Source of the DNA: Bacteroidales bacterium
Lineage (GTDB): Bacteria > Bacteroidota > Bacteroidia > Bacteroidales > P3
Direction: 5' to 3'
NCBI GenBank assembly: GCA_017962615.1
Contig: JAGCUZ010000044.1
Span: 1-47,352 of the forward strand
Length of the DNA: 47,352 nucleotides
The notes below the pieces were generated by a model. The model ran no database searches, was not told where the DNA came from, and worked only from the letters and a program-made list of their open reading frames with translations. The translations under genes and the position numbers were made by a program. This document shows, piece by piece, positions 1 to 47,352 of this stretch (the stretch's first letter is position 1; each line of letters opens with the position of its first letter).

Positions 1-965
1 GGGCTTCGATACCAACAGGAGGAGACTGTATCGACCCAGTTTTCGAAGTTCTCGACTATCGGCAAGGGCATGGCAGTGCAGGCGGTGCGGAATATGCCGT
101 GGACGGCGGGCGACGACATCGAGCCGCATTCGGCACGCACATAGACCTCATAGAGGGTGTTGGGAATAAGGTTGTAGAGGGTAACCGCGGTATCGTAGGC
201 GTAGAGGTTGTAGCCCGAACCCGGGACAAGGGGCAACGTGCCATATTCGACACTCCACATAACGGCGCCGCCGAGGCTGTCGCAGTTCAAGAGGCAAGAA
301 TCGGATGAGATGTTGGAAAACCTGAGGTTGCGCGGGGCCGGGCATAGAGGCTCGTCGATAACGACATTGTCGATAGCCTCGGGCACGTTTATATTGCTCC
401 TCATACCAGAGTTGCACCAAACGAAGAGCAACCGGTAGGTGGCCGGAGCGAGGGTAAGCATGGTGTCGACATGCTGCCATGCCGGCTGCCCAACAAGCGC
501 ATTCGGGCCCACCTGTATCCAGCCGTCGGGCACGGTGTCGTTAAAATAGTTGTAGGTGTACCTCGCACCCCGAGGCAGAACGCCAGGCGTCGGGGTGACG
601 GAGTCGGGCACCACATAGACCCGCATAAAATCGAGAGGCAGCAAACCTTTGCAGCACCAATCGAACCGAATATTGCAGAAGGAATCGGCCAGGGTAAACT
701 CATAGTAGGCATAAACCACGCTGACACTGTCGACCGTGTAGGTGTTGGTGGCTCCGTCGTCGTTGAAGATGTAGAGGCTGTGGCTGACACCTTGGTTGGC
801 GGCAGTGCCCACATGCCATTGGTTGGTCTGTGTGCCGTTGAGGAATACCCAGCCGACGGTGTCGGCGGCGGTCTCGAAGCCGGTGCTGTAGTGCACGCCC
901 TGAGCCCTGAGCGGGACGAAACTTAGGGCAAGCAGGAGGGATAACAGGGAAAGACGAAGTTTCAT
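1..965 (-). CDS. T9SS-type secreted adhesin, N-terminal part (cut by window edge)
   Basis: An open frame runs from ATG at 965 to the first base with no stop, giving 321 visible residues; the 3' end lies outside the window. The first 22 residues (MKLRLSLLSLLL...PLRAQ) form a signal peptide. Residues about 23-195 form a beta-sandwich domain with the motif NGTQTNQWHVGTAA, shared with the next gene. It is followed by an Fn3-like module opening with CPAP, then the start of a second sandwich domain (PIVENFENW...SSCW). The protein is closely similar throughout to the start of the gene ending at 1066, so the two are recent tandem paralogues. In the Fn3 module the Trp found in the neighbour (VLSW) is replaced by Cys (LLNC). 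A T9SS sorting domain is expected at the missing C-terminus but cannot be seen. Likely role: cell-surface or secreted adhesin; the ligand is unknown. Confidence 0.85.
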   Translation of the reverse strand, partial: MKLRLSLLSLLLALSFVPLRAQGVHYSTGFETAADTVGWVFLNGTQTNQWHVGTAANQGVSHSLYIFNDDGATNTYTVDSVSVVYAYYEFTLADSFCNIRFDWCCKGLLPLDFMRVYVVPDSVTPTPGVLPRGARYTYNYFNDTVPDGWIQVGPNALVGQPAWQHVDTMLTLAPATYRLLFVWCNSGMRSNINVPEAIDNVVIDEPLCPAPRNLRFSNISSDSCLLNCDSLGGAVMWSVEYGTLPLVPGSGYNLYAYDTAVTLYNLIPNTLYEVYVRAECGSMSSPAVHGIFRTACTAMPLPIVENFENWVDTVSSCWYRS

Positions 966-1023
966 GCCAGAATTAAAAATTAATAATTAAAAATTAAAAA
1001 TTAAATCGTGCCAGCATCTATCA

Positions 1024-1055
1024 TATCAACGTATCAACATATCAACGTATCAACA
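1024..1055. repeat. Four 8-bp TATCAACR units after the downstream end of an adhesin gene
   Basis: Four consecutive octamers alternate TATCAACG and TATCAACA. The same 32-base array occurs at 9900-9931 and 14469-14500, each time just past the stop codon of a minus-strand adhesin gene. An AT-rich stretch of AATTAAAA units lies beside it at about 971-1003. It may act as a transcript 3' end or as a recombination substrate. Confidence 0.8.
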
Positions 1056-1065
1056 AATTATCTTA

Positions 1066-4000
1066 TTATCGAATAACGAGTTTGTGGGTTGTTGTACTGG
1101 TTGGGGTGCGGAGCTTGAGGAAGTAGGTGCCGCGGGAGGGGGCTTGGAGGTGGAAGCACGCGGATGGGGCGGTGGGGATGGTCTGCGCGACGCTCTGGAG
1201 GGCGCGGCCTGCGGCGTCGTATAGGGTGAGGGTGACGGGGCCGGCGGCACCTTTTACCGACACCTCGACATCGCTGCCGGGGGCGGCGGGGTTGGGATAG
1301 ACGGCAATGCTGACGCCTCCGAGGTCGGCTGCGTCGGTGATGCCGTTGGCGGGCTTGGTGGTGAAGGTGCCGCCGAGCCAAGGGCTGTGCAGGCTCTCGG
1401 AGCAGTTATGGCGCACGCGCCACTGATAGGGTGTGGCGGGACGAAGGCTTCGCAGCGTATACTCGTTGGCAGTGACCTCGGCGTAGGTATTCCACTCGGT
1501 GGTGCCTGTCTTGCGGCAGTCCACCTGATAGGTGCCCTCGCCGCCCCAGGTGACGGTGGCGGTAGAGGATGTGGTGTCGCGCACGGCGAGGTCGTAGGGC
1601 GGGTTGCAGGGCGCGGGGTTGATGGTGTGGAAAGTGCTATAGGCCCATTCGCTGGTGTCGGAGTAGCCCACCCCATCGCATATCCTGCGCACACGCCAAT
1701 CGTAAAGCGTAGAATTGATGAGGCCCGTGTAGGTGTAGCAGGAGTCGTTTACAAAATCGCCGGCAGGCCATACGCTGCTCGCCGCCGACTTGCAGGCCAC
1801 CTGGTACAGGCCTGCGTCGCCCCACGACACTGTGGCGCTTGTATTGGTGATGCCCGAGACTGAGAGCGGCGACGGCGGGTCGCAAGAGGTGGGACTGCCG
1901 CATAAGACATTCAACTCATAACCTCTTCCACTCGATATGTAATCGGAAACAAAGAAGACCGTGAGTGCGCCGGAAGTATCGCTGGAACGGACAGTGTTTA
2001 CGTTTATCAAAGATACACCGTATCCGTCCCAAGAAAAAGCACCCAACAAGGTTCCTCCGGTGCCTATGCCATCATAGATATACACAGTATCATTACGGCC
2101 ACACCAGAAGGTGCCGTTCAAGTAGACCTCGCTGCCTCGGTGCATGGGCATAAGGACGACGGTGGAGCGCTGGTTATTGCTGTAGTAGTCGTTCAGGCCG
2201 CCGTCGTCGCACAGCACGCCGCCGCAGAACTGGATGGTGTCGGTTGCGTTGGCGCGCGTAGTCCAAACCCCGAACTGCACAGAGACAAGGATGGCGACAA
2301 ACGAGGTGTCGAGGCCGCAGATGTCGCGCAGGTAGAAATCGTAGTATGCACGTGGGGTTAAGCCTGTGAGCGTTATGGTATTGGCGGTGGTTGCAACCAC
2401 GGTGCCAGTGCCATAGGTGAAGCCTGCAGGGCCGTACTCTATGAGTGACGAAATACGGTTGGGACATGAATTCCAGCTAAGCGTGAGCGATGTTGCCGTT
2501 TTGGCCGACACTCGTAAATCGGTAGGCATAAGGCAGCCACTGCTGTAGTTGAGGGATATATCATCAACATATACCCCGCAGGAGTTCAACATCAGGGCCA
2601 CGCACCTGCCTTGATTGGTGTAGGAGTCGAGCGGGACGGAGTAGCTTTGCCAATACTCGACCAAAGTCAATGTATCGACAGGCGTAAAGGTAGAGACATC
2701 GTAGGGGTTGTCCATAACACCGACGAAGAGCAACGAGTCGTTGCCGTAATTTTTTTTGAGCCATAGCGATAGGGTCAGGCTGCGGACGGGTACACCCACC
2801 ACAGGCAATGTCATATAGGAATATTTACCATTGCCGGCGGCGATGGCAACCATGTGGGTATCGCTGTGGGCACTGTTATTCTCGATGATGCGGAATGCGC
2901 TTGAGGGAGAGTCGTTGGTGCCGAAACGCCAGCAGCTGACGGAGTCGATGCCATACAGCGAGCCGACACGCCACGACGAGAAATCTTCCGTGTAGGGCAG
3001 CTGCACAGGCTGGCAGGCCGTACGCACCCTGCCCTGCAGATAGAACGAAGCATTATTGCCGCACACAGCCTGCACGTAGACGTAATAGGTGGTGTTGGGC
3101 GAGAGCCCGCCCAGCCTGAATACGGTGTCGTTGACATATAATATATTGGCGTTGCCGGTACCAGGCACAATAGGCGTGCTGGAGTACTCGACGGTCCAGC
3201 GTGTGGCGAGGCCGCGCTCGTGCCAGCTGACGGTGCACGAGTCAGCGGCTATATCGCTGAAGGTAAGATCAGATGGAGTGATACACCCCGAAGTGCGGTC
3301 GAGAGTTATATCGTCGATATATATGCTGCTATGAGGCGATTTCAATGCCACATAGCGCCCATTGCCGACATAGGATGCCAACGACACCTCGACGGCACTC
3401 CACTGGTAACCGTCTGTGATAGCTACGGTGTCGACCGGTGTAAAGGTAGTTACATCGTTGGGGTCGGTCATCACACCGATATACACCCAATAACGAGAGG
3501 TAGTTGTAGCTGCCTTATAGACCCAGAAAGCGAGCGTCAGCCCTTGGACGGGGTCGTCGACATAGGTGTACGGCAGAGCCAGGTATTCGCTGTTTGAGCC
3601 GGTGAACTTGATAGATTTGCTGCCCGAATGCGCAAAGTTGGCGCTGACATTGGGGGTATACTGCGTATTACCTGAACTCCGGCTCCTGTGCCAACATGAC
3701 GAGACAGAATCTGTCCAGTTTTCGAAGTTCTCGACTATGGGCAACTGCGCAACATTGCAGTTGGTGTGGAATATGCCGTGGATGGCGGGCGACATCGATG
3801 TTGCACAGTCGGCACGCACATACACCTCGTACGTGGTGTTGGGCGAAAGATACTCAAGGGTGATAGTGGTGTCGTAGGCGTAATCGGTCAAGCCCAAGCC
3901 CGGCACAAGAGGCAATGCGTCGTACTCCAGGCTCCACACGGCAGCAGCGCCTCGGTTGTCCCAGCTCAGGACGCAGGAATCGTTTGTGATATTGCTAAAC

Positions 4001-4647
4001 CTCAGGTTGCGTGGTGTGGGACAGCCCGGCTCGTCGATGACGACATTGTCGACGGCTATCGGCGGATTCATCGCCTCGGTCATACCCGAATTGCACCACA
4101 GGAAGAGCAGCCTGTAAGTCCCCGCAGTGAGCGTCAGCATGGTGTCGACATGCTGCCAGGATGTCTGCCATGCAAGCATGCTCGGCTCAAGCTGAACCCA
4201 ACCAGCCGGTACGGTATCATCATAAAGGTCATACGAATTTGCCGCACCACTCGGCAACTGGCCGGGCGTAAAGGTGGCGGTGGCGGGCACCACGTAGGCA
4301 CGCATGTAATCATGATAGGTTATGCCTTGGCACCGCCAGTCGAACCTGATGTTGCAGATGGGATCGGCCAGGGTGAACTCGTAGTAGGCGTAGACCGCAC
4401 TGGCGCTGCGACCCTCGTAGGCGTAGGTGGCTCCGCTGTCGCTAGAGATATAGAGGCTGTGGCTGATGCCGTAGTCGGCGGCTGTGCCCACATGCCACTG
4501 GTTGGTCTGTGTGCCGTTGAGGAATACCCAGCCGACGGTGTCGGCGGCAGTCTCGAAGCTGGTGCTGTAATGTACGCCCTGAGCCCTGAGCGACGTAAGG
4601 CTTAGGGTGAGAAGGAGGAATAACAGGGAAAGACGGGTAACTTTCAT
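1066..4647 (-). CDS. T9SS-secreted multidomain Fn3/CUB-like adhesin (1193 aa)
   Basis: The start is placed at ATG 4647 (MKVTRLSLLFLLL), because this gives a clean signal peptide ending LRAQ. The frame is open further upstream to 4761, but that extension lies in repeat DNA. Order of domains: signal peptide; beta-sandwich with NGTQTNQWHVGTAA; Fn3 (CPTP); two further sandwich domains (VENFENW..., TEDFSSW...) alternating with Fn3 modules; a CUB-like domain (FCGGVLCDDGG, VYIYDG); two more Fn3 modules; and a C-terminal domain of about 92 residues with YPNP, a TLTLYDAAGR segment and a final KLVIR. That ending is the T9SS type A sorting signal, so the protein should cross the outer membrane by T9SS and be anchored or released. 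I count about five Fn3 modules, most opening C-x-x-P. The binding target is unknown. A closely related paralogue lies just downstream. Confidence 0.9.
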   Translation of the reverse strand: MKVTRLSLLFLLLTLSLTSLRAQGVHYSTSFETAADTVGWVFLNGTQTNQWHVGTAADYGISHSLYISSDSGATYAYEGRSASAVYAYYEFTLADPICNIRFDWRCQGITYHDYMRAYVVPATATFTPGQLPSGAANSYDLYDDTVPAGWVQLEPSMLAWQTSWQHVDTMLTLTAGTYRLLFLWCNSGMTEAMNPPIAVDNVVIDEPGCPTPRNLRFSNITNDSCVLSWDNRGAAAVWSLEYDALPLVPGLGLTDYAYDTTITLEYLSPNTTYEVYVRADCATSMSPAIHGIFHTNCNVAQLPIVENFENWTDSVSSCWHRSRSSGNTQYTPNVSANFAHSGSKSIKFTGSNSEYLALPYTYVDDPVQGLTLAFWVYKAATTTSRYWVYIGVMTDPNDVTTFTPVDTVAITDGYQWSAVEVSLASYVGNGRYVALKSPHSSIYIDDITLDRTSGCITPSDLTFSDIAADSCTVSWHERGLATRWTVEYSSTPIVPGTGNANILYVNDTVFRLGGLSPNTTYYVYVQAVCGNNASFYLQGRVRTACQPVQLPYTEDFSSWRVGSLYGIDSVSCWRFGTNDSPSSAFRIIENNSAHSDTHMVAIAAGNGKYSYMTLPVVGVPVRSLTLSLWLKKNYGNDSLLFVGVMDNPYDVSTFTPVDTLTLVEYWQSYSVPLDSYTNQGRCVALMLNSCGVYVDDISLNYSSGCLMPTDLRVSAKTATSLTLSWNSCPNRISSLIEYGPAGFTYGTGTVVATTANTITLTGLTPRAYYDFYLRDICGLDTSFVAILVSVQFGVWTTRANATDTIQFCGGVLCDDGGLNDYYSNNQRSTVVLMPMHRGSEVYLNGTFWCGRNDTVYIYDGIGTGGTLLGAFSWDGYGVSLINVNTVRSSDTSGALTVFFVSDYISSGRGYELNVLCGSPTSCDPPSPLSVSGITNTSATVSWGDAGLYQVACKSAASSVWPAGDFVNDSCYTYTGLINSTLYDWRVRRICDGVGYSDTSEWAYSTFHTINPAPCNPPYDLAVRDTTSSTATVTWGGEGTYQVDCRKTGTTEWNTYAEVTANEYTLRSLRPATPYQWRVRHNCSESLHSPWLGGTFTTKPANGITDAADLGGVSIAVYPNPAAPGSDVEVSVKGAAGPVTLTLYDAAGRALQSVAQTIPTAPSACFHLQAPSRGTYFLKLRTPTSTTTHKLVIR

Positions 4648-4708
4648 AGATACGATAGATATGATAGATACAATAGAGGTTGGCGCAATTTTAGTTATTA
4701 GTTCGAAG

Positions 4709-4856
4709 AAACTGTTTTGATTTAGGTCGCTTCGCTCAAAATCTTTCAAAATCCTATTCAAAATCTTTCATTTTGTTTGATTTTCTTTTAGATTTTGTTT
4801 GATTTTGAGCCCGAAGGGCGACCATGATAATCTAGACAACAAATTCAAAACAATTT
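4709..4856. mobile_element. MITE-like fold-back element, short copy
   Basis: This 148-bp AT-rich element has ends AAACTGTTTTGA (4709-4720) and, inverted, TCAAAACAATTT (4845-4856), one mismatch apart. Its interior repeats CAAAATCTTTC on the left and GATTTTGTTTG on the right, so it can fold on itself. Next to the ends lie GGTCGCTTCG and, inverted, CGAAGGGCGACC. A longer copy is at 28041-28278; the right-hand 119 bp or so of the two copies differ at only about 3 positions. It encodes nothing. No clear target-site duplication is visible, and the class is inferred from structure alone. Confidence 0.65.
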
Positions 4857-5063
4857 CTAAGTTCTAAGTTTAAAGTTGTTGGCGCGTTTAAAAAATTGTG
4901 GCGCTTTATATATAAAGAGTCAAAAAAGGGGTCAAAAGTTACAAGGGGGTATGCGAAGTTACTAACAAGTTATTAACAATCGAATACTGCGGATTGGTAA
5001 TCAAGAATATACAAATTACACTTTTTTTCTATTGTTATCGTGTAATGTCGTGATGCCGGGGCC

Positions 5064-5093
5064 AAAAAAAAGCCGGACGGTGAGGTTCGGCTT
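5064..5093 (-). terminator. Rho-independent terminator after adhesin gene
   Basis: Read on the minus strand, AAGCCGAAC pairs with GTCCGGCTT (one G-U pair) and is followed by an eight-T run at 5071-5064. It sits about 55 bases past the stop codon of the adhesin gene ending at 5148, so it should end the transcript of the upstream adhesin genes. Confidence 0.8.
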
Positions 5094-5102
5094 TAGGGTA
5101 TA

Positions 5103-5140
5103 GTGACGAGAGCGGCGGCTGATGCCGCCGCTCTCGTCAC
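5103..5140. terminator. Perfect 17-bp hairpin directly after an adhesin stop codon
   Basis: GTGACGAGAGCGGCGGC (5103-5119) is perfectly complementary to 5124-5140, with a four-base loop. It begins 8 bases past the stop codon on the minus strand and precedes the T-tailed terminator. It has no T-run of its own, so it is more likely an mRNA 3'-end stabiliser or part of a tandem terminator. Confidence 0.6.
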
Positions 5141-5147
5141 ATTGATA

Positions 5148-8100
5148 TTATCGCACTATGAGCTTCTGCACTGAGATGCGGGTGTCGGTCTGCACCTTGA
5201 CGAAATAGGTGCCGCGGGCCACGCCGTGCAGGTCGAAACGCTTGGTGCAGTCGGCCTGGCAGGTCTGCATGCTGTGCTGCATGGTGCGTCCGGTGATGTC
5301 GAGCAACGTCACCGACGCCACACCGTCTACGCCCTTTATCGACACCTCGACATCGCTGCCGTTGGTGGCGGGGTTGGGATAGATGACGACGCTGACACCG
5401 CCGAGATCGGCGGTGGATATGCCGTCGCCGCCGCCACCTGCCGTGGTGAAGTTGCCGGTCATCCAGTCGCTGTAGTCGTCGGCGGCGCACACCTTACGCA
5501 CACGCCAGTCGTAGCGCGTGGCGGGGATGAGGCCATTGAAGGTGCAGGAGTTGGCACTGACCTGCGTGGCATCGCCCCACGAGGAGGATGCCGAGGTCTT
5601 GTAGGCCACCTCGAACTGGCCAGAGCCTGTCCAAGTAACCGTTGCGCTGCCCGTGGTGATGTTGGACACGTTGAGACCCGTAGGAGCCTCACAGGGGTCG
5701 GGGCCGCCACCGCCCTGCTGGGTGGTGAAGTTGCCCGTAGCCCAGTCGCTGTTGTCGCCGTTGCTGCATACGCGGCGCACGCGCCAGTCGTACTGCGTGG
5801 CGGCGTTGAGACCTGTGATGTTATAGCTGTTGGTGCTCACCTGCGTGCTTGGAGCCCACGAGGAGGACGATGCAGCCTTGTAGGACACCTCGAACTGGCC
5901 GCTGCCGGTCCATGTCACCGTCGCACTCGACGTGGTGGTAGCGGTGACGCTGAGACCTGTAGGCGCATCGCACGGGTCAGCACCCTGCTGCGTGGTGAAG
6001 CTGCCAGAGGCCCAGCTGCTGTAGTTGCTGCTGCCACATACCTTGCGCACGCGCCAGTCGTACTGCGTGGCAGCGTTGAGGCCTGTGAAGGTGTGGTTGT
6101 TGGTACTCACCGTTGTGCTGGTGCTCCACGACGAAGAGGAAGCGGCCTTGTAGGAGACCTCGAAGGAGCCAGAGCCGCTCCACGACACTGTAGCGCTGTT
6201 GTCGGTTGTTGTCGTGGTGCTGAGGCTTGTAGGAGCATCGCACGGCGGGGTGCTGCCGCCTCCAATGTTGCCAATGAAGATATCGTCGAGGACTATTCCA
6301 TAGCCATAGTCGCAATCTGCCAAGAAGGAGAGCTGCACATTGGTGTAGCCCGCGAGTGAGAGGGTGTCGCATTGCCATATGTCGATACTCGACGTGTAGT
6401 GGGCCAGGAGTGTCCATGCTCCGGACGAGCCGCTACGAGCATATACGGACAGTTCGTCCTGGTCGCCAGCCCAATCTTCCTGCATGTGCCAGAAGGTAAG
6501 CTTAGGCGACGTCAGCGCACTGATGTCGAACACCGGCGAGGTGAGGCGCACCGATGCCGACTGGCTCTCGCATAACACAGTATTAATGCCACCGTGGGGG
6601 TTAAGCTCGGTGCCGTTGTAATAGGCACCATGGTCTATGACTTCCCATACATCGGAGGTTCCATCCTGAATCCAGCAATTGGGAAGGCCACTGCTGACCG
6701 ACTCAAAACCTTCATTGTATCCTTGAGCTGTAACCACTGTGGGAGGGCATGCAAGATTGAATGTTATCGATGTGGCAAGACCCGTGTCGCCAACGCTGCA
6801 TATCGGACGCACAGAGACACTGTAATTGATGCCACTTGTGAGCGAGTTGAGGGTGTGCGTCGGTGTGCTTACGTATGTTCTGTTTGTACCATCGTAGACC
6901 TCCCACTGGCTTTCGCTGCCGCCGGCGGTCCATGTGATGGTGGCCGATGTGGAGGTTGAGCTTGCCACGGCCAGGTTGGTGACGCGCGGGCATGTGTTGC
7001 TCGAGCACGTCACATTAAGAATATATCCGTCGTTCGTTACCGACCCGTCGGATGTAAACAACACCGTAAGGGCTCCCGAGTTGTCGGTCGAGGTGAACGG
7101 ACCCACCGTCATCTGCGTTCCAGAGGATGTTGACGTTATTTCGCAAAGCTGCTGGGTTCCGCTTGTGCCAACGCCGTCGTAGACATACAAATGGTCGCAG
7201 CAATCTTCGCCGGTGTATGTGCCTTGCAACGACACAACACCACCAGGACCTGATGGCATCAATATCACGGTTGAGGTCTGGCCATTGCTGTAAGAAGCAG
7301 TAGGACCGCCATCATCGTACAACACGCCGCCGCAAAGTATCACGGTGTCGGTCATGCCAGCCCTCGTGCACCAAGAGCCCGGAGTTGCCGTTACAGGACC
7401 TACCACACGCGACGAATCGCCCGCACCGCACACACTGCGCAGATAGAAATCGTAGGTGGCTCCCGTAGTGAGGCTGTTCACGACAATGGAGTCGTCGTAG
7501 GAGGTCAGCGCCGTGCCGGTGCCGTAGGCAAACCCGCTGGCGCCATACTCTATGAGATATTCCGTCGAGTTTGGATCCAGGGTCCATTCCAGTTTCACAG
7601 ATGTCGATGTGTTGCTCGCCATGTGGAAATTCGTAGGAGTGGCACAGGTTGGTATATAATCAAGATATATGTCGTCGATGTATGGATAGCAGTAGACGTT
7701 GTCGGGCGACAGCAGCGCCACATAATGCCCATTGCCGGTATAGTTGGTCAGCGGCACTTCGACGTATTCCCACACAGATGTAGACGCCGGTGTCACCGTC
7801 TGCACCAAGGTAAAGGTGCTCACATCCTCGGGGTTTGACATAACGCCGACATTAACGGCATGGGTATAAGAGGTGTTGCTCTTGTATATCCAGAACGAAA
7901 CCATTAGTGTGTTGACCGGGTCGGAGACAAAGGGCAACGCCAAATAGGACCACGAGCTGCTTGTGGAATATAGATACAACGAATTGCTTCCGCTGTGGGC
8001 ATAACTGGTAGTGGCATAGGGATAATAGCTTGTTGTGCTGTAGTTTGAACCACGATGCCAGCAAGGGGTCACGTAGGCCGAGCTGGAGCCTGTTTCCCAG

Positions 8101-9797
8101 TTGTCGAAGTTCTCTGTAACAGGCAGTGTAGCCGAGGTGCAGGCTGTGCGGAAGGTACCGTAGACGTTGCGCGAGGTGTCGCCACCGCAGTCGGCGTGTA
8201 CATAGACATGGTACTCGGTGCTGGCGTTCAAGTATTCCAACACCAACATAGTGTCGTATACATATTCAACGGTGCCTTGGCCGACACCTGGTGTAAAAGC
8301 CGAATCGGCATACTCCACGACCCACATCGTGGCATTGCCACGCTCATGCCATGTAATAATGCACGAATCGGTTGTAATATTACTGAATGTCAAGTTGGAA
8401 GGTCTCAAGCATGTAGGCAATATATCAAGCTCTATATCGTCTATATACATACTACTGGTACTGCTGTTGTTCATTGTTCTGAAAGCCACATAGTGGCCGT
8501 TCCCCGTGTACGACGACAGCGGCACTTCCTCAAAGAACTCCCAAACAGAGGTTGTCGTCGGCGAGATAGTTCTCACCGCGGTAAAGGTTGATATATCCGA
8601 TGGATCGGTCATCACACCCAACTGAAGCTCGTAGGAAGAACTGGTCTTATATGCCCAAAAAGAAATCTGCAGGTTGCTGGCCTGTTCTTCCACGTATGGG
8701 AAAGCAATATATGTATATACCGACGAGCCCGAAGAGTAGAAGTATAGCGACTTGCCGTCACCATGCGAATATGAGGTGCTTACATACGGATAACCTGTGC
8801 TGTATGTCGAACCTTTGGACCAGCACGGTCCCACATACGGTCCCGAACTTGTTGTCCACGACGCGAAATCTTCGATCAAAGGCAGTTGAGCTCCGAGGCA
8901 TGCCGTTGTGAAGGTAAGGAGAACGTTGGACGATGTGTCGCCACCACAGTCGGAATGCAGGTACACATGGTAGGTGGTACTTGGCTCAAGATACTCAAGA
9001 ACGTAGAAAGTGTCGTATGCATATACGACATTACCGAGGTTGTTGCCTGGGACGAAGTTCGTACTGTCGTATTCAATCACCCATGATGAGGCCGTGCCAA
9101 GCTCGCGCCACGAAATGATGCATGAGTCGGGCGTAAGATACACCGCCGAGAACATATCGGGTCGTGGGCATGTAGGCTCAACAATGCTTACATTGTCGAT
9201 ACAGCCACCAGGCATAGTACCCACGCTGCCGTCATTGCACCAGAGGAAGACGAGGCGCCACGTGCCGGCACTCAAGCCAGCTGTTGTGCTGAACGTCTGC
9301 CAGCTGCTCTGCAGGTTGAGTTTGCCGTTCGACACATCAATCCATCCCGTCGGAGCCGAAGCGGTGGAAAAGCTGTTCGAGCTCGTTCCCCCGTCGGGAG
9401 TCTGGCCAGGGGTAAGCGTCGCCGATGCCGGCGCCAGAAACACCCTGATGTAGTCATAATTGCCTTCGCCATAGCACTTCCAGTCGAAACTTATCTCCAA
9501 GCCTGCCGTCTGCTGCAGCGTAAACTCATAGTATGCATACGCAAAGCTCGTACTGCTTATAGTATAACTAGCCGAGGTTCCGTTGTCACTCGATACATAC
9601 AGACCACCCGAGCCTGTAGAGTAGGCCGCAGAGCCTATAGACCACTTGTTGGTTTGCGAGCCGCCAAGCAACACCCATTCGGTATTGTCATCCGAGGACT
9701 CGAAACCCGTGCTGTAGTTAACGTTCTGGGCATTGACAGGCCTCAGGCCTATTGTAGCCAAAGCCACCGTTAGTAAGATGAAACTTAATCTTTTCAT
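5148..9797 (-). CDS. T9SS-secreted multidomain Fn3/CUB-like adhesin (1549 aa)
   Basis: ATG 9797 opens a signal peptide (MKRLSFILLTVALATIG...VNAQ). Visible order: N-terminal beta-sandwich with GGSQTNKW and SSDNGTS; Fn3 (CPRP); two sandwich domains (IEDFASW..., TENFDNW...) separated by an Fn3; Fn3 (CATP); a CUB-like domain (LCGGVLYDDGG, LYVYDGVG); Fn3 (CPRV); a MAM/cleaved-adhesin-like domain ending VLDDIFIGN; three near-identical Fn3 modules opening C-[DE]-A-P-T and containing YDWRVRKVC; and a T9SS type A sorting domain from about residue 1459 (YPNP, SVTLLDITGR, YFVKVQT, KLIVR). I count about seven Fn3 modules. The last three are so alike in sequence that internal duplication or gene conversion is likely. 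The product should be secreted and displayed by T9SS. The substrate or ligand is unknown; glycan, host or cell-cell adhesion are all possible. Confidence 0.92.
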   Translation of the reverse strand: MKRLSFILLTVALATIGLRPVNAQNVNYSTGFESSDDNTEWVLLGGSQTNKWSIGSAAYSTGSGGLYVSSDNGTSASYTISSTSFAYAYYEFTLQQTAGLEISFDWKCYGEGNYDYIRVFLAPASATLTPGQTPDGGTSSNSFSTASAPTGWIDVSNGKLNLQSSWQTFSTTAGLSAGTWRLVFLWCNDGSVGTMPGGCIDNVSIVEPTCPRPDMFSAVYLTPDSCIISWRELGTASSWVIEYDSTNFVPGNNLGNVVYAYDTFYVLEYLEPSTTYHVYLHSDCGGDTSSNVLLTFTTACLGAQLPLIEDFASWTTSSGPYVGPCWSKGSTYSTGYPYVSTSYSHGDGKSLYFYSSGSSVYTYIAFPYVEEQASNLQISFWAYKTSSSYELQLGVMTDPSDISTFTAVRTISPTTTSVWEFFEEVPLSSYTGNGHYVAFRTMNNSSTSSMYIDDIELDILPTCLRPSNLTFSNITTDSCIITWHERGNATMWVVEYADSAFTPGVGQGTVEYVYDTMLVLEYLNASTEYHVYVHADCGGDTSRNVYGTFRTACTSATLPVTENFDNWETGSSSAYVTPCWHRGSNYSTTSYYPYATTSYAHSGSNSLYLYSTSSSWSYLALPFVSDPVNTLMVSFWIYKSNTSYTHAVNVGVMSNPEDVSTFTLVQTVTPASTSVWEYVEVPLTNYTGNGHYVALLSPDNVYCYPYIDDIYLDYIPTCATPTNFHMASNTSTSVKLEWTLDPNSTEYLIEYGASGFAYGTGTALTSYDDSIVVNSLTTGATYDFYLRSVCGAGDSSRVVGPVTATPGSWCTRAGMTDTVILCGGVLYDDGGPTASYSNGQTSTVILMPSGPGGVVSLQGTYTGEDCCDHLYVYDGVGTSGTQQLCEITSTSSGTQMTVGPFTSTDNSGALTVLFTSDGSVTNDGYILNVTCSSNTCPRVTNLAVASSTSTSATITWTAGGSESQWEVYDGTNRTYVSTPTHTLNSLTSGINYSVSVRPICSVGDTGLATSITFNLACPPTVVTAQGYNEGFESVSSGLPNCWIQDGTSDVWEVIDHGAYYNGTELNPHGGINTVLCESQSASVRLTSPVFDISALTSPKLTFWHMQEDWAGDQDELSVYARSGSSGAWTLLAHYTSSIDIWQCDTLSLAGYTNVQLSFLADCDYGYGIVLDDIFIGNIGGGSTPPCDAPTSLSTTTTTDNSATVSWSGSGSFEVSYKAASSSSWSTSTTVSTNNHTFTGLNAATQYDWRVRKVCGSSNYSSWASGSFTTQQGADPCDAPTGLSVTATTTSSATVTWTGSGQFEVSYKAASSSSWAPSTQVSTNSYNITGLNAATQYDWRVRRVCSNGDNSDWATGNFTTQQGGGGPDPCEAPTGLNVSNITTGSATVTWTGSGQFEVAYKTSASSSWGDATQVSANSCTFNGLIPATRYDWRVRKVCAADDYSDWMTGNFTTAGGGGDGISTADLGGVSVVIYPNPATNGSDVEVSIKGVDGVASVTLLDITGRTMQHSMQTCQADCTKRFDLHGVARGTYFVKVQTDTRISVQKLIVR

Positions 9798-9830
9798 AAA
9801 TGTATTTTGTATTGTTTTTATCTGTTTATT

Positions 9831-9931
9831 TGTTGATATGTTTGATGTGGATATGTTGATATGTTTAATGTGGATATTTGATGTGGATTAGGTTCAACTT
9901 ATCAACGTATCAACATATCAACGTATCAACA
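9831..9931. repeat. Duplicated intergenic repeat block between adhesin genes (copy 1)
   Basis: The spacer contains TGTTGATATG and TTTGATGTGGATATG units on its left and the TATCAACR octamers (9900-9931) on its right; the two sides are complementary and can fold together. From 9831 the sequence matches 14400 onwards almost base for base and continues through the 3' end of the adjacent gene to about 10008. Confidence 0.85.
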
Positions 9932-9933
9932 AT

Positions 9934-12900
9934 TTATCTTACTACAAGTTTCTGCACCTTAGTACTTCCCTCCGTCTGCACCTTCACAAAGTAGGTGCCA
10001 CGGGCTACGCCGTGGAGGTCGAAGCGTTTGGTGCAATCGGCTTGGCAGTTCTGCGTGCTGTGCTGCAGGGTGCGTCCCGTGATGTCGAGCAGCGTCACCG
10101 TCACCACGCCGTCGGCACCTTTTATCGACACCTCGACATCGCTGCCATTGGTGGCGGGGTTGGGGTAGACCGTCACGCCGATGCCGTCGAAGCTGGCGGT
10201 GGAGATGCCTTCGCCGCGCTCGGTGGTGAAGTTGCCCGAAGCCCAGTCGCTCTGCTCGGTTGCACTGCACACCTTGCGCACGCGCCAGTCGTACTGTGTG
10301 GCAGCGTTGAGGCCGTTGATGGTGTAGCTGTTGGTGGTCACCGACGTACTGTTGCTCCACGACGATGTAGAGGATGCCTTGTAGGCCACCTCGAAGTTGC
10401 CCGAGCCTGTCCACGTCACCGTGGCACTGCTGTTGGTGACAGCCGCTACGCTGAGCCCTGTGGGGGCGTTGCACGGGTCGGGGTCGCCCCCACCCTGCTG
10501 GGTGGTGAACGAGCTGGTAACCCAGTCGCTCTGCTCGGTTGCACTGCACACCTTGCGCACACGCCAGTCGTACTGCGTATTGGCAGTGAGACCCGTAAAG
10601 GTGTAGGTGGTAGCGCTCACCGATGTGCTGGCACCCCACGACGAGGAGGTTGCAGCCTTATAGGCCACCTCGAAGTTGCCGCTGCCGCTCCACGACACCG
10701 TGGCCGACGTGGTGGTTGTCGACGAGGTTGCAAGACCTGTTGGTGCGTTGCACGGCGTGGGCGGGTTGGTGCCGCCACCAGTCACGTTGCCGATAAAGAT
10801 GTCGTCGAGCACAATGCCGTTGCCGTCGTTACCTGTACCAAGGAAAGAGATCTGCGCCGTGGTGTAGCCCGCAAGCGAGAGTGTGTCGCACTGCCACGAG
10901 GCTATGCTGCTCTGATAGGTTGCAAGAACAGCCCATCGGCTCGAAGTGTTGGCACGCACGCACACCTGCAACTCATCCTGGTAGCCAAACCATTCCTCCT
11001 GCATGTGCCAGAAGGTAATCTTGGGCGACGTAAGGGCGCTGAGGTCGAACACCGGTGATATAAGCCGCGAGTTATCGCCACCATAGCCCTGCAACAACAA
11101 TACATTGCTGCCGCCGTGAGGCGTGGTTGTCGTGCCACCATAGTACGACATGTCATCCACCTCCCAGTATGCGCCATTGGCCTCCTCTGTCCAGCAGTTG
11201 GGCAGGTCGGTGAGGCCCTCGAAGCCCTCGCTGTAGCCCTGAGCTGTTACCACGGTGGTGTTGCATGGTGTGGAGAAGGAAATCGATGTGGCGATACCAG
11301 TGTCGCCAACACCGCAGATAGGTCTGACCGAGCAGGTATATGCTGTTGCCACAGTAAGGTTGTTGAATGTGGCCGTGGGCGAATAAACCTCGTTGACGCT
11401 GTTGCCACAGCGCACCAACCAGCTCGACTCGCCACCGCCTGCAGTCCATGTAAATGTTGCCGAGGTGGTGGTCACATTGCTGGCAACGAGGTTAGTCACC
11501 ATCGGACAAGAGTTATTCATAATCATCACATTGTCAATGGCTGCTGGAGGCTGGTCTCCTGAACTGAAATCGTTGCGCCAATAGAATACAAGGTTATAAT
11601 TACCCGCCGCACTGATGGTGAATGTGCCGTTCTGAGTAGTCCACACAGAGGAACCATTAAGATAACCGTTGTTATCAAGGGATATAGAGCCAGAAGGAAG
11701 GTTGCTGAAATAATAGGAGTCTCCTGCCGTAAACGAAGGCATACCTGGCACAAGCGCAACTCGTATATAATCGTATGACGACTCTCCGTCGGCACGCCAG
11801 TCGAAACTATATACATACTGTCCAGCAGGCATGCTGAATGTACGGTATGCAAAAACGTAAGATCCATCACTTGTGCTGTAATTGTTGTTCGAACCGTTGC
11901 CATCAGAGATGTAGAGGCCGTAGTTGTCGGCAGTGCCGTTATGGGCAGCAGTGCCTATATACCACTTGTTGGTCTCTGTGCCGTTCACGAGCACCCACGG
12001 GTTGGTAATGGCCGTATCGGCAAATGTGCACACGTAGGGGTACGTGGACACCGGCCTACCAGGTAGCGTGGTGAACGTCACCATTGCCGTGTCGCTCGCG
12101 TCGCCACTGTTGCAGTTGGCCCACACGTAGCAGTCGTACTGTCTGTTGGCCGTCAAGCCCGAAAGCGCATATATAGTGTCGAATGCGTTCTCTATGGTGC
12201 CGTTGCCGCGGGTGAAGCCGTGAGGACCGTACTCCAACGACCAGCTGCTCGAGCCGCCAAGTTCCTCCCAGTTGATTATACAGCTGTCAACACCCGGCAT
12301 CGCCGTAAGGTTCACAGGGATATAGCAGTCGGGGATGGCAAAGCAGCTCACGTTAATCTGAAAACCGTCATATTCCACCGACCCGTCAGAACTGAAATGT
12401 ATTGTAATGGCGTTGCCCGACGACACAAAGGGGCCTATCGCTCCGCTGCCGCTCGCAGCGTTCAGCAACGGCGTGGCCGCCGTGCTCGCACCGTCATAAA
12501 TCGACAGCTCGTCCCACGAACTCTCCGTGTAATACGAACCCGTGATATATAATACCGAGTCGGGATCAGGCGACCGCACTATCAGCGTAACGTCGCAGTT
12601 GTCGCTGTAATCGCCGGTCAGGCCGCCGTCATCAACGATGACCGCCGAGCATGTTGTAATAGTGCTGGTACCCGATGTCCCCATCACATGCACACCCGTA
12701 ACAAAATTCAGCGGCCCGCGCCACGTCGAGACCTCCGAGCCGCAGTCGCTACGCACATATACATCGTACGAAGCCCCGCCACGCAGGTTCTGGAACAGAT
12801 AGGTTGAGTCATACACCGTTATAATATTCTGGCACGTGTCAGGATTGCCGCCCGCAGGCACAAGCACCACGTTCCACTGGTACACGTTGGGGTCGTTGCC

Positions 12901-14358
12901 GTGCCACGCCACGGTTGTCGAGTCCGCGCTTGCCGTTCCTACAAGGCTGATTGATTGCGGCCTTGGGCAGTTGCTCCGCACCGTCAGCATCACATCGTCC
13001 ACATACGAGTAAACCGAATTATTCGGGTCGACAGCCGCCAATGCCACGTAGCGATGACCCTGCGGTATGTTCACCAACGTAGCATCGCAGTCCATCCATC
13101 TGCCTGTGCCGTTGCCTGTAAAGGTGCGATAGTTACGGAAAGTAGTCATGTCGTTGGGGTCCGACATTGTAACTATGGTTATGCTGCCATCGTCGTACAG
13201 CTTGAACGATATATCCAAGTCACCCACCGAATCCTCCATCATCGGCAGCACAGCGTAAGCCGCAGTAATATTGTTGTAATAGTAAGTGTACAGGTAAAGG
13301 CTATGACTGCCCGATGCCGCGTAAGAAGTTGTGACGTACACACGCGAAGTATCGTCAACAATGGCACCGTTCTCCACATAGAACCGCTTCCAGCAGTGGT
13401 CAACGCCTCCCCTTTCAAAGTTCTCGGTCATAGGCAGGTCGGTGCGCTGCATCGCCACGCAGTTGGTGGTAAACGAGCCGGCTATATTTATCGAGGTGTC
13501 GCCGCCGCAGTCCGCATGCAGATAAACATAATAGGTGGTGTTCGGCTGCAGGTTGTCGAGCGAATATATAGTATCGCTCGCCCATATCACATCGCCTTGA
13601 TAGCAACCCGGCAGAAACGACGAGTCGGCATACTCCAGAACCCACGACGTGGCCTGTCCCCGCTCGTGCCAGCTTATTGTGCACGAGTCCGAGGTGATAC
13701 CCGAGAAGGTAAGGTTGCTCGGACGCGGGCACGTAGGCTCAACGATGCTCACATTGTCAATACAGCCGCCAGGCATAGAGCCGCCACCACCGTCGTTGCA
13801 CCACAGGAAGACGAGACGCCATGTGCCGGCACTCACATTGAATGTGGCAAACAGCGACTGCCAGTTGCTTTCATAATTCAGCTTACCGTTCGATACATCA
13901 ATCCAGTCCGCCGGAGCCGCCGCAGTACTGTAGCTGTACGCGCTCGTTCCCCCGTCGGGGGTCTGGCCTGGGGTAAGCGTCGCCGACGCCGGTGCTAAGA
14001 ACACCCTGATATAATCCCAACTGCTCTCGCCGTAGCACTTCCAGTCAAAACCTATCTCCAAGGCCGCAGCCTGAGACAATGTAAACTGGTAGTATGCATA
14101 CGAGAAGCTGATGCTCGATGTGCTATAGCCCGCCGACGTGCCGTTGTCGCTCGACACGTATAGGCCATGGCTGCCGGCATTATGCGCAGCTGTGCCTATG
14201 GCCCACTTGTTGGTCTGCGAGCCGCCAAGCAGCACCCACCCTGCGGTGTCGGTCGATGTCTCGAAGCCCGTGCTGTAGTTAATACTCTGCGCCTTGACAG
14301 GCATAAGGCCCATTGCAGCCAAAGCCACTGCAAATAAGACGAAACTTAATCTTTTCAT
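9934..14358 (-). CDS. T9SS-secreted multidomain Fn3/CUB-like adhesin (1474 aa)
   Basis: ATG 14358 opens a signal peptide (MKRLSFVLFAVALAAMG...VKAQ). Order: beta-sandwich with GGSQTNKW and SSDNGTS; Fn3 (CPRP); sandwich (TENFERGG...); Fn3 (CPRP); CUB-like domain (CSAVIVDDGGLTGDYS, LSIYDGAS); Fn3 (CYIP); a second full copy of the N-terminal type of sandwich (NGTETNKWYIGTAA) inside the protein; Fn3 (CPMV); MAM-like domain ending VLDDIFIGN; two near-identical Fn3 modules opening CNAPTGL; and the T9SS sorting domain (YPNP, LLDITGR, KLVVR). About six Fn3 modules. Its 3' end and the spacer beyond it match those of the next gene upstream almost exactly. Predicted surface or secreted protein of unknown ligand. 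Confidence 0.92.
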   Translation of the reverse strand: MKRLSFVLFAVALAAMGLMPVKAQSINYSTGFETSTDTAGWVLLGGSQTNKWAIGTAAHNAGSHGLYVSSDNGTSAGYSTSSISFSYAYYQFTLSQAAALEIGFDWKCYGESSWDYIRVFLAPASATLTPGQTPDGGTSAYSYSTAAAPADWIDVSNGKLNYESNWQSLFATFNVSAGTWRLVFLWCNDGGGGSMPGGCIDNVSIVEPTCPRPSNLTFSGITSDSCTISWHERGQATSWVLEYADSSFLPGCYQGDVIWASDTIYSLDNLQPNTTYYVYLHADCGGDTSINIAGSFTTNCVAMQRTDLPMTENFERGGVDHCWKRFYVENGAIVDDTSRVYVTTSYAASGSHSLYLYTYYYNNITAAYAVLPMMEDSVGDLDISFKLYDDGSITIVTMSDPNDMTTFRNYRTFTGNGTGRWMDCDATLVNIPQGHRYVALAAVDPNNSVYSYVDDVMLTVRSNCPRPQSISLVGTASADSTTVAWHGNDPNVYQWNVVLVPAGGNPDTCQNIITVYDSTYLFQNLRGGASYDVYVRSDCGSEVSTWRGPLNFVTGVHVMGTSGTSTITTCSAVIVDDGGLTGDYSDNCDVTLIVRSPDPDSVLYITGSYYTESSWDELSIYDGASTAATPLLNAASGSGAIGPFVSSGNAITIHFSSDGSVEYDGFQINVSCFAIPDCYIPVNLTAMPGVDSCIINWEELGGSSSWSLEYGPHGFTRGNGTIENAFDTIYALSGLTANRQYDCYVWANCNSGDASDTAMVTFTTLPGRPVSTYPYVCTFADTAITNPWVLVNGTETNKWYIGTAAHNGTADNYGLYISDGNGSNNNYSTSDGSYVFAYRTFSMPAGQYVYSFDWRADGESSYDYIRVALVPGMPSFTAGDSYYFSNLPSGSISLDNNGYLNGSSVWTTQNGTFTISAAGNYNLVFYWRNDFSSGDQPPAAIDNVMIMNNSCPMVTNLVASNVTTTSATFTWTAGGGESSWLVRCGNSVNEVYSPTATFNNLTVATAYTCSVRPICGVGDTGIATSISFSTPCNTTVVTAQGYSEGFEGLTDLPNCWTEEANGAYWEVDDMSYYGGTTTTPHGGSNVLLLQGYGGDNSRLISPVFDLSALTSPKITFWHMQEEWFGYQDELQVCVRANTSSRWAVLATYQSSIASWQCDTLSLAGYTTAQISFLGTGNDGNGIVLDDIFIGNVTGGGTNPPTPCNAPTGLATSSTTTTSATVSWSGSGNFEVAYKAATSSSWGASTSVSATTYTFTGLTANTQYDWRVRKVCSATEQSDWVTSSFTTQQGGGDPDPCNAPTGLSVAAVTNSSATVTWTGSGNFEVAYKASSTSSWSNSTSVTTNSYTINGLNAATQYDWRVRKVCSATEQSDWASGNFTTERGEGISTASFDGIGVTVYPNPATNGSDVEVSIKGADGVVTVTLLDITGRTLQHSTQNCQADCTKRFDLHGVARGTYFVKVQTEGSTKVQKLVVR

Positions 14359-14399
14359 GGATGTATTTTGTTTATCTGTGGATATGTTTGATGTGGATA

Positions 14400-14500
14400 T
14401 GTTGATATGTTTGATGTGGATATGTTGATATGTTTAATGTGGATATTTGATGTGGATTAGGTTCAACTTATCAACGTATCAACATATCAACGTATCAACA
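14400..14500. repeat. Duplicated intergenic repeat block between adhesin genes (copy 2)
   Basis: It has the same arrangement as 9831-9931, at a constant offset of 4569 bases: TTTGATGTGGATATG units, then GGATTAGGTTCAACT, then four TATCAACR octamers (14469-14500). The identity runs on into the coding 3' end of the adjacent gene. Just before the next start codon both spacers also share a similar leader ending in ACAAAATACATCC-type sequence. Confidence 0.85.
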
Positions 14501-14502
14501 AT

Positions 14503-17500
14503 TTATCTTACTACAAGCTTCTGCACCTTAGTACTTCCCTCCGTCTGCACCTTCACAAAGTAGGTGCCGCGGGCCACGCCGTGCAGGTCGAAGTGTTTGG
14601 TGCAGTCGGCCTGGCAGCTCTGCGTGCTGTGCTGCAGGGTGCGACCTGTGATGTCGAGCAGCGTCACCGACACCTCGCCGTTGGCGCCTTTTATCGACAC
14701 CTCCACGTCGCTATTGCGCGAGGCGGGGTTGGGATATATTGCAACGCTTACGCCGCCGATCTCGGTGGCAGTGATGCCTTCACCGCTTTCGGTGGTGAAG
14801 TTGCCCGAAGCCCAGTCGCTCTGCTCGGTTGCGCTGCACACCTTGCGCACACGCCAGTCGTACTGCGTATTGGCGGTGAGGCCGCTGATGGTATAGCTGC
14901 TGGCGCTCACTTGGTTGGCGTTGCTCCACGACGAAGAGGCCGTTGTCTTATAGGCCACCTCGAAGTTACCGCTACCGCTCCACGACACCGTGGCGCTGCT
15001 GCTCGTGACATTCGCAACACTGAGCCCTGTGGGGGCATCGCACGGGTCGGGATCGCCGCCACCCTGCTGGGTGGTGAACGTACCTGTTGCCCAGTCGCTC
15101 TGGTCATTTGCACTGCACACCTTGCGCACACGCCAGTTGTACTGCGTATTGGCGTTGAGGCCGTTGAAGGTGTAGGTGGTGGCACTCACCGATGTCTCGG
15201 TGCTCCACGACGAAGAGGAAGCAGCCTTGTAGGCCACTTCGAAGTTGCCGCTGCCGCTCCACGACACCGTGGCCGACGTGGTTGTCGTCGACGAAGTAGC
15301 GAGGCCTGTAGGCGCGTCGCAAGGCGTGGTTGAAGGCGGCTGAGTGGTGAACGTACCCGTCACCCAGTTGCTGCTTACAGAGCCGCACACCGAGCGCACA
15401 CGCCACTCGTATTGCGTGTTGGCGGTGAGACCCGTGGCGGTGTAGGAGTTGCCGCGCGCCACGCTCTCGGCGGGCCATGTCGACGCGCCGTTCTGACGCA
15501 CGCTCACCTCATAACTGCTTGCCGTGCCGCTCCACGAGAGGGTGGCGGTCACGTCGGTGGTAGTGGCCTGCAGCGATGTAGGCTGATTGCAGGGCGACGC
15601 CGCACGAAGCACAAAGTCGTCGATATAGAGGTAGTAGGTTCCGGCCGACTCTGTCGTGTTATAATGTATTGCCACATATTTCGTGTTGGCGGGCACGGTA
15701 TAAACAAACTCCTGCCATGTGGTGCTGGCCGAATCCCACTGCGACCACACGAAGTCGACGGTGTCGTTGCTGTTGGTGGAATAGCCGACCCTGAATATCT
15801 CAGGATAGCTTGCATTCTCGGCACGGTGGTAGAAGGCCATATCCATCGCCGAGGCAAGTTGGAACTCGGGGCTTATAAGATACTGATCGTAAGTGGTCGC
15901 CGACGAGTAGCTCGAGAATCGGAAACTCTGGCTGCCGCCATGAGCCTGGCTGGTGGTGAGCGCGATGCCGTTGCCAGGCGATGTCAGCGCACTCCAGCAC
16001 TCCGGCGGACACACATTGCCTTCGAAATCCTCGGTGTAGGTAGTGCCTGCTGCCACTGTTGTGGGCAGACAGCTGGTGCTGAAACGGCCACGCTGCCTGC
16101 TGTCCGATGTGTCGCCCACAAGGCCGCACACGGCATAGACATAGAAGTCATAATAGGTTGACGGGGTGAGGCCGTTCAGCGTTACGCTTGTATTACTGCT
16201 CACAGTCCTGTATCTGCCGGTGCCCAGGGTGAAGCCTGCGGTATCGTATTCCACGATGTACGAGGTGCTGTTGCTACCCATGTCGACCCACGACACTTGT
16301 GCCGTTGTCGTGGTGATATTCGATGCAGTGAGCGACCGCACGGCGGGACACTGGTCTATATAATCAACCTCGATATTGTCATAGAAGATATAGTTGCTGG
16401 CGGCCAAGGCGGTAGGCGAGTACAGCACTATGTAGCCCGAAGCGTTCTGCACACCTGCAAACGACACCACGTTGAAAGTACCCGACTCTGTGGGGTCGCT
16501 CAGGGTGTCGACCGTCACAAAGTGGTTGGCAAAGTTAAGGTCGGGCGAATAGCCTATCAGAGCCCTCGCCGCGGCACCCGTGCGCACGGTCACCGACACC
16601 TGCAGCGAGTCGAGCGACACCGCCATTCTTGGCAGAGCCAGATATGTGTCCGAGGTGCGTACCAGATTGCCGTCGTTATAGCCCGACAAGCCTGTAATCG
16701 AAGGCGTGCCGCCGCTGTAGTTCCAGCACGGATGCGAGAATGTGCCGACTATGTAGCTCTCGAAATCCTCGGTGAAAGGTATCGGCTGCGGAGCGCACTC
16801 GGTATAAGCCGACACCGTGGTCTGTCCCTCCTCGCCGCTGCAGAGCGCGGTGACGCGGAAATGATACTGCGTGCCGGGTCTGAGGCCCGTCACCGTGTAG
16901 TTGTTGGTCGACACCGACGGTGCCACCATCTGCCACGGGTCGTTCAAGCTGGCGCGGTACTCCACCGCCCAGGTGCTCTCGCTGCCCGACGGTATCCACG
17001 ACAAGTCAACACTTGTCGGCATCACCGTTCCCACCAGCACCGTCGGTGGGGCGCACGGCAGCGTGCGGCACGGGGCGTAGAAGCGGGTCTGCGCCGTACC
17101 GTTCACACGGCCTGCCACCGAGCCCTGCGGGTTGCGCGGGTTCACGTAGCTGGTGTTGGCGGCAAAGATTGCGTAATAGAGGTCGGTAAGGTCGCCGTAG
17201 AAATAGGCGCTCGCCACGGTTCCGGTGCTGTCCAGCATGGCCACCACGAAGCCGCGGTTCACGTCGCGCACATAGGGCGTTTGGAAGTTTATGAGGCACC
17301 AGCCTGAGTTAAGCGTCCACACCGAGTCGTACACCAGCGTGAGGCTGTCGAGCGGCACATACTGGTTGTTGGCGGTGTAGGAGCCCCACGACGTCTCGCC
17401 AACCCACACCTTTATCTTGCGCTCGGCATTGGTCGACGAAAACGACGACACATTGAAATACACGCCGTATATCGAATCGCCTACCGAGGTCATCTGGTCG

Positions 17501-20079
17501 CGGGTGTAGAGCTGCTGACTGTAGGTGTACGTGCAGCTGTTGTACGAGCATATCGGGGTGTAGTTGGTGCTTATGTCGCCCAAGCCCACGGCCTGGCACG
17601 AGCCCGTTGCCACCGATGTCGAGAGGCGGAACGAGTTGCCGTCATCGCAGCCCGTTATCACCTGTATGTTGTAGGTCTCGAAGTCGGCAGGCTGCTGTAT
17701 GATGTAGTATGTTGACAAAGTGCTGTCCACGGTCCATGTCGATTCCGACCGCATCTTGTATCTCACATAATATTGCACCGCAGGGTCGCCGCTCGACGGC
17801 GCATCCCACGACACCACTATGTTGTTGTTCACCTGCGAGTACTGGGCATTGAGGTTCTCGGGCATGTGGCACGAAGGGGCCAGGTCGAGGGTTATGTCGT
17901 CAAGGTATGCATAGCAGGTTACACCGTTTATTGCGCGGAAAGCTATGTAACGGCCCGTATCAGTGTACGAGGCGAAGGTGGCGTACACCTCCTCCCATGT
18001 CGAAGTGGCGGAGGGACGCAGCGTTGCCAACGTGACGAAACTCTGCAACGAGTCGGGATGTGTCATCACACCCACCTCCAAGCCGTACGACGACGAGGTG
18101 GTGTAAAGCCAGCACGACACCATCAGATCCTGCACGCTGTCCTCCACCGGAGGCATCACCAGGTAGCAGTAGTACGTTGACGAGCCGTAGAAGTACAAGC
18201 TGTACGAGCCGCTATGCACGTATGTCGAATACGGGTATGGATATGCAGTCGTGTAGTCCGTGTGGCGGGCCCAGCATTGGTTGATGCTGTACGAGGCACC
18301 CGAACCCGTGGCATCCTCGAAGCCGTAGGTGATAGGCATGGCGCTGCGCGTGTAGTCGCCGCACGGCGTGGTGAACGTGGTATAGTAGCCGTTGCTGGTG
18401 TCGCTGCCGCACAGGCAGTACACATAGACTCCGTAGCGCAGCGAAGCCGAGAGCCCCGTCATGGTGTACGAGGGACTGTACGACAGGTCGTAAGTGCCCG
18501 AACCCTGCTCAAAGCCTTCGGGACCGTACTCTATCAGGTACTGACCCACCGAGTTGGGATCGGTCCACGACAGGTCGGCCGTGTGTTGCGTCACGTTGGT
18601 CACCGAGAGGTTCGCAACCCTGCGGCAGGTGGGTATGGTGCGAATCGTTATGTCGTCAATATAGCCGTAGTTGTACGAGGTGCTGCAGCACATGTGTATT
18701 GCCACATAGTGGTCGGGGTCAGGCGCAGCGTTGAGGTCCACCTCGAAATACTCCCAAACCAGCGAGCCCGACGCCGGCGTGACGGTGTCGATAGCATGGA
18801 AGGTGGAGGGCTGCGACGGGTCGGTCATGGTGCCCACCACGAACGAGCCGTTGTACGACGTGCTCTCGCGCTTGCCGTAGAAAGATATCTGCAACGTGTT
18901 GGCAGGGTCGTCAAAACGAGGACTGGCCAGGTAGCCCGCCGAAGTGTTGTACGATTTCAGGTACATGTTGTACTGACCCGAGCGGGCGCCTGCGGTCGAG
19001 CCTGTCGGCAGATAGCCGCTGCCTATCGAGCCTGTCGACCAGCACACGTTCAGCCTTCCCGACACCATATCCTCGAAGCCATAGCTGTAGGGCAGCTCGT
19101 AGTGGTCAACGGGCAAACACCTGGTGGTGAACACCAGCGAGCGGTTCAGCGAAGTGTCGCTTACACAGTCGGAGTGCAGGTAAACATAGTATGTGGTGGC
19201 GGGGTCCAGATATTCCAGCACCGCCATTGAATCGGTAGGATAGATAGCCGTACCCTGATAGGCACCGGGCACGAAAACCGAGTCGGCATACTCCAGCACC
19301 CACTGCGATGCCGAGCCGAGCTCCGTCCAGCGCAGGATGCAGCTGTCGGAAGTGAGGTGGGTGACACGCAGCCTGTTGGGGCCAGGGCAGGGGCCAAGTT
19401 CACGGAAGAAGCTGTAGCTCATGTTCTCCGGCAGCGGCGATACGGGCATGTTCGATGTGGTCGACGATGTAGTGGTGGGGAACTGCCACGAGCCCGACAG
19501 CGCGATGTTGTCCGAACCGGAGTTGCTGAGGTAGCAACGCGCCGTGCTCATCGCACCGCCATCCAGTTGGCCGAAGTTGATGATGATGTTGCCCGAAGGG
19601 TACATCACCACCTGGTAGTTGAACGTGCCGTAAGGCGAGCTATATGTGTTCAAACCCTTATACTCGATGGTGAACGAGCTGTCGGCCGGGTTGAAGTACT
19701 TGTAGGCCTGCGCCCCGGAGATACGTCCCATATAGCCATCATTACCCAGGATGGGGTGAATCACCTTATGGCCGCTGGTGCTGGCCGTGGTGCCGCTGGC
19801 CGACCCCTCGCCGAGGTACAGGAAGCCGTTGGCCGAGCAGGCTATCTGACTGTTGGCGGCAATTGTCGTCGTGCCGAACGGCATTGCGAAAGGCAGGTTG
19901 CACGTCGCATAGCCGTCGTCTGTGGAGCTGAACGAGAGTGTCTGCCCCACTCCGGCAATGGATGAATAATTGATGCTGCCGACAATGAGTACATAGCTCT
20001 CCAATCTTGTCTGCGCCTGACTGATTCCATGCAAGCTCAGCATGGTCACTGCGATAAGGAATAATCCGATTCTTTTCAT
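14503..20079 (-). CDS. T9SS-secreted multidomain Fn3 adhesin, largest of the array (1858 aa)
   Basis: ATG 20079 opens a signal peptide (MKRIGLFLIAVTMLSLHG...AQAQ region). The N-terminal domain (about residues 25-225) differs from the other array members: it has SFSSTDDGYATC and NGFLYLGEG and lacks the TNKW motif. Then follow Fn3-like modules, most opening C-x-x-P (about eight in all), alternating with four sandwich domains (SYGFEDM..., TYGFEDA..., TEDFESY..., TEDFEGN...), one unassigned domain around CSYNSCTYTYS, and three similar C-terminal Fn3 modules with YEWRVR or YDWRVRKVC. The T9SS type A sorting domain ends KLVVR and is nearly identical to that of the gene ending at 9934. The gene starts 54 bases after the stop of the Sel1-repeat gene with no clear promoter between them, so co-transcription is possible. 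Ligand unknown. Confidence 0.92.
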   Translation of the reverse strand: MKRIGLFLIAVTMLSLHGISQAQTRLESYVLIVGSINYSSIAGVGQTLSFSSTDDGYATCNLPFAMPFGTTTIAANSQIACSANGFLYLGEGSASGTTASTSGHKVIHPILGNDGYMGRISGAQAYKYFNPADSSFTIEYKGLNTYSSPYGTFNYQVVMYPSGNIIINFGQLDGGAMSTARCYLSNSGSDNIALSGSWQFPTTTSSTTSNMPVSPLPENMSYSFFRELGPCPGPNRLRVTHLTSDSCILRWTELGSASQWVLEYADSVFVPGAYQGTAIYPTDSMAVLEYLDPATTYYVYLHSDCVSDTSLNRSLVFTTRCLPVDHYELPYSYGFEDMVSGRLNVCWSTGSIGSGYLPTGSTAGARSGQYNMYLKSYNTSAGYLASPRFDDPANTLQISFYGKRESTSYNGSFVVGTMTDPSQPSTFHAIDTVTPASGSLVWEYFEVDLNAAPDPDHYVAIHMCCSTSYNYGYIDDITIRTIPTCRRVANLSVTNVTQHTADLSWTDPNSVGQYLIEYGPEGFEQGSGTYDLSYSPSYTMTGLSASLRYGVYVYCLCGSDTSNGYYTTFTTPCGDYTRSAMPITYGFEDATGSGASYSINQCWARHTDYTTAYPYPYSTYVHSGSYSLYFYGSSTYYCYLVMPPVEDSVQDLMVSCWLYTTSSSYGLEVGVMTHPDSLQSFVTLATLRPSATSTWEEVYATFASYTDTGRYIAFRAINGVTCYAYLDDITLDLAPSCHMPENLNAQYSQVNNNIVVSWDAPSSGDPAVQYYVRYKMRSESTWTVDSTLSTYYIIQQPADFETYNIQVITGCDDGNSFRLSTSVATGSCQAVGLGDISTNYTPICSYNSCTYTYSQQLYTRDQMTSVGDSIYGVYFNVSSFSSTNAERKIKVWVGETSWGSYTANNQYVPLDSLTLVYDSVWTLNSGWCLINFQTPYVRDVNRGFVVAMLDSTGTVASAYFYGDLTDLYYAIFAANTSYVNPRNPQGSVAGRVNGTAQTRFYAPCRTLPCAPPTVLVGTVMPTSVDLSWIPSGSESTWAVEYRASLNDPWQMVAPSVSTNNYTVTGLRPGTQYHFRVTALCSGEEGQTTVSAYTECAPQPIPFTEDFESYIVGTFSHPCWNYSGGTPSITGLSGYNDGNLVRTSDTYLALPRMAVSLDSLQVSVTVRTGAAARALIGYSPDLNFANHFVTVDTLSDPTESGTFNVVSFAGVQNASGYIVLYSPTALAASNYIFYDNIEVDYIDQCPAVRSLTASNITTTTAQVSWVDMGSNSTSYIVEYDTAGFTLGTGRYRTVSSNTSVTLNGLTPSTYYDFYVYAVCGLVGDTSDSRQRGRFSTSCLPTTVAAGTTYTEDFEGNVCPPECWSALTSPGNGIALTTSQAHGGSQSFRFSSYSSATTYDQYLISPEFQLASAMDMAFYHRAENASYPEIFRVGYSTNSNDTVDFVWSQWDSASTTWQEFVYTVPANTKYVAIHYNTTESAGTYYLYIDDFVLRAASPCNQPTSLQATTTDVTATLSWSGTASSYEVSVRQNGASTWPAESVARGNSYTATGLTANTQYEWRVRSVCGSVSSNWVTGTFTTQPPSTTPCDAPTGLATSSTTTTSATVSWSGSGNFEVAYKAASSSSWSTETSVSATTYTFNGLNANTQYNWRVRKVCSANDQSDWATGTFTTQQGGGDPDPCDAPTGLSVANVTSSSATVSWSGSGNFEVAYKTTASSSWSNANQVSASSYTISGLTANTQYDWRVRKVCSATEQSDWASGNFTTESGEGITATEIGGVSVAIYPNPASRNSDVEVSIKGANGEVSVTLLDITGRTLQHSTQSCQADCTKHFDLHGVARGTYFVKVQTEGSTKVQKLVVR

Positions 20080-20133
20080 TGGGTTTGTATCTTTTTGTTT
20101 ATTTTAGACGATTGATTGTTGACAGGTTATAGC

Positions 20134-21987
20134 TTATTTGTTGCTTTTTGTTTTTCCACCTTTCATGGTTGCCAGTGCCGTTTCGGCGGGCTCATAGCCC
20201 TGGCTGGCCGAAAGGCCCAAGTAGTGGCGGGCTTTCTTGCTGTCGGCCTTCACGTATGTGTCGCCCTTGCGATACACCATGCCTGCCACATACTGCGCCA
20301 CCACATGTCCCTGGTCGGCGGCCTTGACATAATACTCGAAAGCTTTCTCGCTGTTCTGCTTTACGCCTATACCCTCGGCATAACAGTTGGCCACGCAGAA
20401 GAGTCCGCGCGGATAGTCGTTGTCGGCAGCGGCCTTGTAAAGGTTGAACGCCTTCTCGCTGTTGAGCAGCACGCCGTGGCCGGTCTCGTAGCAGTAGCCC
20501 AAGTTGCAGTACGACTCGGGGTCGTCGTATTCATCCGTGCCCAGCATGTACAGTGCCACGGCTTTCTCATAGCTCTGCGGCACATAGCGGCCCGACTCAT
20601 AGCAATGGCCCAAGGCGCTGATGGCCTCGGTCACCCCGTGGCGCGACGCGCTGTCGAGCCAGCGTATCATCTGCACCGAGTCTTCCTTGCAGCCTACGCC
20701 GTGCTCGTAGCACACCGCCAGGTGGTACATGGCCTGACCGCAGCCGCCAAGATGCGCGGCGGTGTCAAAGCAGTTGAACGCCTCGACGGGGTTCTTGTCG
20801 CAACCTGTACCGTGTATATAGCATACGCCCAAGTTATTGTATGCCTCGGGCATCGTATCGTATCTGGCTACCGCCTTTATGATATTGAAAGCAGCCTCCT
20901 CGTCGGCCTCCGTCCCCTGCCCTCTTTGCATCATGACGGCATAGCGGTAGGCAGCGAGTCCCGAACCGCCGCGCGCCGCACGGCCGTACATCTCGAAAGC
21001 CGACGCATACACACCGAACTTGGCGTATAGCGACGCCAGCTCCATCATGCAGCCAACGTTGTCCTGCTGCACGCCTTTGGCGAAACAGACACACGCCGTA
21101 GCGAGCGACTCTGCCTGAGTGGTGTCGCTCAGATACCACTGCCCAAGCTGATAGCAGGCCTCGCCATTGCCGTTGTTCGACGCATACTCCAGCAGCTCAA
21201 TGGCCTGTGCCGTGTCGGCCTCGACCTGCTCTCCCTTAAGGTAGAACTGTGCCAAACGGTAGCAGCAGTCGGCATCGCCGTTATGCGCACCCCTGCTGTA
21301 CAGGTCGAACGCCTGCGCCATGTCGCGTGTCACATAACGGCCGTAGTTGTACATATCGCCCAGTTGGCACACCGCATCGGCGAAGTCCTGATCGGCCGCC
21401 TTGCGGCAGTAGTATACCATCAGGCTGCTGTCGGCCTCGCAGCCTATACCCTCGTCGTAGCAGCGCGACAGGTTGTAGTAGCCCAAGGGGTTGTCCATGT
21501 CGGCAAGGCGGCGGTAATAGACAAAGGCGCTGTCGTAGTTGGGTTCAATGTCACGGAAACCTCTCTCGTAGATATTGCCAAGCATCTTGAACGCGGCCGG
21601 GTAGCCTCGGTTGGCCGAGCTGTAGAGCAGCGTCATGCCTTTCTGCATATCGTTGTCGGTAGGCTCGCCGCCTTTCGACATCTCTCCACCCAGATAGCAC
21701 ATGGACAACAGGTATTCGCCCTCGGCCGTGCCACTGCGCTCATACAGCTTGGCGGCCTTCTTTACATCGTGTTTCACACCCCAGGCCATATCGTAGCAAT
21801 AACCCAGGTTGCATATAGCGTCGGCATGACCTGCCTTGGCTGCTTTTTTCAGAAATTTCACAGCCTCCTGGGCGTTGTCATCCTCTATCATGGCCTTGGC
21901 CTTCTGATAATATTCATCGCCCGACTGCTGGGCAAACGTCACCGTTGCCGCCAGCAAAAAGAACAGGTATATCGCAAGTTGCCTCAC
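20134..21987 (-). CDS. Exported Sel1-repeat (TPR-like) protein (617 aa)
   Basis: I place the start at GTG 21987, which gives an ideal signal peptide (MRQLAIYLFFLLAATVTFAQ). The frame also opens at TTG 22014, but that codon lies inside the -7 promoter box, so it cannot be translated from that promoter. The mature protein is a run of about 14 Sel1-like repeats of about 36 residues (patterns such as CNLGYCYDMAWGVKHD and LGVCYIHGTGC), with many Cys. Sel1 repeats form alpha-alpha solenoids that mediate protein-protein contacts. The C-terminus is basic (KGGKTKSNK). It is upstream of, and possibly co-transcribed with, the largest adhesin. It could be a periplasmic scaffold, but no specific partner can be named. 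Confidence 0.88.
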   Translation of the reverse strand: MRQLAIYLFFLLAATVTFAQQSGDEYYQKAKAMIEDDNAQEAVKFLKKAAKAGHADAICNLGYCYDMAWGVKHDVKKAAKLYERSGTAEGEYLLSMCYLGGEMSKGGEPTDNDMQKGMTLLYSSANRGYPAAFKMLGNIYERGFRDIEPNYDSAFVYYRRLADMDNPLGYYNLSRCYDEGIGCEADSSLMVYYCRKAADQDFADAVCQLGDMYNYGRYVTRDMAQAFDLYSRGAHNGDADCCYRLAQFYLKGEQVEADTAQAIELLEYASNNGNGEACYQLGQWYLSDTTQAESLATACVCFAKGVQQDNVGCMMELASLYAKFGVYASAFEMYGRAARGGSGLAAYRYAVMMQRGQGTEADEEAAFNIIKAVARYDTMPEAYNNLGVCYIHGTGCDKNPVEAFNCFDTAAHLGGCGQAMYHLAVCYEHGVGCKEDSVQMIRWLDSASRHGVTEAISALGHCYESGRYVPQSYEKAVALYMLGTDEYDDPESYCNLGYCYETGHGVLLNSEKAFNLYKAAADNDYPRGLFCVANCYAEGIGVKQNSEKAFEYYVKAADQGHVVAQYVAGMVYRKGDTYVKADSKKARHYLGLSASQGYEPAETALATMKGGKTKSNK

Positions 21988-22011
21988 TTTATTATATATT
22001 ATATTATTTTG

Positions 22012-22019
22012 CAAAGATA
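22012..22019 (-). promoter_or_regulatory. -7 box TATCTTTG for the Sel1-repeat gene
   Basis: The minus strand reads CGTATCTTTGCAAAA, the commonest Bacteroidetes -7 form. Transcription would start near 22005, leaving about 18 bases before GTG 21987 and excluding the TTG at 22014. No convincing -33 TTTG is visible. Confidence 0.75.
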
Positions 22020-22071
22020 CGAATTTTTTATGGTTTGGGATAAAAAAAATCCAGATTTAATCTTTTTTTTG

Positions 22072-22079
22072 TATTTTTG
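22072..22079 (+). promoter_or_regulatory. -7 box TATTTTTG for the nucleoside kinase gene
   Basis: The plus strand reads GTATTTTTGCAAAG, matching TAnnTTTG, 39 bases before the ATG at 22118. It is divergent from the Sel1 promoter about 55 bases away. Confidence 0.65.
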
Positions 22080-22117
22080 CAAAGATTTTCCGACAACAAA
22101 AAAACACCAAATACATC

Positions 22118-23782
22118 ATGAAACAGATAGAAATCGTTATCGAAAACTGCAACGAACGCATCAAGGTAGAAACCGGGACCCAACTTAAAGTGCTGGCCCA
22201 GCAGTACAGCCACTGCTGCAAATACCCCATCTTGGGTGCCACGGTGAACAACGAGGGGCAGCACCTCGGCTATAACCTGTACACACCCAGAACAGTACGC
22301 TTCTTTGACATCTCGTCGAAGAGGGGCTACCGCATGTATGCCGACTCGCTCTGTTTCATGATGCACAAGGCCACACGCGACGTGTATCCCAACCTGAACC
22401 TGCGCTTTGAGCATTCCATGCTGAACGGTTTCTATTGCCGCCTGATTGGCGAAAACAACGACTCTCCTGCCGATACGTGCCGCAAAATACGCGCCCGTAT
22501 GATAGAGCTGCAGCAGGCCGACCTGCCTTTCGAGAACTCGACCATGTTGCTCGAGGACGCACGCGAACTCATAAAGGACACCGGCATTCCCAAGACCGAG
22601 CTCATTTTCAATGGCATTCACCAGCTGTATATCACATTGCAAAGCCTCGACGGCACCGTGCACAAGCTGGCCTACTGGCCCGTGCCAAGCACCGGCTACC
22701 TCACCTGTTGGGAACTGCGCACCTACGAGGAGGGGCTGCTCCTGATGTGTCCCGATCCCGACAACCCCACCCATCTGAGCATATACGAGGAAACCCCCAA
22801 GCTGTTCAGCATCTTCAAGGAATACCAAGAGTGGTGCCAACTCCTTGACGTGCCTACAATTGCAGCTCTCAACCTAATGGTGCGCAACGGGAAGCAGAAC
22901 CATCTGATACAGGTTAGCGAGGCACTGCACGAGAAGAAGTTTGCCATGATTGCCGACGAGATATACCATCGTCGCAGCGACGTAAAGGCGGTGCTTATTG
23001 CCGGACCCTCGTCGTCGGGCAAGACCACGTCGTGCCGCCGCCTCAGCGTACAGCTGAGCGTGATGGGATTCGATGTGCAGCAACTGTCGATCGACGACTA
23101 CTTTGTAGACCGCACCCGCACTCCCAAGCAGCCTAACGGCGACTACGACTTCGAGGCTCTCGAGGCTGTGGACATCGACATGCTCAACGACCACCTGCTC
23201 AGGCTTTTCAGAGGCGAGCGCGTAGAGATTCCCACCTACGACTTCAAGCGCGGCACTCCATACTTCAGCGGCAAAAGCCTGAAGATGGGTAAGAACAGCA
23301 TCCTCGTGATAGAGGGCATCCACTGCCTGAACCCGAAACTGACGCCTCAGATACCTGAAGAGACAAAATACAAGGTCTATGTATCGGCCCTGACTCAGCT
23401 GGCCATCGACGACCTCAACATCATCCACACCTCCGACACCCGCCTGATACGCCGCATGGTGCGCGACTACAACTTCAGGGGCTACAGCGCGCTGAACACC
23501 CTAAAGCGCTGGAACAGTGTCACGGCGGGCGAGAAGTTACACATATTCCCCTATCAGGAAAACGCCGACGTGATGTTCAACTCGGCACTGCTCTACGAGC
23601 TGGGCATCCTGAAGCACTACGCCGAACCTCTGCTAAAAGGTGTGCAAGAAGACCAGCCCGAATATGCCTCGGCAGAACGTATGCTGAGGTTCATACAGCT
23701 TATCGAACCCATAGAGCCCACGTACATACCGCCAACATCGATAATGAGGGAGTTCTTGGGCGGCAGCTGCTTCGAATACTGA
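22118..23782 (+). CDS. TGS-domain nucleoside (uridine-type) kinase (554 aa)
   Basis: Residues 1-65 look like a TGS domain (KVETGTQLKVLAQQY). The stretch to about 240 resembles the threonyl-tRNA synthetase second additional domain. From about 290 there is a phosphoribulokinase/uridine kinase domain with the P-loop GPSSSGKTTS at about 296-304, followed by IDDYFVDR and later VIEGIHCLN. This three-part architecture is typical of a Bacteroidetes and Firmicutes family annotated as nucleoside kinase. The kinase domain predicts ATP-dependent phosphorylation of a nucleoside such as uridine; the role of the synthetase-like part is unknown. The length is usual for the family. An inverted AT-rich repeat separates it from aroK. 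Confidence 0.85.
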   Translation: MKQIEIVIENCNERIKVETGTQLKVLAQQYSHCCKYPILGATVNNEGQHLGYNLYTPRTVRFFDISSKRGYRMYADSLCFMMHKATRDVYPNLNLRFEHSMLNGFYCRLIGENNDSPADTCRKIRARMIELQQADLPFENSTMLLEDARELIKDTGIPKTELIFNGIHQLYITLQSLDGTVHKLAYWPVPSTGYLTCWELRTYEEGLLLMCPDPDNPTHLSIYEETPKLFSIFKEYQEWCQLLDVPTIAALNLMVRNGKQNHLIQVSEALHEKKFAMIADEIYHRRSDVKAVLIAGPSSSGKTTSCRRLSVQLSVMGFDVQQLSIDDYFVDRTRTPKQPNGDYDFEALEAVDIDMLNDHLLRLFRGERVEIPTYDFKRGTPYFSGKSLKMGKNSILVIEGIHCLNPKLTPQIPEETKYKVYVSALTQLAIDDLNIIHTSDTRLIRRMVRDYNFRGYSALNTLKRWNSVTAGEKLHIFPYQENADVMFNSALLYELGILKHYAEPLLKGVQEDQPEYASAERMLRFIQLIEPIEPTYIPPTSIMREFLGGSCFEY

Positions 23783-23784
23783 TT

Positions 23785-23863
23785 TCAGTTATAAGTTCTA
23801 AGTGATAAGTTTTAAGTGGCTGACGCATCACTTATAACTTAAAACTCTAAACTTAAAACTATA
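23785..23863. repeat. AAGT-rich inverted repeat with GGCTGACGCA centre
   Basis: The left arm (TAAGTTCTAAGTGATAAG...) and right arm (ATCACTTATAACTTAAAAC...) are imperfect complements around GTGGCTGACGC. The unit AAGTTTTAAGTGGCTGACGC recurs three times at 29965-30116, and a fragment lies at about 4857-4880. It may act as a weak transcript end between the kinase and aroK. Confidence 0.6.
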
Positions 23864-23864
23864 T

Positions 23865-24380
23865 ATGAAGTTCTACCTCGTAGGCTATATGTATTGTGGC
23901 AAGACCACTGTAGGCAAGCAGCTTGCCCGCAGGCTGGGCTTGCACTTCGTGGATCTTGACGTGGCCTTCGAGAGCAAGTACCATATAGGCATCCCCGCCT
24001 TCTTTGAGCAATACGGCGAGGAGGCCTTCCGCAAGTTGGAACAGCAGATGCTTCATGCCACGGCCGACATTGACGGCGTGGTGGTGTCGACGGGCGGCGG
24101 CACCGCCTGCTATGCCGACAACATGGATTTCATTAACAGCCAAGGCACCTCGGTGTACCTTAAAATGGACGCCGAGACCCTGGCACGCCGTGCGGCCGTG
24201 TCGCACAAGCCCAGGCCGCTGCTCACATTGATGGACGACGACGAGCGCCGCACTCATATAACGGCGCAGCTCGCACAAAGAGCCATATACTACGAGCGTG
24301 CCGCCATCACCGTGGAAGCCGACTGCGACAACCCCGTAAAGGTTGCCGACCGTATTATTGAACTAAGTTGTATGTGCTGA
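23865..24380 (+). CDS. aroK: Shikimate kinase
   Basis: At 171 residues it has the usual length. The P-loop is GYMYCGKTTVG (residues 7-17), followed by FVDLD (Mg/shikimate region), an F-R near AFRKLE, the shikimate-binding STGGGTA, and a lid containing RPLL. It phosphorylates shikimate to shikimate 3-phosphate with ATP in the chorismate pathway. Its stop overlaps the convergent M23 peptidase gene by 26 bases. Another gene of the pathway, aroQ, is about 11 kb away at 35041, so the pathway is not clustered here. Confidence 0.92.
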   Translation: MKFYLVGYMYCGKTTVGKQLARRLGLHFVDLDVAFESKYHIGIPAFFEQYGEEAFRKLEQQMLHATADIDGVVVSTGGGTACYADNMDFINSQGTSVYLKMDAETLARRAAVSHKPRPLLTLMDDDERRTHITAQLAQRAIYYERAAITVEADCDNPVKVADRIIELSCMC

Positions 24381-26097
24381 CGTTCTCGTTGCCTGCGGCG
24401 TCGCGCAGCACCACGCGGAACGTGTTGTCGCCCTGACGCACGAAGCCGCGCGTGGAGATGGTCAGCAAAGCATTCTTGCCGTCAAACTCGGCAAGCACCC
24501 ATTGGTCGTTGATATAGCAGTTATACGAGACCACACCCGACAGGTTGTCGCTTATCTTCACCTTCAGCAGCCCCTTGGGCATAGCCTTGCCGTCGGTGAA
24601 GTTGACAGGCCGCACCTTGGGTGCCTCGGTGTCGCTCATGATGCCGAAGACGCCGAAGCTGCGCGGCTTGGCCACCAGCCAGTCGCCCTCGGCGCGGGTG
24701 GTCACGGCCGACACCTTGTTGCCGTCGACCTGCACGATGACCATCCTGTCGCGCAGCCGCGACCCCGCGGCAGGCATGGCCAGCCGCAGCGTGTAGGCAT
24801 GGGCAGGCGGGATATTGTTGTAGCGCAGCTGCAGGCTGTAGGCAGGCGATAGCAGGCGGCTGTCGCGGCTGGTGCTCAGCTCCAGGTAGTCGTTGTCGTA
24901 CACCGTGCCGGCCTCCACCTCGGCTACACAGTCGGCACTCTGCAGACGCGCTTTCTTGAAGTGCGCCACGGCCACCGCCGATGCCGCCGTCGGCGGCTCC
25001 TCGCCGTCAGGCTCGTCCTGGTAGGCGACACCCGTCACCGTGAACGACATATCCTTGGCGTTGCCCTTGGTGTCGGTAACCACGTAGCGCAGCCGGGCGC
25101 TCTTGCCGGGCTCCACGTTGAAGTAGCCGTCGCCGCTCACCGGACGGCTGTGGTGCGACGGGTCGCCTCGCAGCCTGCGGGTGAGGAAAAAGGCCATGCC
25201 CGACCGCTTGTACTCGGGGTAGTCTATTATGGCATTGATGGCCCTCGTCTCGTCATAAAGGAACGAGGTGACCTGGTAAGTCCAGAAAAGGGTGTCGTCG
25301 ATATACAGCTGTATGCGTTCTATGCCGTTGCGGCCCGACGAGCCCGTCTCCGACACGTCCGAGGCGCAGATGCCCGCATAGCAGCGGCCGCGCACCTGCA
25401 GCGGCGTCTTGCCGCCGGCAAGCGGCACGTTGGCCACCGTCCCGTCGCCGCTGTAAAGCCTCACGCCGCGTATCACCGGCACCACCTCGTCCACATACGA
25501 CAGCCCCGTGTAAAGCGGGTTCAACGGCTCGTCGTTGTAGGCATACCGCAGCTCGTAGTGCAGATGCGGACCGCCGCTGCCGCCGGTGTTGCCCGCAAAG
25601 GCGATGAGCTGACCCCTGCGCACGGGGTACTTGCCTTCGGGCAGCTCTTCGTCGAGCTCGAAGGTGCGGTGGGTGTACTGGTAGCTGAGCACGTAGTTTG
25701 CCACGGCTCCGCAGAACTCGTCGAGGTGCATATACACCGTACGGTAACCGTTGGGATGAGTGATATACAGCGTCTTGCCGCCGCCCCACGGCGACACCTT
25801 GACCCTCGACACCCAGCCGTCGGCCGGCGCATACACCTTCTCGCCAATCTCGCCGCCAATACGCAGGTCGATGCCGCTGTGGAAGTGGTTGGGACGCGGC
25901 TCGGCAAAGGTGCCGCTCAGCGACACAGGCCTGTGCATCGGCGGGTCGAAATAACCCATGGGCATACTGTCGGGACGCACCTCCCACGGCTTCGGAGCCG
26001 CCGGCGCAGGCGTGGCGTCGGGCTGCTGCGAGCGCACGCACGACGGCATCATAAATATAAGTATCAGCAATATAACCAACGGAAATCTTCTCATCAT
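24355..26097 (-). CDS. M23 family metallopeptidase (LytM-type cell-wall endopeptidase, 580 aa)
   Basis: An N-terminal hydrophobic segment (MMRRFPLVILLILIFMM) is followed by PSC at residue 20, a weak lipobox, so the product is exported and perhaps a lipoprotein. The LytM domain spans about residues 60-200, with the zinc-binding H73-x3-D77 (HSGID) and H178-L-H180 (GPHLHYE). It is followed by about 380 residues of probable beta domains with no motif I recognise. The family cleaves peptide cross-bridges of peptidoglycan or activates other enzymes. Two ATG codons are adjacent (26097, 26094). The 3' end overlaps aroK tail to tail. A Bacteroidetes -7 box lies 29 bases upstream. Confidence 0.88.
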   Translation of the reverse strand: MMRRFPLVILLILIFMMPSCVRSQQPDATPAPAAPKPWEVRPDSMPMGYFDPPMHRPVSLSGTFAEPRPNHFHSGIDLRIGGEIGEKVYAPADGWVSRVKVSPWGGGKTLYITHPNGYRTVYMHLDEFCGAVANYVLSYQYTHRTFELDEELPEGKYPVRRGQLIAFAGNTGGSGGPHLHYELRYAYNDEPLNPLYTGLSYVDEVVPVIRGVRLYSGDGTVANVPLAGGKTPLQVRGRCYAGICASDVSETGSSGRNGIERIQLYIDDTLFWTYQVTSFLYDETRAINAIIDYPEYKRSGMAFFLTRRLRGDPSHHSRPVSGDGYFNVEPGKSARLRYVVTDTKGNAKDMSFTVTGVAYQDEPDGEEPPTAASAVAVAHFKKARLQSADCVAEVEAGTVYDNDYLELSTSRDSRLLSPAYSLQLRYNNIPPAHAYTLRLAMPAAGSRLRDRMVIVQVDGNKVSAVTTRAEGDWLVAKPRSFGVFGIMSDTEAPKVRPVNFTDGKAMPKGLLKVKISDNLSGVVSYNCYINDQWVLAEFDGKNALLTISTRGFVRQGDNTFRVVLRDAAGNENVSTYNLVQ

Positions 26098-26125
26098 GTC
26101 TTATCTATATTATGCAAATCTCGTG

Positions 26126-26133
26126 CAAAGATA
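26126..26133 (-). promoter_or_regulatory. -7 box TATCTTTG for the M23 peptidase gene
   Basis: The minus strand reads TCGTATCTTTGCACG, matching TAnnTTTG, and the start codon is 29 bases downstream. A clear -33 motif is not visible. Confidence 0.7.
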
Positions 26134-26175
26134 CGAATAAATTTTCATTCAGCCGAAAGTTCCTTCAGAAGAAGA

Positions 26176-27525
26176 CTAATTGTTAACCCTCCACCTACCG
26201 TTACGGGCACCTCCTTCACGGCTGATAATGCCTTTCTGGCGCAAGGAGGACAACTCTCGCTCAATAGTCCGTTTTTTCCCCGCCATTATTACTGCCATCT
26301 GATTGGCGGTGATTGTTGGATTTTGAATTATTATTTCTATGATTTTTTGCTGTTTCTCAGTCAGTTCAATCACCGCCAAATTACCGCCATTTTCACCGTC
26401 ATTAGCTATGTTGATGTTGACAAATCGTTCTCTCCTTATGGTGGCCATCACGCCACCTCTTACCTGCTCAAAGGTTGGAACCGTAAGCTCTTCCTTGAGA
26501 AAGGCATCGCGTATTTTCTCGTAGCCGCGTCCCCAGCTCTCGATAAAACCAGCCAAGTAGAATACTTTTGCAATGAGGTCGTTGCGGGGATGAGACTCAT
26601 GGCTGGCCATTAGATTCTCCGCCGTTATCTCCGGAGGAAACTCACCGCTGTTCCAGACCTCAATACGATCGTTCCAGACTCGCATTTGGGTGAATGTTCC
26701 CCGATAATCACGATGGACAATGGCGTTGCACACTATCTCACGAAGAGCATCCTCAGGAATTTCCAAAGGTTCAATTCTGCGCAAACCTTCATACTTGACA
26801 GGCGCTACGAGATAACGGCTGCGTAGCACTTGTATCACCTTGTCGGGCATAAGAATAAGTGGGCATACGATATTGTCGTCAAAAAACAGGTCGGCTTGTG
26901 AAGCCCCAAACCTGCCGATGCGGAAAGCTGCCTTGGGGCAATAGTACTCAACATCCTTGCCAAACAGCATCAAGGCTGCAAAGGTGAGACCACCTTGTTT
27001 GTCGAGCAGCCCTAATTTTCGCAAAATCTCCTTTGGAGTTGCATTTCTTGCGCTTTCGTCCAATCTATGGGACTCTACCGCCGCACCAATGAAAAAGCGA
27101 AGTGCATCCGCATCAATGTCATCCAAAGTGGCATCTGGCACAATATGCATATCCCAAGAGCTGTTGGTCTTCCGCAGAAGAAAATCTGTCAGCGAGTTGC
27201 CACTTAACTCTTGCAAAGTGCTGCCACTACGCATATAGTACTTTCCGTTACAGGCAACAGGTTGTTCTGACGGTTTTATGTGTATGGCCACATAGTCTTT
27301 TCCAGCATCTGAGTATAATTCAATATCAGGGACAATGCCCGTGGCCTGAATACACTTGTTCGGCAAGTTCTCCAACAGGTACTTGGCATTGTCAATCCCT
27401 ACCACATTGCCGTTGTCGTCAATGCCGATATAGATGGTGCCGCCTTGGGCGTTGGCGAAGCCGCAAATCCACTTCAGGTATTCATCCTTCCACGACTGCT
27501 TATATTCTATATTCTGAGATTCCAT
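26176..27525 (-). CDS. AlbA_2 (Schlafen-like) ATP-binding transcriptional regulator (449 aa)
   Basis: Residues 1-120 match the AlbA_2 fold: ESQNIEYKQSW at the start, GFANAQGGTIYIGIDDNG, and YYMRSGSTLQEL. A GHKL-type ATPase part follows (IPEDALREIVCNAIVHRDY, then WNSGEFPP). The C-terminus is a winged helix-turn-helix (LTEKQQKIIEII...TANQMAVIMAGKKRTIERELSSL in pieces), so DNA binding is likely. Such proteins are common accessory regulators in Bacteroidetes; their targets are rarely known. It is a single gene with its own promoters and a repeat-rich upstream spacer, which fits acquisition or frequent rearrangement. It could also take part in a defence or stress function, but nothing adjacent supports that. 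Confidence 0.82.
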   Translation of the reverse strand: MESQNIEYKQSWKDEYLKWICGFANAQGGTIYIGIDDNGNVVGIDNAKYLLENLPNKCIQATGIVPDIELYSDAGKDYVAIHIKPSEQPVACNGKYYMRSGSTLQELSGNSLTDFLLRKTNSSWDMHIVPDATLDDIDADALRFFIGAAVESHRLDESARNATPKEILRKLGLLDKQGGLTFAALMLFGKDVEYYCPKAAFRIGRFGASQADLFFDDNIVCPLILMPDKVIQVLRSRYLVAPVKYEGLRRIEPLEIPEDALREIVCNAIVHRDYRGTFTQMRVWNDRIEVWNSGEFPPEITAENLMASHESHPRNDLIAKVFYLAGFIESWGRGYEKIRDAFLKEELTVPTFEQVRGGVMATIRRERFVNINIANDGENGGNLAVIELTEKQQKIIEIIIQNPTITANQMAVIMAGKKRTIERELSSLRQKGIISREGGARNGRWRVNN

Positions 27526-27547
27526 GTTCTTATAACGTCTGTATATG

Positions 27548-27555
27548 CAAATTTA
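27548..27555 (-). promoter_or_regulatory. Proximal -7 box TAAATTTG for the AlbA_2 gene
   Basis: The minus strand reads CAATAAATTTGCATATAC, 22 bases before ATG 27525. It matches TAnnTTTG. A second candidate lies at 27699-27706. Confidence 0.5.
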
Positions 27556-27698
27556 TTGTATCCCCCATAAAAAGCCCACTGTCGACAAGTTTCCACCCGC
27601 TTCCCAAAACCATATCAGCCCAAAGCACCCCCAAAACCCATCCGGAACCAATCAAAATCTCACCCGAAACAGATCCAGTTTTCACCCCCTTTTCGATG

Positions 27699-27706
27699 CA
27701 AATATA
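27699..27706 (-). promoter_or_regulatory. Distal -7 box TATATTTG for the AlbA_2 gene
   Basis: The minus strand reads CCCTATATTTGCATCG, a better overall match to the Bacteroidetes promoter, but it would leave a leader of about 165 bases. It lies just downstream of the palindromic repeat at 27736-27760. Confidence 0.5.
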
Positions 27707-27732
27707 GGGTACATTTAGAGAAGGTAAAGAGT

Positions 27733-27815
27733 ACATAAGGAGTTGGTCCCATCAACTCCTTATCAACTATATACTTACGATTTACGTTCTATATACTAAA
27801 ATCGGGGTGTTGAAG
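27733..27815 (-). repeat. Palindromic dispersed repeat (inverted relative to the copy at 47265-47352)
   Basis: The core AAGGAGTTGGT-n3-ATCAACTCCTT forms a hairpin. Read on the minus strand the flank is TTTTAGTATATAGAACGTAA...GTAAGTATATAG, followed by the hairpin. This matches the plus strand at 47270-47340 at roughly 85%. No coding capacity. Confidence 0.75.
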
Positions 27816-28040
27816 GATTTTGCGAACGACTGATTTTTGAACAATAATAAAATGAGTTACAACACATTGCAGCGACAAGCAAATCAATTTTGCCGTCGAG
27901 GCGTAGTGCTGCCGATTTAATGTCTGACAACCTCAAAAATTCATTTTACAAGACCACGAATTGCACAAATAGCATGAATCTGAAGAAAGCTTTCGATAGC
28001 GAAGCGGAGAACTTGGATTCGTTGTAAAAACAATTAATAT
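27816..28040. other. Gene-free AT-rich spacer with repeat remnant
   Basis: No gene is apparent. The only structure seen is a remnant at 27981-28011 of the 40-bp repeat family described at 39523-39602, in the opposite orientation and with about 10 bases of its hairpin missing. Short translations here (KMSYNTLQRQ...) are not recognisable as a protein. Confidence 0.5.
27981..28011 (+). repeat. Deleted copy of the 40-bp GATAGCGnAGCGGAGAA repeat
   Basis: TGAAGAAAGC followed by TTTCGATAGCGAAGCGGAGAA matches the reverse complement of the 39523-39602 units, but lacks the TCCTGTGGAC hairpin segment. It shows that this repeat is dispersed rather than local. Confidence 0.65.
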
Positions 28041-28278
28041 AAACTGTTTTGATTTAGGTCGCTTCGCTGACTCGCTATATTTATTTATCAAGCGGTGCTA
28101 TTCGCCATCCATGTTTTTTATTCAGCGGTGCTCATGACCTCAGTTCGCAGGCTTGCCACAAAATCTTTCAAAATCTTATTCAAAATCTTTCATTTTGTTT
28201 GATTTTCTGTTAGATTTTGTTTGATTTTGAGCCCGAAGGGCGACCATGATAATCTAGACAACAAATTCAAAACAGTTT
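28041..28278. mobile_element. MITE-like fold-back element, long copy, inserted into the 3' end of recN
   Basis: The 238-bp element has perfect 12-base terminal inverted repeats AAACTGTTTTGA (28041-28052; inverted at 28267-28278), with GGTCGC and GCGACC next to them. It matches the 148-bp copy at 4709-4856 except for about 90 extra bases after GGTCGCTTCGCT. Its right end overlaps recN and supplies the last seven codons and the TAG stop. Confidence 0.7.
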
Positions 28279-29957
28279 GTGCGCGTTTCCATAAGCTCTT
28301 TGGCTGTCTGGAGGGCGGCCTTGGTTGGGGGCTCGGACGACAGCATGACGGCTATCTCGTGCAGCCGCCCGGCATCGTCGAGCTGTTTGATGTGCGAGGT
28401 GGTGCGTGTGCCGCCTTCGCTGTCGGTGGTCTTGTACACACGCAGGTGCTGCGCCGCCCGCTCCGCTATCTGCGGCAGATGGGTGATGGCCACCACCTGC
28501 CCACCCGAGGCCCTGCGCTCCATAAGGGCTGCCACCTTGACCGACACCGAGCCGGATATGCCGCTGTCGATCTCGTCGAAGATGAACGTGCCGCAGGCCG
28601 GCACACCGACTCCGTCGCGCACCAGGCCGGCGTAGAGGCATTTGACTGCCAGCATGAGCCTCGACAACTCGCCGCCGCTGGCCACCTTGCCCAGCTCGCG
28701 CGGCTCGCCGCCTTTGTTGGCGCTGAAGAGGAATGAGACCTTGTCGTTGCCGTGGGCGTTGTACTCGTGCGCCTCGGCGAGCGACACCTGCAGGCGTGCA
28801 TGGGGCATGCCCATGTCGGCCAGCAGCGGCTGCACCTCGCCTTCGAGCCACTTGGCGGCCTCGCGGCGCTGCCTGCCGAGGGCTTTGGCATGACGCTGCA
28901 CCTCGCCGAAGGCTTTGTCGACCTCCTCCATGGCTGCTCGTATCTCGCTGTCGAGGCTGGCGGCCTGCTGCAGACGTGCGTCGAGGTCGGCCTCGATGGC
29001 GAGCAGGGCTTCGACGCTGTCAACGCCGTGCTTGCGCTCAAGGCGGTAGATCATGTCGAGCCTGTCGGCCACCTGCTGCTGCCGTTCGGGGTCGTACTGT
29101 ATAGAGCCGTCGAGGTGCTCGAGGGTGTCGGCGATGTCGGCCAGTTCGATGCGCACCGAGTCGATGCGCCGTTCAAGCTCCTCGAAGTCGGGGTGATAGG
29201 GACGTATGCGGCTCATGGCGGCATGGGCCGTCACGAGGCGGCTCAGCGCGCCGTGCTCGTCGGCGGTGAGGTTCTGTCCTATGGTGGAGAGGCCCTCCTT
29301 AACGCTCTCGGCATGGTCGAGCAGCTGGGCTTCCTGCTCCAGCTGTTGCTGCTCGTCGGCCTGCAGGCGTGCCTGCGCCAGCTCGTTATACTGGAACTGC
29401 AGGTAATCGGCGTCGCGCCGTGCCTGCGCGTCGGCGGCGGTGAGTTGTTCCATGCGGCGTTTCAAGGCGCTGTAGCGGCTGTAGGCCTCCTTGTAGGCCG
29501 GCAGCGAGCTGCAGCGTGCGTCGAGCAGCGAGAACTGGAAATCGCTGTCGGCCAGTGTGAGGGTCTCGTGCTGCGAATGGATGTCGACAATCTTGGGCGC
29601 CAAGGCTTTCAGCACTGTGAGCGGCACCGGCGTGTCGTTGACGAAGGCACGCGACTTGCCGCCGGGCAGCAGCTCGCGGCGCAGCAGCAGCTCGTCGTCG
29701 TAGTCGAGGTCGTTGGCCTCGAAGAAGGACTCAAGACCCAGCCCCGCCACACAGAACGTAGCCTCGACGATGCACTTGCGCTGCGCGTCGCGCAGGGTCT
29801 GCACGTCGGCCCGCTGCCCCAGCAGCAGGCCCAAGGCTCCGAGCAGTATGGTCTTGCCCGCGCCCGTCTCGCCGGTGATAGCAACGAAGCCGTCACCGAA
29901 GTCGATGTCGGAACGCTCTATCAGCGCATAGTTCTCTATCTTGATATGACGAAGCAA
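28254..29957 (-). CDS. recN: DNA repair ATPase RecN
   Basis: The 567-residue SMC-like protein has Walker A GETGAGKT at residues 29-36, a long coiled-coil middle rich in Gln, Ala and Glu, the signature SGGELSRLMLAVK, and Walker B FIFDEIDSGISG near the C-terminus. RecN holds or bridges broken DNA in recombinational repair. The start is a TTG at 29957: there is no upstream in-frame start before a stop, and the family's usual opening (ML-x2-I-x-NYALIE) begins exactly there. The last seven residues, NCFEFVV, and the stop come from the inserted MITE-like element, so the native tail has been replaced just after KELMETRT. The core domains are intact, so it should be functional. Confidence 0.93.
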   Translation of the reverse strand: MLRHIKIENYALIERSDIDFGDGFVAITGETGAGKTILLGALGLLLGQRADVQTLRDAQRKCIVEATFCVAGLGLESFFEANDLDYDDELLLRRELLPGGKSRAFVNDTPVPLTVLKALAPKIVDIHSQHETLTLADSDFQFSLLDARCSSLPAYKEAYSRYSALKRRMEQLTAADAQARRDADYLQFQYNELAQARLQADEQQQLEQEAQLLDHAESVKEGLSTIGQNLTADEHGALSRLVTAHAAMSRIRPYHPDFEELERRIDSVRIELADIADTLEHLDGSIQYDPERQQQVADRLDMIYRLERKHGVDSVEALLAIEADLDARLQQAASLDSEIRAAMEEVDKAFGEVQRHAKALGRQRREAAKWLEGEVQPLLADMGMPHARLQVSLAEAHEYNAHGNDKVSFLFSANKGGEPRELGKVASGGELSRLMLAVKCLYAGLVRDGVGVPACGTFIFDEIDSGISGSVSVKVAALMERRASGGQVVAITHLPQIAERAAQHLRVYKTTDSEGGTRTTSHIKQLDDAGRLHEIAVMLSSEPPTKAALQTAKELMETRTNCFEFVV

Positions 29958-29964
29958 GGAAGGA

Positions 29965-30116
29965 TTTTAGTTTTAAGTTATAAGTTCTAAGTTTTTAGTG
30001 GCTGACGCAGCAGTTTTTAGTTATAAATTCTAAGTTTTAAGTGGCTGGCGCAGCAGTTTTTAGTTTTAAGTTGTTAGTTCTAAGTTTTAAGTGGCTGACG
30101 CGTTAGTTTTAAGTGT
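29965..30116. repeat. Three tandem AAGTTCTAAGTTTTAAGTGGCTGACGC units
   Basis: Three imperfect direct repeats of about 45-50 bases, each ending GTGGCTG[AG]CGC, fill the spacer between sufS and recN. A related inverted form is at 23785-23863. No gene or T-tailed terminator is visible. Confidence 0.75.
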
Positions 30117-30147
30117 CTGGTGCGAGGGGGTGAGGGATATGGAATGG

Positions 30148-31368
30148 CTAATTGAGCATGGGGGCTATGCGGTGGAGGGCGGTGACGAGGGCGTCGATGT
30201 CCTCGCGTGTGGTGTAGACGGCGAAGCTGGCACGCACGGTGCCGGGGATGCCGTAGCGGTCCATAACGGGCTGAGTGCAATGGTGGCCTGTGCGCACGGC
30301 GATGCCCAGCTTGTCGAGGAGCGTGCCCACGTCGTAGGGATGCGCGTTGCCCACGAGGAACGACACCACCGCCGCCTTGCCGGGCGCGGTGCCTATGAAC
30401 CGCAGGTCTTCCACCTCGGCCAGGCGCTCCATGGCGTAGCGCGTGAGGTCGGCTTCGTGTGCCGCTATACGTTCCATGCCCACGCTCTCCATGAAGTCGA
30501 TGGCGGCGCCGAGACCCAGCACGTCGCCCACGGCGGGCGTGCCTGCCTCGAACTTGAAGGGCAGGTCGTTGTAGGTGGTGCGCTCGAGTGTCACGTCGCG
30601 TATCATCTCCCCTCCCCCTTGGTAGGGCGGCATCTCGTTGAGGTACTGCTCTTTGCCATACATCACACCGACGCCCATAGGACCGTACATCTTGTGGCCC
30701 GAGAAGCAGTAGAAGTCGGCGTCGATGGCCTGCACGTCGACGCGCATGTGCGCCACAGCCTGCGCGCCGTCGACCAACACGGGCACGCCGTGGCTGTGCG
30801 CCACACGCGCCATCGCGGCCACGGGGTTCACGGTGCCGAGGGTGTTGGACACATGCGTCACCGCCACAAGGCGTGTGCGCTCGTTGAACAGGCCGGCGTA
30901 GGCATCGAGGTCGAGCACACCCTCGTCGCTGAAGGGCACCACGCGCAGCCGCGCTCCCTGACGCTCGCAGGCCAGCTGCCACGGCACAAGGTTGGAGTGG
31001 TGCTCCATGCCGGTGACTATCACCTCGTCGCCCGCCTTGATGTAACGCTGCGAGAAGCTCGACGCCACGAGGTTGATGCTCTCGGTGGTGCCGCGGGTGA
31101 ATACAATCTCGTGCGAGTGCCTGGCGTTGACAAAGCGCTGCACCTTGCCGCGCACGGCCTCGTAGCGCTCGGTGGCCTCGGCGGCGAGGTAGTGCGCCCC
31201 GCGGTGTATGTTGCTGTTGAGGGTGGTGTAATAGTCGCACAGGCAGTCTATCACCGCCTGTGGCTTCTGCGTTGTGGCGGCATTGTCGAGGTAGACCAGC
31301 CGGTGTCCGTACACCTCACGGCCCAGGATTGGGAAGTTATCTGTATTGAGTGTTGTAGGATTGTCCAT
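30148..31368 (-). CDS. sufS: Cysteine desulfurase SufS
   Basis: At 406 residues it is a class V aminotransferase-fold PLP enzyme. The PLP lysine is K226 in SGHKMYGP and the catalytic cysteine is C364 in RTGHHCTQP. Both numbers equal those of E. coli SufS. Other motifs: YLDNAATTQKP, HHSNLVPW, HVSNTLGT. It takes sulfur from cysteine as an enzyme persulfide for Fe-S cluster assembly. No sufB, sufC, sufD or sufE is adjacent; instead it is last in a run TPR protein > DedA > small membrane protein > sufS, 13 bases after the small gene. Confidence 0.93.
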   Translation of the reverse strand: MDNPTTLNTDNFPILGREVYGHRLVYLDNAATTQKPQAVIDCLCDYYTTLNSNIHRGAHYLAAEATERYEAVRGKVQRFVNARHSHEIVFTRGTTESINLVASSFSQRYIKAGDEVIVTGMEHHSNLVPWQLACERQGARLRVVPFSDEGVLDLDAYAGLFNERTRLVAVTHVSNTLGTVNPVAAMARVAHSHGVPVLVDGAQAVAHMRVDVQAIDADFYCFSGHKMYGPMGVGVMYGKEQYLNEMPPYQGGGEMIRDVTLERTTYNDLPFKFEAGTPAVGDVLGLGAAIDFMESVGMERIAAHEADLTRYAMERLAEVEDLRFIGTAPGKAAVVSFLVGNAHPYDVGTLLDKLGIAVRTGHHCTQPVMDRYGIPGTVRASFAVYTTREDIDALVTALHRIAPMLN

Positions 31369-31381
31369 TATTCAGAAATGT

Positions 31382-31564
31382 TTATGCGTTCTTGTATCTC
31401 ATAAACATAAACGCCAGAAACAGTAGCAGCAACAGCATGAAGATATAGAACGCCCACGAGCAGCCCCGCTTGGGCAGGGGTCTGTCTTTACGGCGGAATA
31501 TGGCGCCCCAGTCGATGGGCTCGTCGTCGCGCTGTGCTTGGGTTGTCGTCTCGTCGCTCATCAT
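31382..31564 (-). CDS. Small single-span membrane protein (60 aa)
   Basis: The start is ATG 31564, whose ATGA overlaps the DedA stop codon (TGA 31563-31561); an adjacent ATG at 31561 would also serve. A longer reading from TTG 31570 is less likely. The N-terminal 35 residues are charged and acidic to basic (EPIDWGAIFRRKDRP). They are followed by one hydrophobic helix (WAFYIFMLLLLLFLAFMF) and a short basic tail, giving an N-in topology by the positive-inside rule. It has no recognised family. Translational coupling to DedA and the position directly before sufS suggest it works with one of them; that is inference. Confidence 0.75.
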   Translation of the reverse strand: MMSDETTTQAQRDDEPIDWGAIFRRKDRPLPKRGCSWAFYIFMLLLLLFLAFMFMRYKNA

Positions 31565-32382
31565 TGGCAAGGTTCAGGGTCGGCGGTGCCACTCCCCTGC
31601 CCTTTCTTCTTCTTAAGCATGTAGCGCAACACGAAAATACAGCAGAAGGCAAGGAACAGCACCACTATGATTATAGACAGCTGCTGGCTGTAGCGCTCAA
31701 TCACCGAGGGGTCGGCAGTCCGGTAGGCCAGCCAGCCGAGCACCGAGAGGATGACGTTCCACACCGCAGCGCCTATAAACGTGAACAGGGCGAAGGCGCC
31801 GACGGGCATCTTGGCCAATCCCGCAGGTATGGATATAAGCTGACGGATGACAGGTATCAGCCGCCCGATGAGGGTGGAGACCTTGCCGTGGTCGTTGAAA
31901 TAGGTCTCGGCACGCGCTATCTTCTCGCTGCTCAGGCGACAGAGGCGCCCCACCTTGCTGTCGGCAAAGGCATATATCACAGGCCTGCCCAGCCAGCGCG
32001 ACAGGTAGTAGTTGACGAAAGCCCCAATCATGGCACCAATGGTGCCGAAGAGGAACACCAGCCACGGCGTCATGCCTCCGGCGCTGTCGGGGTTGCACGC
32101 CACATAGACCGCAGGCGGTATTATAACCTCCGACGGAAAGGGTATGAACGAGCTCTCGACGGCCATAAGCACCATCACCGCGGTGTAGTTCATGTTGGCG
32201 TCGTACCAATGCAGGGCCTTGGCCACAAAGCCGCCCGACGACTCGTCGACACCTCCAACCAGCTCGGCCACGTTGCCGTCGGTCTGGCTCGCCACTTCCT
32301 GGGCACGCAGTCCCCCACCCCACAGTGTCACGCACGCCATGGCAACCGCCAGCATCATAGCTTTCAATTTGTTGTGTATCAT
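31561..32382 (-). CDS. DedA family membrane protein (273 aa)
   Basis: After an unusual N-terminal signal-peptide-like stretch (MIHNKLKAMMLAVAMACVTL...RAQ) and a spacer comes the DedA/SNARE-associated core: ESSFIPFPSEVIIPPA, a segment with GAMIGAFVNYYLSRWLGRP, and GRLIPVIRQLISIPAG. There are about five hydrophobic segments and a Lys-rich cytoplasmic tail. DedA proteins support membrane homeostasis, and some recycle lipid carriers such as undecaprenyl phosphate. The gene starts 15 bases after the TPR gene and its stop overlaps the small membrane protein, so it is part of an operon. Confidence 0.88.
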   Translation of the reverse strand: MIHNKLKAMMLAVAMACVTLWGGGLRAQEVASQTDGNVAELVGGVDESSGGFVAKALHWYDANMNYTAVMVLMAVESSFIPFPSEVIIPPAVYVACNPDSAGGMTPWLVFLFGTIGAMIGAFVNYYLSRWLGRPVIYAFADSKVGRLCRLSSEKIARAETYFNDHGKVSTLIGRLIPVIRQLISIPAGLAKMPVGAFALFTFIGAAVWNVILSVLGWLAYRTADPSVIERYSQQLSIIIVVLFLAFCCIFVLRYMLKKKKGQGSGTADPEPCQ

Positions 32383-32397
32383 ATTTATCCTAAATTA

Positions 32398-33798
32398 TCA
32401 ATTAGTGGAAAGCGTGTTCATCACCCCTATGTCGTTCTGCATCTCGGGGCAGAGGATGAAGAGCATGTCGTCGCCGTAGGTGTCCTTGTACTGCGCACAA
32501 GCCATGAGGGCGTTGTTGAGGAAGTTGCGTCGGCCGGTCTTGTAGTAGCACACGGCGAGTCTAACGTAGAAGAAATAGGCCTGCTGGCAATGCGTGAGGC
32601 CGTCCTGCAGCAGCTGGATAGCGTCGTCGTAGCGCGAGAGGCGCATCAAAAGGTCGGCATACTCTATCCACAGGCCTTCGTCGTCGAGGTTGAGCTGCAG
32701 GGCGCGGTCGTAGAGCGGGATGGCGTTGTCGTCGTCGCCGCACTGCGAATGGATGTAGGCCGCCAGCGACACGCAGTAGGGCGACTGGGGGCTGAGGTGG
32801 ACGGCGCGGTCGACGAAGTCCATGGCCGACGAGCGGTCGCCGAGGTCGAGGAAACAGCTGGCAGCCTTGGCCCAGTACTCGGCAAAATAGGGAGCCTCGT
32901 CGACGGCCTTCTTGTAGTAGATGATGGCCGCGTCGAGGTTGTTGGCATCGTGGTATATCGATGCTATATTACTGAACACTATTGACTTGTCCTCCACCAA
33001 AGGCAGCGTCTCGCGCAAGGCCGATACAGCCTCGACGGGGCGGTGAAGGGCGCGGTAGCAGTCGGACACGCCGATGTAGGGGTCGACAAACTTGCCGTCG
33101 ATGGCTATGGCGTACTCGAACTGGTCGATGGCTTTCTCCCACATCTGCTGGCTGTAGTAGGCGGCGCCGAGGCAGAACCATGCCATGCGCGAATAAGGGT
33201 GCTCCTTAACGAAGTTCTGGAAGAAGGCTATCGCGTCGTCGGTGCGGTTCTCCTCCTCGTAGAGAGCTCCGAGGCAGTCGAGCGAACGCTCCTCGTCGGG
33301 GTTGAGCTGCACAGACTTCTTGAAACAGTCTATGGCGCGGTCGCTGATGCCGAGCTTGGCGTATTCCTCGCCGATGTTGCCGTAGATGGTGGCGAGGTCG
33401 TAGCCGTCGGAGGTGGCACGCTCGTAGTACTCGATGGCACGGCGCGGCTGCTCCATGGCGCTGTACACGGCGCCGAGGGCGTAGAGGACGTCGCAGTTGT
33501 TGGGCTCGACGTTCTCCAGACGGGTGAGTATCTGCAACGCCTCGGCATACTGCTGCCGCGCACAGAGCAGGTGCGACCGCCGCAGGGCTATCTCGTTGGA
33601 GTCGGGGAAAAGCGAGGCGGCATAGTCCACCGAACTCTCCAGCATGTGCAAGTCGTTGGTTTCAAGGTAATAGTCGATAACCATCTCCATGTCGTCCTCA
33701 TCGAAATAGCGATGCCCGCCCTCGTCCTGGTTCTGCTCGAAGGCAAGGACCGCTTCCTTCACATCGGAGTCGTAGTTCTTAAATCGGTTGACGTTCAT
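32398..33798 (-). CDS. Cytoplasmic tetratricopeptide repeat protein (466 aa)
   Basis: It has no signal peptide and an acidic N-terminus (FEQNQDEGGHRYFDEDDMEM). About ten TPR units follow, for example ALGAVYSAMEQPRRAIEYYERA, present in pieces with the usual A/G/Y/A/P spacing. TPR arrays are protein-binding scaffolds; the partner is unknown. It is the first gene of the run with DedA, the small membrane protein and sufS, with a -7 box about 75 bases upstream of its ATG. Confidence 0.85.
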   Translation of the reverse strand: MNVNRFKNYDSDVKEAVLAFEQNQDEGGHRYFDEDDMEMVIDYYLETNDLHMLESSVDYAASLFPDSNEIALRRSHLLCARQQYAEALQILTRLENVEPNNCDVLYALGAVYSAMEQPRRAIEYYERATSDGYDLATIYGNIGEEYAKLGISDRAIDCFKKSVQLNPDEERSLDCLGALYEEENRTDDAIAFFQNFVKEHPYSRMAWFCLGAAYYSQQMWEKAIDQFEYAIAIDGKFVDPYIGVSDCYRALHRPVEAVSALRETLPLVEDKSIVFSNIASIYHDANNLDAAIIYYKKAVDEAPYFAEYWAKAASCFLDLGDRSSAMDFVDRAVHLSPQSPYCVSLAAYIHSQCGDDDNAIPLYDRALQLNLDDEGLWIEYADLLMRLSRYDDAIQLLQDGLTHCQQAYFFYVRLAVCYYKTGRRNFLNNALMACAQYKDTYGDDMLFILCPEMQNDIGVMNTLSTN

Positions 33799-33872
33799 AG
33801 TATACTATATCCATCGACAATGCACTGGCAATCTACATCTTTCGACTGCCGAGGCACTGTCGTTTCATCCTA

Positions 33873-33880
33873 CAAAGGTA
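33873..33880 (-). promoter_or_regulatory. -7 box TACCTTTG for the TPR-dedA-sufS operon
   Basis: The minus strand reads GTGTACCTTTGTAGG, matching TAnnTTTG. The divergent spacer to panC (33799-34058) shows no comparably good box on the plus strand. Confidence 0.65.
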
Positions 33881-34058
33881 CACAAAAAATATCGTTCCCG
33901 ACACGCACCGCGAAAAAGATTATCAACAATGCCACGTTAACCCCTCTTTCCCCACTCTGCCACAGCCTGTTGCCACAAACATGCCCACGCCCCAACAATA
34001 AACCGCCGCTTTCTGCGTTAATAGCGCATACAAAATCTTACAAATATCTGATATATCC

Positions 34059-34952
34059 ATGATAACGGCAACCACAACAAAAGCCCTCGCCGACGCCCTC
34101 GCTCCTGCGCGCGACGGCAAACAGTCAATAGGCCTTGTACCCACCATGGGCGCCCTCCACGACGGCCACCTCTCGCTGATATCGCGGGCGGTGAAGGAGA
34201 ACGACACCGTCGTCGTCTCCATCTTCGTCAACCCCATACAGTTCAACAACCAGGAAGACCTGCAGAAATACCCCCGCACCCTCGACGACGACCTCAACAA
34301 GATAGAGCAGCTCGCCGACGGCAGCGGCCGTAAGGTTATCGCCTTCGCCCCCTCGGTCGAGGAGATGTACCCCGAGCCCGTCACCACCACCTACCACTTC
34401 GGCCCCATCGAGGAGGTCATGGAAGGGCCGCGCCGCCCAGGACATTTCTCGGGTGTCGCCGTGGTCGTCAAACGCCTCTTTGATCTGGTGCAGCCTCAAC
34501 GCGCCTACTTCGGCGAGAAAGACTTCCAGCAGATAGCCATCATCCGCGAGCTGCTGCGCCAGACACAGCTGCCCATAACCCTCGTGCCCTGCCCCATAGT
34601 GCGTGCCGACGACGGCCTCGCCCTCAGCAGCCGCAACATGCGCCTCTCGCCCGCCGCACGCAACATGGCTCCCGCCATCTACGCCACGCTGTGCCAGGCC
34701 GTCGAGATGTCGTACTGCGAAGAGCTGCCCGACGTCAAGGACTGGGTGGCCGACACCCTCGACACCTTCCACGAGGTCAACCCGCAGCCTGACGGCTTGC
34801 AGTTCGAGGTGGAGTACTTCGAGATTGTCAACGACACCACCCTGCAACCCATCGACACATGGGACGACGCCCCCGGCATCGTCGGCTGCATAGCGGTATG
34901 GCTCGACGGCGTGCGCCTCATCGACGTCATCCGCTTCCGCCCCGAAGCATAA
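34059..34952 (+). CDS. panC: Pantothenate synthetase
   Basis: It has 297 residues, slightly longer than the usual 280 or so. Motifs: PTMGALHDGHLSL at 28-40 (the HxGH ATP site is H34-D-G-H37), FVNPIQFNNQEDLQKYPR, GEKDFQQ, and the KMSKS-like LALSSRN. It joins pantoate and beta-alanine with ATP to give pantothenate for coenzyme A. The ATG at 34059 is the first in frame and gives the expected N-terminus. It stands alone, without panB or panD nearby. It converges on aroQ. Confidence 0.94.
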   Translation: MITATTTKALADALAPARDGKQSIGLVPTMGALHDGHLSLISRAVKENDTVVVSIFVNPIQFNNQEDLQKYPRTLDDDLNKIEQLADGSGRKVIAFAPSVEEMYPEPVTTTYHFGPIEEVMEGPRRPGHFSGVAVVVKRLFDLVQPQRAYFGEKDFQQIAIIRELLRQTQLPITLVPCPIVRADDGLALSSRNMRLSPAARNMAPAIYATLCQAVEMSYCEELPDVKDWVADTLDTFHEVNPQPDGLQFEVEYFEIVNDTTLQPIDTWDDAPGIVGCIAVWLDGVRLIDVIRFRPEA

Positions 34953-34982
34953 GCTTACTATCTTCCTTACTGGATAACAGTC

Positions 34983-35011
34983 CGACGCTGGAGTGCTTAA
35001 CCTCAGCGTCG
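34983..35011. terminator. Possible bidirectional hairpin between panC and aroQ
   Basis: CGACGCTG (34983-34990) pairs with CAGCGTCG (35004-35011) across a 13-base loop, between two convergent genes. There is no long T-run on either side, so termination is uncertain. Confidence 0.4.
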
Positions 35012-35040
35012 TGTACTCTTCACGTTTCGTTGCCAGAACT

Positions 35041-35457
35041 TTATAGAAACGACATAACGGCGTAGCGATAGCCGTCAATGCCGAGGCCGCAGACCACGCC
35101 GCGACACACCTCGCTCAGCAGCGAGTGACGGCGGAACTCCTCACGCGCATATATGTTGCTGATATGAACCTCCACCACCGGCGCAGTGACGGCCGCCACT
35201 GCGTCGCGAATAGCCACACTGGTGTGACTGTAGCCTCCGGCGTTAAGCACTATGCCGTCAGCCTCGAAGCCCACAGACTGCAGCCTGTCGATAATCTCCC
35301 CTTCGACATTGCTCTGATAATATCCTATCTCAACATCGGGAAACTGCCCGCGCAGCCCGGCCACCATCTCGTCCATCGTGGTGCATCCGTACACCTCCGG
35401 CTCACGCCGTCCCGTCAGGTTAAGGTTAGGCCCGTTGATTATCTCTATTCGCTTCAT
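35041..35457 (-). CDS. aroQ: 3-dehydroquinate dehydratase, type II
   Basis: At 138 residues it has the normal type II length. Motifs: INGPNLNLTGRREPEVYG with the catalytic Tyr in EVYG, YQSNVEGEIID, NAGGYSHTSVAIRDA with the catalytic His region, and VEVHISNIYAREEFR. It converts 3-dehydroquinate to 3-dehydroshikimate, two steps before the kinase encoded at 23865. A -7 box lies about 65 bases upstream. Confidence 0.94.
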   Translation of the reverse strand: MKRIEIINGPNLNLTGRREPEVYGCTTMDEMVAGLRGQFPDVEIGYYQSNVEGEIIDRLQSVGFEADGIVLNAGGYSHTSVAIRDAVAAVTAPVVEVHISNIYAREEFRRHSLLSEVCRGVVCGLGIDGYRYAVMSFL

Positions 35458-35521
35458 GCTGTTTTCTTATAATATCTATAATACAAGGCGTTGAGCGTTG
35501 CCCTGCACATCTGTCATGTTG

Positions 35522-35529
35522 CAAAGATA
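35522..35529 (-). promoter_or_regulatory. -7 box TATCTTTG for aroQ
   Basis: The minus strand reads GTTGTATCTTTGCAAC, a full match to the common Bacteroidetes -7 form. Confidence 0.7.
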
Positions 35530-35627
35530 CAACATTTTTCCGATTCACCACCAGAAAAGTGCGAAACTCCCTATTGCACGCTATCCAAGACCAAGCCAGC
35601 CACCCCGAATCAGCCCTCGAAAATATT

Positions 35628-35691
35628 ACTTTTGGGGAATCTATTCCGAAAAAGTCATAACTTTTTTGGAATTAAATCCAAAAAAGTTGTA
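35628..35691 (+). promoter_or_regulatory. Two tandem 32-bp dyad repeats at an AAA_14 ATPase promoter
   Basis: Two adjoining 32-base units (35628-35659 and 35660-35691) agree at 24 positions. Each is a dyad: AACTTTTTTGGA (35659-35670) is the exact inverse of 35677-35688 across six bases, while the first unit pairs CTTTTGGGGAAT imperfectly with ATTCCGAAAAAG. The second unit covers the -33 box and spacer, so a protein bound there would block RNA polymerase. This suggests an operator for autoregulation (inference). Confidence 0.7.
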
Positions 35692-35697
35692 TTTTTG
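35665..35697 (+). promoter_or_regulatory. Promoter TTTG-n21-TATTTTTG for the first AAA_14 ATPase
   Basis: The -33 TTTG is at 35665-35668 and the -7 TATTTTTG at 35690-35697. The spacing fits Bacteroidetes promoters. The leader is about 15 bases to ATG 35718. Confidence 0.7.
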
Positions 35698-35717
35698 CAT
35701 TATAATAATTGCCGATT

Positions 35718-36845
35718 ATGATTAGAAGATACATCTACAAAAAAATTGAGAACAAACTGTTTAAAGGCAAAATTATTATAATTACCGGTGCTCGGCAAGT
35801 TGGAAAAACCACTCTGTTGAAGCAACTGATGAAGGATATGACCAACACGCTGTGGCTAAACGGCGACGAATTACAGGTTCAAAACCTGTTCGGCAACGCC
35901 TCGTCCGACAGGCTGTTGTCGGAGTTCAAAGGCTACAAAGTCGTCATCATCGACGAGGCGCAGCGCATTAGTGACATCGGTCTACGCCTTAAACTGATAG
36001 CCGATTCGGACAGCGACATACAGGTTATAGCCACTGGCAGCTCGGCTTTTGAGCTTGCCAACAAGGTAAACGAGCCCCTCACCGGCCGCAAATGGGAGTA
36101 CCAGATGTATCCGCTGTCGTTTGGCGAGATGGCGGAGCACCACGGCAAGCTGAAGGAACTACGGCTGCTACCACAGCGCATAGTATACGGCTACTATCCC
36201 GAAGTGGTGACGAGCGACGGCAACGAAGTGGAAATACTGAAGCTGCTGACCGACGCATACTTATACAAGGACATACTCTCGTGGGAGAACATAAAGCACC
36301 CTGACAAGCTGCAGACCCTGCTACGCGCACTGGCCTACCAGGTGGGATCGCAGGTGTCGTTCAACGAGCTAAGCCAAATGTGTTCGCTCGACAGCAAGAC
36401 GGTGGAGCGATACATAACCCTACTGGAGCAGTGCTATATAATATTCCGTCTGCCATCATACTCGCGCAACCTGCGTCATGAGCTGAAGTCGAGCCGCAAG
36501 ATATACTTCTACGACAACGGCATACGCAACGCTTTGATTGCCGACTTCAACGCACCCGAGACACGGCAGGATATCGGAGCCCTGTGGGAGAACTTCGTAA
36601 TAGCCGAACGCATGAAAAGCAACGAGTATTACCAGCGTTGGGCTAACCGCTATTTCTGGCGCACAAAACAGCAACAGGAGGTGGATTATATAGAGGAATA
36701 CGACGGCAAACTGCACGCCTACGAGGTGAAGTGGAATCCCAAAACCAAGGCGCGGGTAACAAAGACCTTTACAGCGGCATATCCCGGTAGCGACTTCAAC
36801 GTCATCACCCCTGATAACATCGCTGATTTCCTATTGCCCGACTAG
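35718..36845 (+). CDS. AAA_14/DUF4143 family ATPase (375 aa)
   Basis: The start is ATG 35718 (MIRRYIYKKIENK); an upstream in-frame TTG at 35709 is less likely. Walker A is GARQVGKTTLLK, Walker B is VVIIDEAQRI, followed by VIATGSSAFEL (sensor-like) and the MYPLSFGEM motif of the AAA_14 family. The middle is a winged-helix-like region (SFNELSQMCSLDSKTVERYI), which may bind DNA. The C-terminal DUF4143 part has EVDYIEE...YEVKW, matching a PD-(D/E)xK nuclease-fold core (D...E-x-K). The biochemical role of this family is not established. Its promoter carries two 32-bp dyad repeats, as a different array does for the paralogue at 45685. No partner gene adjoins. Confidence 0.85.
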   Translation: MIRRYIYKKIENKLFKGKIIIITGARQVGKTTLLKQLMKDMTNTLWLNGDELQVQNLFGNASSDRLLSEFKGYKVVIIDEAQRISDIGLRLKLIADSDSDIQVIATGSSAFELANKVNEPLTGRKWEYQMYPLSFGEMAEHHGKLKELRLLPQRIVYGYYPEVVTSDGNEVEILKLLTDAYLYKDILSWENIKHPDKLQTLLRALAYQVGSQVSFNELSQMCSLDSKTVERYITLLEQCYIIFRLPSYSRNLRHELKSSRKIYFYDNGIRNALIADFNAPETRQDIGALWENFVIAERMKSNEYYQRWANRYFWRTKQQQEVDYIEEYDGKLHAYEVKWNPKTKARVTKTFTAAYPGSDFNVITPDNIADFLLPD

Positions 36846-36870
36846 CCACTGTAAAGACACATGAAAAGGA

Positions 36871-36901
36871 AGCGGGACCCGCCCGGAGGACAGGTCCCGC
36901 T
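36871..36901. terminator. Bidirectional terminator between the ATPase gene and gdhA
   Basis: AGCGGGACC (36871-36879) is the exact inverse of 36893-36901, a nine-pair GC-rich stem between convergent genes. The plus side is followed by CTTGTTGTT and the minus side by TCCTTTTC. Confidence 0.75.
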
Positions 36902-36927
36902 CTTGTTGTTATATGCTACTAAGGATA

Positions 36928-38268
36928 TTAGATGATACCCTGGGCGAGCATAGCTTTAGCCACGCGCATGAAACCGGCGATGTTGGCACCCTTGACGTAG
37001 TCAATGGTGTTGCCCTTTTTACCGTATTCAACGCACATGTCATAGATGTCGTTCATAATCTTGTGCAGCTTGACATCGACCTCTTCGGCAGTCCAGTTGA
37101 TGTGACCGGCGTTCTGGCAGATCTCAAGGCCAGAGGTGGCAACACCACCGGCGTTGACAGCCTTACCAGGAGCGAACGGCAGTTTGGCCTTCTGGAAAGC
37201 GGCGATAGCGCCAGGCTGGCAGCCCATGTTCGACACCTCGGCGACGTATTTCACGCCGTTCTTAATAAGCATCTTGGCGTCGTCCTCGCTGAGCTCGTTC
37301 TGGAAAGCGCAGGGCATAGCGATGTCGCACTTGACACTCCAAGCCTTCTTGCCGGCAGTGAACTTGGCCAGTTTCGGGAACTTGGTAGCCATATCCTCAA
37401 CCTTGTTGCGGTTGGAGGCACGCATATCGAGCATGTAGTCGATCATCTCTTTGGTGATGCCGTCCTTGATCTCGCAGACACCGTCGGGACCGGAGATAGC
37501 AACGACCTTGGCACCCATCTCAACAGCCTTGGTGGCAGCGCCCCAAGCGACATTGCCGAAGCCAGAGAGAGCGATCTTCTTGCCCTTCATGTTCTCTTTT
37601 TTCTGCTTCACCATGCGCTCGACATAGTACATGGCGCCGAAACCTGTAGCCTCGGGACGGATGAGGGAACCACCCCAGCCGTAGCTCTTGCCGGTGAGGG
37701 CACCGGTGCTGTGCTCGCGGGCGAGTTTCTTGTAAGCACCATAGAGGTAACCAATCTCGCGGCCACCAACTCCGACGTCGCCAGCGGGGCTGTCCTGATC
37801 GGGACCGATGTTGCGCCACAGCTCATACATGAAAGCCTGGCAGAAGCGCATGATTTCGGCATCGCTCTTTCCTGTGGGGTCGAAATCGGCACCACCCTTA
37901 CCACCGCCGAGAGGCAGGTTGGTGAGGCTGTTCTTGAAAATCTGCTCGAAGCCTAATAACTTCAGCATGGAGACGTTGACAGCGGGATGGAAGCGGAGAC
38001 CGCCTTTGTATGCGCCGAGGGCGGCGTTGAACTGCACGCGGTAGCCCAAGTTGGTGCAAACTTCACCCTTATCGTTGACCCAAGTCACGCGGAAAGTGAA
38101 GATACGATCGGGTTCGACAAGACGCTCAATGATTTTGGCTTTCTCGAACTCGGGATGCTCGTTGTAAACTTTCTCAATGGAGACCAGGACCTCTTCGACG
38201 GCCTGCAAATACTCTTTTTCACCAGGATGTTTGGCTTCAAGAGTCTTCATGATTTCTTTTACCTTCAT
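36928..38268 (-). CDS. gdhA: NADP-type glutamate dehydrogenase
   Basis: At 446 residues it has the length of hexameric NADP-dependent enzymes. Motifs: GAYKGGLRFHP (substrate lysine near 88), PLGGGKGGADFDP with the catalytic Lys at 124, GDVGVGGREIGYLYG, TGFGAMYYVE, and the dinucleotide fold GFGNVAWGAATKA. It converts 2-oxoglutarate and ammonium to glutamate, a main ammonium-assimilation route in gut Bacteroidales. It is monocistronic, with a -7 box about 46 bases upstream and a bidirectional terminator downstream. Confidence 0.95.
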   Translation of the reverse strand: MKVKEIMKTLEAKHPGEKEYLQAVEEVLVSIEKVYNEHPEFEKAKIIERLVEPDRIFTFRVTWVNDKGEVCTNLGYRVQFNAALGAYKGGLRFHPAVNVSMLKLLGFEQIFKNSLTNLPLGGGKGGADFDPTGKSDAEIMRFCQAFMYELWRNIGPDQDSPAGDVGVGGREIGYLYGAYKKLAREHSTGALTGKSYGWGGSLIRPEATGFGAMYYVERMVKQKKENMKGKKIALSGFGNVAWGAATKAVEMGAKVVAISGPDGVCEIKDGITKEMIDYMLDMRASNRNKVEDMATKFPKLAKFTAGKKAWSVKCDIAMPCAFQNELSEDDAKMLIKNGVKYVAEVSNMGCQPGAIAAFQKAKLPFAPGKAVNAGGVATSGLEICQNAGHINWTAEEVDVKLHKIMNDIYDMCVEYGKKGNTIDYVKGANIAGFMRVAKAMLAQGII

Positions 38269-38313
38269 GATATTTAATGTTTTGAGTTAAAGTATGTATT
38301 TAATTTTGGTCAA

Positions 38314-38321
38314 CAAATGTA
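38314..38321 (-). promoter_or_regulatory. -7 box TACATTTG for gdhA
   Basis: The minus strand reads TTGTACATTTGTTGACC, matching TAnnTTTG, 46 bases before ATG 38268. The remaining spacer to 38468 is AT-rich, and I see nothing else in it. Confidence 0.6.
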
Positions 38322-38468
38322 CAACTATTTTTTGATACTGCGCAAGTTTTTTTATATTTTTTGCGTTTTTCGGCAAAATATTTTTGCACAGCCTGTTCAT
38401 AGCTGCATTAATCAGAGTCGTTCTTGATGCGCAAAAAACGTGCTCCACACCGCCACAAACCACGGGTT

Positions 38469-39281
38469 CTACCCTTGGAAACATGTAGAGATGAAGTTGT
38501 AGAGGCGGGGCTTTAGGTATTCGCGTGCCTCGATGTGCGCCATGTGGGCCACGTTGGAGAGAAGTAACAGCTCGGGATTACGGGCTTCGAGGGCCTGCGA
38601 GATGCCCAACTCGACGGGCAGACGTACGTCGTTCTTGCCGTACACGCAGAGCACCGGCGCGTCGAGGCTGCGCAACACATGCAGGCGCGACGGGCGCTGC
38701 AGCATGCCTTTCTGCGCCGCCAGAGCACCTTGCTGCGAGGTTTCGAGAGCCAGCTCCTGCACGGCGTGTATATCGTGCGAGAGGAACCGCAGGCTCTGAG
38801 TATCGAAAAGGGTCTGTATGAACGAAAGGATATAGCCCGGCATGTTGGACGCCATCTGCTTGCAGGCCTCCTCACGCTTCTGCATGGTCTGCTCGTCGTC
38901 GGCCATGGCGTGGGAATGCAGCAGCACCAGCCCCCGCATCAGATAGGGATAGGCCTCGGCAAAAGCCAGCGACACGTAGCCGCCCATCGAATGCCCCACC
39001 ATCACACAGTCGCTGACTCCCAAGTCGTCGAGGACTGCCTTCACGGCACGCGCCATGAAGTCCATCGTATGCACATCGGCGTAGTTGTCGCTGAATCCAT
39101 GACCTGGCAGGTCGATGGCTATCACTCGCTTGGAATGCATATAGCTCAACATGTAGGATGCCCACACGTCGAGGTTCTGCATATATCCGTGCAGAAACAC
39201 TACCGTGCCAAGATTTTCACGTCCTTCGTCGCGATAATGTATCTTTCGGCCTTGGAATATCAATGTCTTGTGCTGCTCCAT
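38469..39281 (-). CDS. Alpha/beta hydrolase (270 aa)
   Basis: It shows the alpha/beta hydrolase fold: FLHGYMQN (oxyanion HG, residues 31-32), IDLPGHGFSD, the nucleophile elbow GHSMGG with Ser98, a late Asp in VYGKNDVRLP, and a His in NVAHMAHIE. It has no signal peptide, so it is cytoplasmic. The closest general type is the MenH/BioH/esterase group; the substrate cannot be told from the sequence. It has its own -7 box and no operon partner. Confidence 0.85.
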   Translation of the reverse strand: MEQHKTLIFQGRKIHYRDEGRENLGTVVFLHGYMQNLDVWASYMLSYMHSKRVIAIDLPGHGFSDNYADVHTMDFMARAVKAVLDDLGVSDCVMVGHSMGGYVSLAFAEAYPYLMRGLVLLHSHAMADDEQTMQKREEACKQMASNMPGYILSFIQTLFDTQSLRFLSHDIHAVQELALETSQQGALAAQKGMLQRPSRLHVLRSLDAPVLCVYGKNDVRLPVELGISQALEARNPELLLLSNVAHMAHIEAREYLKPRLYNFISTCFQG

Positions 39282-39301
39282 GTTATACTACAATTGTGAG
39301 G

Positions 39302-39309
39302 CAAAAGTA
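39302..39309 (-). promoter_or_regulatory. -7 box TACTTTTG for the alpha/beta hydrolase
   Basis: The minus strand reads ATGTACTTTTGCCTC, a match to TAnnTTTG about 20 bases before ATG 39281. Confidence 0.6.
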
Positions 39310-39522
39310 CATCTTTTTTTATAAACAGGGCCGATTGTTTTTAAAAAGTAATACTCAGCATATTGTTAATAAGAGGCAGCACTCCAGCATGTACCAACGA
39401 TTCAGTGGTGTAGCCGCCCATACGCGAAAGAGCCTCGCAACAGCTTACTTTATTCTCCGCTTCGCTATCGTGCTGCGGCTGCCGACCTTGTGGAGGCATA
39501 ATCCACTGGACTTTCCGTTTTG

Positions 39523-39602
39523 TTCTCCGCTGCGCTATCGAAAGTCCACAGGACTTTCTTCATTCTCCGCTGCGCTATCGAAAGTCCACAGGACTTTCTT
39601 CA
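39523..39602 (-). repeat. Perfect tandem duplicate of a 40-bp hairpin repeat
   Basis: Units 39523-39562 and 39563-39602 are identical. Each contains GAAAGTCC-TGT-GGACTTTC (a hairpin on the minus strand) followed by GATAGCGCAGCGGAGAA. A third partial unit begins at 39453, and a deleted copy lies at 27981-28011. The unit nearer the gene supplies the last codons of the PorE-like gene. The rest of the 39282-39574 spacer holds no gene. Confidence 0.85.
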
Positions 39603-42391
39603 TCCTTATAGAATCTGAGCATCACGTCGGCCTGCGGGGCACGCTGGGCCTTGTAGTGCACGTTGCCGTAGGCCGACACCGACACTGCCGAGGCCGGCAC
39701 GCCCTGCCCTGTGAGGGCTTTCTTGAGCTCCCGTCCACGGTCGAGGCTGAGGCTGTAGCACTGCGTGTCGTCTGAGCCCTGCACGTTGACCATAAACTCG
39801 ACCTTGAGACCAGCGTTGCGCGAGAGGAACTCGGCCAGCATGGTGAGGCAGCGCGACGAATAGGGTAACAGGCTGCGCGAGTCGTCGGCGAAGCCTACGC
39901 CGTACATGGGTATCACCACCGAGTCTTTCACCAGCTCGTTGGCCATATAGCCTTTGACGAACACCGTGCTGTTGCCATCGGGCGTTATAGCCAAAACGGG
40001 TACATATAGCGTGCCTGCGGTGGCATATACGAGGTAAGCCTTGTCTTTGTGGATGCTTGCCGACAGCGGCTTCGAGAAGTCGTCGACCATGAAGTTGTAG
40101 CGCATCAGCTGCGCGTCGCGGTCGACGATGTCGACCTGCGCAAGCGGTGTCTTGTCGTGTAGCGACGCCAGCACCACGGTGGCCATCCTGTAAAAGCTGG
40201 CCGACGCGGGTGTGAGACCCACGCTGCGGCACGCGTAGTTGCCGCCGTGGACGGAGGCCGACACAAAGAGTTTGCGCTCGTCGTCCGACAGCGACACCGA
40301 CGCCTCGTTGAAGGCGGTGTTGACATCGCGTCCCATATTGACCGGAGCCGACCACGTGGTCCAGCTGCTAACGTCGGGACGCCGCGCCACATAGATGTCG
40401 CCGTAGCCCAGTCCCTGCGCGTCGGTGATGAAATACAAGGTACGCATATCGCGGCTGAGCACTGGGCTGCGTTCGCTGTATGGCGTGTTGACCGCCAGTC
40501 CCAGGTTTACAGCCTCTCCCCAGCCGTAGTCGGTGCGCGGCACGAAGTAGAGGTCGGTGGCCAAAGCCGTGTCGCCGTGGAAATAGGCTCCCGACCGCTG
40601 ATAATTGTGCCCTCCTGGACGGTCGGAGGCCAGCAGTATGCCTGTACCGTCGGGCAACATGAAAGCATCGGTCTCTATGTAATCGCTGTTCACGGGGAAT
40701 GGCGGCACCTCGGCAATACGCCACTGGCCGTCCTGCTCGAGCTGGGCTATGACGATGTCGCCGTTCTGTCCCAGCAGCATCTTCGTTCCCTCTTCATATA
40801 TTCCGTAAAACATGAGGCCGTTGTTCTCGGTGTTCAAGAACGCCACAGGTCCAGCATAACGCCAGCCGCCTTTCCCCGACTGCTCGCTGAAACACACGGT
40901 GCACTTGCCGTCGGGGTCGCGGCGCGTGTAGTACAGCCGCTTGCCGTCGGGCGAGGGGGCGGGATGCAGCACGTCGAAGGCGGTGGACGTCAGCTCCGAC
41001 ACCACTGCCTTCACCTTCTCCGAAGGGGTGAGCAGCAGCGCGCGCAGGTCCTCGTACAGGTCGTTGTATTGGTCTTCAAACACCAGGCCGCTATGCTGCA
41101 TCTGGTCGACGGCACGCTTCCAGTTGCGTGCCTCTATGAAAGGCTGCAGGGTGCGCTGCAACGCCACGTACGAGACCCTCATGCCGGTAAGCATGCGCGT
41201 GTACTCTTCGTACTGCGGCACGTCGCGTTCGGCAACCTTGCGCAACAGGTCTATCGTGTCGGCACGCATGGCCCGGACCATGTCCTCGTCAACCTTCACC
41301 ATGAAGGGGCAGTCGGGATGCGCGGCCTTGAAGGCCCGTATCGGCGCACCGTTGCCCTCGTCGGAGTGCCACTGATAGCTCTGACGGTAGATGCTGCCGT
41401 AGGCGCTGTCGAGCGGGAATTCCTCCATGTATATCTTCAACGCCGCCATATTCCTGTCCTTGACAATCATAGAGCGCAGACGGTCCACGGCCAGTTCCGA
41501 CAGGGTGTTGTCGCTGTTGCGCAGGGCAAAGTCGGCGTACTGCCTGGGGGTCTTCAGGGCTGCAAACTCCACTTCGAGCAGCGACTCCATCTTGTCGATA
41601 GCCTCCACATACTCGTCGCTCATAGGATATTTCGTCAGGAAGTCCCTGTAGGCCGCCACGGTGTGCTTCGCCGAGGCGTCGGCATAAGCCATGCGGCTCT
41701 TGTACTTGCCCGCCATGGTCATTATGTACTGGCAGTCGCTGTAGGGCGCCACCATCGAGTCGATGACGGCCACGTCGGTGATGTCGGCAAACTGCTGCGA
41801 CATTATCTTGTTAATCTCTGCCTCGGCGTACTCTGCGCCCGAGGTGCCGCCGTGCTTCTTGAGGAAATAGTAATAGCCTGCCAGCGAGTTGGCCTGCCGC
41901 GCCATGTCGAAAGCCTGCATGTAGCGGTGACGTTCCACCTCGCGCATAATGATGGCGTCGGACGAGAACACCTCCTTAAAGAGGTTTATCTCCGACTCGG
42001 GCAGCGTGTTGTTACCTGCCACATACACGCGGGTCTCCTCTATGATGCTCTGCTTCTTCTGGCGCACCGCCGCAAGGGTGATTTTGTTGCGTATCAGGCG
42101 GCTCACCTCTTTGTAGCGGTCCCTGTCGTCGATCATCGCCACGTAGTTCTTCTCGGCCTTCTGCACGTAACGCATGGCCATGGGCAGGTTGCGCATGGGG
42201 TTGTTAGTGCTCGAATAGAACTCGGCCATAGCCATCAGGTTGGCCACGTCGTCGGGATTCTGCGCATAGGCCTTGTACACGCGGGCGTACTGCATGCGGT
42301 AGTATTCGGCATAATTGGTGTCTTTTTGCTCCTGGGCAATCAAAAGATTACTCGCAAGCAGCAGCAGTACCAATGTCAGCGGAAACCTCAT
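39575..42391 (-). CDS. TPR/PD40/OmpA-like envelope protein, resembling T9SS PorE (938 aa)
   Basis: A signal peptide (MRFPLTLVLLLLASNLLIAQ) without a lipobox Cys is followed by a helical part of about 430 residues, then PD40/WD40-like beta-propeller repeats (HPAPSPDGKRLYYTRRD, FMLPDGTGILLASDRPGG, SPVLSRDMRTLYFITDA, ASVSLSDDERKLFVSA). Next comes a carboxypeptidase-regulatory-like stretch, and last an OmpA-C-type domain (LTMLAEFLSRN..., LSLDRGRELKKALTGQGV). This order matches PorE and similar Bacteroidetes proteins that tie the T9SS to peptidoglycan. The OmpA motif is diverged, so peptidoglycan binding is not certain, and PorE itself is a predicted lipoprotein whereas this one seems not to be. 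The last eight residues (EESPVDFR) and the TAG stop come from the 40-bp repeat. It is last in the tRNA-yitT-glycosyltransferase run, five bases after the small exported gene. Confidence 0.78.
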   Translation of the reverse strand: MRFPLTLVLLLLASNLLIAQEQKDTNYAEYYRMQYARVYKAYAQNPDDVANLMAMAEFYSSTNNPMRNLPMAMRYVQKAEKNYVAMIDDRDRYKEVSRLIRNKITLAAVRQKKQSIIEETRVYVAGNNTLPESEINLFKEVFSSDAIIMREVERHRYMQAFDMARQANSLAGYYYFLKKHGGTSGAEYAEAEINKIMSQQFADITDVAVIDSMVAPYSDCQYIMTMAGKYKSRMAYADASAKHTVAAYRDFLTKYPMSDEYVEAIDKMESLLEVEFAALKTPRQYADFALRNSDNTLSELAVDRLRSMIVKDRNMAALKIYMEEFPLDSAYGSIYRQSYQWHSDEGNGAPIRAFKAAHPDCPFMVKVDEDMVRAMRADTIDLLRKVAERDVPQYEEYTRMLTGMRVSYVALQRTLQPFIEARNWKRAVDQMQHSGLVFEDQYNDLYEDLRALLLTPSEKVKAVVSELTSTAFDVLHPAPSPDGKRLYYTRRDPDGKCTVCFSEQSGKGGWRYAGPVAFLNTENNGLMFYGIYEEGTKMLLGQNGDIVIAQLEQDGQWRIAEVPPFPVNSDYIETDAFMLPDGTGILLASDRPGGHNYQRSGAYFHGDTALATDLYFVPRTDYGWGEAVNLGLAVNTPYSERSPVLSRDMRTLYFITDAQGLGYGDIYVARRPDVSSWTTWSAPVNMGRDVNTAFNEASVSLSDDERKLFVSASVHGGNYACRSVGLTPASASFYRMATVVLASLHDKTPLAQVDIVDRDAQLMRYNFMVDDFSKPLSASIHKDKAYLVYATAGTLYVPVLAITPDGNSTVFVKGYMANELVKDSVVIPMYGVGFADDSRSLLPYSSRCLTMLAEFLSRNAGLKVEFMVNVQGSDDTQCYSLSLDRGRELKKALTGQGVPASAVSVSAYGNVHYKAQRAPQADVMLRFYKDEESPVDFR

Positions 42392-42396
42392 CGCAG

Positions 42397-42927
42397 TTAT
42401 TTCTCAATTTCTATGGTGTCCAATATGTCGTCGAACATTTCCCTGAAGGCGCCGAAAGTGTCGGTCGTCGTCTCCAGGCGGAACTCTATTGCCGTCTTCT
42501 TCACTTTGAAGTACAGCATCTTGAAGCGGTAGTCCTTGGTATCGTTGCCGCTTGTATAGGCTCCGTCGTAGGCCAAAGCCTCGTCCACCACAAGTCCTTC
42601 GTCATACTCGCGCAAGGCCTGGAAAGGCTGCTGCAGGTAGCGCTCGTAGGCCAGCTCGTACACGCTGCCGGGATAGTTGCGCTTTACATATATCCTAAGG
42701 AACGGCAGCACAGTGTCGCCCATCTCGTCAACCACTGCCGTCCCCCCGTAGGCATACAGGTACACCGTGGTGTTCTTGTCAACATTGGTGGTCTGCAAAT
42801 ACTTCCATCCGCCATCCGGGAAACTGAAGGTCACGCCCGTGCCCGGCACTTTCACCTGTGCCTGCGCCGCCCATGCCATCATGGTCAGCAGCGCTATGGC
42901 CGCCATTCTCCGTACTGCTCTGTTCAT
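42397..42927 (-). CDS. Small exported protein of unknown function (176 aa)
   Basis: The start is ATG 42927 (MNRAVRRMAAIALLTMMAWAAQAQ), giving a signal peptide cut after AQA; the frame is open to a TTG at 42939, which is not needed. The mature protein of about 150 residues mixes beta strands (GVTFSFPDGGWKYLQT) with a helical C-terminus (FREMFDDILDTIEIEK). I recognise no family. It sits five bases upstream of the PorE-like gene, so it is likely to act with it in the periplasm (inference). Confidence 0.75.
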   Translation of the reverse strand: MNRAVRRMAAIALLTMMAWAAQAQVKVPGTGVTFSFPDGGWKYLQTTNVDKNTTVYLYAYGGTAVVDEMGDTVLPFLRIYVKRNYPGSVYELAYERYLQQPFQALREYDEGLVVDEALAYDGAYTSGNDTKDYRFKMLYFKVKKTAIEFRLETTTDTFGAFREMFDDILDTIEIEK

Positions 42928-42999
42928 ATTTTCTGACAATCTTTCTTTGTTTATACTGCCAACCTAACGCCGGGATTGATGTTTTATTGTGCACAGCCG

Positions 43000-44190
43000 C
43001 TACAATTGCCCATAAAAATCCAGCAGCTGCCCCGTCAGCCTCTCGTTGTCGTACCGCTCCGCTATAAGGTCGAAAGCCTTGCGTCCTATGGCCTTGCATC
43101 TCTCGGGCTGCTCTATGCACAGGCGTATCTTCTCCACAAACTGCTCCGGCGTGTCGGCTATCAATAGGTCCTCGCCGTCGGTGTAGTCTATGCCCTCGGC
43201 TGCCACCGTGGTGGCCACCACGGTCTTGCCAAGCGACATGGCCTCTATTATCTTAACCCTTATGCCGCTGCCCGACAGGAGCGGCACCACGTTGATCTGC
43301 TTGCCGCTCATGAAATAGCCGGCGTCGGGCACCTCGCCCACCACCGTCACGCCGTCCGTCTTCAGCTCCATCAGCTTCTTGGGCATCTTGCGCCCGGCAA
43401 GGTACAGCTTAGCCTGCGGCACTGCGGCGTGCAGCATGGGCCACACCTCGCGCAGAAACCATTGCACCCCTTCCACGTTGGGCATCCAGTCCATGGAGCC
43501 TATGTGGAACAGCGTGCACGGCTCTTCCTCCACATTCTCCGCCAGTTCCGGCGTCACTATGCCGAACGGCATGGCCATCACAGGCTTCGTTGCGCCCATT
43601 GCCTTGTATATGTCGGCGTCGTGCCGGGTAATGCACACTATGCCGTCGAAGTCGCCCAAGTGCGCCCTCTCGTAGCGTTCCAGTGCCGCCGCAAGCTTGC
43701 CCAGGTACCACCTCTTCAGCGGATTGCGGGCATACTCAGCCCTGCGGCGCCATATCCTGTACTCCACGTTGTGGGCGCGCAGCACCACCTTGGCATCGCT
43801 GCACTGCCTTATAACGGGCACATACGGCGTCAGGAAAAGGCTCTCCAGGTGCACCACGTCGTAGTGCTCCTCCGCAAGCAGCTCTCTCAGCCTGTCGGCA
43901 AACGCTTTGCTCTCGAAGCGTGCCACGTTGTATGACTTGCCTCTCAGCAACGCCCACAGCGCAGGCAGCGGCCGCACACGCAGGTCTACCTCCACTGCAT
44001 CGAAGCGCGTCGCCGCCTTGTATTCCTCGGTCATTCTGCGCGCCTGCACGGGGTGCTTCTTCGAGCACATCGACAGCACCCTAACCTCGCAGTCCTGCGA
44101 CAGCAGTCCCTGCGTAACGCTGTTCATGGCCAAGCTTCCCCCGTCAACCGGCGGATACGGAGGCTTGATGGTAAGCTGGAGTACCTTCAT
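43000..44190 (-). CDS. GT-B glycosyltransferase, family 4 type (396 aa)
   Basis: The N-terminal Rossmann part has KPPYPPVDGGSLAMNSV, a typical acceptor-side loop, and HLESLFLTPYV. The C-terminal donor domain has GSMDWMPNVEGVQWFL, YLAGRKMP, and GSGIRVKIIEAMSLGKTVVAT, the EX7E-region motif of retaining GT4 enzymes. It should transfer a sugar from a nucleotide sugar to an envelope glycan acceptor. The donor and acceptor are unknown. It starts 18 bases after yitT, and 72 bases separate it from the small exported gene. Since T9SS cargo is anchored to a lipopolysaccharide in some Bacteroidetes, a link to the PorE-like gene in the same run is possible but unproven. Confidence 0.88.
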   Translation of the reverse strand: MKVLQLTIKPPYPPVDGGSLAMNSVTQGLLSQDCEVRVLSMCSKKHPVQARRMTEEYKAATRFDAVEVDLRVRPLPALWALLRGKSYNVARFESKAFADRLRELLAEEHYDVVHLESLFLTPYVPVIRQCSDAKVVLRAHNVEYRIWRRRAEYARNPLKRWYLGKLAAALERYERAHLGDFDGIVCITRHDADIYKAMGATKPVMAMPFGIVTPELAENVEEEPCTLFHIGSMDWMPNVEGVQWFLREVWPMLHAAVPQAKLYLAGRKMPKKLMELKTDGVTVVGEVPDAGYFMSGKQINVVPLLSGSGIRVKIIEAMSLGKTVVATTVAAEGIDYTDGEDLLIADTPEQFVEKIRLCIEQPERCKAIGRKAFDLIAERYDNERLTGQLLDFYGQL

Positions 44191-44208
44191 ATTGCACCGG
44201 ACATCGTG

Positions 44209-45159
44209 CTACTCCTCGGGCAGCGCGCGGAAGCCCTCGCCCAGTATCTCCGAGCTGTCGACAATATTCACAAAAGCATTGGGGTCTAACCGTTTCAGGT
44301 TGCTTTTCAGCTTCACCATGTCGGCACGCTCAAGGGTGACGTATATCATCTTGCGCTCGTTACCCTTGTACAGGCCTGTGCCCACCAGCAGGGTGCCGCC
44401 GCGCTCCAGGTCGTTCAAGATATAGCTGCGCACCGCCTCCAGCTCGTCGGTGACGATAAACATGGTCTTGTAGCTCTTCATGCCGTCCACCACCAGGTCG
44501 ATAATCTTGCTCTCTATGAAGATGAGGATGATAGAGTATATCGGGAGGCGTATGTCTTTGAAAGCGGTGAGGGTGGTCAGCGAGATGATGCTGTCGACGA
44601 TAAGCACCAACGTGCCGAGACTTATCTTGGTGTATTTGTGGATAATCATGCTTATGATGTCCGAGCCGCCGCTCGTGGCACCGGCACGGAAGATCACGCC
44701 GATGGCCACGCCGTAGATGATGCCCGCCACCACGGTGTTCAAGAAGAAGTCGGGCACAAACCCTTTCAGGTACTCGCCCTCCTCAATGTAGAAGTCCACA
44801 TTGGGGTTAGCCTCGAAGAACCCTCGGTTATAGTCGTAGATTACAGGGTCGTAGCCCCACGTGATTTCGAGCAGGTAGGTGAACACGGGTATCAGTATCA
44901 CCGACACCACAGTCTTCACGCCGAACTTTGGGCCCAGTATGAGTGTGCCGATAATCAGCAGCGGTATGTCCATGCAGACGCCCGCCAACGAAATCTTCCA
45001 TCCCCACAAGGCGTTGAACACGTTGGCCAAGCCGTACACGCCGCCAGGCGCCAGGTGATAGGGATTGACAAACATAACGTCGCCAACAGCGAACAAGGCG
45101 CTGCCGAGCACCACCAAAAAATAGGACCACACTTGGTCCTTTATACTACTTTTCTTCAT
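44209..45159 (-). CDS. YitT family membrane protein (DUF161/DUF2179, 316 aa)
   Basis: Hydrophobic segments span about residues 12-215, with VNPYHLAPGGVYGLANVF and GATSGGSDIISMIIHKYT, the repeated glycine motifs of the family. The cytoplasmic C-terminus (MKSYKTMFIVTDELEAV...NAFVNIVDSSEILG) is the DUF2179 domain. The transport substrate is not established for the family. The ATG at 45159 lies only six bases beyond the 3' end of a tRNA gene on the same strand. After tRNA processing the messenger would therefore have almost no leader. No other in-frame start is near (next Met at about residue 26). Confidence 0.88.
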   Translation of the reverse strand: MKKSSIKDQVWSYFLVVLGSALFAVGDVMFVNPYHLAPGGVYGLANVFNALWGWKISLAGVCMDIPLLIIGTLILGPKFGVKTVVSVILIPVFTYLLEITWGYDPVIYDYNRGFFEANPNVDFYIEEGEYLKGFVPDFFLNTVVAGIIYGVAIGVIFRAGATSGGSDIISMIIHKYTKISLGTLVLIVDSIISLTTLTAFKDIRLPIYSIILIFIESKIIDLVVDGMKSYKTMFIVTDELEAVRSYILNDLERGGTLLVGTGLYKGNERKMIYVTLERADMVKLKSNLKRLDPNAFVNIVDSSEILGEGFRALPEE

Positions 45160-45165
45160 AGGATG

Positions 45166-45238
45166 AGCGACAGACGGGGCTCGAACCCGCGACCTGCGGC
45201 TTGGGAAGCCGCCGCTCTGCCAACTGAGCTACTGTCGC
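45166..45238 (-). tRNA. tRNA-Gly (anticodon CCC)
   Basis: A 73-base cloverleaf reads on the minus strand: acceptor GCGACAG/CTGTCGC, D-arm GCTCAGTTGGCAGAGC, anticodon stem GCGGC/GCCGC with loop TTCCCAA (anticodon CCC), T-arm GCGGGTTCGAGCCCCGT, and discriminator U. No CCA is encoded. It is the first element of the minus-strand run that continues into yitT six bases later. Confidence 0.95.
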
Positions 45239-45460
45239 ATTTACAACAAACGTCCCCTATAAAACTTCAAAGCATAAGTTTTATTGTGTCATATCATAAA
45301 AAAAAATCAAAACAGGCATTATCACCCTATCCACCAACACCTTACAACAATCCCAAACGCATCTCGCCATCAACACAACAACACATCTGCGTACATATCA
45401 ACCAATTATAATGGACAACACTGGTACAATTCACAAAACAACATCGCGAATAAAATCGTG
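45239..45460. other. Gene-free AT-rich spacer
   Basis: It is rich in A and C (CAACACC, AACACAACAACAC). No gene, promoter box or hairpin stands out apart from the upstream side of the tRNA gene. Confidence 0.5.
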
Positions 45461-45620
45461 AAAATCGGGAGTACTACTCTGTATTTTCATGGAAAATCGG
45501 GAGTACCACTCCGTAAAATACAAGAATCCCCACCGCATTCCCTCATAAAAATGTAGTCCGTGGCAATTATTCCCTCATAAAAATGTATTCTATAACAAAC
45601 ATTCCCTCATAAAAATGTAT
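45461..45620 (+). repeat. Five 32-bp-period units upstream of an AAA_14 ATPase gene
   Basis: AAAATCGGGAGTAC occurs at 45461 and 45493. ATTCCCTCATAAAAATGTA occurs at 45537, 45569 and 45601. All spacings within each set are exactly 32 bases. In the first two units the sequence after GG is the small dyad GAGTA-C-TACTC or GAGT-ACC-ACTC. The array ends just before the -33 box at 45627. Read on the other strand the last three units contain ACATTTTTATGAGGG, resembling ACATTTTCTACGAGG in the array at 47007-47102. Likely a multi-site operator. Confidence 0.8.
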
Positions 45621-45626
45621 TTTTTC

Positions 45627-45658
45627 TTGTATTATTCGATAATAAATTTGTAACTTTG
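45627..45658 (+). promoter_or_regulatory. Promoter TTG-n21-TAACTTTG for the second AAA_14 ATPase
   Basis: The -33 TTG is at 45627-45629 and the -7 TAACTTTG at 45651-45658, with about 26 bases to ATG 45685. The 32-bp array abuts its upstream side. Confidence 0.7.
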
Positions 45659-45684
45659 CAAAAACAAAACATCACACAGCGCAA

Positions 45685-47004
45685 ATGGATAGACTGATTT
45701 ACACCAAGTTACTGAAATGGAAGAATTCAGAATACCGCAAACCTCTCATCCTTTTGGGTGCAAGACAGGTTGGCAAGACATATATTCTCAACCAATTCGG
45801 CCGACAGGAATTCGACACACTGGTGTACATTAACTGCCACAACAACGCTTTTGCCGAATCATTGTTTCGCGATTTCGACATGAACCGCATCCTGTATGAC
45901 ATCGAACAGCAGTATGAGCAACACATAGTTGCCGGTAAAACGCTGCTCGTCTTCGACGAAATACAGGAGGTTCACAACGGCATCTCGTCGCTCAAATATT
46001 TCTGCGAAGAATGCCGGGACCTGCATGTTGCCGTGGCTGGCTCACTGCTGGGCATATCGTTGCGCGAAGACGAGAGCTACCCCGTGGGCAAGGTCGACAC
46101 CCTCAGGATGTACCCCATGACATTCACCGAGTTTCTACTTGCATGCAACAGGAAGAACCTCTGCAACAGTCTTGATGGCTGCCTATGGGAAAACCTTACC
46201 ACATCACACGAAACCCTAACCGACCTACTGCGGCAATATTACTTCTGCGGAGGCATGCCCGAAGCGGTGCAGGCCTGGGTCGAGAGCCGCGACGCCCGCT
46301 GGGTGCGGCAGATACAATTGGAAATACTTGATGCCTACGAACGCGACATTGCCAAGCACACCTCCGTGATGGCCGGACGCATACACCAAGTGTGGAGCAG
46401 CATCCCCGCACAGCTGGCCAAGGAGAACAAGAAATTCATCTTCGGCATGGTCAAGAAAGGGGCAAGAGCCGCCGAATACGAGCTGGCACTGCAGTGGCTG
46501 GCAGATGCGGGGCTGGTCTATCGCGTGGAGCGCTGCAAATCGGCGCAGTTGCCGCTCAAGTTCTACGCCGACAGCTCCGCGTTCAAAATATATCTGCTCG
46601 ACGTTGGCCTCCTGGCTGCGATGACCGAGACAGAGCCCAAAGACATACTGCTGGGCAGCAAGGCGTTCAGCGAATTCAAGGGAGCCTTCTCCGAAAACTA
46701 CGCGCTGGAACAGATAAAAACCATAGGCAATATCGGCGTGTATTACTACAGCAAAGACAACTCACAGTTGGAGATAGACTTCCTTCTGCAATGCGCAGGC
46801 CGTGTTATCCCCACTGAAGTGAAAGCCGAAGAGAATGTAAAGAGCAAGTCACTGCACACCTTTGTCCAGACCAACCAGCCCGGCATGAAAGGCTTGCGCG
46901 TGTCGATGAAGCCATATACAAAACAAGAGTGGATGGAAAACATCCCCCTCTACGGAGTGGAGAGCTACCTGAAAAAGCAATGCTCCGATATTATGACCGA
47001 ATAA
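45685..47004 (+). CDS. AAA_14/DUF4143 family ATPase (439 aa)
   Basis: ATG 45685 starts MDRLIYTKLLKWK. Walker A is GARQVGKTYIL, Walker B LLVFDEIQEV, then VAVAGSLLGISL and the family motif LRMYPMTFTEFL. The middle has FCGGMPEAVQAW and an alpha-helical region. The C-terminal DUF4143 part has LEIDFLLQCAGRVIPTEVKAE, in pieces a PD-(D/E)xK-like core (D...E-V-K). It is a distant paralogue of the gene at 35718. The biochemical role is not established; a nuclease-linked ATPase is a reasonable reading. It stands alone, flanked upstream (45461-45620) and directly downstream (47007-47102) by 32-bp-period repeats. That bracketing suggests it binds its own flanks or is part of a small selfish element (inference). 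Confidence 0.86.
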   Translation: MDRLIYTKLLKWKNSEYRKPLILLGARQVGKTYILNQFGRQEFDTLVYINCHNNAFAESLFRDFDMNRILYDIEQQYEQHIVAGKTLLVFDEIQEVHNGISSLKYFCEECRDLHVAVAGSLLGISLREDESYPVGKVDTLRMYPMTFTEFLLACNRKNLCNSLDGCLWENLTTSHETLTDLLRQYYFCGGMPEAVQAWVESRDARWVRQIQLEILDAYERDIAKHTSVMAGRIHQVWSSIPAQLAKENKKFIFGMVKKGARAAEYELALQWLADAGLVYRVERCKSAQLPLKFYADSSAFKIYLLDVGLLAAMTETEPKDILLGSKAFSEFKGAFSENYALEQIKTIGNIGVYYYSKDNSQLEIDFLLQCAGRVIPTEVKAEENVKSKSLHTFVQTNQPGMKGLRVSMKPYTKQEWMENIPLYGVESYLKKQCSDIMTE

Positions 47005-47006
47005 AA

Positions 47007-47102
47007 TGACACTTTTTGCGAGGTTTCAGGAAGCAAATTGACATTTTCTACGAGGTTTCGGGAGGTAGATTGACACTTTTTACGAGTTACAAGCATCCGG
47101 CA
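47007..47102 (+). repeat. Three 32-bp-period units directly after the AAA_14 ATPase stop
   Basis: Units start TGACA at 47007, 47039 and 47071, exactly 32 bases apart. The first two share CGAGGTTTC-[AG]-GGA and the third keeps TGACACTTTTTACGAG. The array starts two bases after the stop codon. Its motif ACATTTTCTACGAGG matches, in opposite orientation, the last units of the upstream array. Confidence 0.82.
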
Positions 47103-47127
47103 CATCCATGACGTGCCGCTGAGTGCA

Positions 47128-47191
47128 TTTGGGCTTCTTAAAAAGTGCATATTTTTGCACTGCGATTGGATTTGTGCCGAAAAGGCACAAA
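47128..47191 (+). promoter_or_regulatory. Orphan promoter with overlapping dyad and downstream hairpin
   Basis: TTTG (47128-47131) and TATTTTTG (47150-47157), 18 bases apart, form a good Bacteroidetes promoter. The dyad AGTGCA-n6-TGCACT (47144-47161) covers the -7 box, and another AGTGCA lies at 47122. A transcript from here would meet the hairpin TTTGTGCC-GAAAA-GGCACAAA (47171-47191). No open frame follows within the window, so it may be a small RNA, a remnant promoter, or serve a gene past the edge. Confidence 0.45.
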
Positions 47192-47264
47192 CGGAACAAT
47201 CGAGCGCTGCGTATACTCATTATCATACTGTTACAAACAAAATCAAGGCATTTTTTTAGGTCGC

Positions 47265-47352
47265 GAGGGGTCCAATTTTGGTATATAGAATGTAAAGTGT
47301 AAGTATATAGATGATAAGGAGTTGGTCCTACCAACTCCTTATCATCTATATA
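47265..47352 (+). repeat. Palindromic dispersed repeat at the window edge
   Basis: It contains a perfect 23-pair hairpin, 47304-47326 against 47330-47352, with loop CCT. The left flank TTTTGGTATATAGAATGTAA and the hairpin match, on the opposite strand, 27733-27815. The window stops exactly at the end of the right arm. Confidence 0.8.

Follow-up and report, generated by a model that had tools for sequence, protein, structure and literature searches.

The window, the whole stretch of 47,352 nucleotides analyzed here, carries two AAA_14/DUF4143 genes on the plus strand. Gene 1 (35718..36845; protein P0001, with residues numbered from an upstream TTG at 35709) encodes an AAA_14 ATPase domain, a winged helix and a DUF4143 PD-(D/E)xK-like domain, and gene 2 (45685..47004; protein P0002) likewise encodes AAA_14, winged-helix and DUF4143 domains. 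Both proteins matched Pfam PF13173 and PF13635 in that order above the curated cut-offs (109.9 and 152.2 bits for P0001, 98.8 and 119.0 bits for P0002). In the AlphaFold2 model of P0001 (mean pLDDT, 90.3), the recognition helix (residues 229-241) starts at residue 229. The codons for D228, S229 and K230 (36390..36398, plus strand) encode its N-terminal end, while that for K320 (36666..36668, plus strand) falls in a loop of the nuclease-like domain, four residues before E324. The recognition helix of P0002 is predicted at residues 260-274, and residues 247-258 were modeled with low confidence. In the P0001 clade, G32/K33 (149/149 ungapped rows) and D82 (152/152) were invariant, and we take these to be Walker-type residues. 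Nearly as constant were E324 (147/148 covering rows), D326 (148/148), E339 (148/148) and K341 (145/148), which are presumably of the PD-(D/E)xK type; their conservation is in line with the PD-(D/E)xK-like reading of the DUF4143 domain.

Both window proteins matched the PADLOC models for PDC-S01, a phage defence candidate, with E values of 6e-167 and 8e-168, in addition to the two Pfam domains. A search of the literature on PDC-S01 and on AAA_14 plus DUF4143 proteins found no operator array, autoregulation or DNA-reading code. Searching solved structures by sequence gave no convincing relative (best E values, 0.79 and 0.13). Among solved-structure matches to the P0001 model, the archaeal AAA+ ATPases 2fna (Sso1545) and 2qen (PABY2304) ranked 1 and 3, at 14-16% identity to P0001, and origin-DNA-bound Cdc6/Orc1 (2qby) ranked 10. 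ORC/Cdc6 initiators bind repeated sites. P0001 differs from these archaeal ATPases and initiators in having a DUF4143 domain and in the position of its sites, which are found at the promoter of its own gene rather than at an origin.

Three 32-bp arrays accompany the two genes. Array 1, the operator of gene 1 (35625..35696, plus strand), consists of two palindromic units 32 bp apart that are 75% alike, with dyads at 35641/35642 and 35673/35674. The region from 45461 to 45620 comprises two different sub-arrays in tandem. The first, array 2a (45460..45515, plus strand), has two imperfect palindromic units with a 24-nt core, 32 bp apart, and is unlike array 2b in sequence. Array 2b (45534..45652, plus strand) comprises three copies of the ATTCCCTCATAAAAATGTA unit spaced exactly 32 bp apart (regular part, 45534-45619; 22-nt core) and a degenerate fourth at 33 bp. 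Array 3 (47003..47098, minus strand) starts within the stop codon of gene 2 and has three 32-bp units. The preliminary description had claimed a 32-base unit length for these arrays and their absence from all other genes of the window, and both claims are borne out. The 32-nt spacing was recovered at all three places, with lag-32 scores of 18, 20, 39 and 32 for the pieces 35625-35688, 45460-45515, 45534-45619 and 47003-47098, against null maxima of 14, 10, 14 and 14. With all lags from 15 to 69 considered, none of 300 dinucleotide shuffles of any array piece reached its observed score. When the best lag of each intergenic piece of the window was listed at a score of at least 14, lag 32 occurred only at these places; the remaining pieces gave 22, 23, 43, 68 and 70.

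The minus-strand core of array 3 (about CCTCGTAAAAAGTGT) resembles by eye the array 2 core, CCCTCATAAAAATGTA, and array 3 therefore seems to be related to array 2 but inverted, and to represent a P0002-type operator. In a sister genome (G028), the array 3 unit stands before a short segment similar to residues 1-20 of P0002, although this match is weak (50% identity; E value, 0.13). The idea that array 3 serves a gene past the contig end is unsupported, as in reverse it matches the G028 array before the P0002-like start. A second match, in genome G104, has no array there and is probably due to chance. Searches of the genome of the window (G000) with up to 3 mismatches found array 1 only at its own site and in a 40-bp array at C26, while the three units of array 2b were the sole such matches to its unit among the matches listed. 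Within arrays and between orthologues, the spacers had diverged while cores and spacing were held.

The 32-bp arrays are a trait of the AAA_14/DUF4143 family, mostly in Bacteroidota. For 75 family genes and 111 control genes from the genome of the window and 20 relatives, an array was called when the top lag upstream was 32 or 33 at a score of at least 14. This period was found upstream of 31/75 family genes and of none of the controls, an enrichment that the preliminary description had proposed checking. Before this clean count, 63 control genes whose space was common to a target or bordered on it (within 700 bp) had been dropped; the controls with apparent 32-bp arrays were mostly divergent neighbours that use the intergenic region of a target. 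In another expanded family, SLFN_AlbA_2, lag 32/33 preceded none of 29 usable genes. No array was detected at score 14 for 23 of the 75 family genes, and the array period clustered on the protein tree, with one clade at 23 bp. Among 79 genes from named genomes, 42 had clear arrays, 39 of these with a period of 32/33 (35/56 genes in Bacteroidota versus 4/23 outside), and the same spacing recurred with unrelated sequences. Two of three plasmid-borne relatives, which are outside these counts, showed lag 32/33 (scores of 24 and 16), and the third had no array. Palindromes in some other clades were viewed by eye only and are likewise not counted. Paralogues carry different repeat units, and copy number can differ between orthologues (L004 and L061). 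As one DNA helical turn is 10.5 bp, the 23- and 40-bp spacings miss whole turns by about 2 bp, and the phasing argument is therefore best for 32/33.

The arrays lie over or next to promoters. TAnnTTTG is the Bacteroidota promoter consensus, and -7-type boxes occur at TATTTTTG (35690..35697, plus strand) for gene 1, 16 bp past the proximal dyad, and at TAACTTTG (45651..45658, plus strand) for gene 2. Across 67 genes of the P0001 clade, such a box was located downstream of the last dyad in 55 and was missing in 12. Its offset from the proximal dyad was +15 to +19 in 38 of these 55 genes and most commonly +16 (22/55). Each array unit in this clade is a palindrome over a promoter, and this overlap of operator and promoter supports the autoregulation suggested in the preliminary description.

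Bases of the P0001-clade operators covary with residues of the adjacent protein. In a ranking of 16 x 378 pairs, operator position 6 and residue K230 came out on top (z = 13.5), followed by position 13 with K320 and position 5 with D228 (z = 9.6 each) and by position 7 with S229 (z = 5.6). K230 was accompanied by C at position 6 in 34/34 cases. For validation, operator positions 4-8 and 13 were masked in the site search; under this mask the training genes gave 31/31 for K230 with C and 51/51 for D228 with C. Of 48 genes not used before, 28 had a detectable operator, and 20 had none above the shuffle threshold. In these unused genes, C accompanied D228 in 14/14 cases versus 1/14 without it (p = 7.5e-7) and K230 in 6/6 versus 1/22 (p = 1.9e-5), and G accompanied K/R320 in 5/5 versus 1/23 (p = 6e-5). 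A accompanied N/I230 in 8/9 versus 1/19 (p = 2.5e-5), N and I having been pooled afterwards. Tree-independent pairs, computed without the recognition columns, gave mean same/opposite counts of 9.0/0 for K230 (median p = 0.004), 8.4/0 for D228 (0.008), 10.0/0 for K/R320 (0.002) and 6.4/0 for N/I230 (0.03). The D228, K230 and K/R320 rules are thus upheld on unused genes and in tree-independent pairs, and the N/I230 rule on unused genes. The validated code reads D228 with C at position 5, K230 with C and N/I230 with A at position 6, and K/R320 with G at position 13. Two further rules were dropped: E/Q230 with G (2/5 unused genes; p = 0.57) and K/R229 with C (14/19 versus 3/9 unused genes, p = 0.095; independent pairs 5.7 versus 2.0, p = 0.29). 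Locus L323, where a GGAAT operator stands beside a T-S-I protein, is an exception. The earlier proposal that each protein binds its own array is therefore strongly favored for the P0001 clade by covariation, unused-gene prediction and tree-independent pairs. For P0002, the analysis covered the conservation of spacing and cores.

Operators also occur apart from family genes. An operator-first search found a family ORF within 600 bp at 19/30 loci, and the proteins with a readable triplet had D-x-K in 16/17 cases, three of them from a distant subfamily. No family gene was in reach at 9/30 loci, and at two loci the operator preceded other genes. In two other genomes, the 40-bp layout of C26 recurs upstream of members of a distant DUF4143 subfamily that carry D-V-K; the C26 array is therefore most simply a gene-less operator, although it first looked like a counter-example. 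Together with array 3 and the 9/30 loci, it speaks against the strict form of the preliminary claim. The operator could be used to spot cassettes whose gene was lost.

The arrays, their enrichment, promoter geometry and covariation, the last extending to unused genes, were all observed computationally. An array-bearing AAA_14/DUF4143 gene is very probably a one-gene autoregulatory cassette, the protein of which would bind the array in its own promoter and repress its own synthesis. The winged helix would read the private operator of its own gene, the copies of which stand at a fixed spacing, mostly 32/33 bp (about three helical turns) and 23 or 40 bp in single clades. We infer that AAA+ protomers bound there would form a regular oligomer across the -33/-7 promoter region and so shut down the gene; release could come from the ATP state or from phage infection. 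Each copy probably switches itself off, since its own protein seems built to recognize its private sites, although the protein may instead activate its gene. Restriction-modification C proteins and toxin-antitoxin repressors control potentially harmful effector genes through palindromic or repeated promoter operators. The cassettes resemble them in having a potentially harmful effector gene with such operators at its own promoter, but differ in that a single polypeptide combines the DNA-reading, AAA+ ATPase and nuclease-like parts.

Because the nuclease-type residues are conserved, a nuclease may be stationed at its own operator; residue 320, adjoining the nuclease-type active site, covaries with operator position 13. 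An appreciable but minor chance remains for a parked nuclease or homing element, in which array binding mainly places the PD-(D/E)xK-like domain to cut or nick DNA in defence, gene drive or mobility, and autorepression is secondary. The retention of the four nuclease-type residues in 145-148 of 148 rows, the covariation with base 13 of residue 320, four residues before E324, and the PDC-S01 matches would fit this reading, as would the 8/29 relatives' loci at which the genes that flank gene 1 lie side by side, with neither the gene nor the array between them. However, the arrays have stayed next to the gene in the genomes studied, regulation alone explains the promoter overlap, and the one insertion viewed by eye, at the gene 1 locus, showed neither terminal repeats nor target duplications. 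More speculatively, this family, among the most numerous of the candidate defence families, could keep an armed AAA+ nuclease as a regular oligomer on its own promoter, with a residue close to the active site reading the operator and the array acting as silencer, store and trip-wire in one. Phage DNA, replication or a change in ATP state would strip the oligomer, freeing the nuclease and derepressing the gene, while a simple recognition-helix code would keep paralogues separate; we consider this unlikely.

A separate host regulator binding the arrays could account for the operator-first loci without a family gene, but units differ between paralogues, and their bases vary in step with residues of the neighbouring protein, making such a regulator very improbable. 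The repeats have still less chance of acting as RNA. In type III toxin-antitoxin systems, the toxin is neutralized by an RNA made from tandem repeats that precede its gene, and 32-40-bp tandem repeats immediately before the gene of a nuclease-fold protein are reminiscent of this arrangement. In contrast, the present arrays lie upstream of or over the promoter. In the P0001 clade, their units are DNA palindromes with bases that covary with the DNA-recognition helix, and the main transcript would exclude the array, as the TAnnTTTG box lies 3' of the last dyad in most genes. Functionless tandem duplication, slippage or phase-variation repeats, compatible with the copy number difference between L004 and L061, can practically be dismissed: spacers have diverged where identical ones would be expected, one spacing recurs with unrelated sequences, and array bases covary with the protein.

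Genes for AAA_14/DUF4143 proteins of ATPase/nuclease fold are very common and little studied. The proposed autoregulatory cassette provides an entry point to them: it names a DNA ligand, predicts how the protein binds it, supplies part of a residue-to-base code and suggests a likely role in regulation. Why a conserved nuclease-like site would be placed at the operator of its own gene is a question that follows from it. Because recognition residues change along with operators, many paralogues could coexist with little cross-talk, which offers an explanation of how a dozen or more family copies can be accommodated in a single genome.

The array positions given in the preliminary description were borne out, with 32-nt spacing at 35625-35688 (array 1, upstream of gene 1), at 45460-45515 and 45534-45619 (arrays 2a and 2b, upstream of gene 2) and at 47003-47098 (array 3, after gene 2). 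The observed scores were not reached at any lag by 300 shuffles per piece, and a scan of intergenic pieces agreed with the claim that the window holds no other such array, 32 being the best lag solely at these places. The three good copies of array 2b have 22-nt cores 86-100% alike to the reference copy, while the whole 32-nt units are 69-78% alike. Such conservation of core and spacing, alongside a drifting spacer, is not the pattern expected of recent duplication. Array 2a, an imperfect palindrome pair at 32 bp, differs from array 2b, which it precedes; by eye, a similar sequence precedes a 163-amino-acid family ORF in a further locus (L053). Gene 2 may be under the control of two family members.

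Other repeats were also observed in the window. Arrays of 23-bp and 16-bp repeats at 1022-1055, 9823-9931 and 14361-14500 (TGTTGATATGTTTGATGTGGATA; TCAACATATCAACGTA) recur next to or between very large minus-strand ORFs (1231-1858 amino acids), and near-alike repeat/inverted-repeat stretches at 4736-4806 and 28159-28228 (CAAAATCTTTCAAAATCTTATTC...) each lie near a large minus-strand ORF. Repeats of 43 bp (AGTTTTAAGTTCTAAG...GGCTGACGCAGCAGT) occupy the inter-ORF stretch 29965-30114, and a perfect two-copy 40-bp tandem repeat lies at 39523-39603. At the end of the contig (47304-47352), a perfect inverted repeat of 23 bp was read as either a dispersed palindromic element or a shared terminator; its core, AAGGAGTTGGTnnnACCAACTCCTT, has 83 copies in the 2.0-Mb genome at up to 3 mismatches, with none for the reversed control.

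The window's genome and 20 relatives were searched for DUF4143, and 19 of these 21 genomes had matches. The window's genome, 67% complete and with the window as one entire contig (C14), has 15, 12 of them above the family cut-off, and most carry upstream arrays whose sequence is private to each locus. The period was 32 or 33 at eight loci (L002, L004, L005, L008, L011, L012, L013 and L014), 23 at L006 (seven full copies and one partial) and L009, and 52 at L015; no clear tandem array was found upstream of L001, L003, L007 and L010. Periodicity was then compared with control genes, as had been proposed, in a set comprising the DUF4143 loci of the window's genome and relatives plus 40 stretches taken in match-list order, so that the sample leans to strong DUF4143 scores. 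After duplicates and short intergenic spaces had been removed, together with 63 control genes that shared or bordered the space of a target, 75 family and 111 control genes were left. A top lag of 32/33 at a score of at least 14 was found in 31/75 family genes versus 0/111 controls, and a lag of 23 in 10/75 versus 0/111. At any lag, 52/75 family genes and 14/111 controls scored at least 14 (shuffle expectation, about 1 each), and 19/75 versus 0/111 scored at least 30. Among 29 usable genes (30 loci) of the control family SLFN_AlbA_2, three scored at least 14 and none had a lag of 32/33 or 23; the member in the window (27205-27522, minus strand) had a best lag of 22, a score of 13 and no 32-bp array. 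Over 1.74 Mb, strong lag-32 segments lay less than 400 bp from a family ORF in 46/47 cases (exception, L084), lag-33 segments within 400 bp in 16/19 (one inside an ORF; L139 and L287 far) and lag-23 segments in 9/10 (one inside an ORF), counts that are indicative only, since the loci were picked around family genes.

The period clusters on the protein tree. Across 72 proteins, the 32/33 label required 16 changes versus 23.3 in shuffles (1/500 as low); for the 22-24 label, 8 changes were required versus 12.3 (0/500 as low). Period 32/33 was found in 17/25 genes of the clade of P0001, the gene 1 product, and period 22-24 in 7/8 of a different clade. In the clade of P0002, the gene 2 product, the best lag was 32 or 33 in 31/40 genes, 19 of them scoring at least 14, with one genus supplying 21 of the 40. 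Among the best 80 P0001 relatives in the matches listed from named genomes, 79 had enough upstream DNA and 42 a clear array, 39 of these at 32/33. The 32/33 arrays fell in 35/56 Bacteroidota versus 4/23 others or unassigned, namely Termititenax, a Verrucomicrobia, a Coxiellaceae and a Saccharibacteria record.

The predicted operator unit of the P0001 clade (104 genes) is a palindrome, about TTTnnnGAWTNNAWTCnnnAAA. Operator positions were numbered outward from the dyad, position 5 being the C following AWT, and mutual information, with corrections for shuffles and background, was calculated between 16 positions and 378 residues in the 71 genes with a good site and a protein of sufficient length. 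The top-ranked pairs were position 6 with K230 (z = 13.5), 13 with K320 (9.6), 5 with D228 (9.6) and 7 with S229 (5.6). At residue 230, K, N, I, E and Q each paired with a single base at position 6 (K-C, 34/34; N-A, 6/6; I-A, 5/5; E-G, 5/5; Q-G, 4/4), while D228 paired with C in 57/58, K/R229 with C in 17/17 and K/R320 with G in 16/19 cases. As the site model had learnt the bases at the code positions, the site search was redone with these masked.

The rules, fixed from the training counts, were applied to 49 further loci, of which 48 yielded a gene (48-87% identity to the closest training protein); N and I, E and Q, and K and R were pooled for the Fisher tests. When positions 4-8 and 13 were masked, 28/48 had an operator over the shuffle 95% level. 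In these 28 genes, D228-C held in 14/14 versus 1/14 lacking D, K230-C in 6/6 versus 1/22, N/I230-A in 8/9 versus 1/19 and K/R320-G in 5/5 versus 1/23; E/Q230-G failed (2/5), and K/R229-C was not significant (14/19 versus 3/9). Independent pairs on a quick tree made without the recognition columns gave mean same/opposite counts of 9.0/0 for K230, 8.4/0 for D228, 10.0/0 for K/R320 and 6.4/0 for N/I230, and weaker values for E/Q230 (4.5/0.1; P = 0.125) and K/R229 (5.7/2.0; P = 0.29).

An AlphaFold2 model of P0001, with proteins alone as input (mean pLDDT, 90.3), has three helices (198-210, 218-225 and 229-241) and then strands, an arrangement that suggests a winged helix in which 229-241 is the putative recognition helix. 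Residue 320 sits in the loop preceding E324. The nuclease-type residues are conserved throughout the P0001 and P0002 clades, and the nuclease-like domain probably also sits on the operator, because residue 320, four positions before E324, covaries with base 13. In a fold search with P0001, the top match was the archaeal AAA+ ATPase 2fna and the third was 2qen; clamp loaders, STAND proteins and ORC/Cdc6 were also listed.

In a search from operator to gene, TTTTTGGAAYNNATTCCAAAAA was found with at most 1 mismatch in 30 of 99 genomes from the genus, and the reversed control sequence matched nowhere. One place per genome was examined (30 of about 36 listed), two of which (L325 and L339) were already in the first gene set. 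A family ORF lay within 600 bp at 19/30 loci, and a homology search added a clear family gene at L338 and a weak one at L348, leaving 9/30 without a family gene in the flanks of up to 1.5 kb on each side. Pattern-found triplets were D-x-K in 13/14 cases (exception, T-S-I in L323), and three distant-subfamily proteins, about 25% identical to P0001, likewise had D-V-K together with this GGAAT-type core, which in two cases was spaced at 40 bp. A four-copy palindrome array with 40-bp spacing and P0001-type specificity elsewhere in the window's genome (G000:C26:12513-12657; L289, about 4514-4658) has no adjoining family gene and is probably an operator remaining after gene loss. By eye, L335 and L343 (around 1500) carry a P0001-type two-unit operator and a TAnnTTTG-type promoter before non-DUF4143 genes, an oxidoreductase-like ORF and a short ORF, respectively; control in trans or promoter capture are possible explanations.

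The neighbors of gene 1, which we take to be aroQ and gdhA, adjoin without a P0001 gene in 8/29 relatives' loci, and by eye the intergenic sequences inspected there contain no such operator. At several other relatives' loci, the place between these neighbors is taken by another gene, of about 240 residues. Gene 1 and its array travel together.

Articles naming PDC-S01 include PMC12988326 and PMC13356809, and no entry in the literature listings for DUF4143, COG1373 and PDC-S01, which covered largely open-access journals, bioRxiv aside, pointed to such arrays. In 67 P0001-clade genes from Bacteroidota or the window's relatives, TAnnTTTG lay downstream of the proximal dyad in 55, with 2.1 found on shuffling the stretch beyond 16 nt. 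Its offset was +16 in 22 genes, +15 to +19 in 38 and +46 to +49 in 10, so that the predicted operator covers the promoter spacer, which is a repressor geometry. The resting state of these proteins would be a putative autorepressing oligomer.
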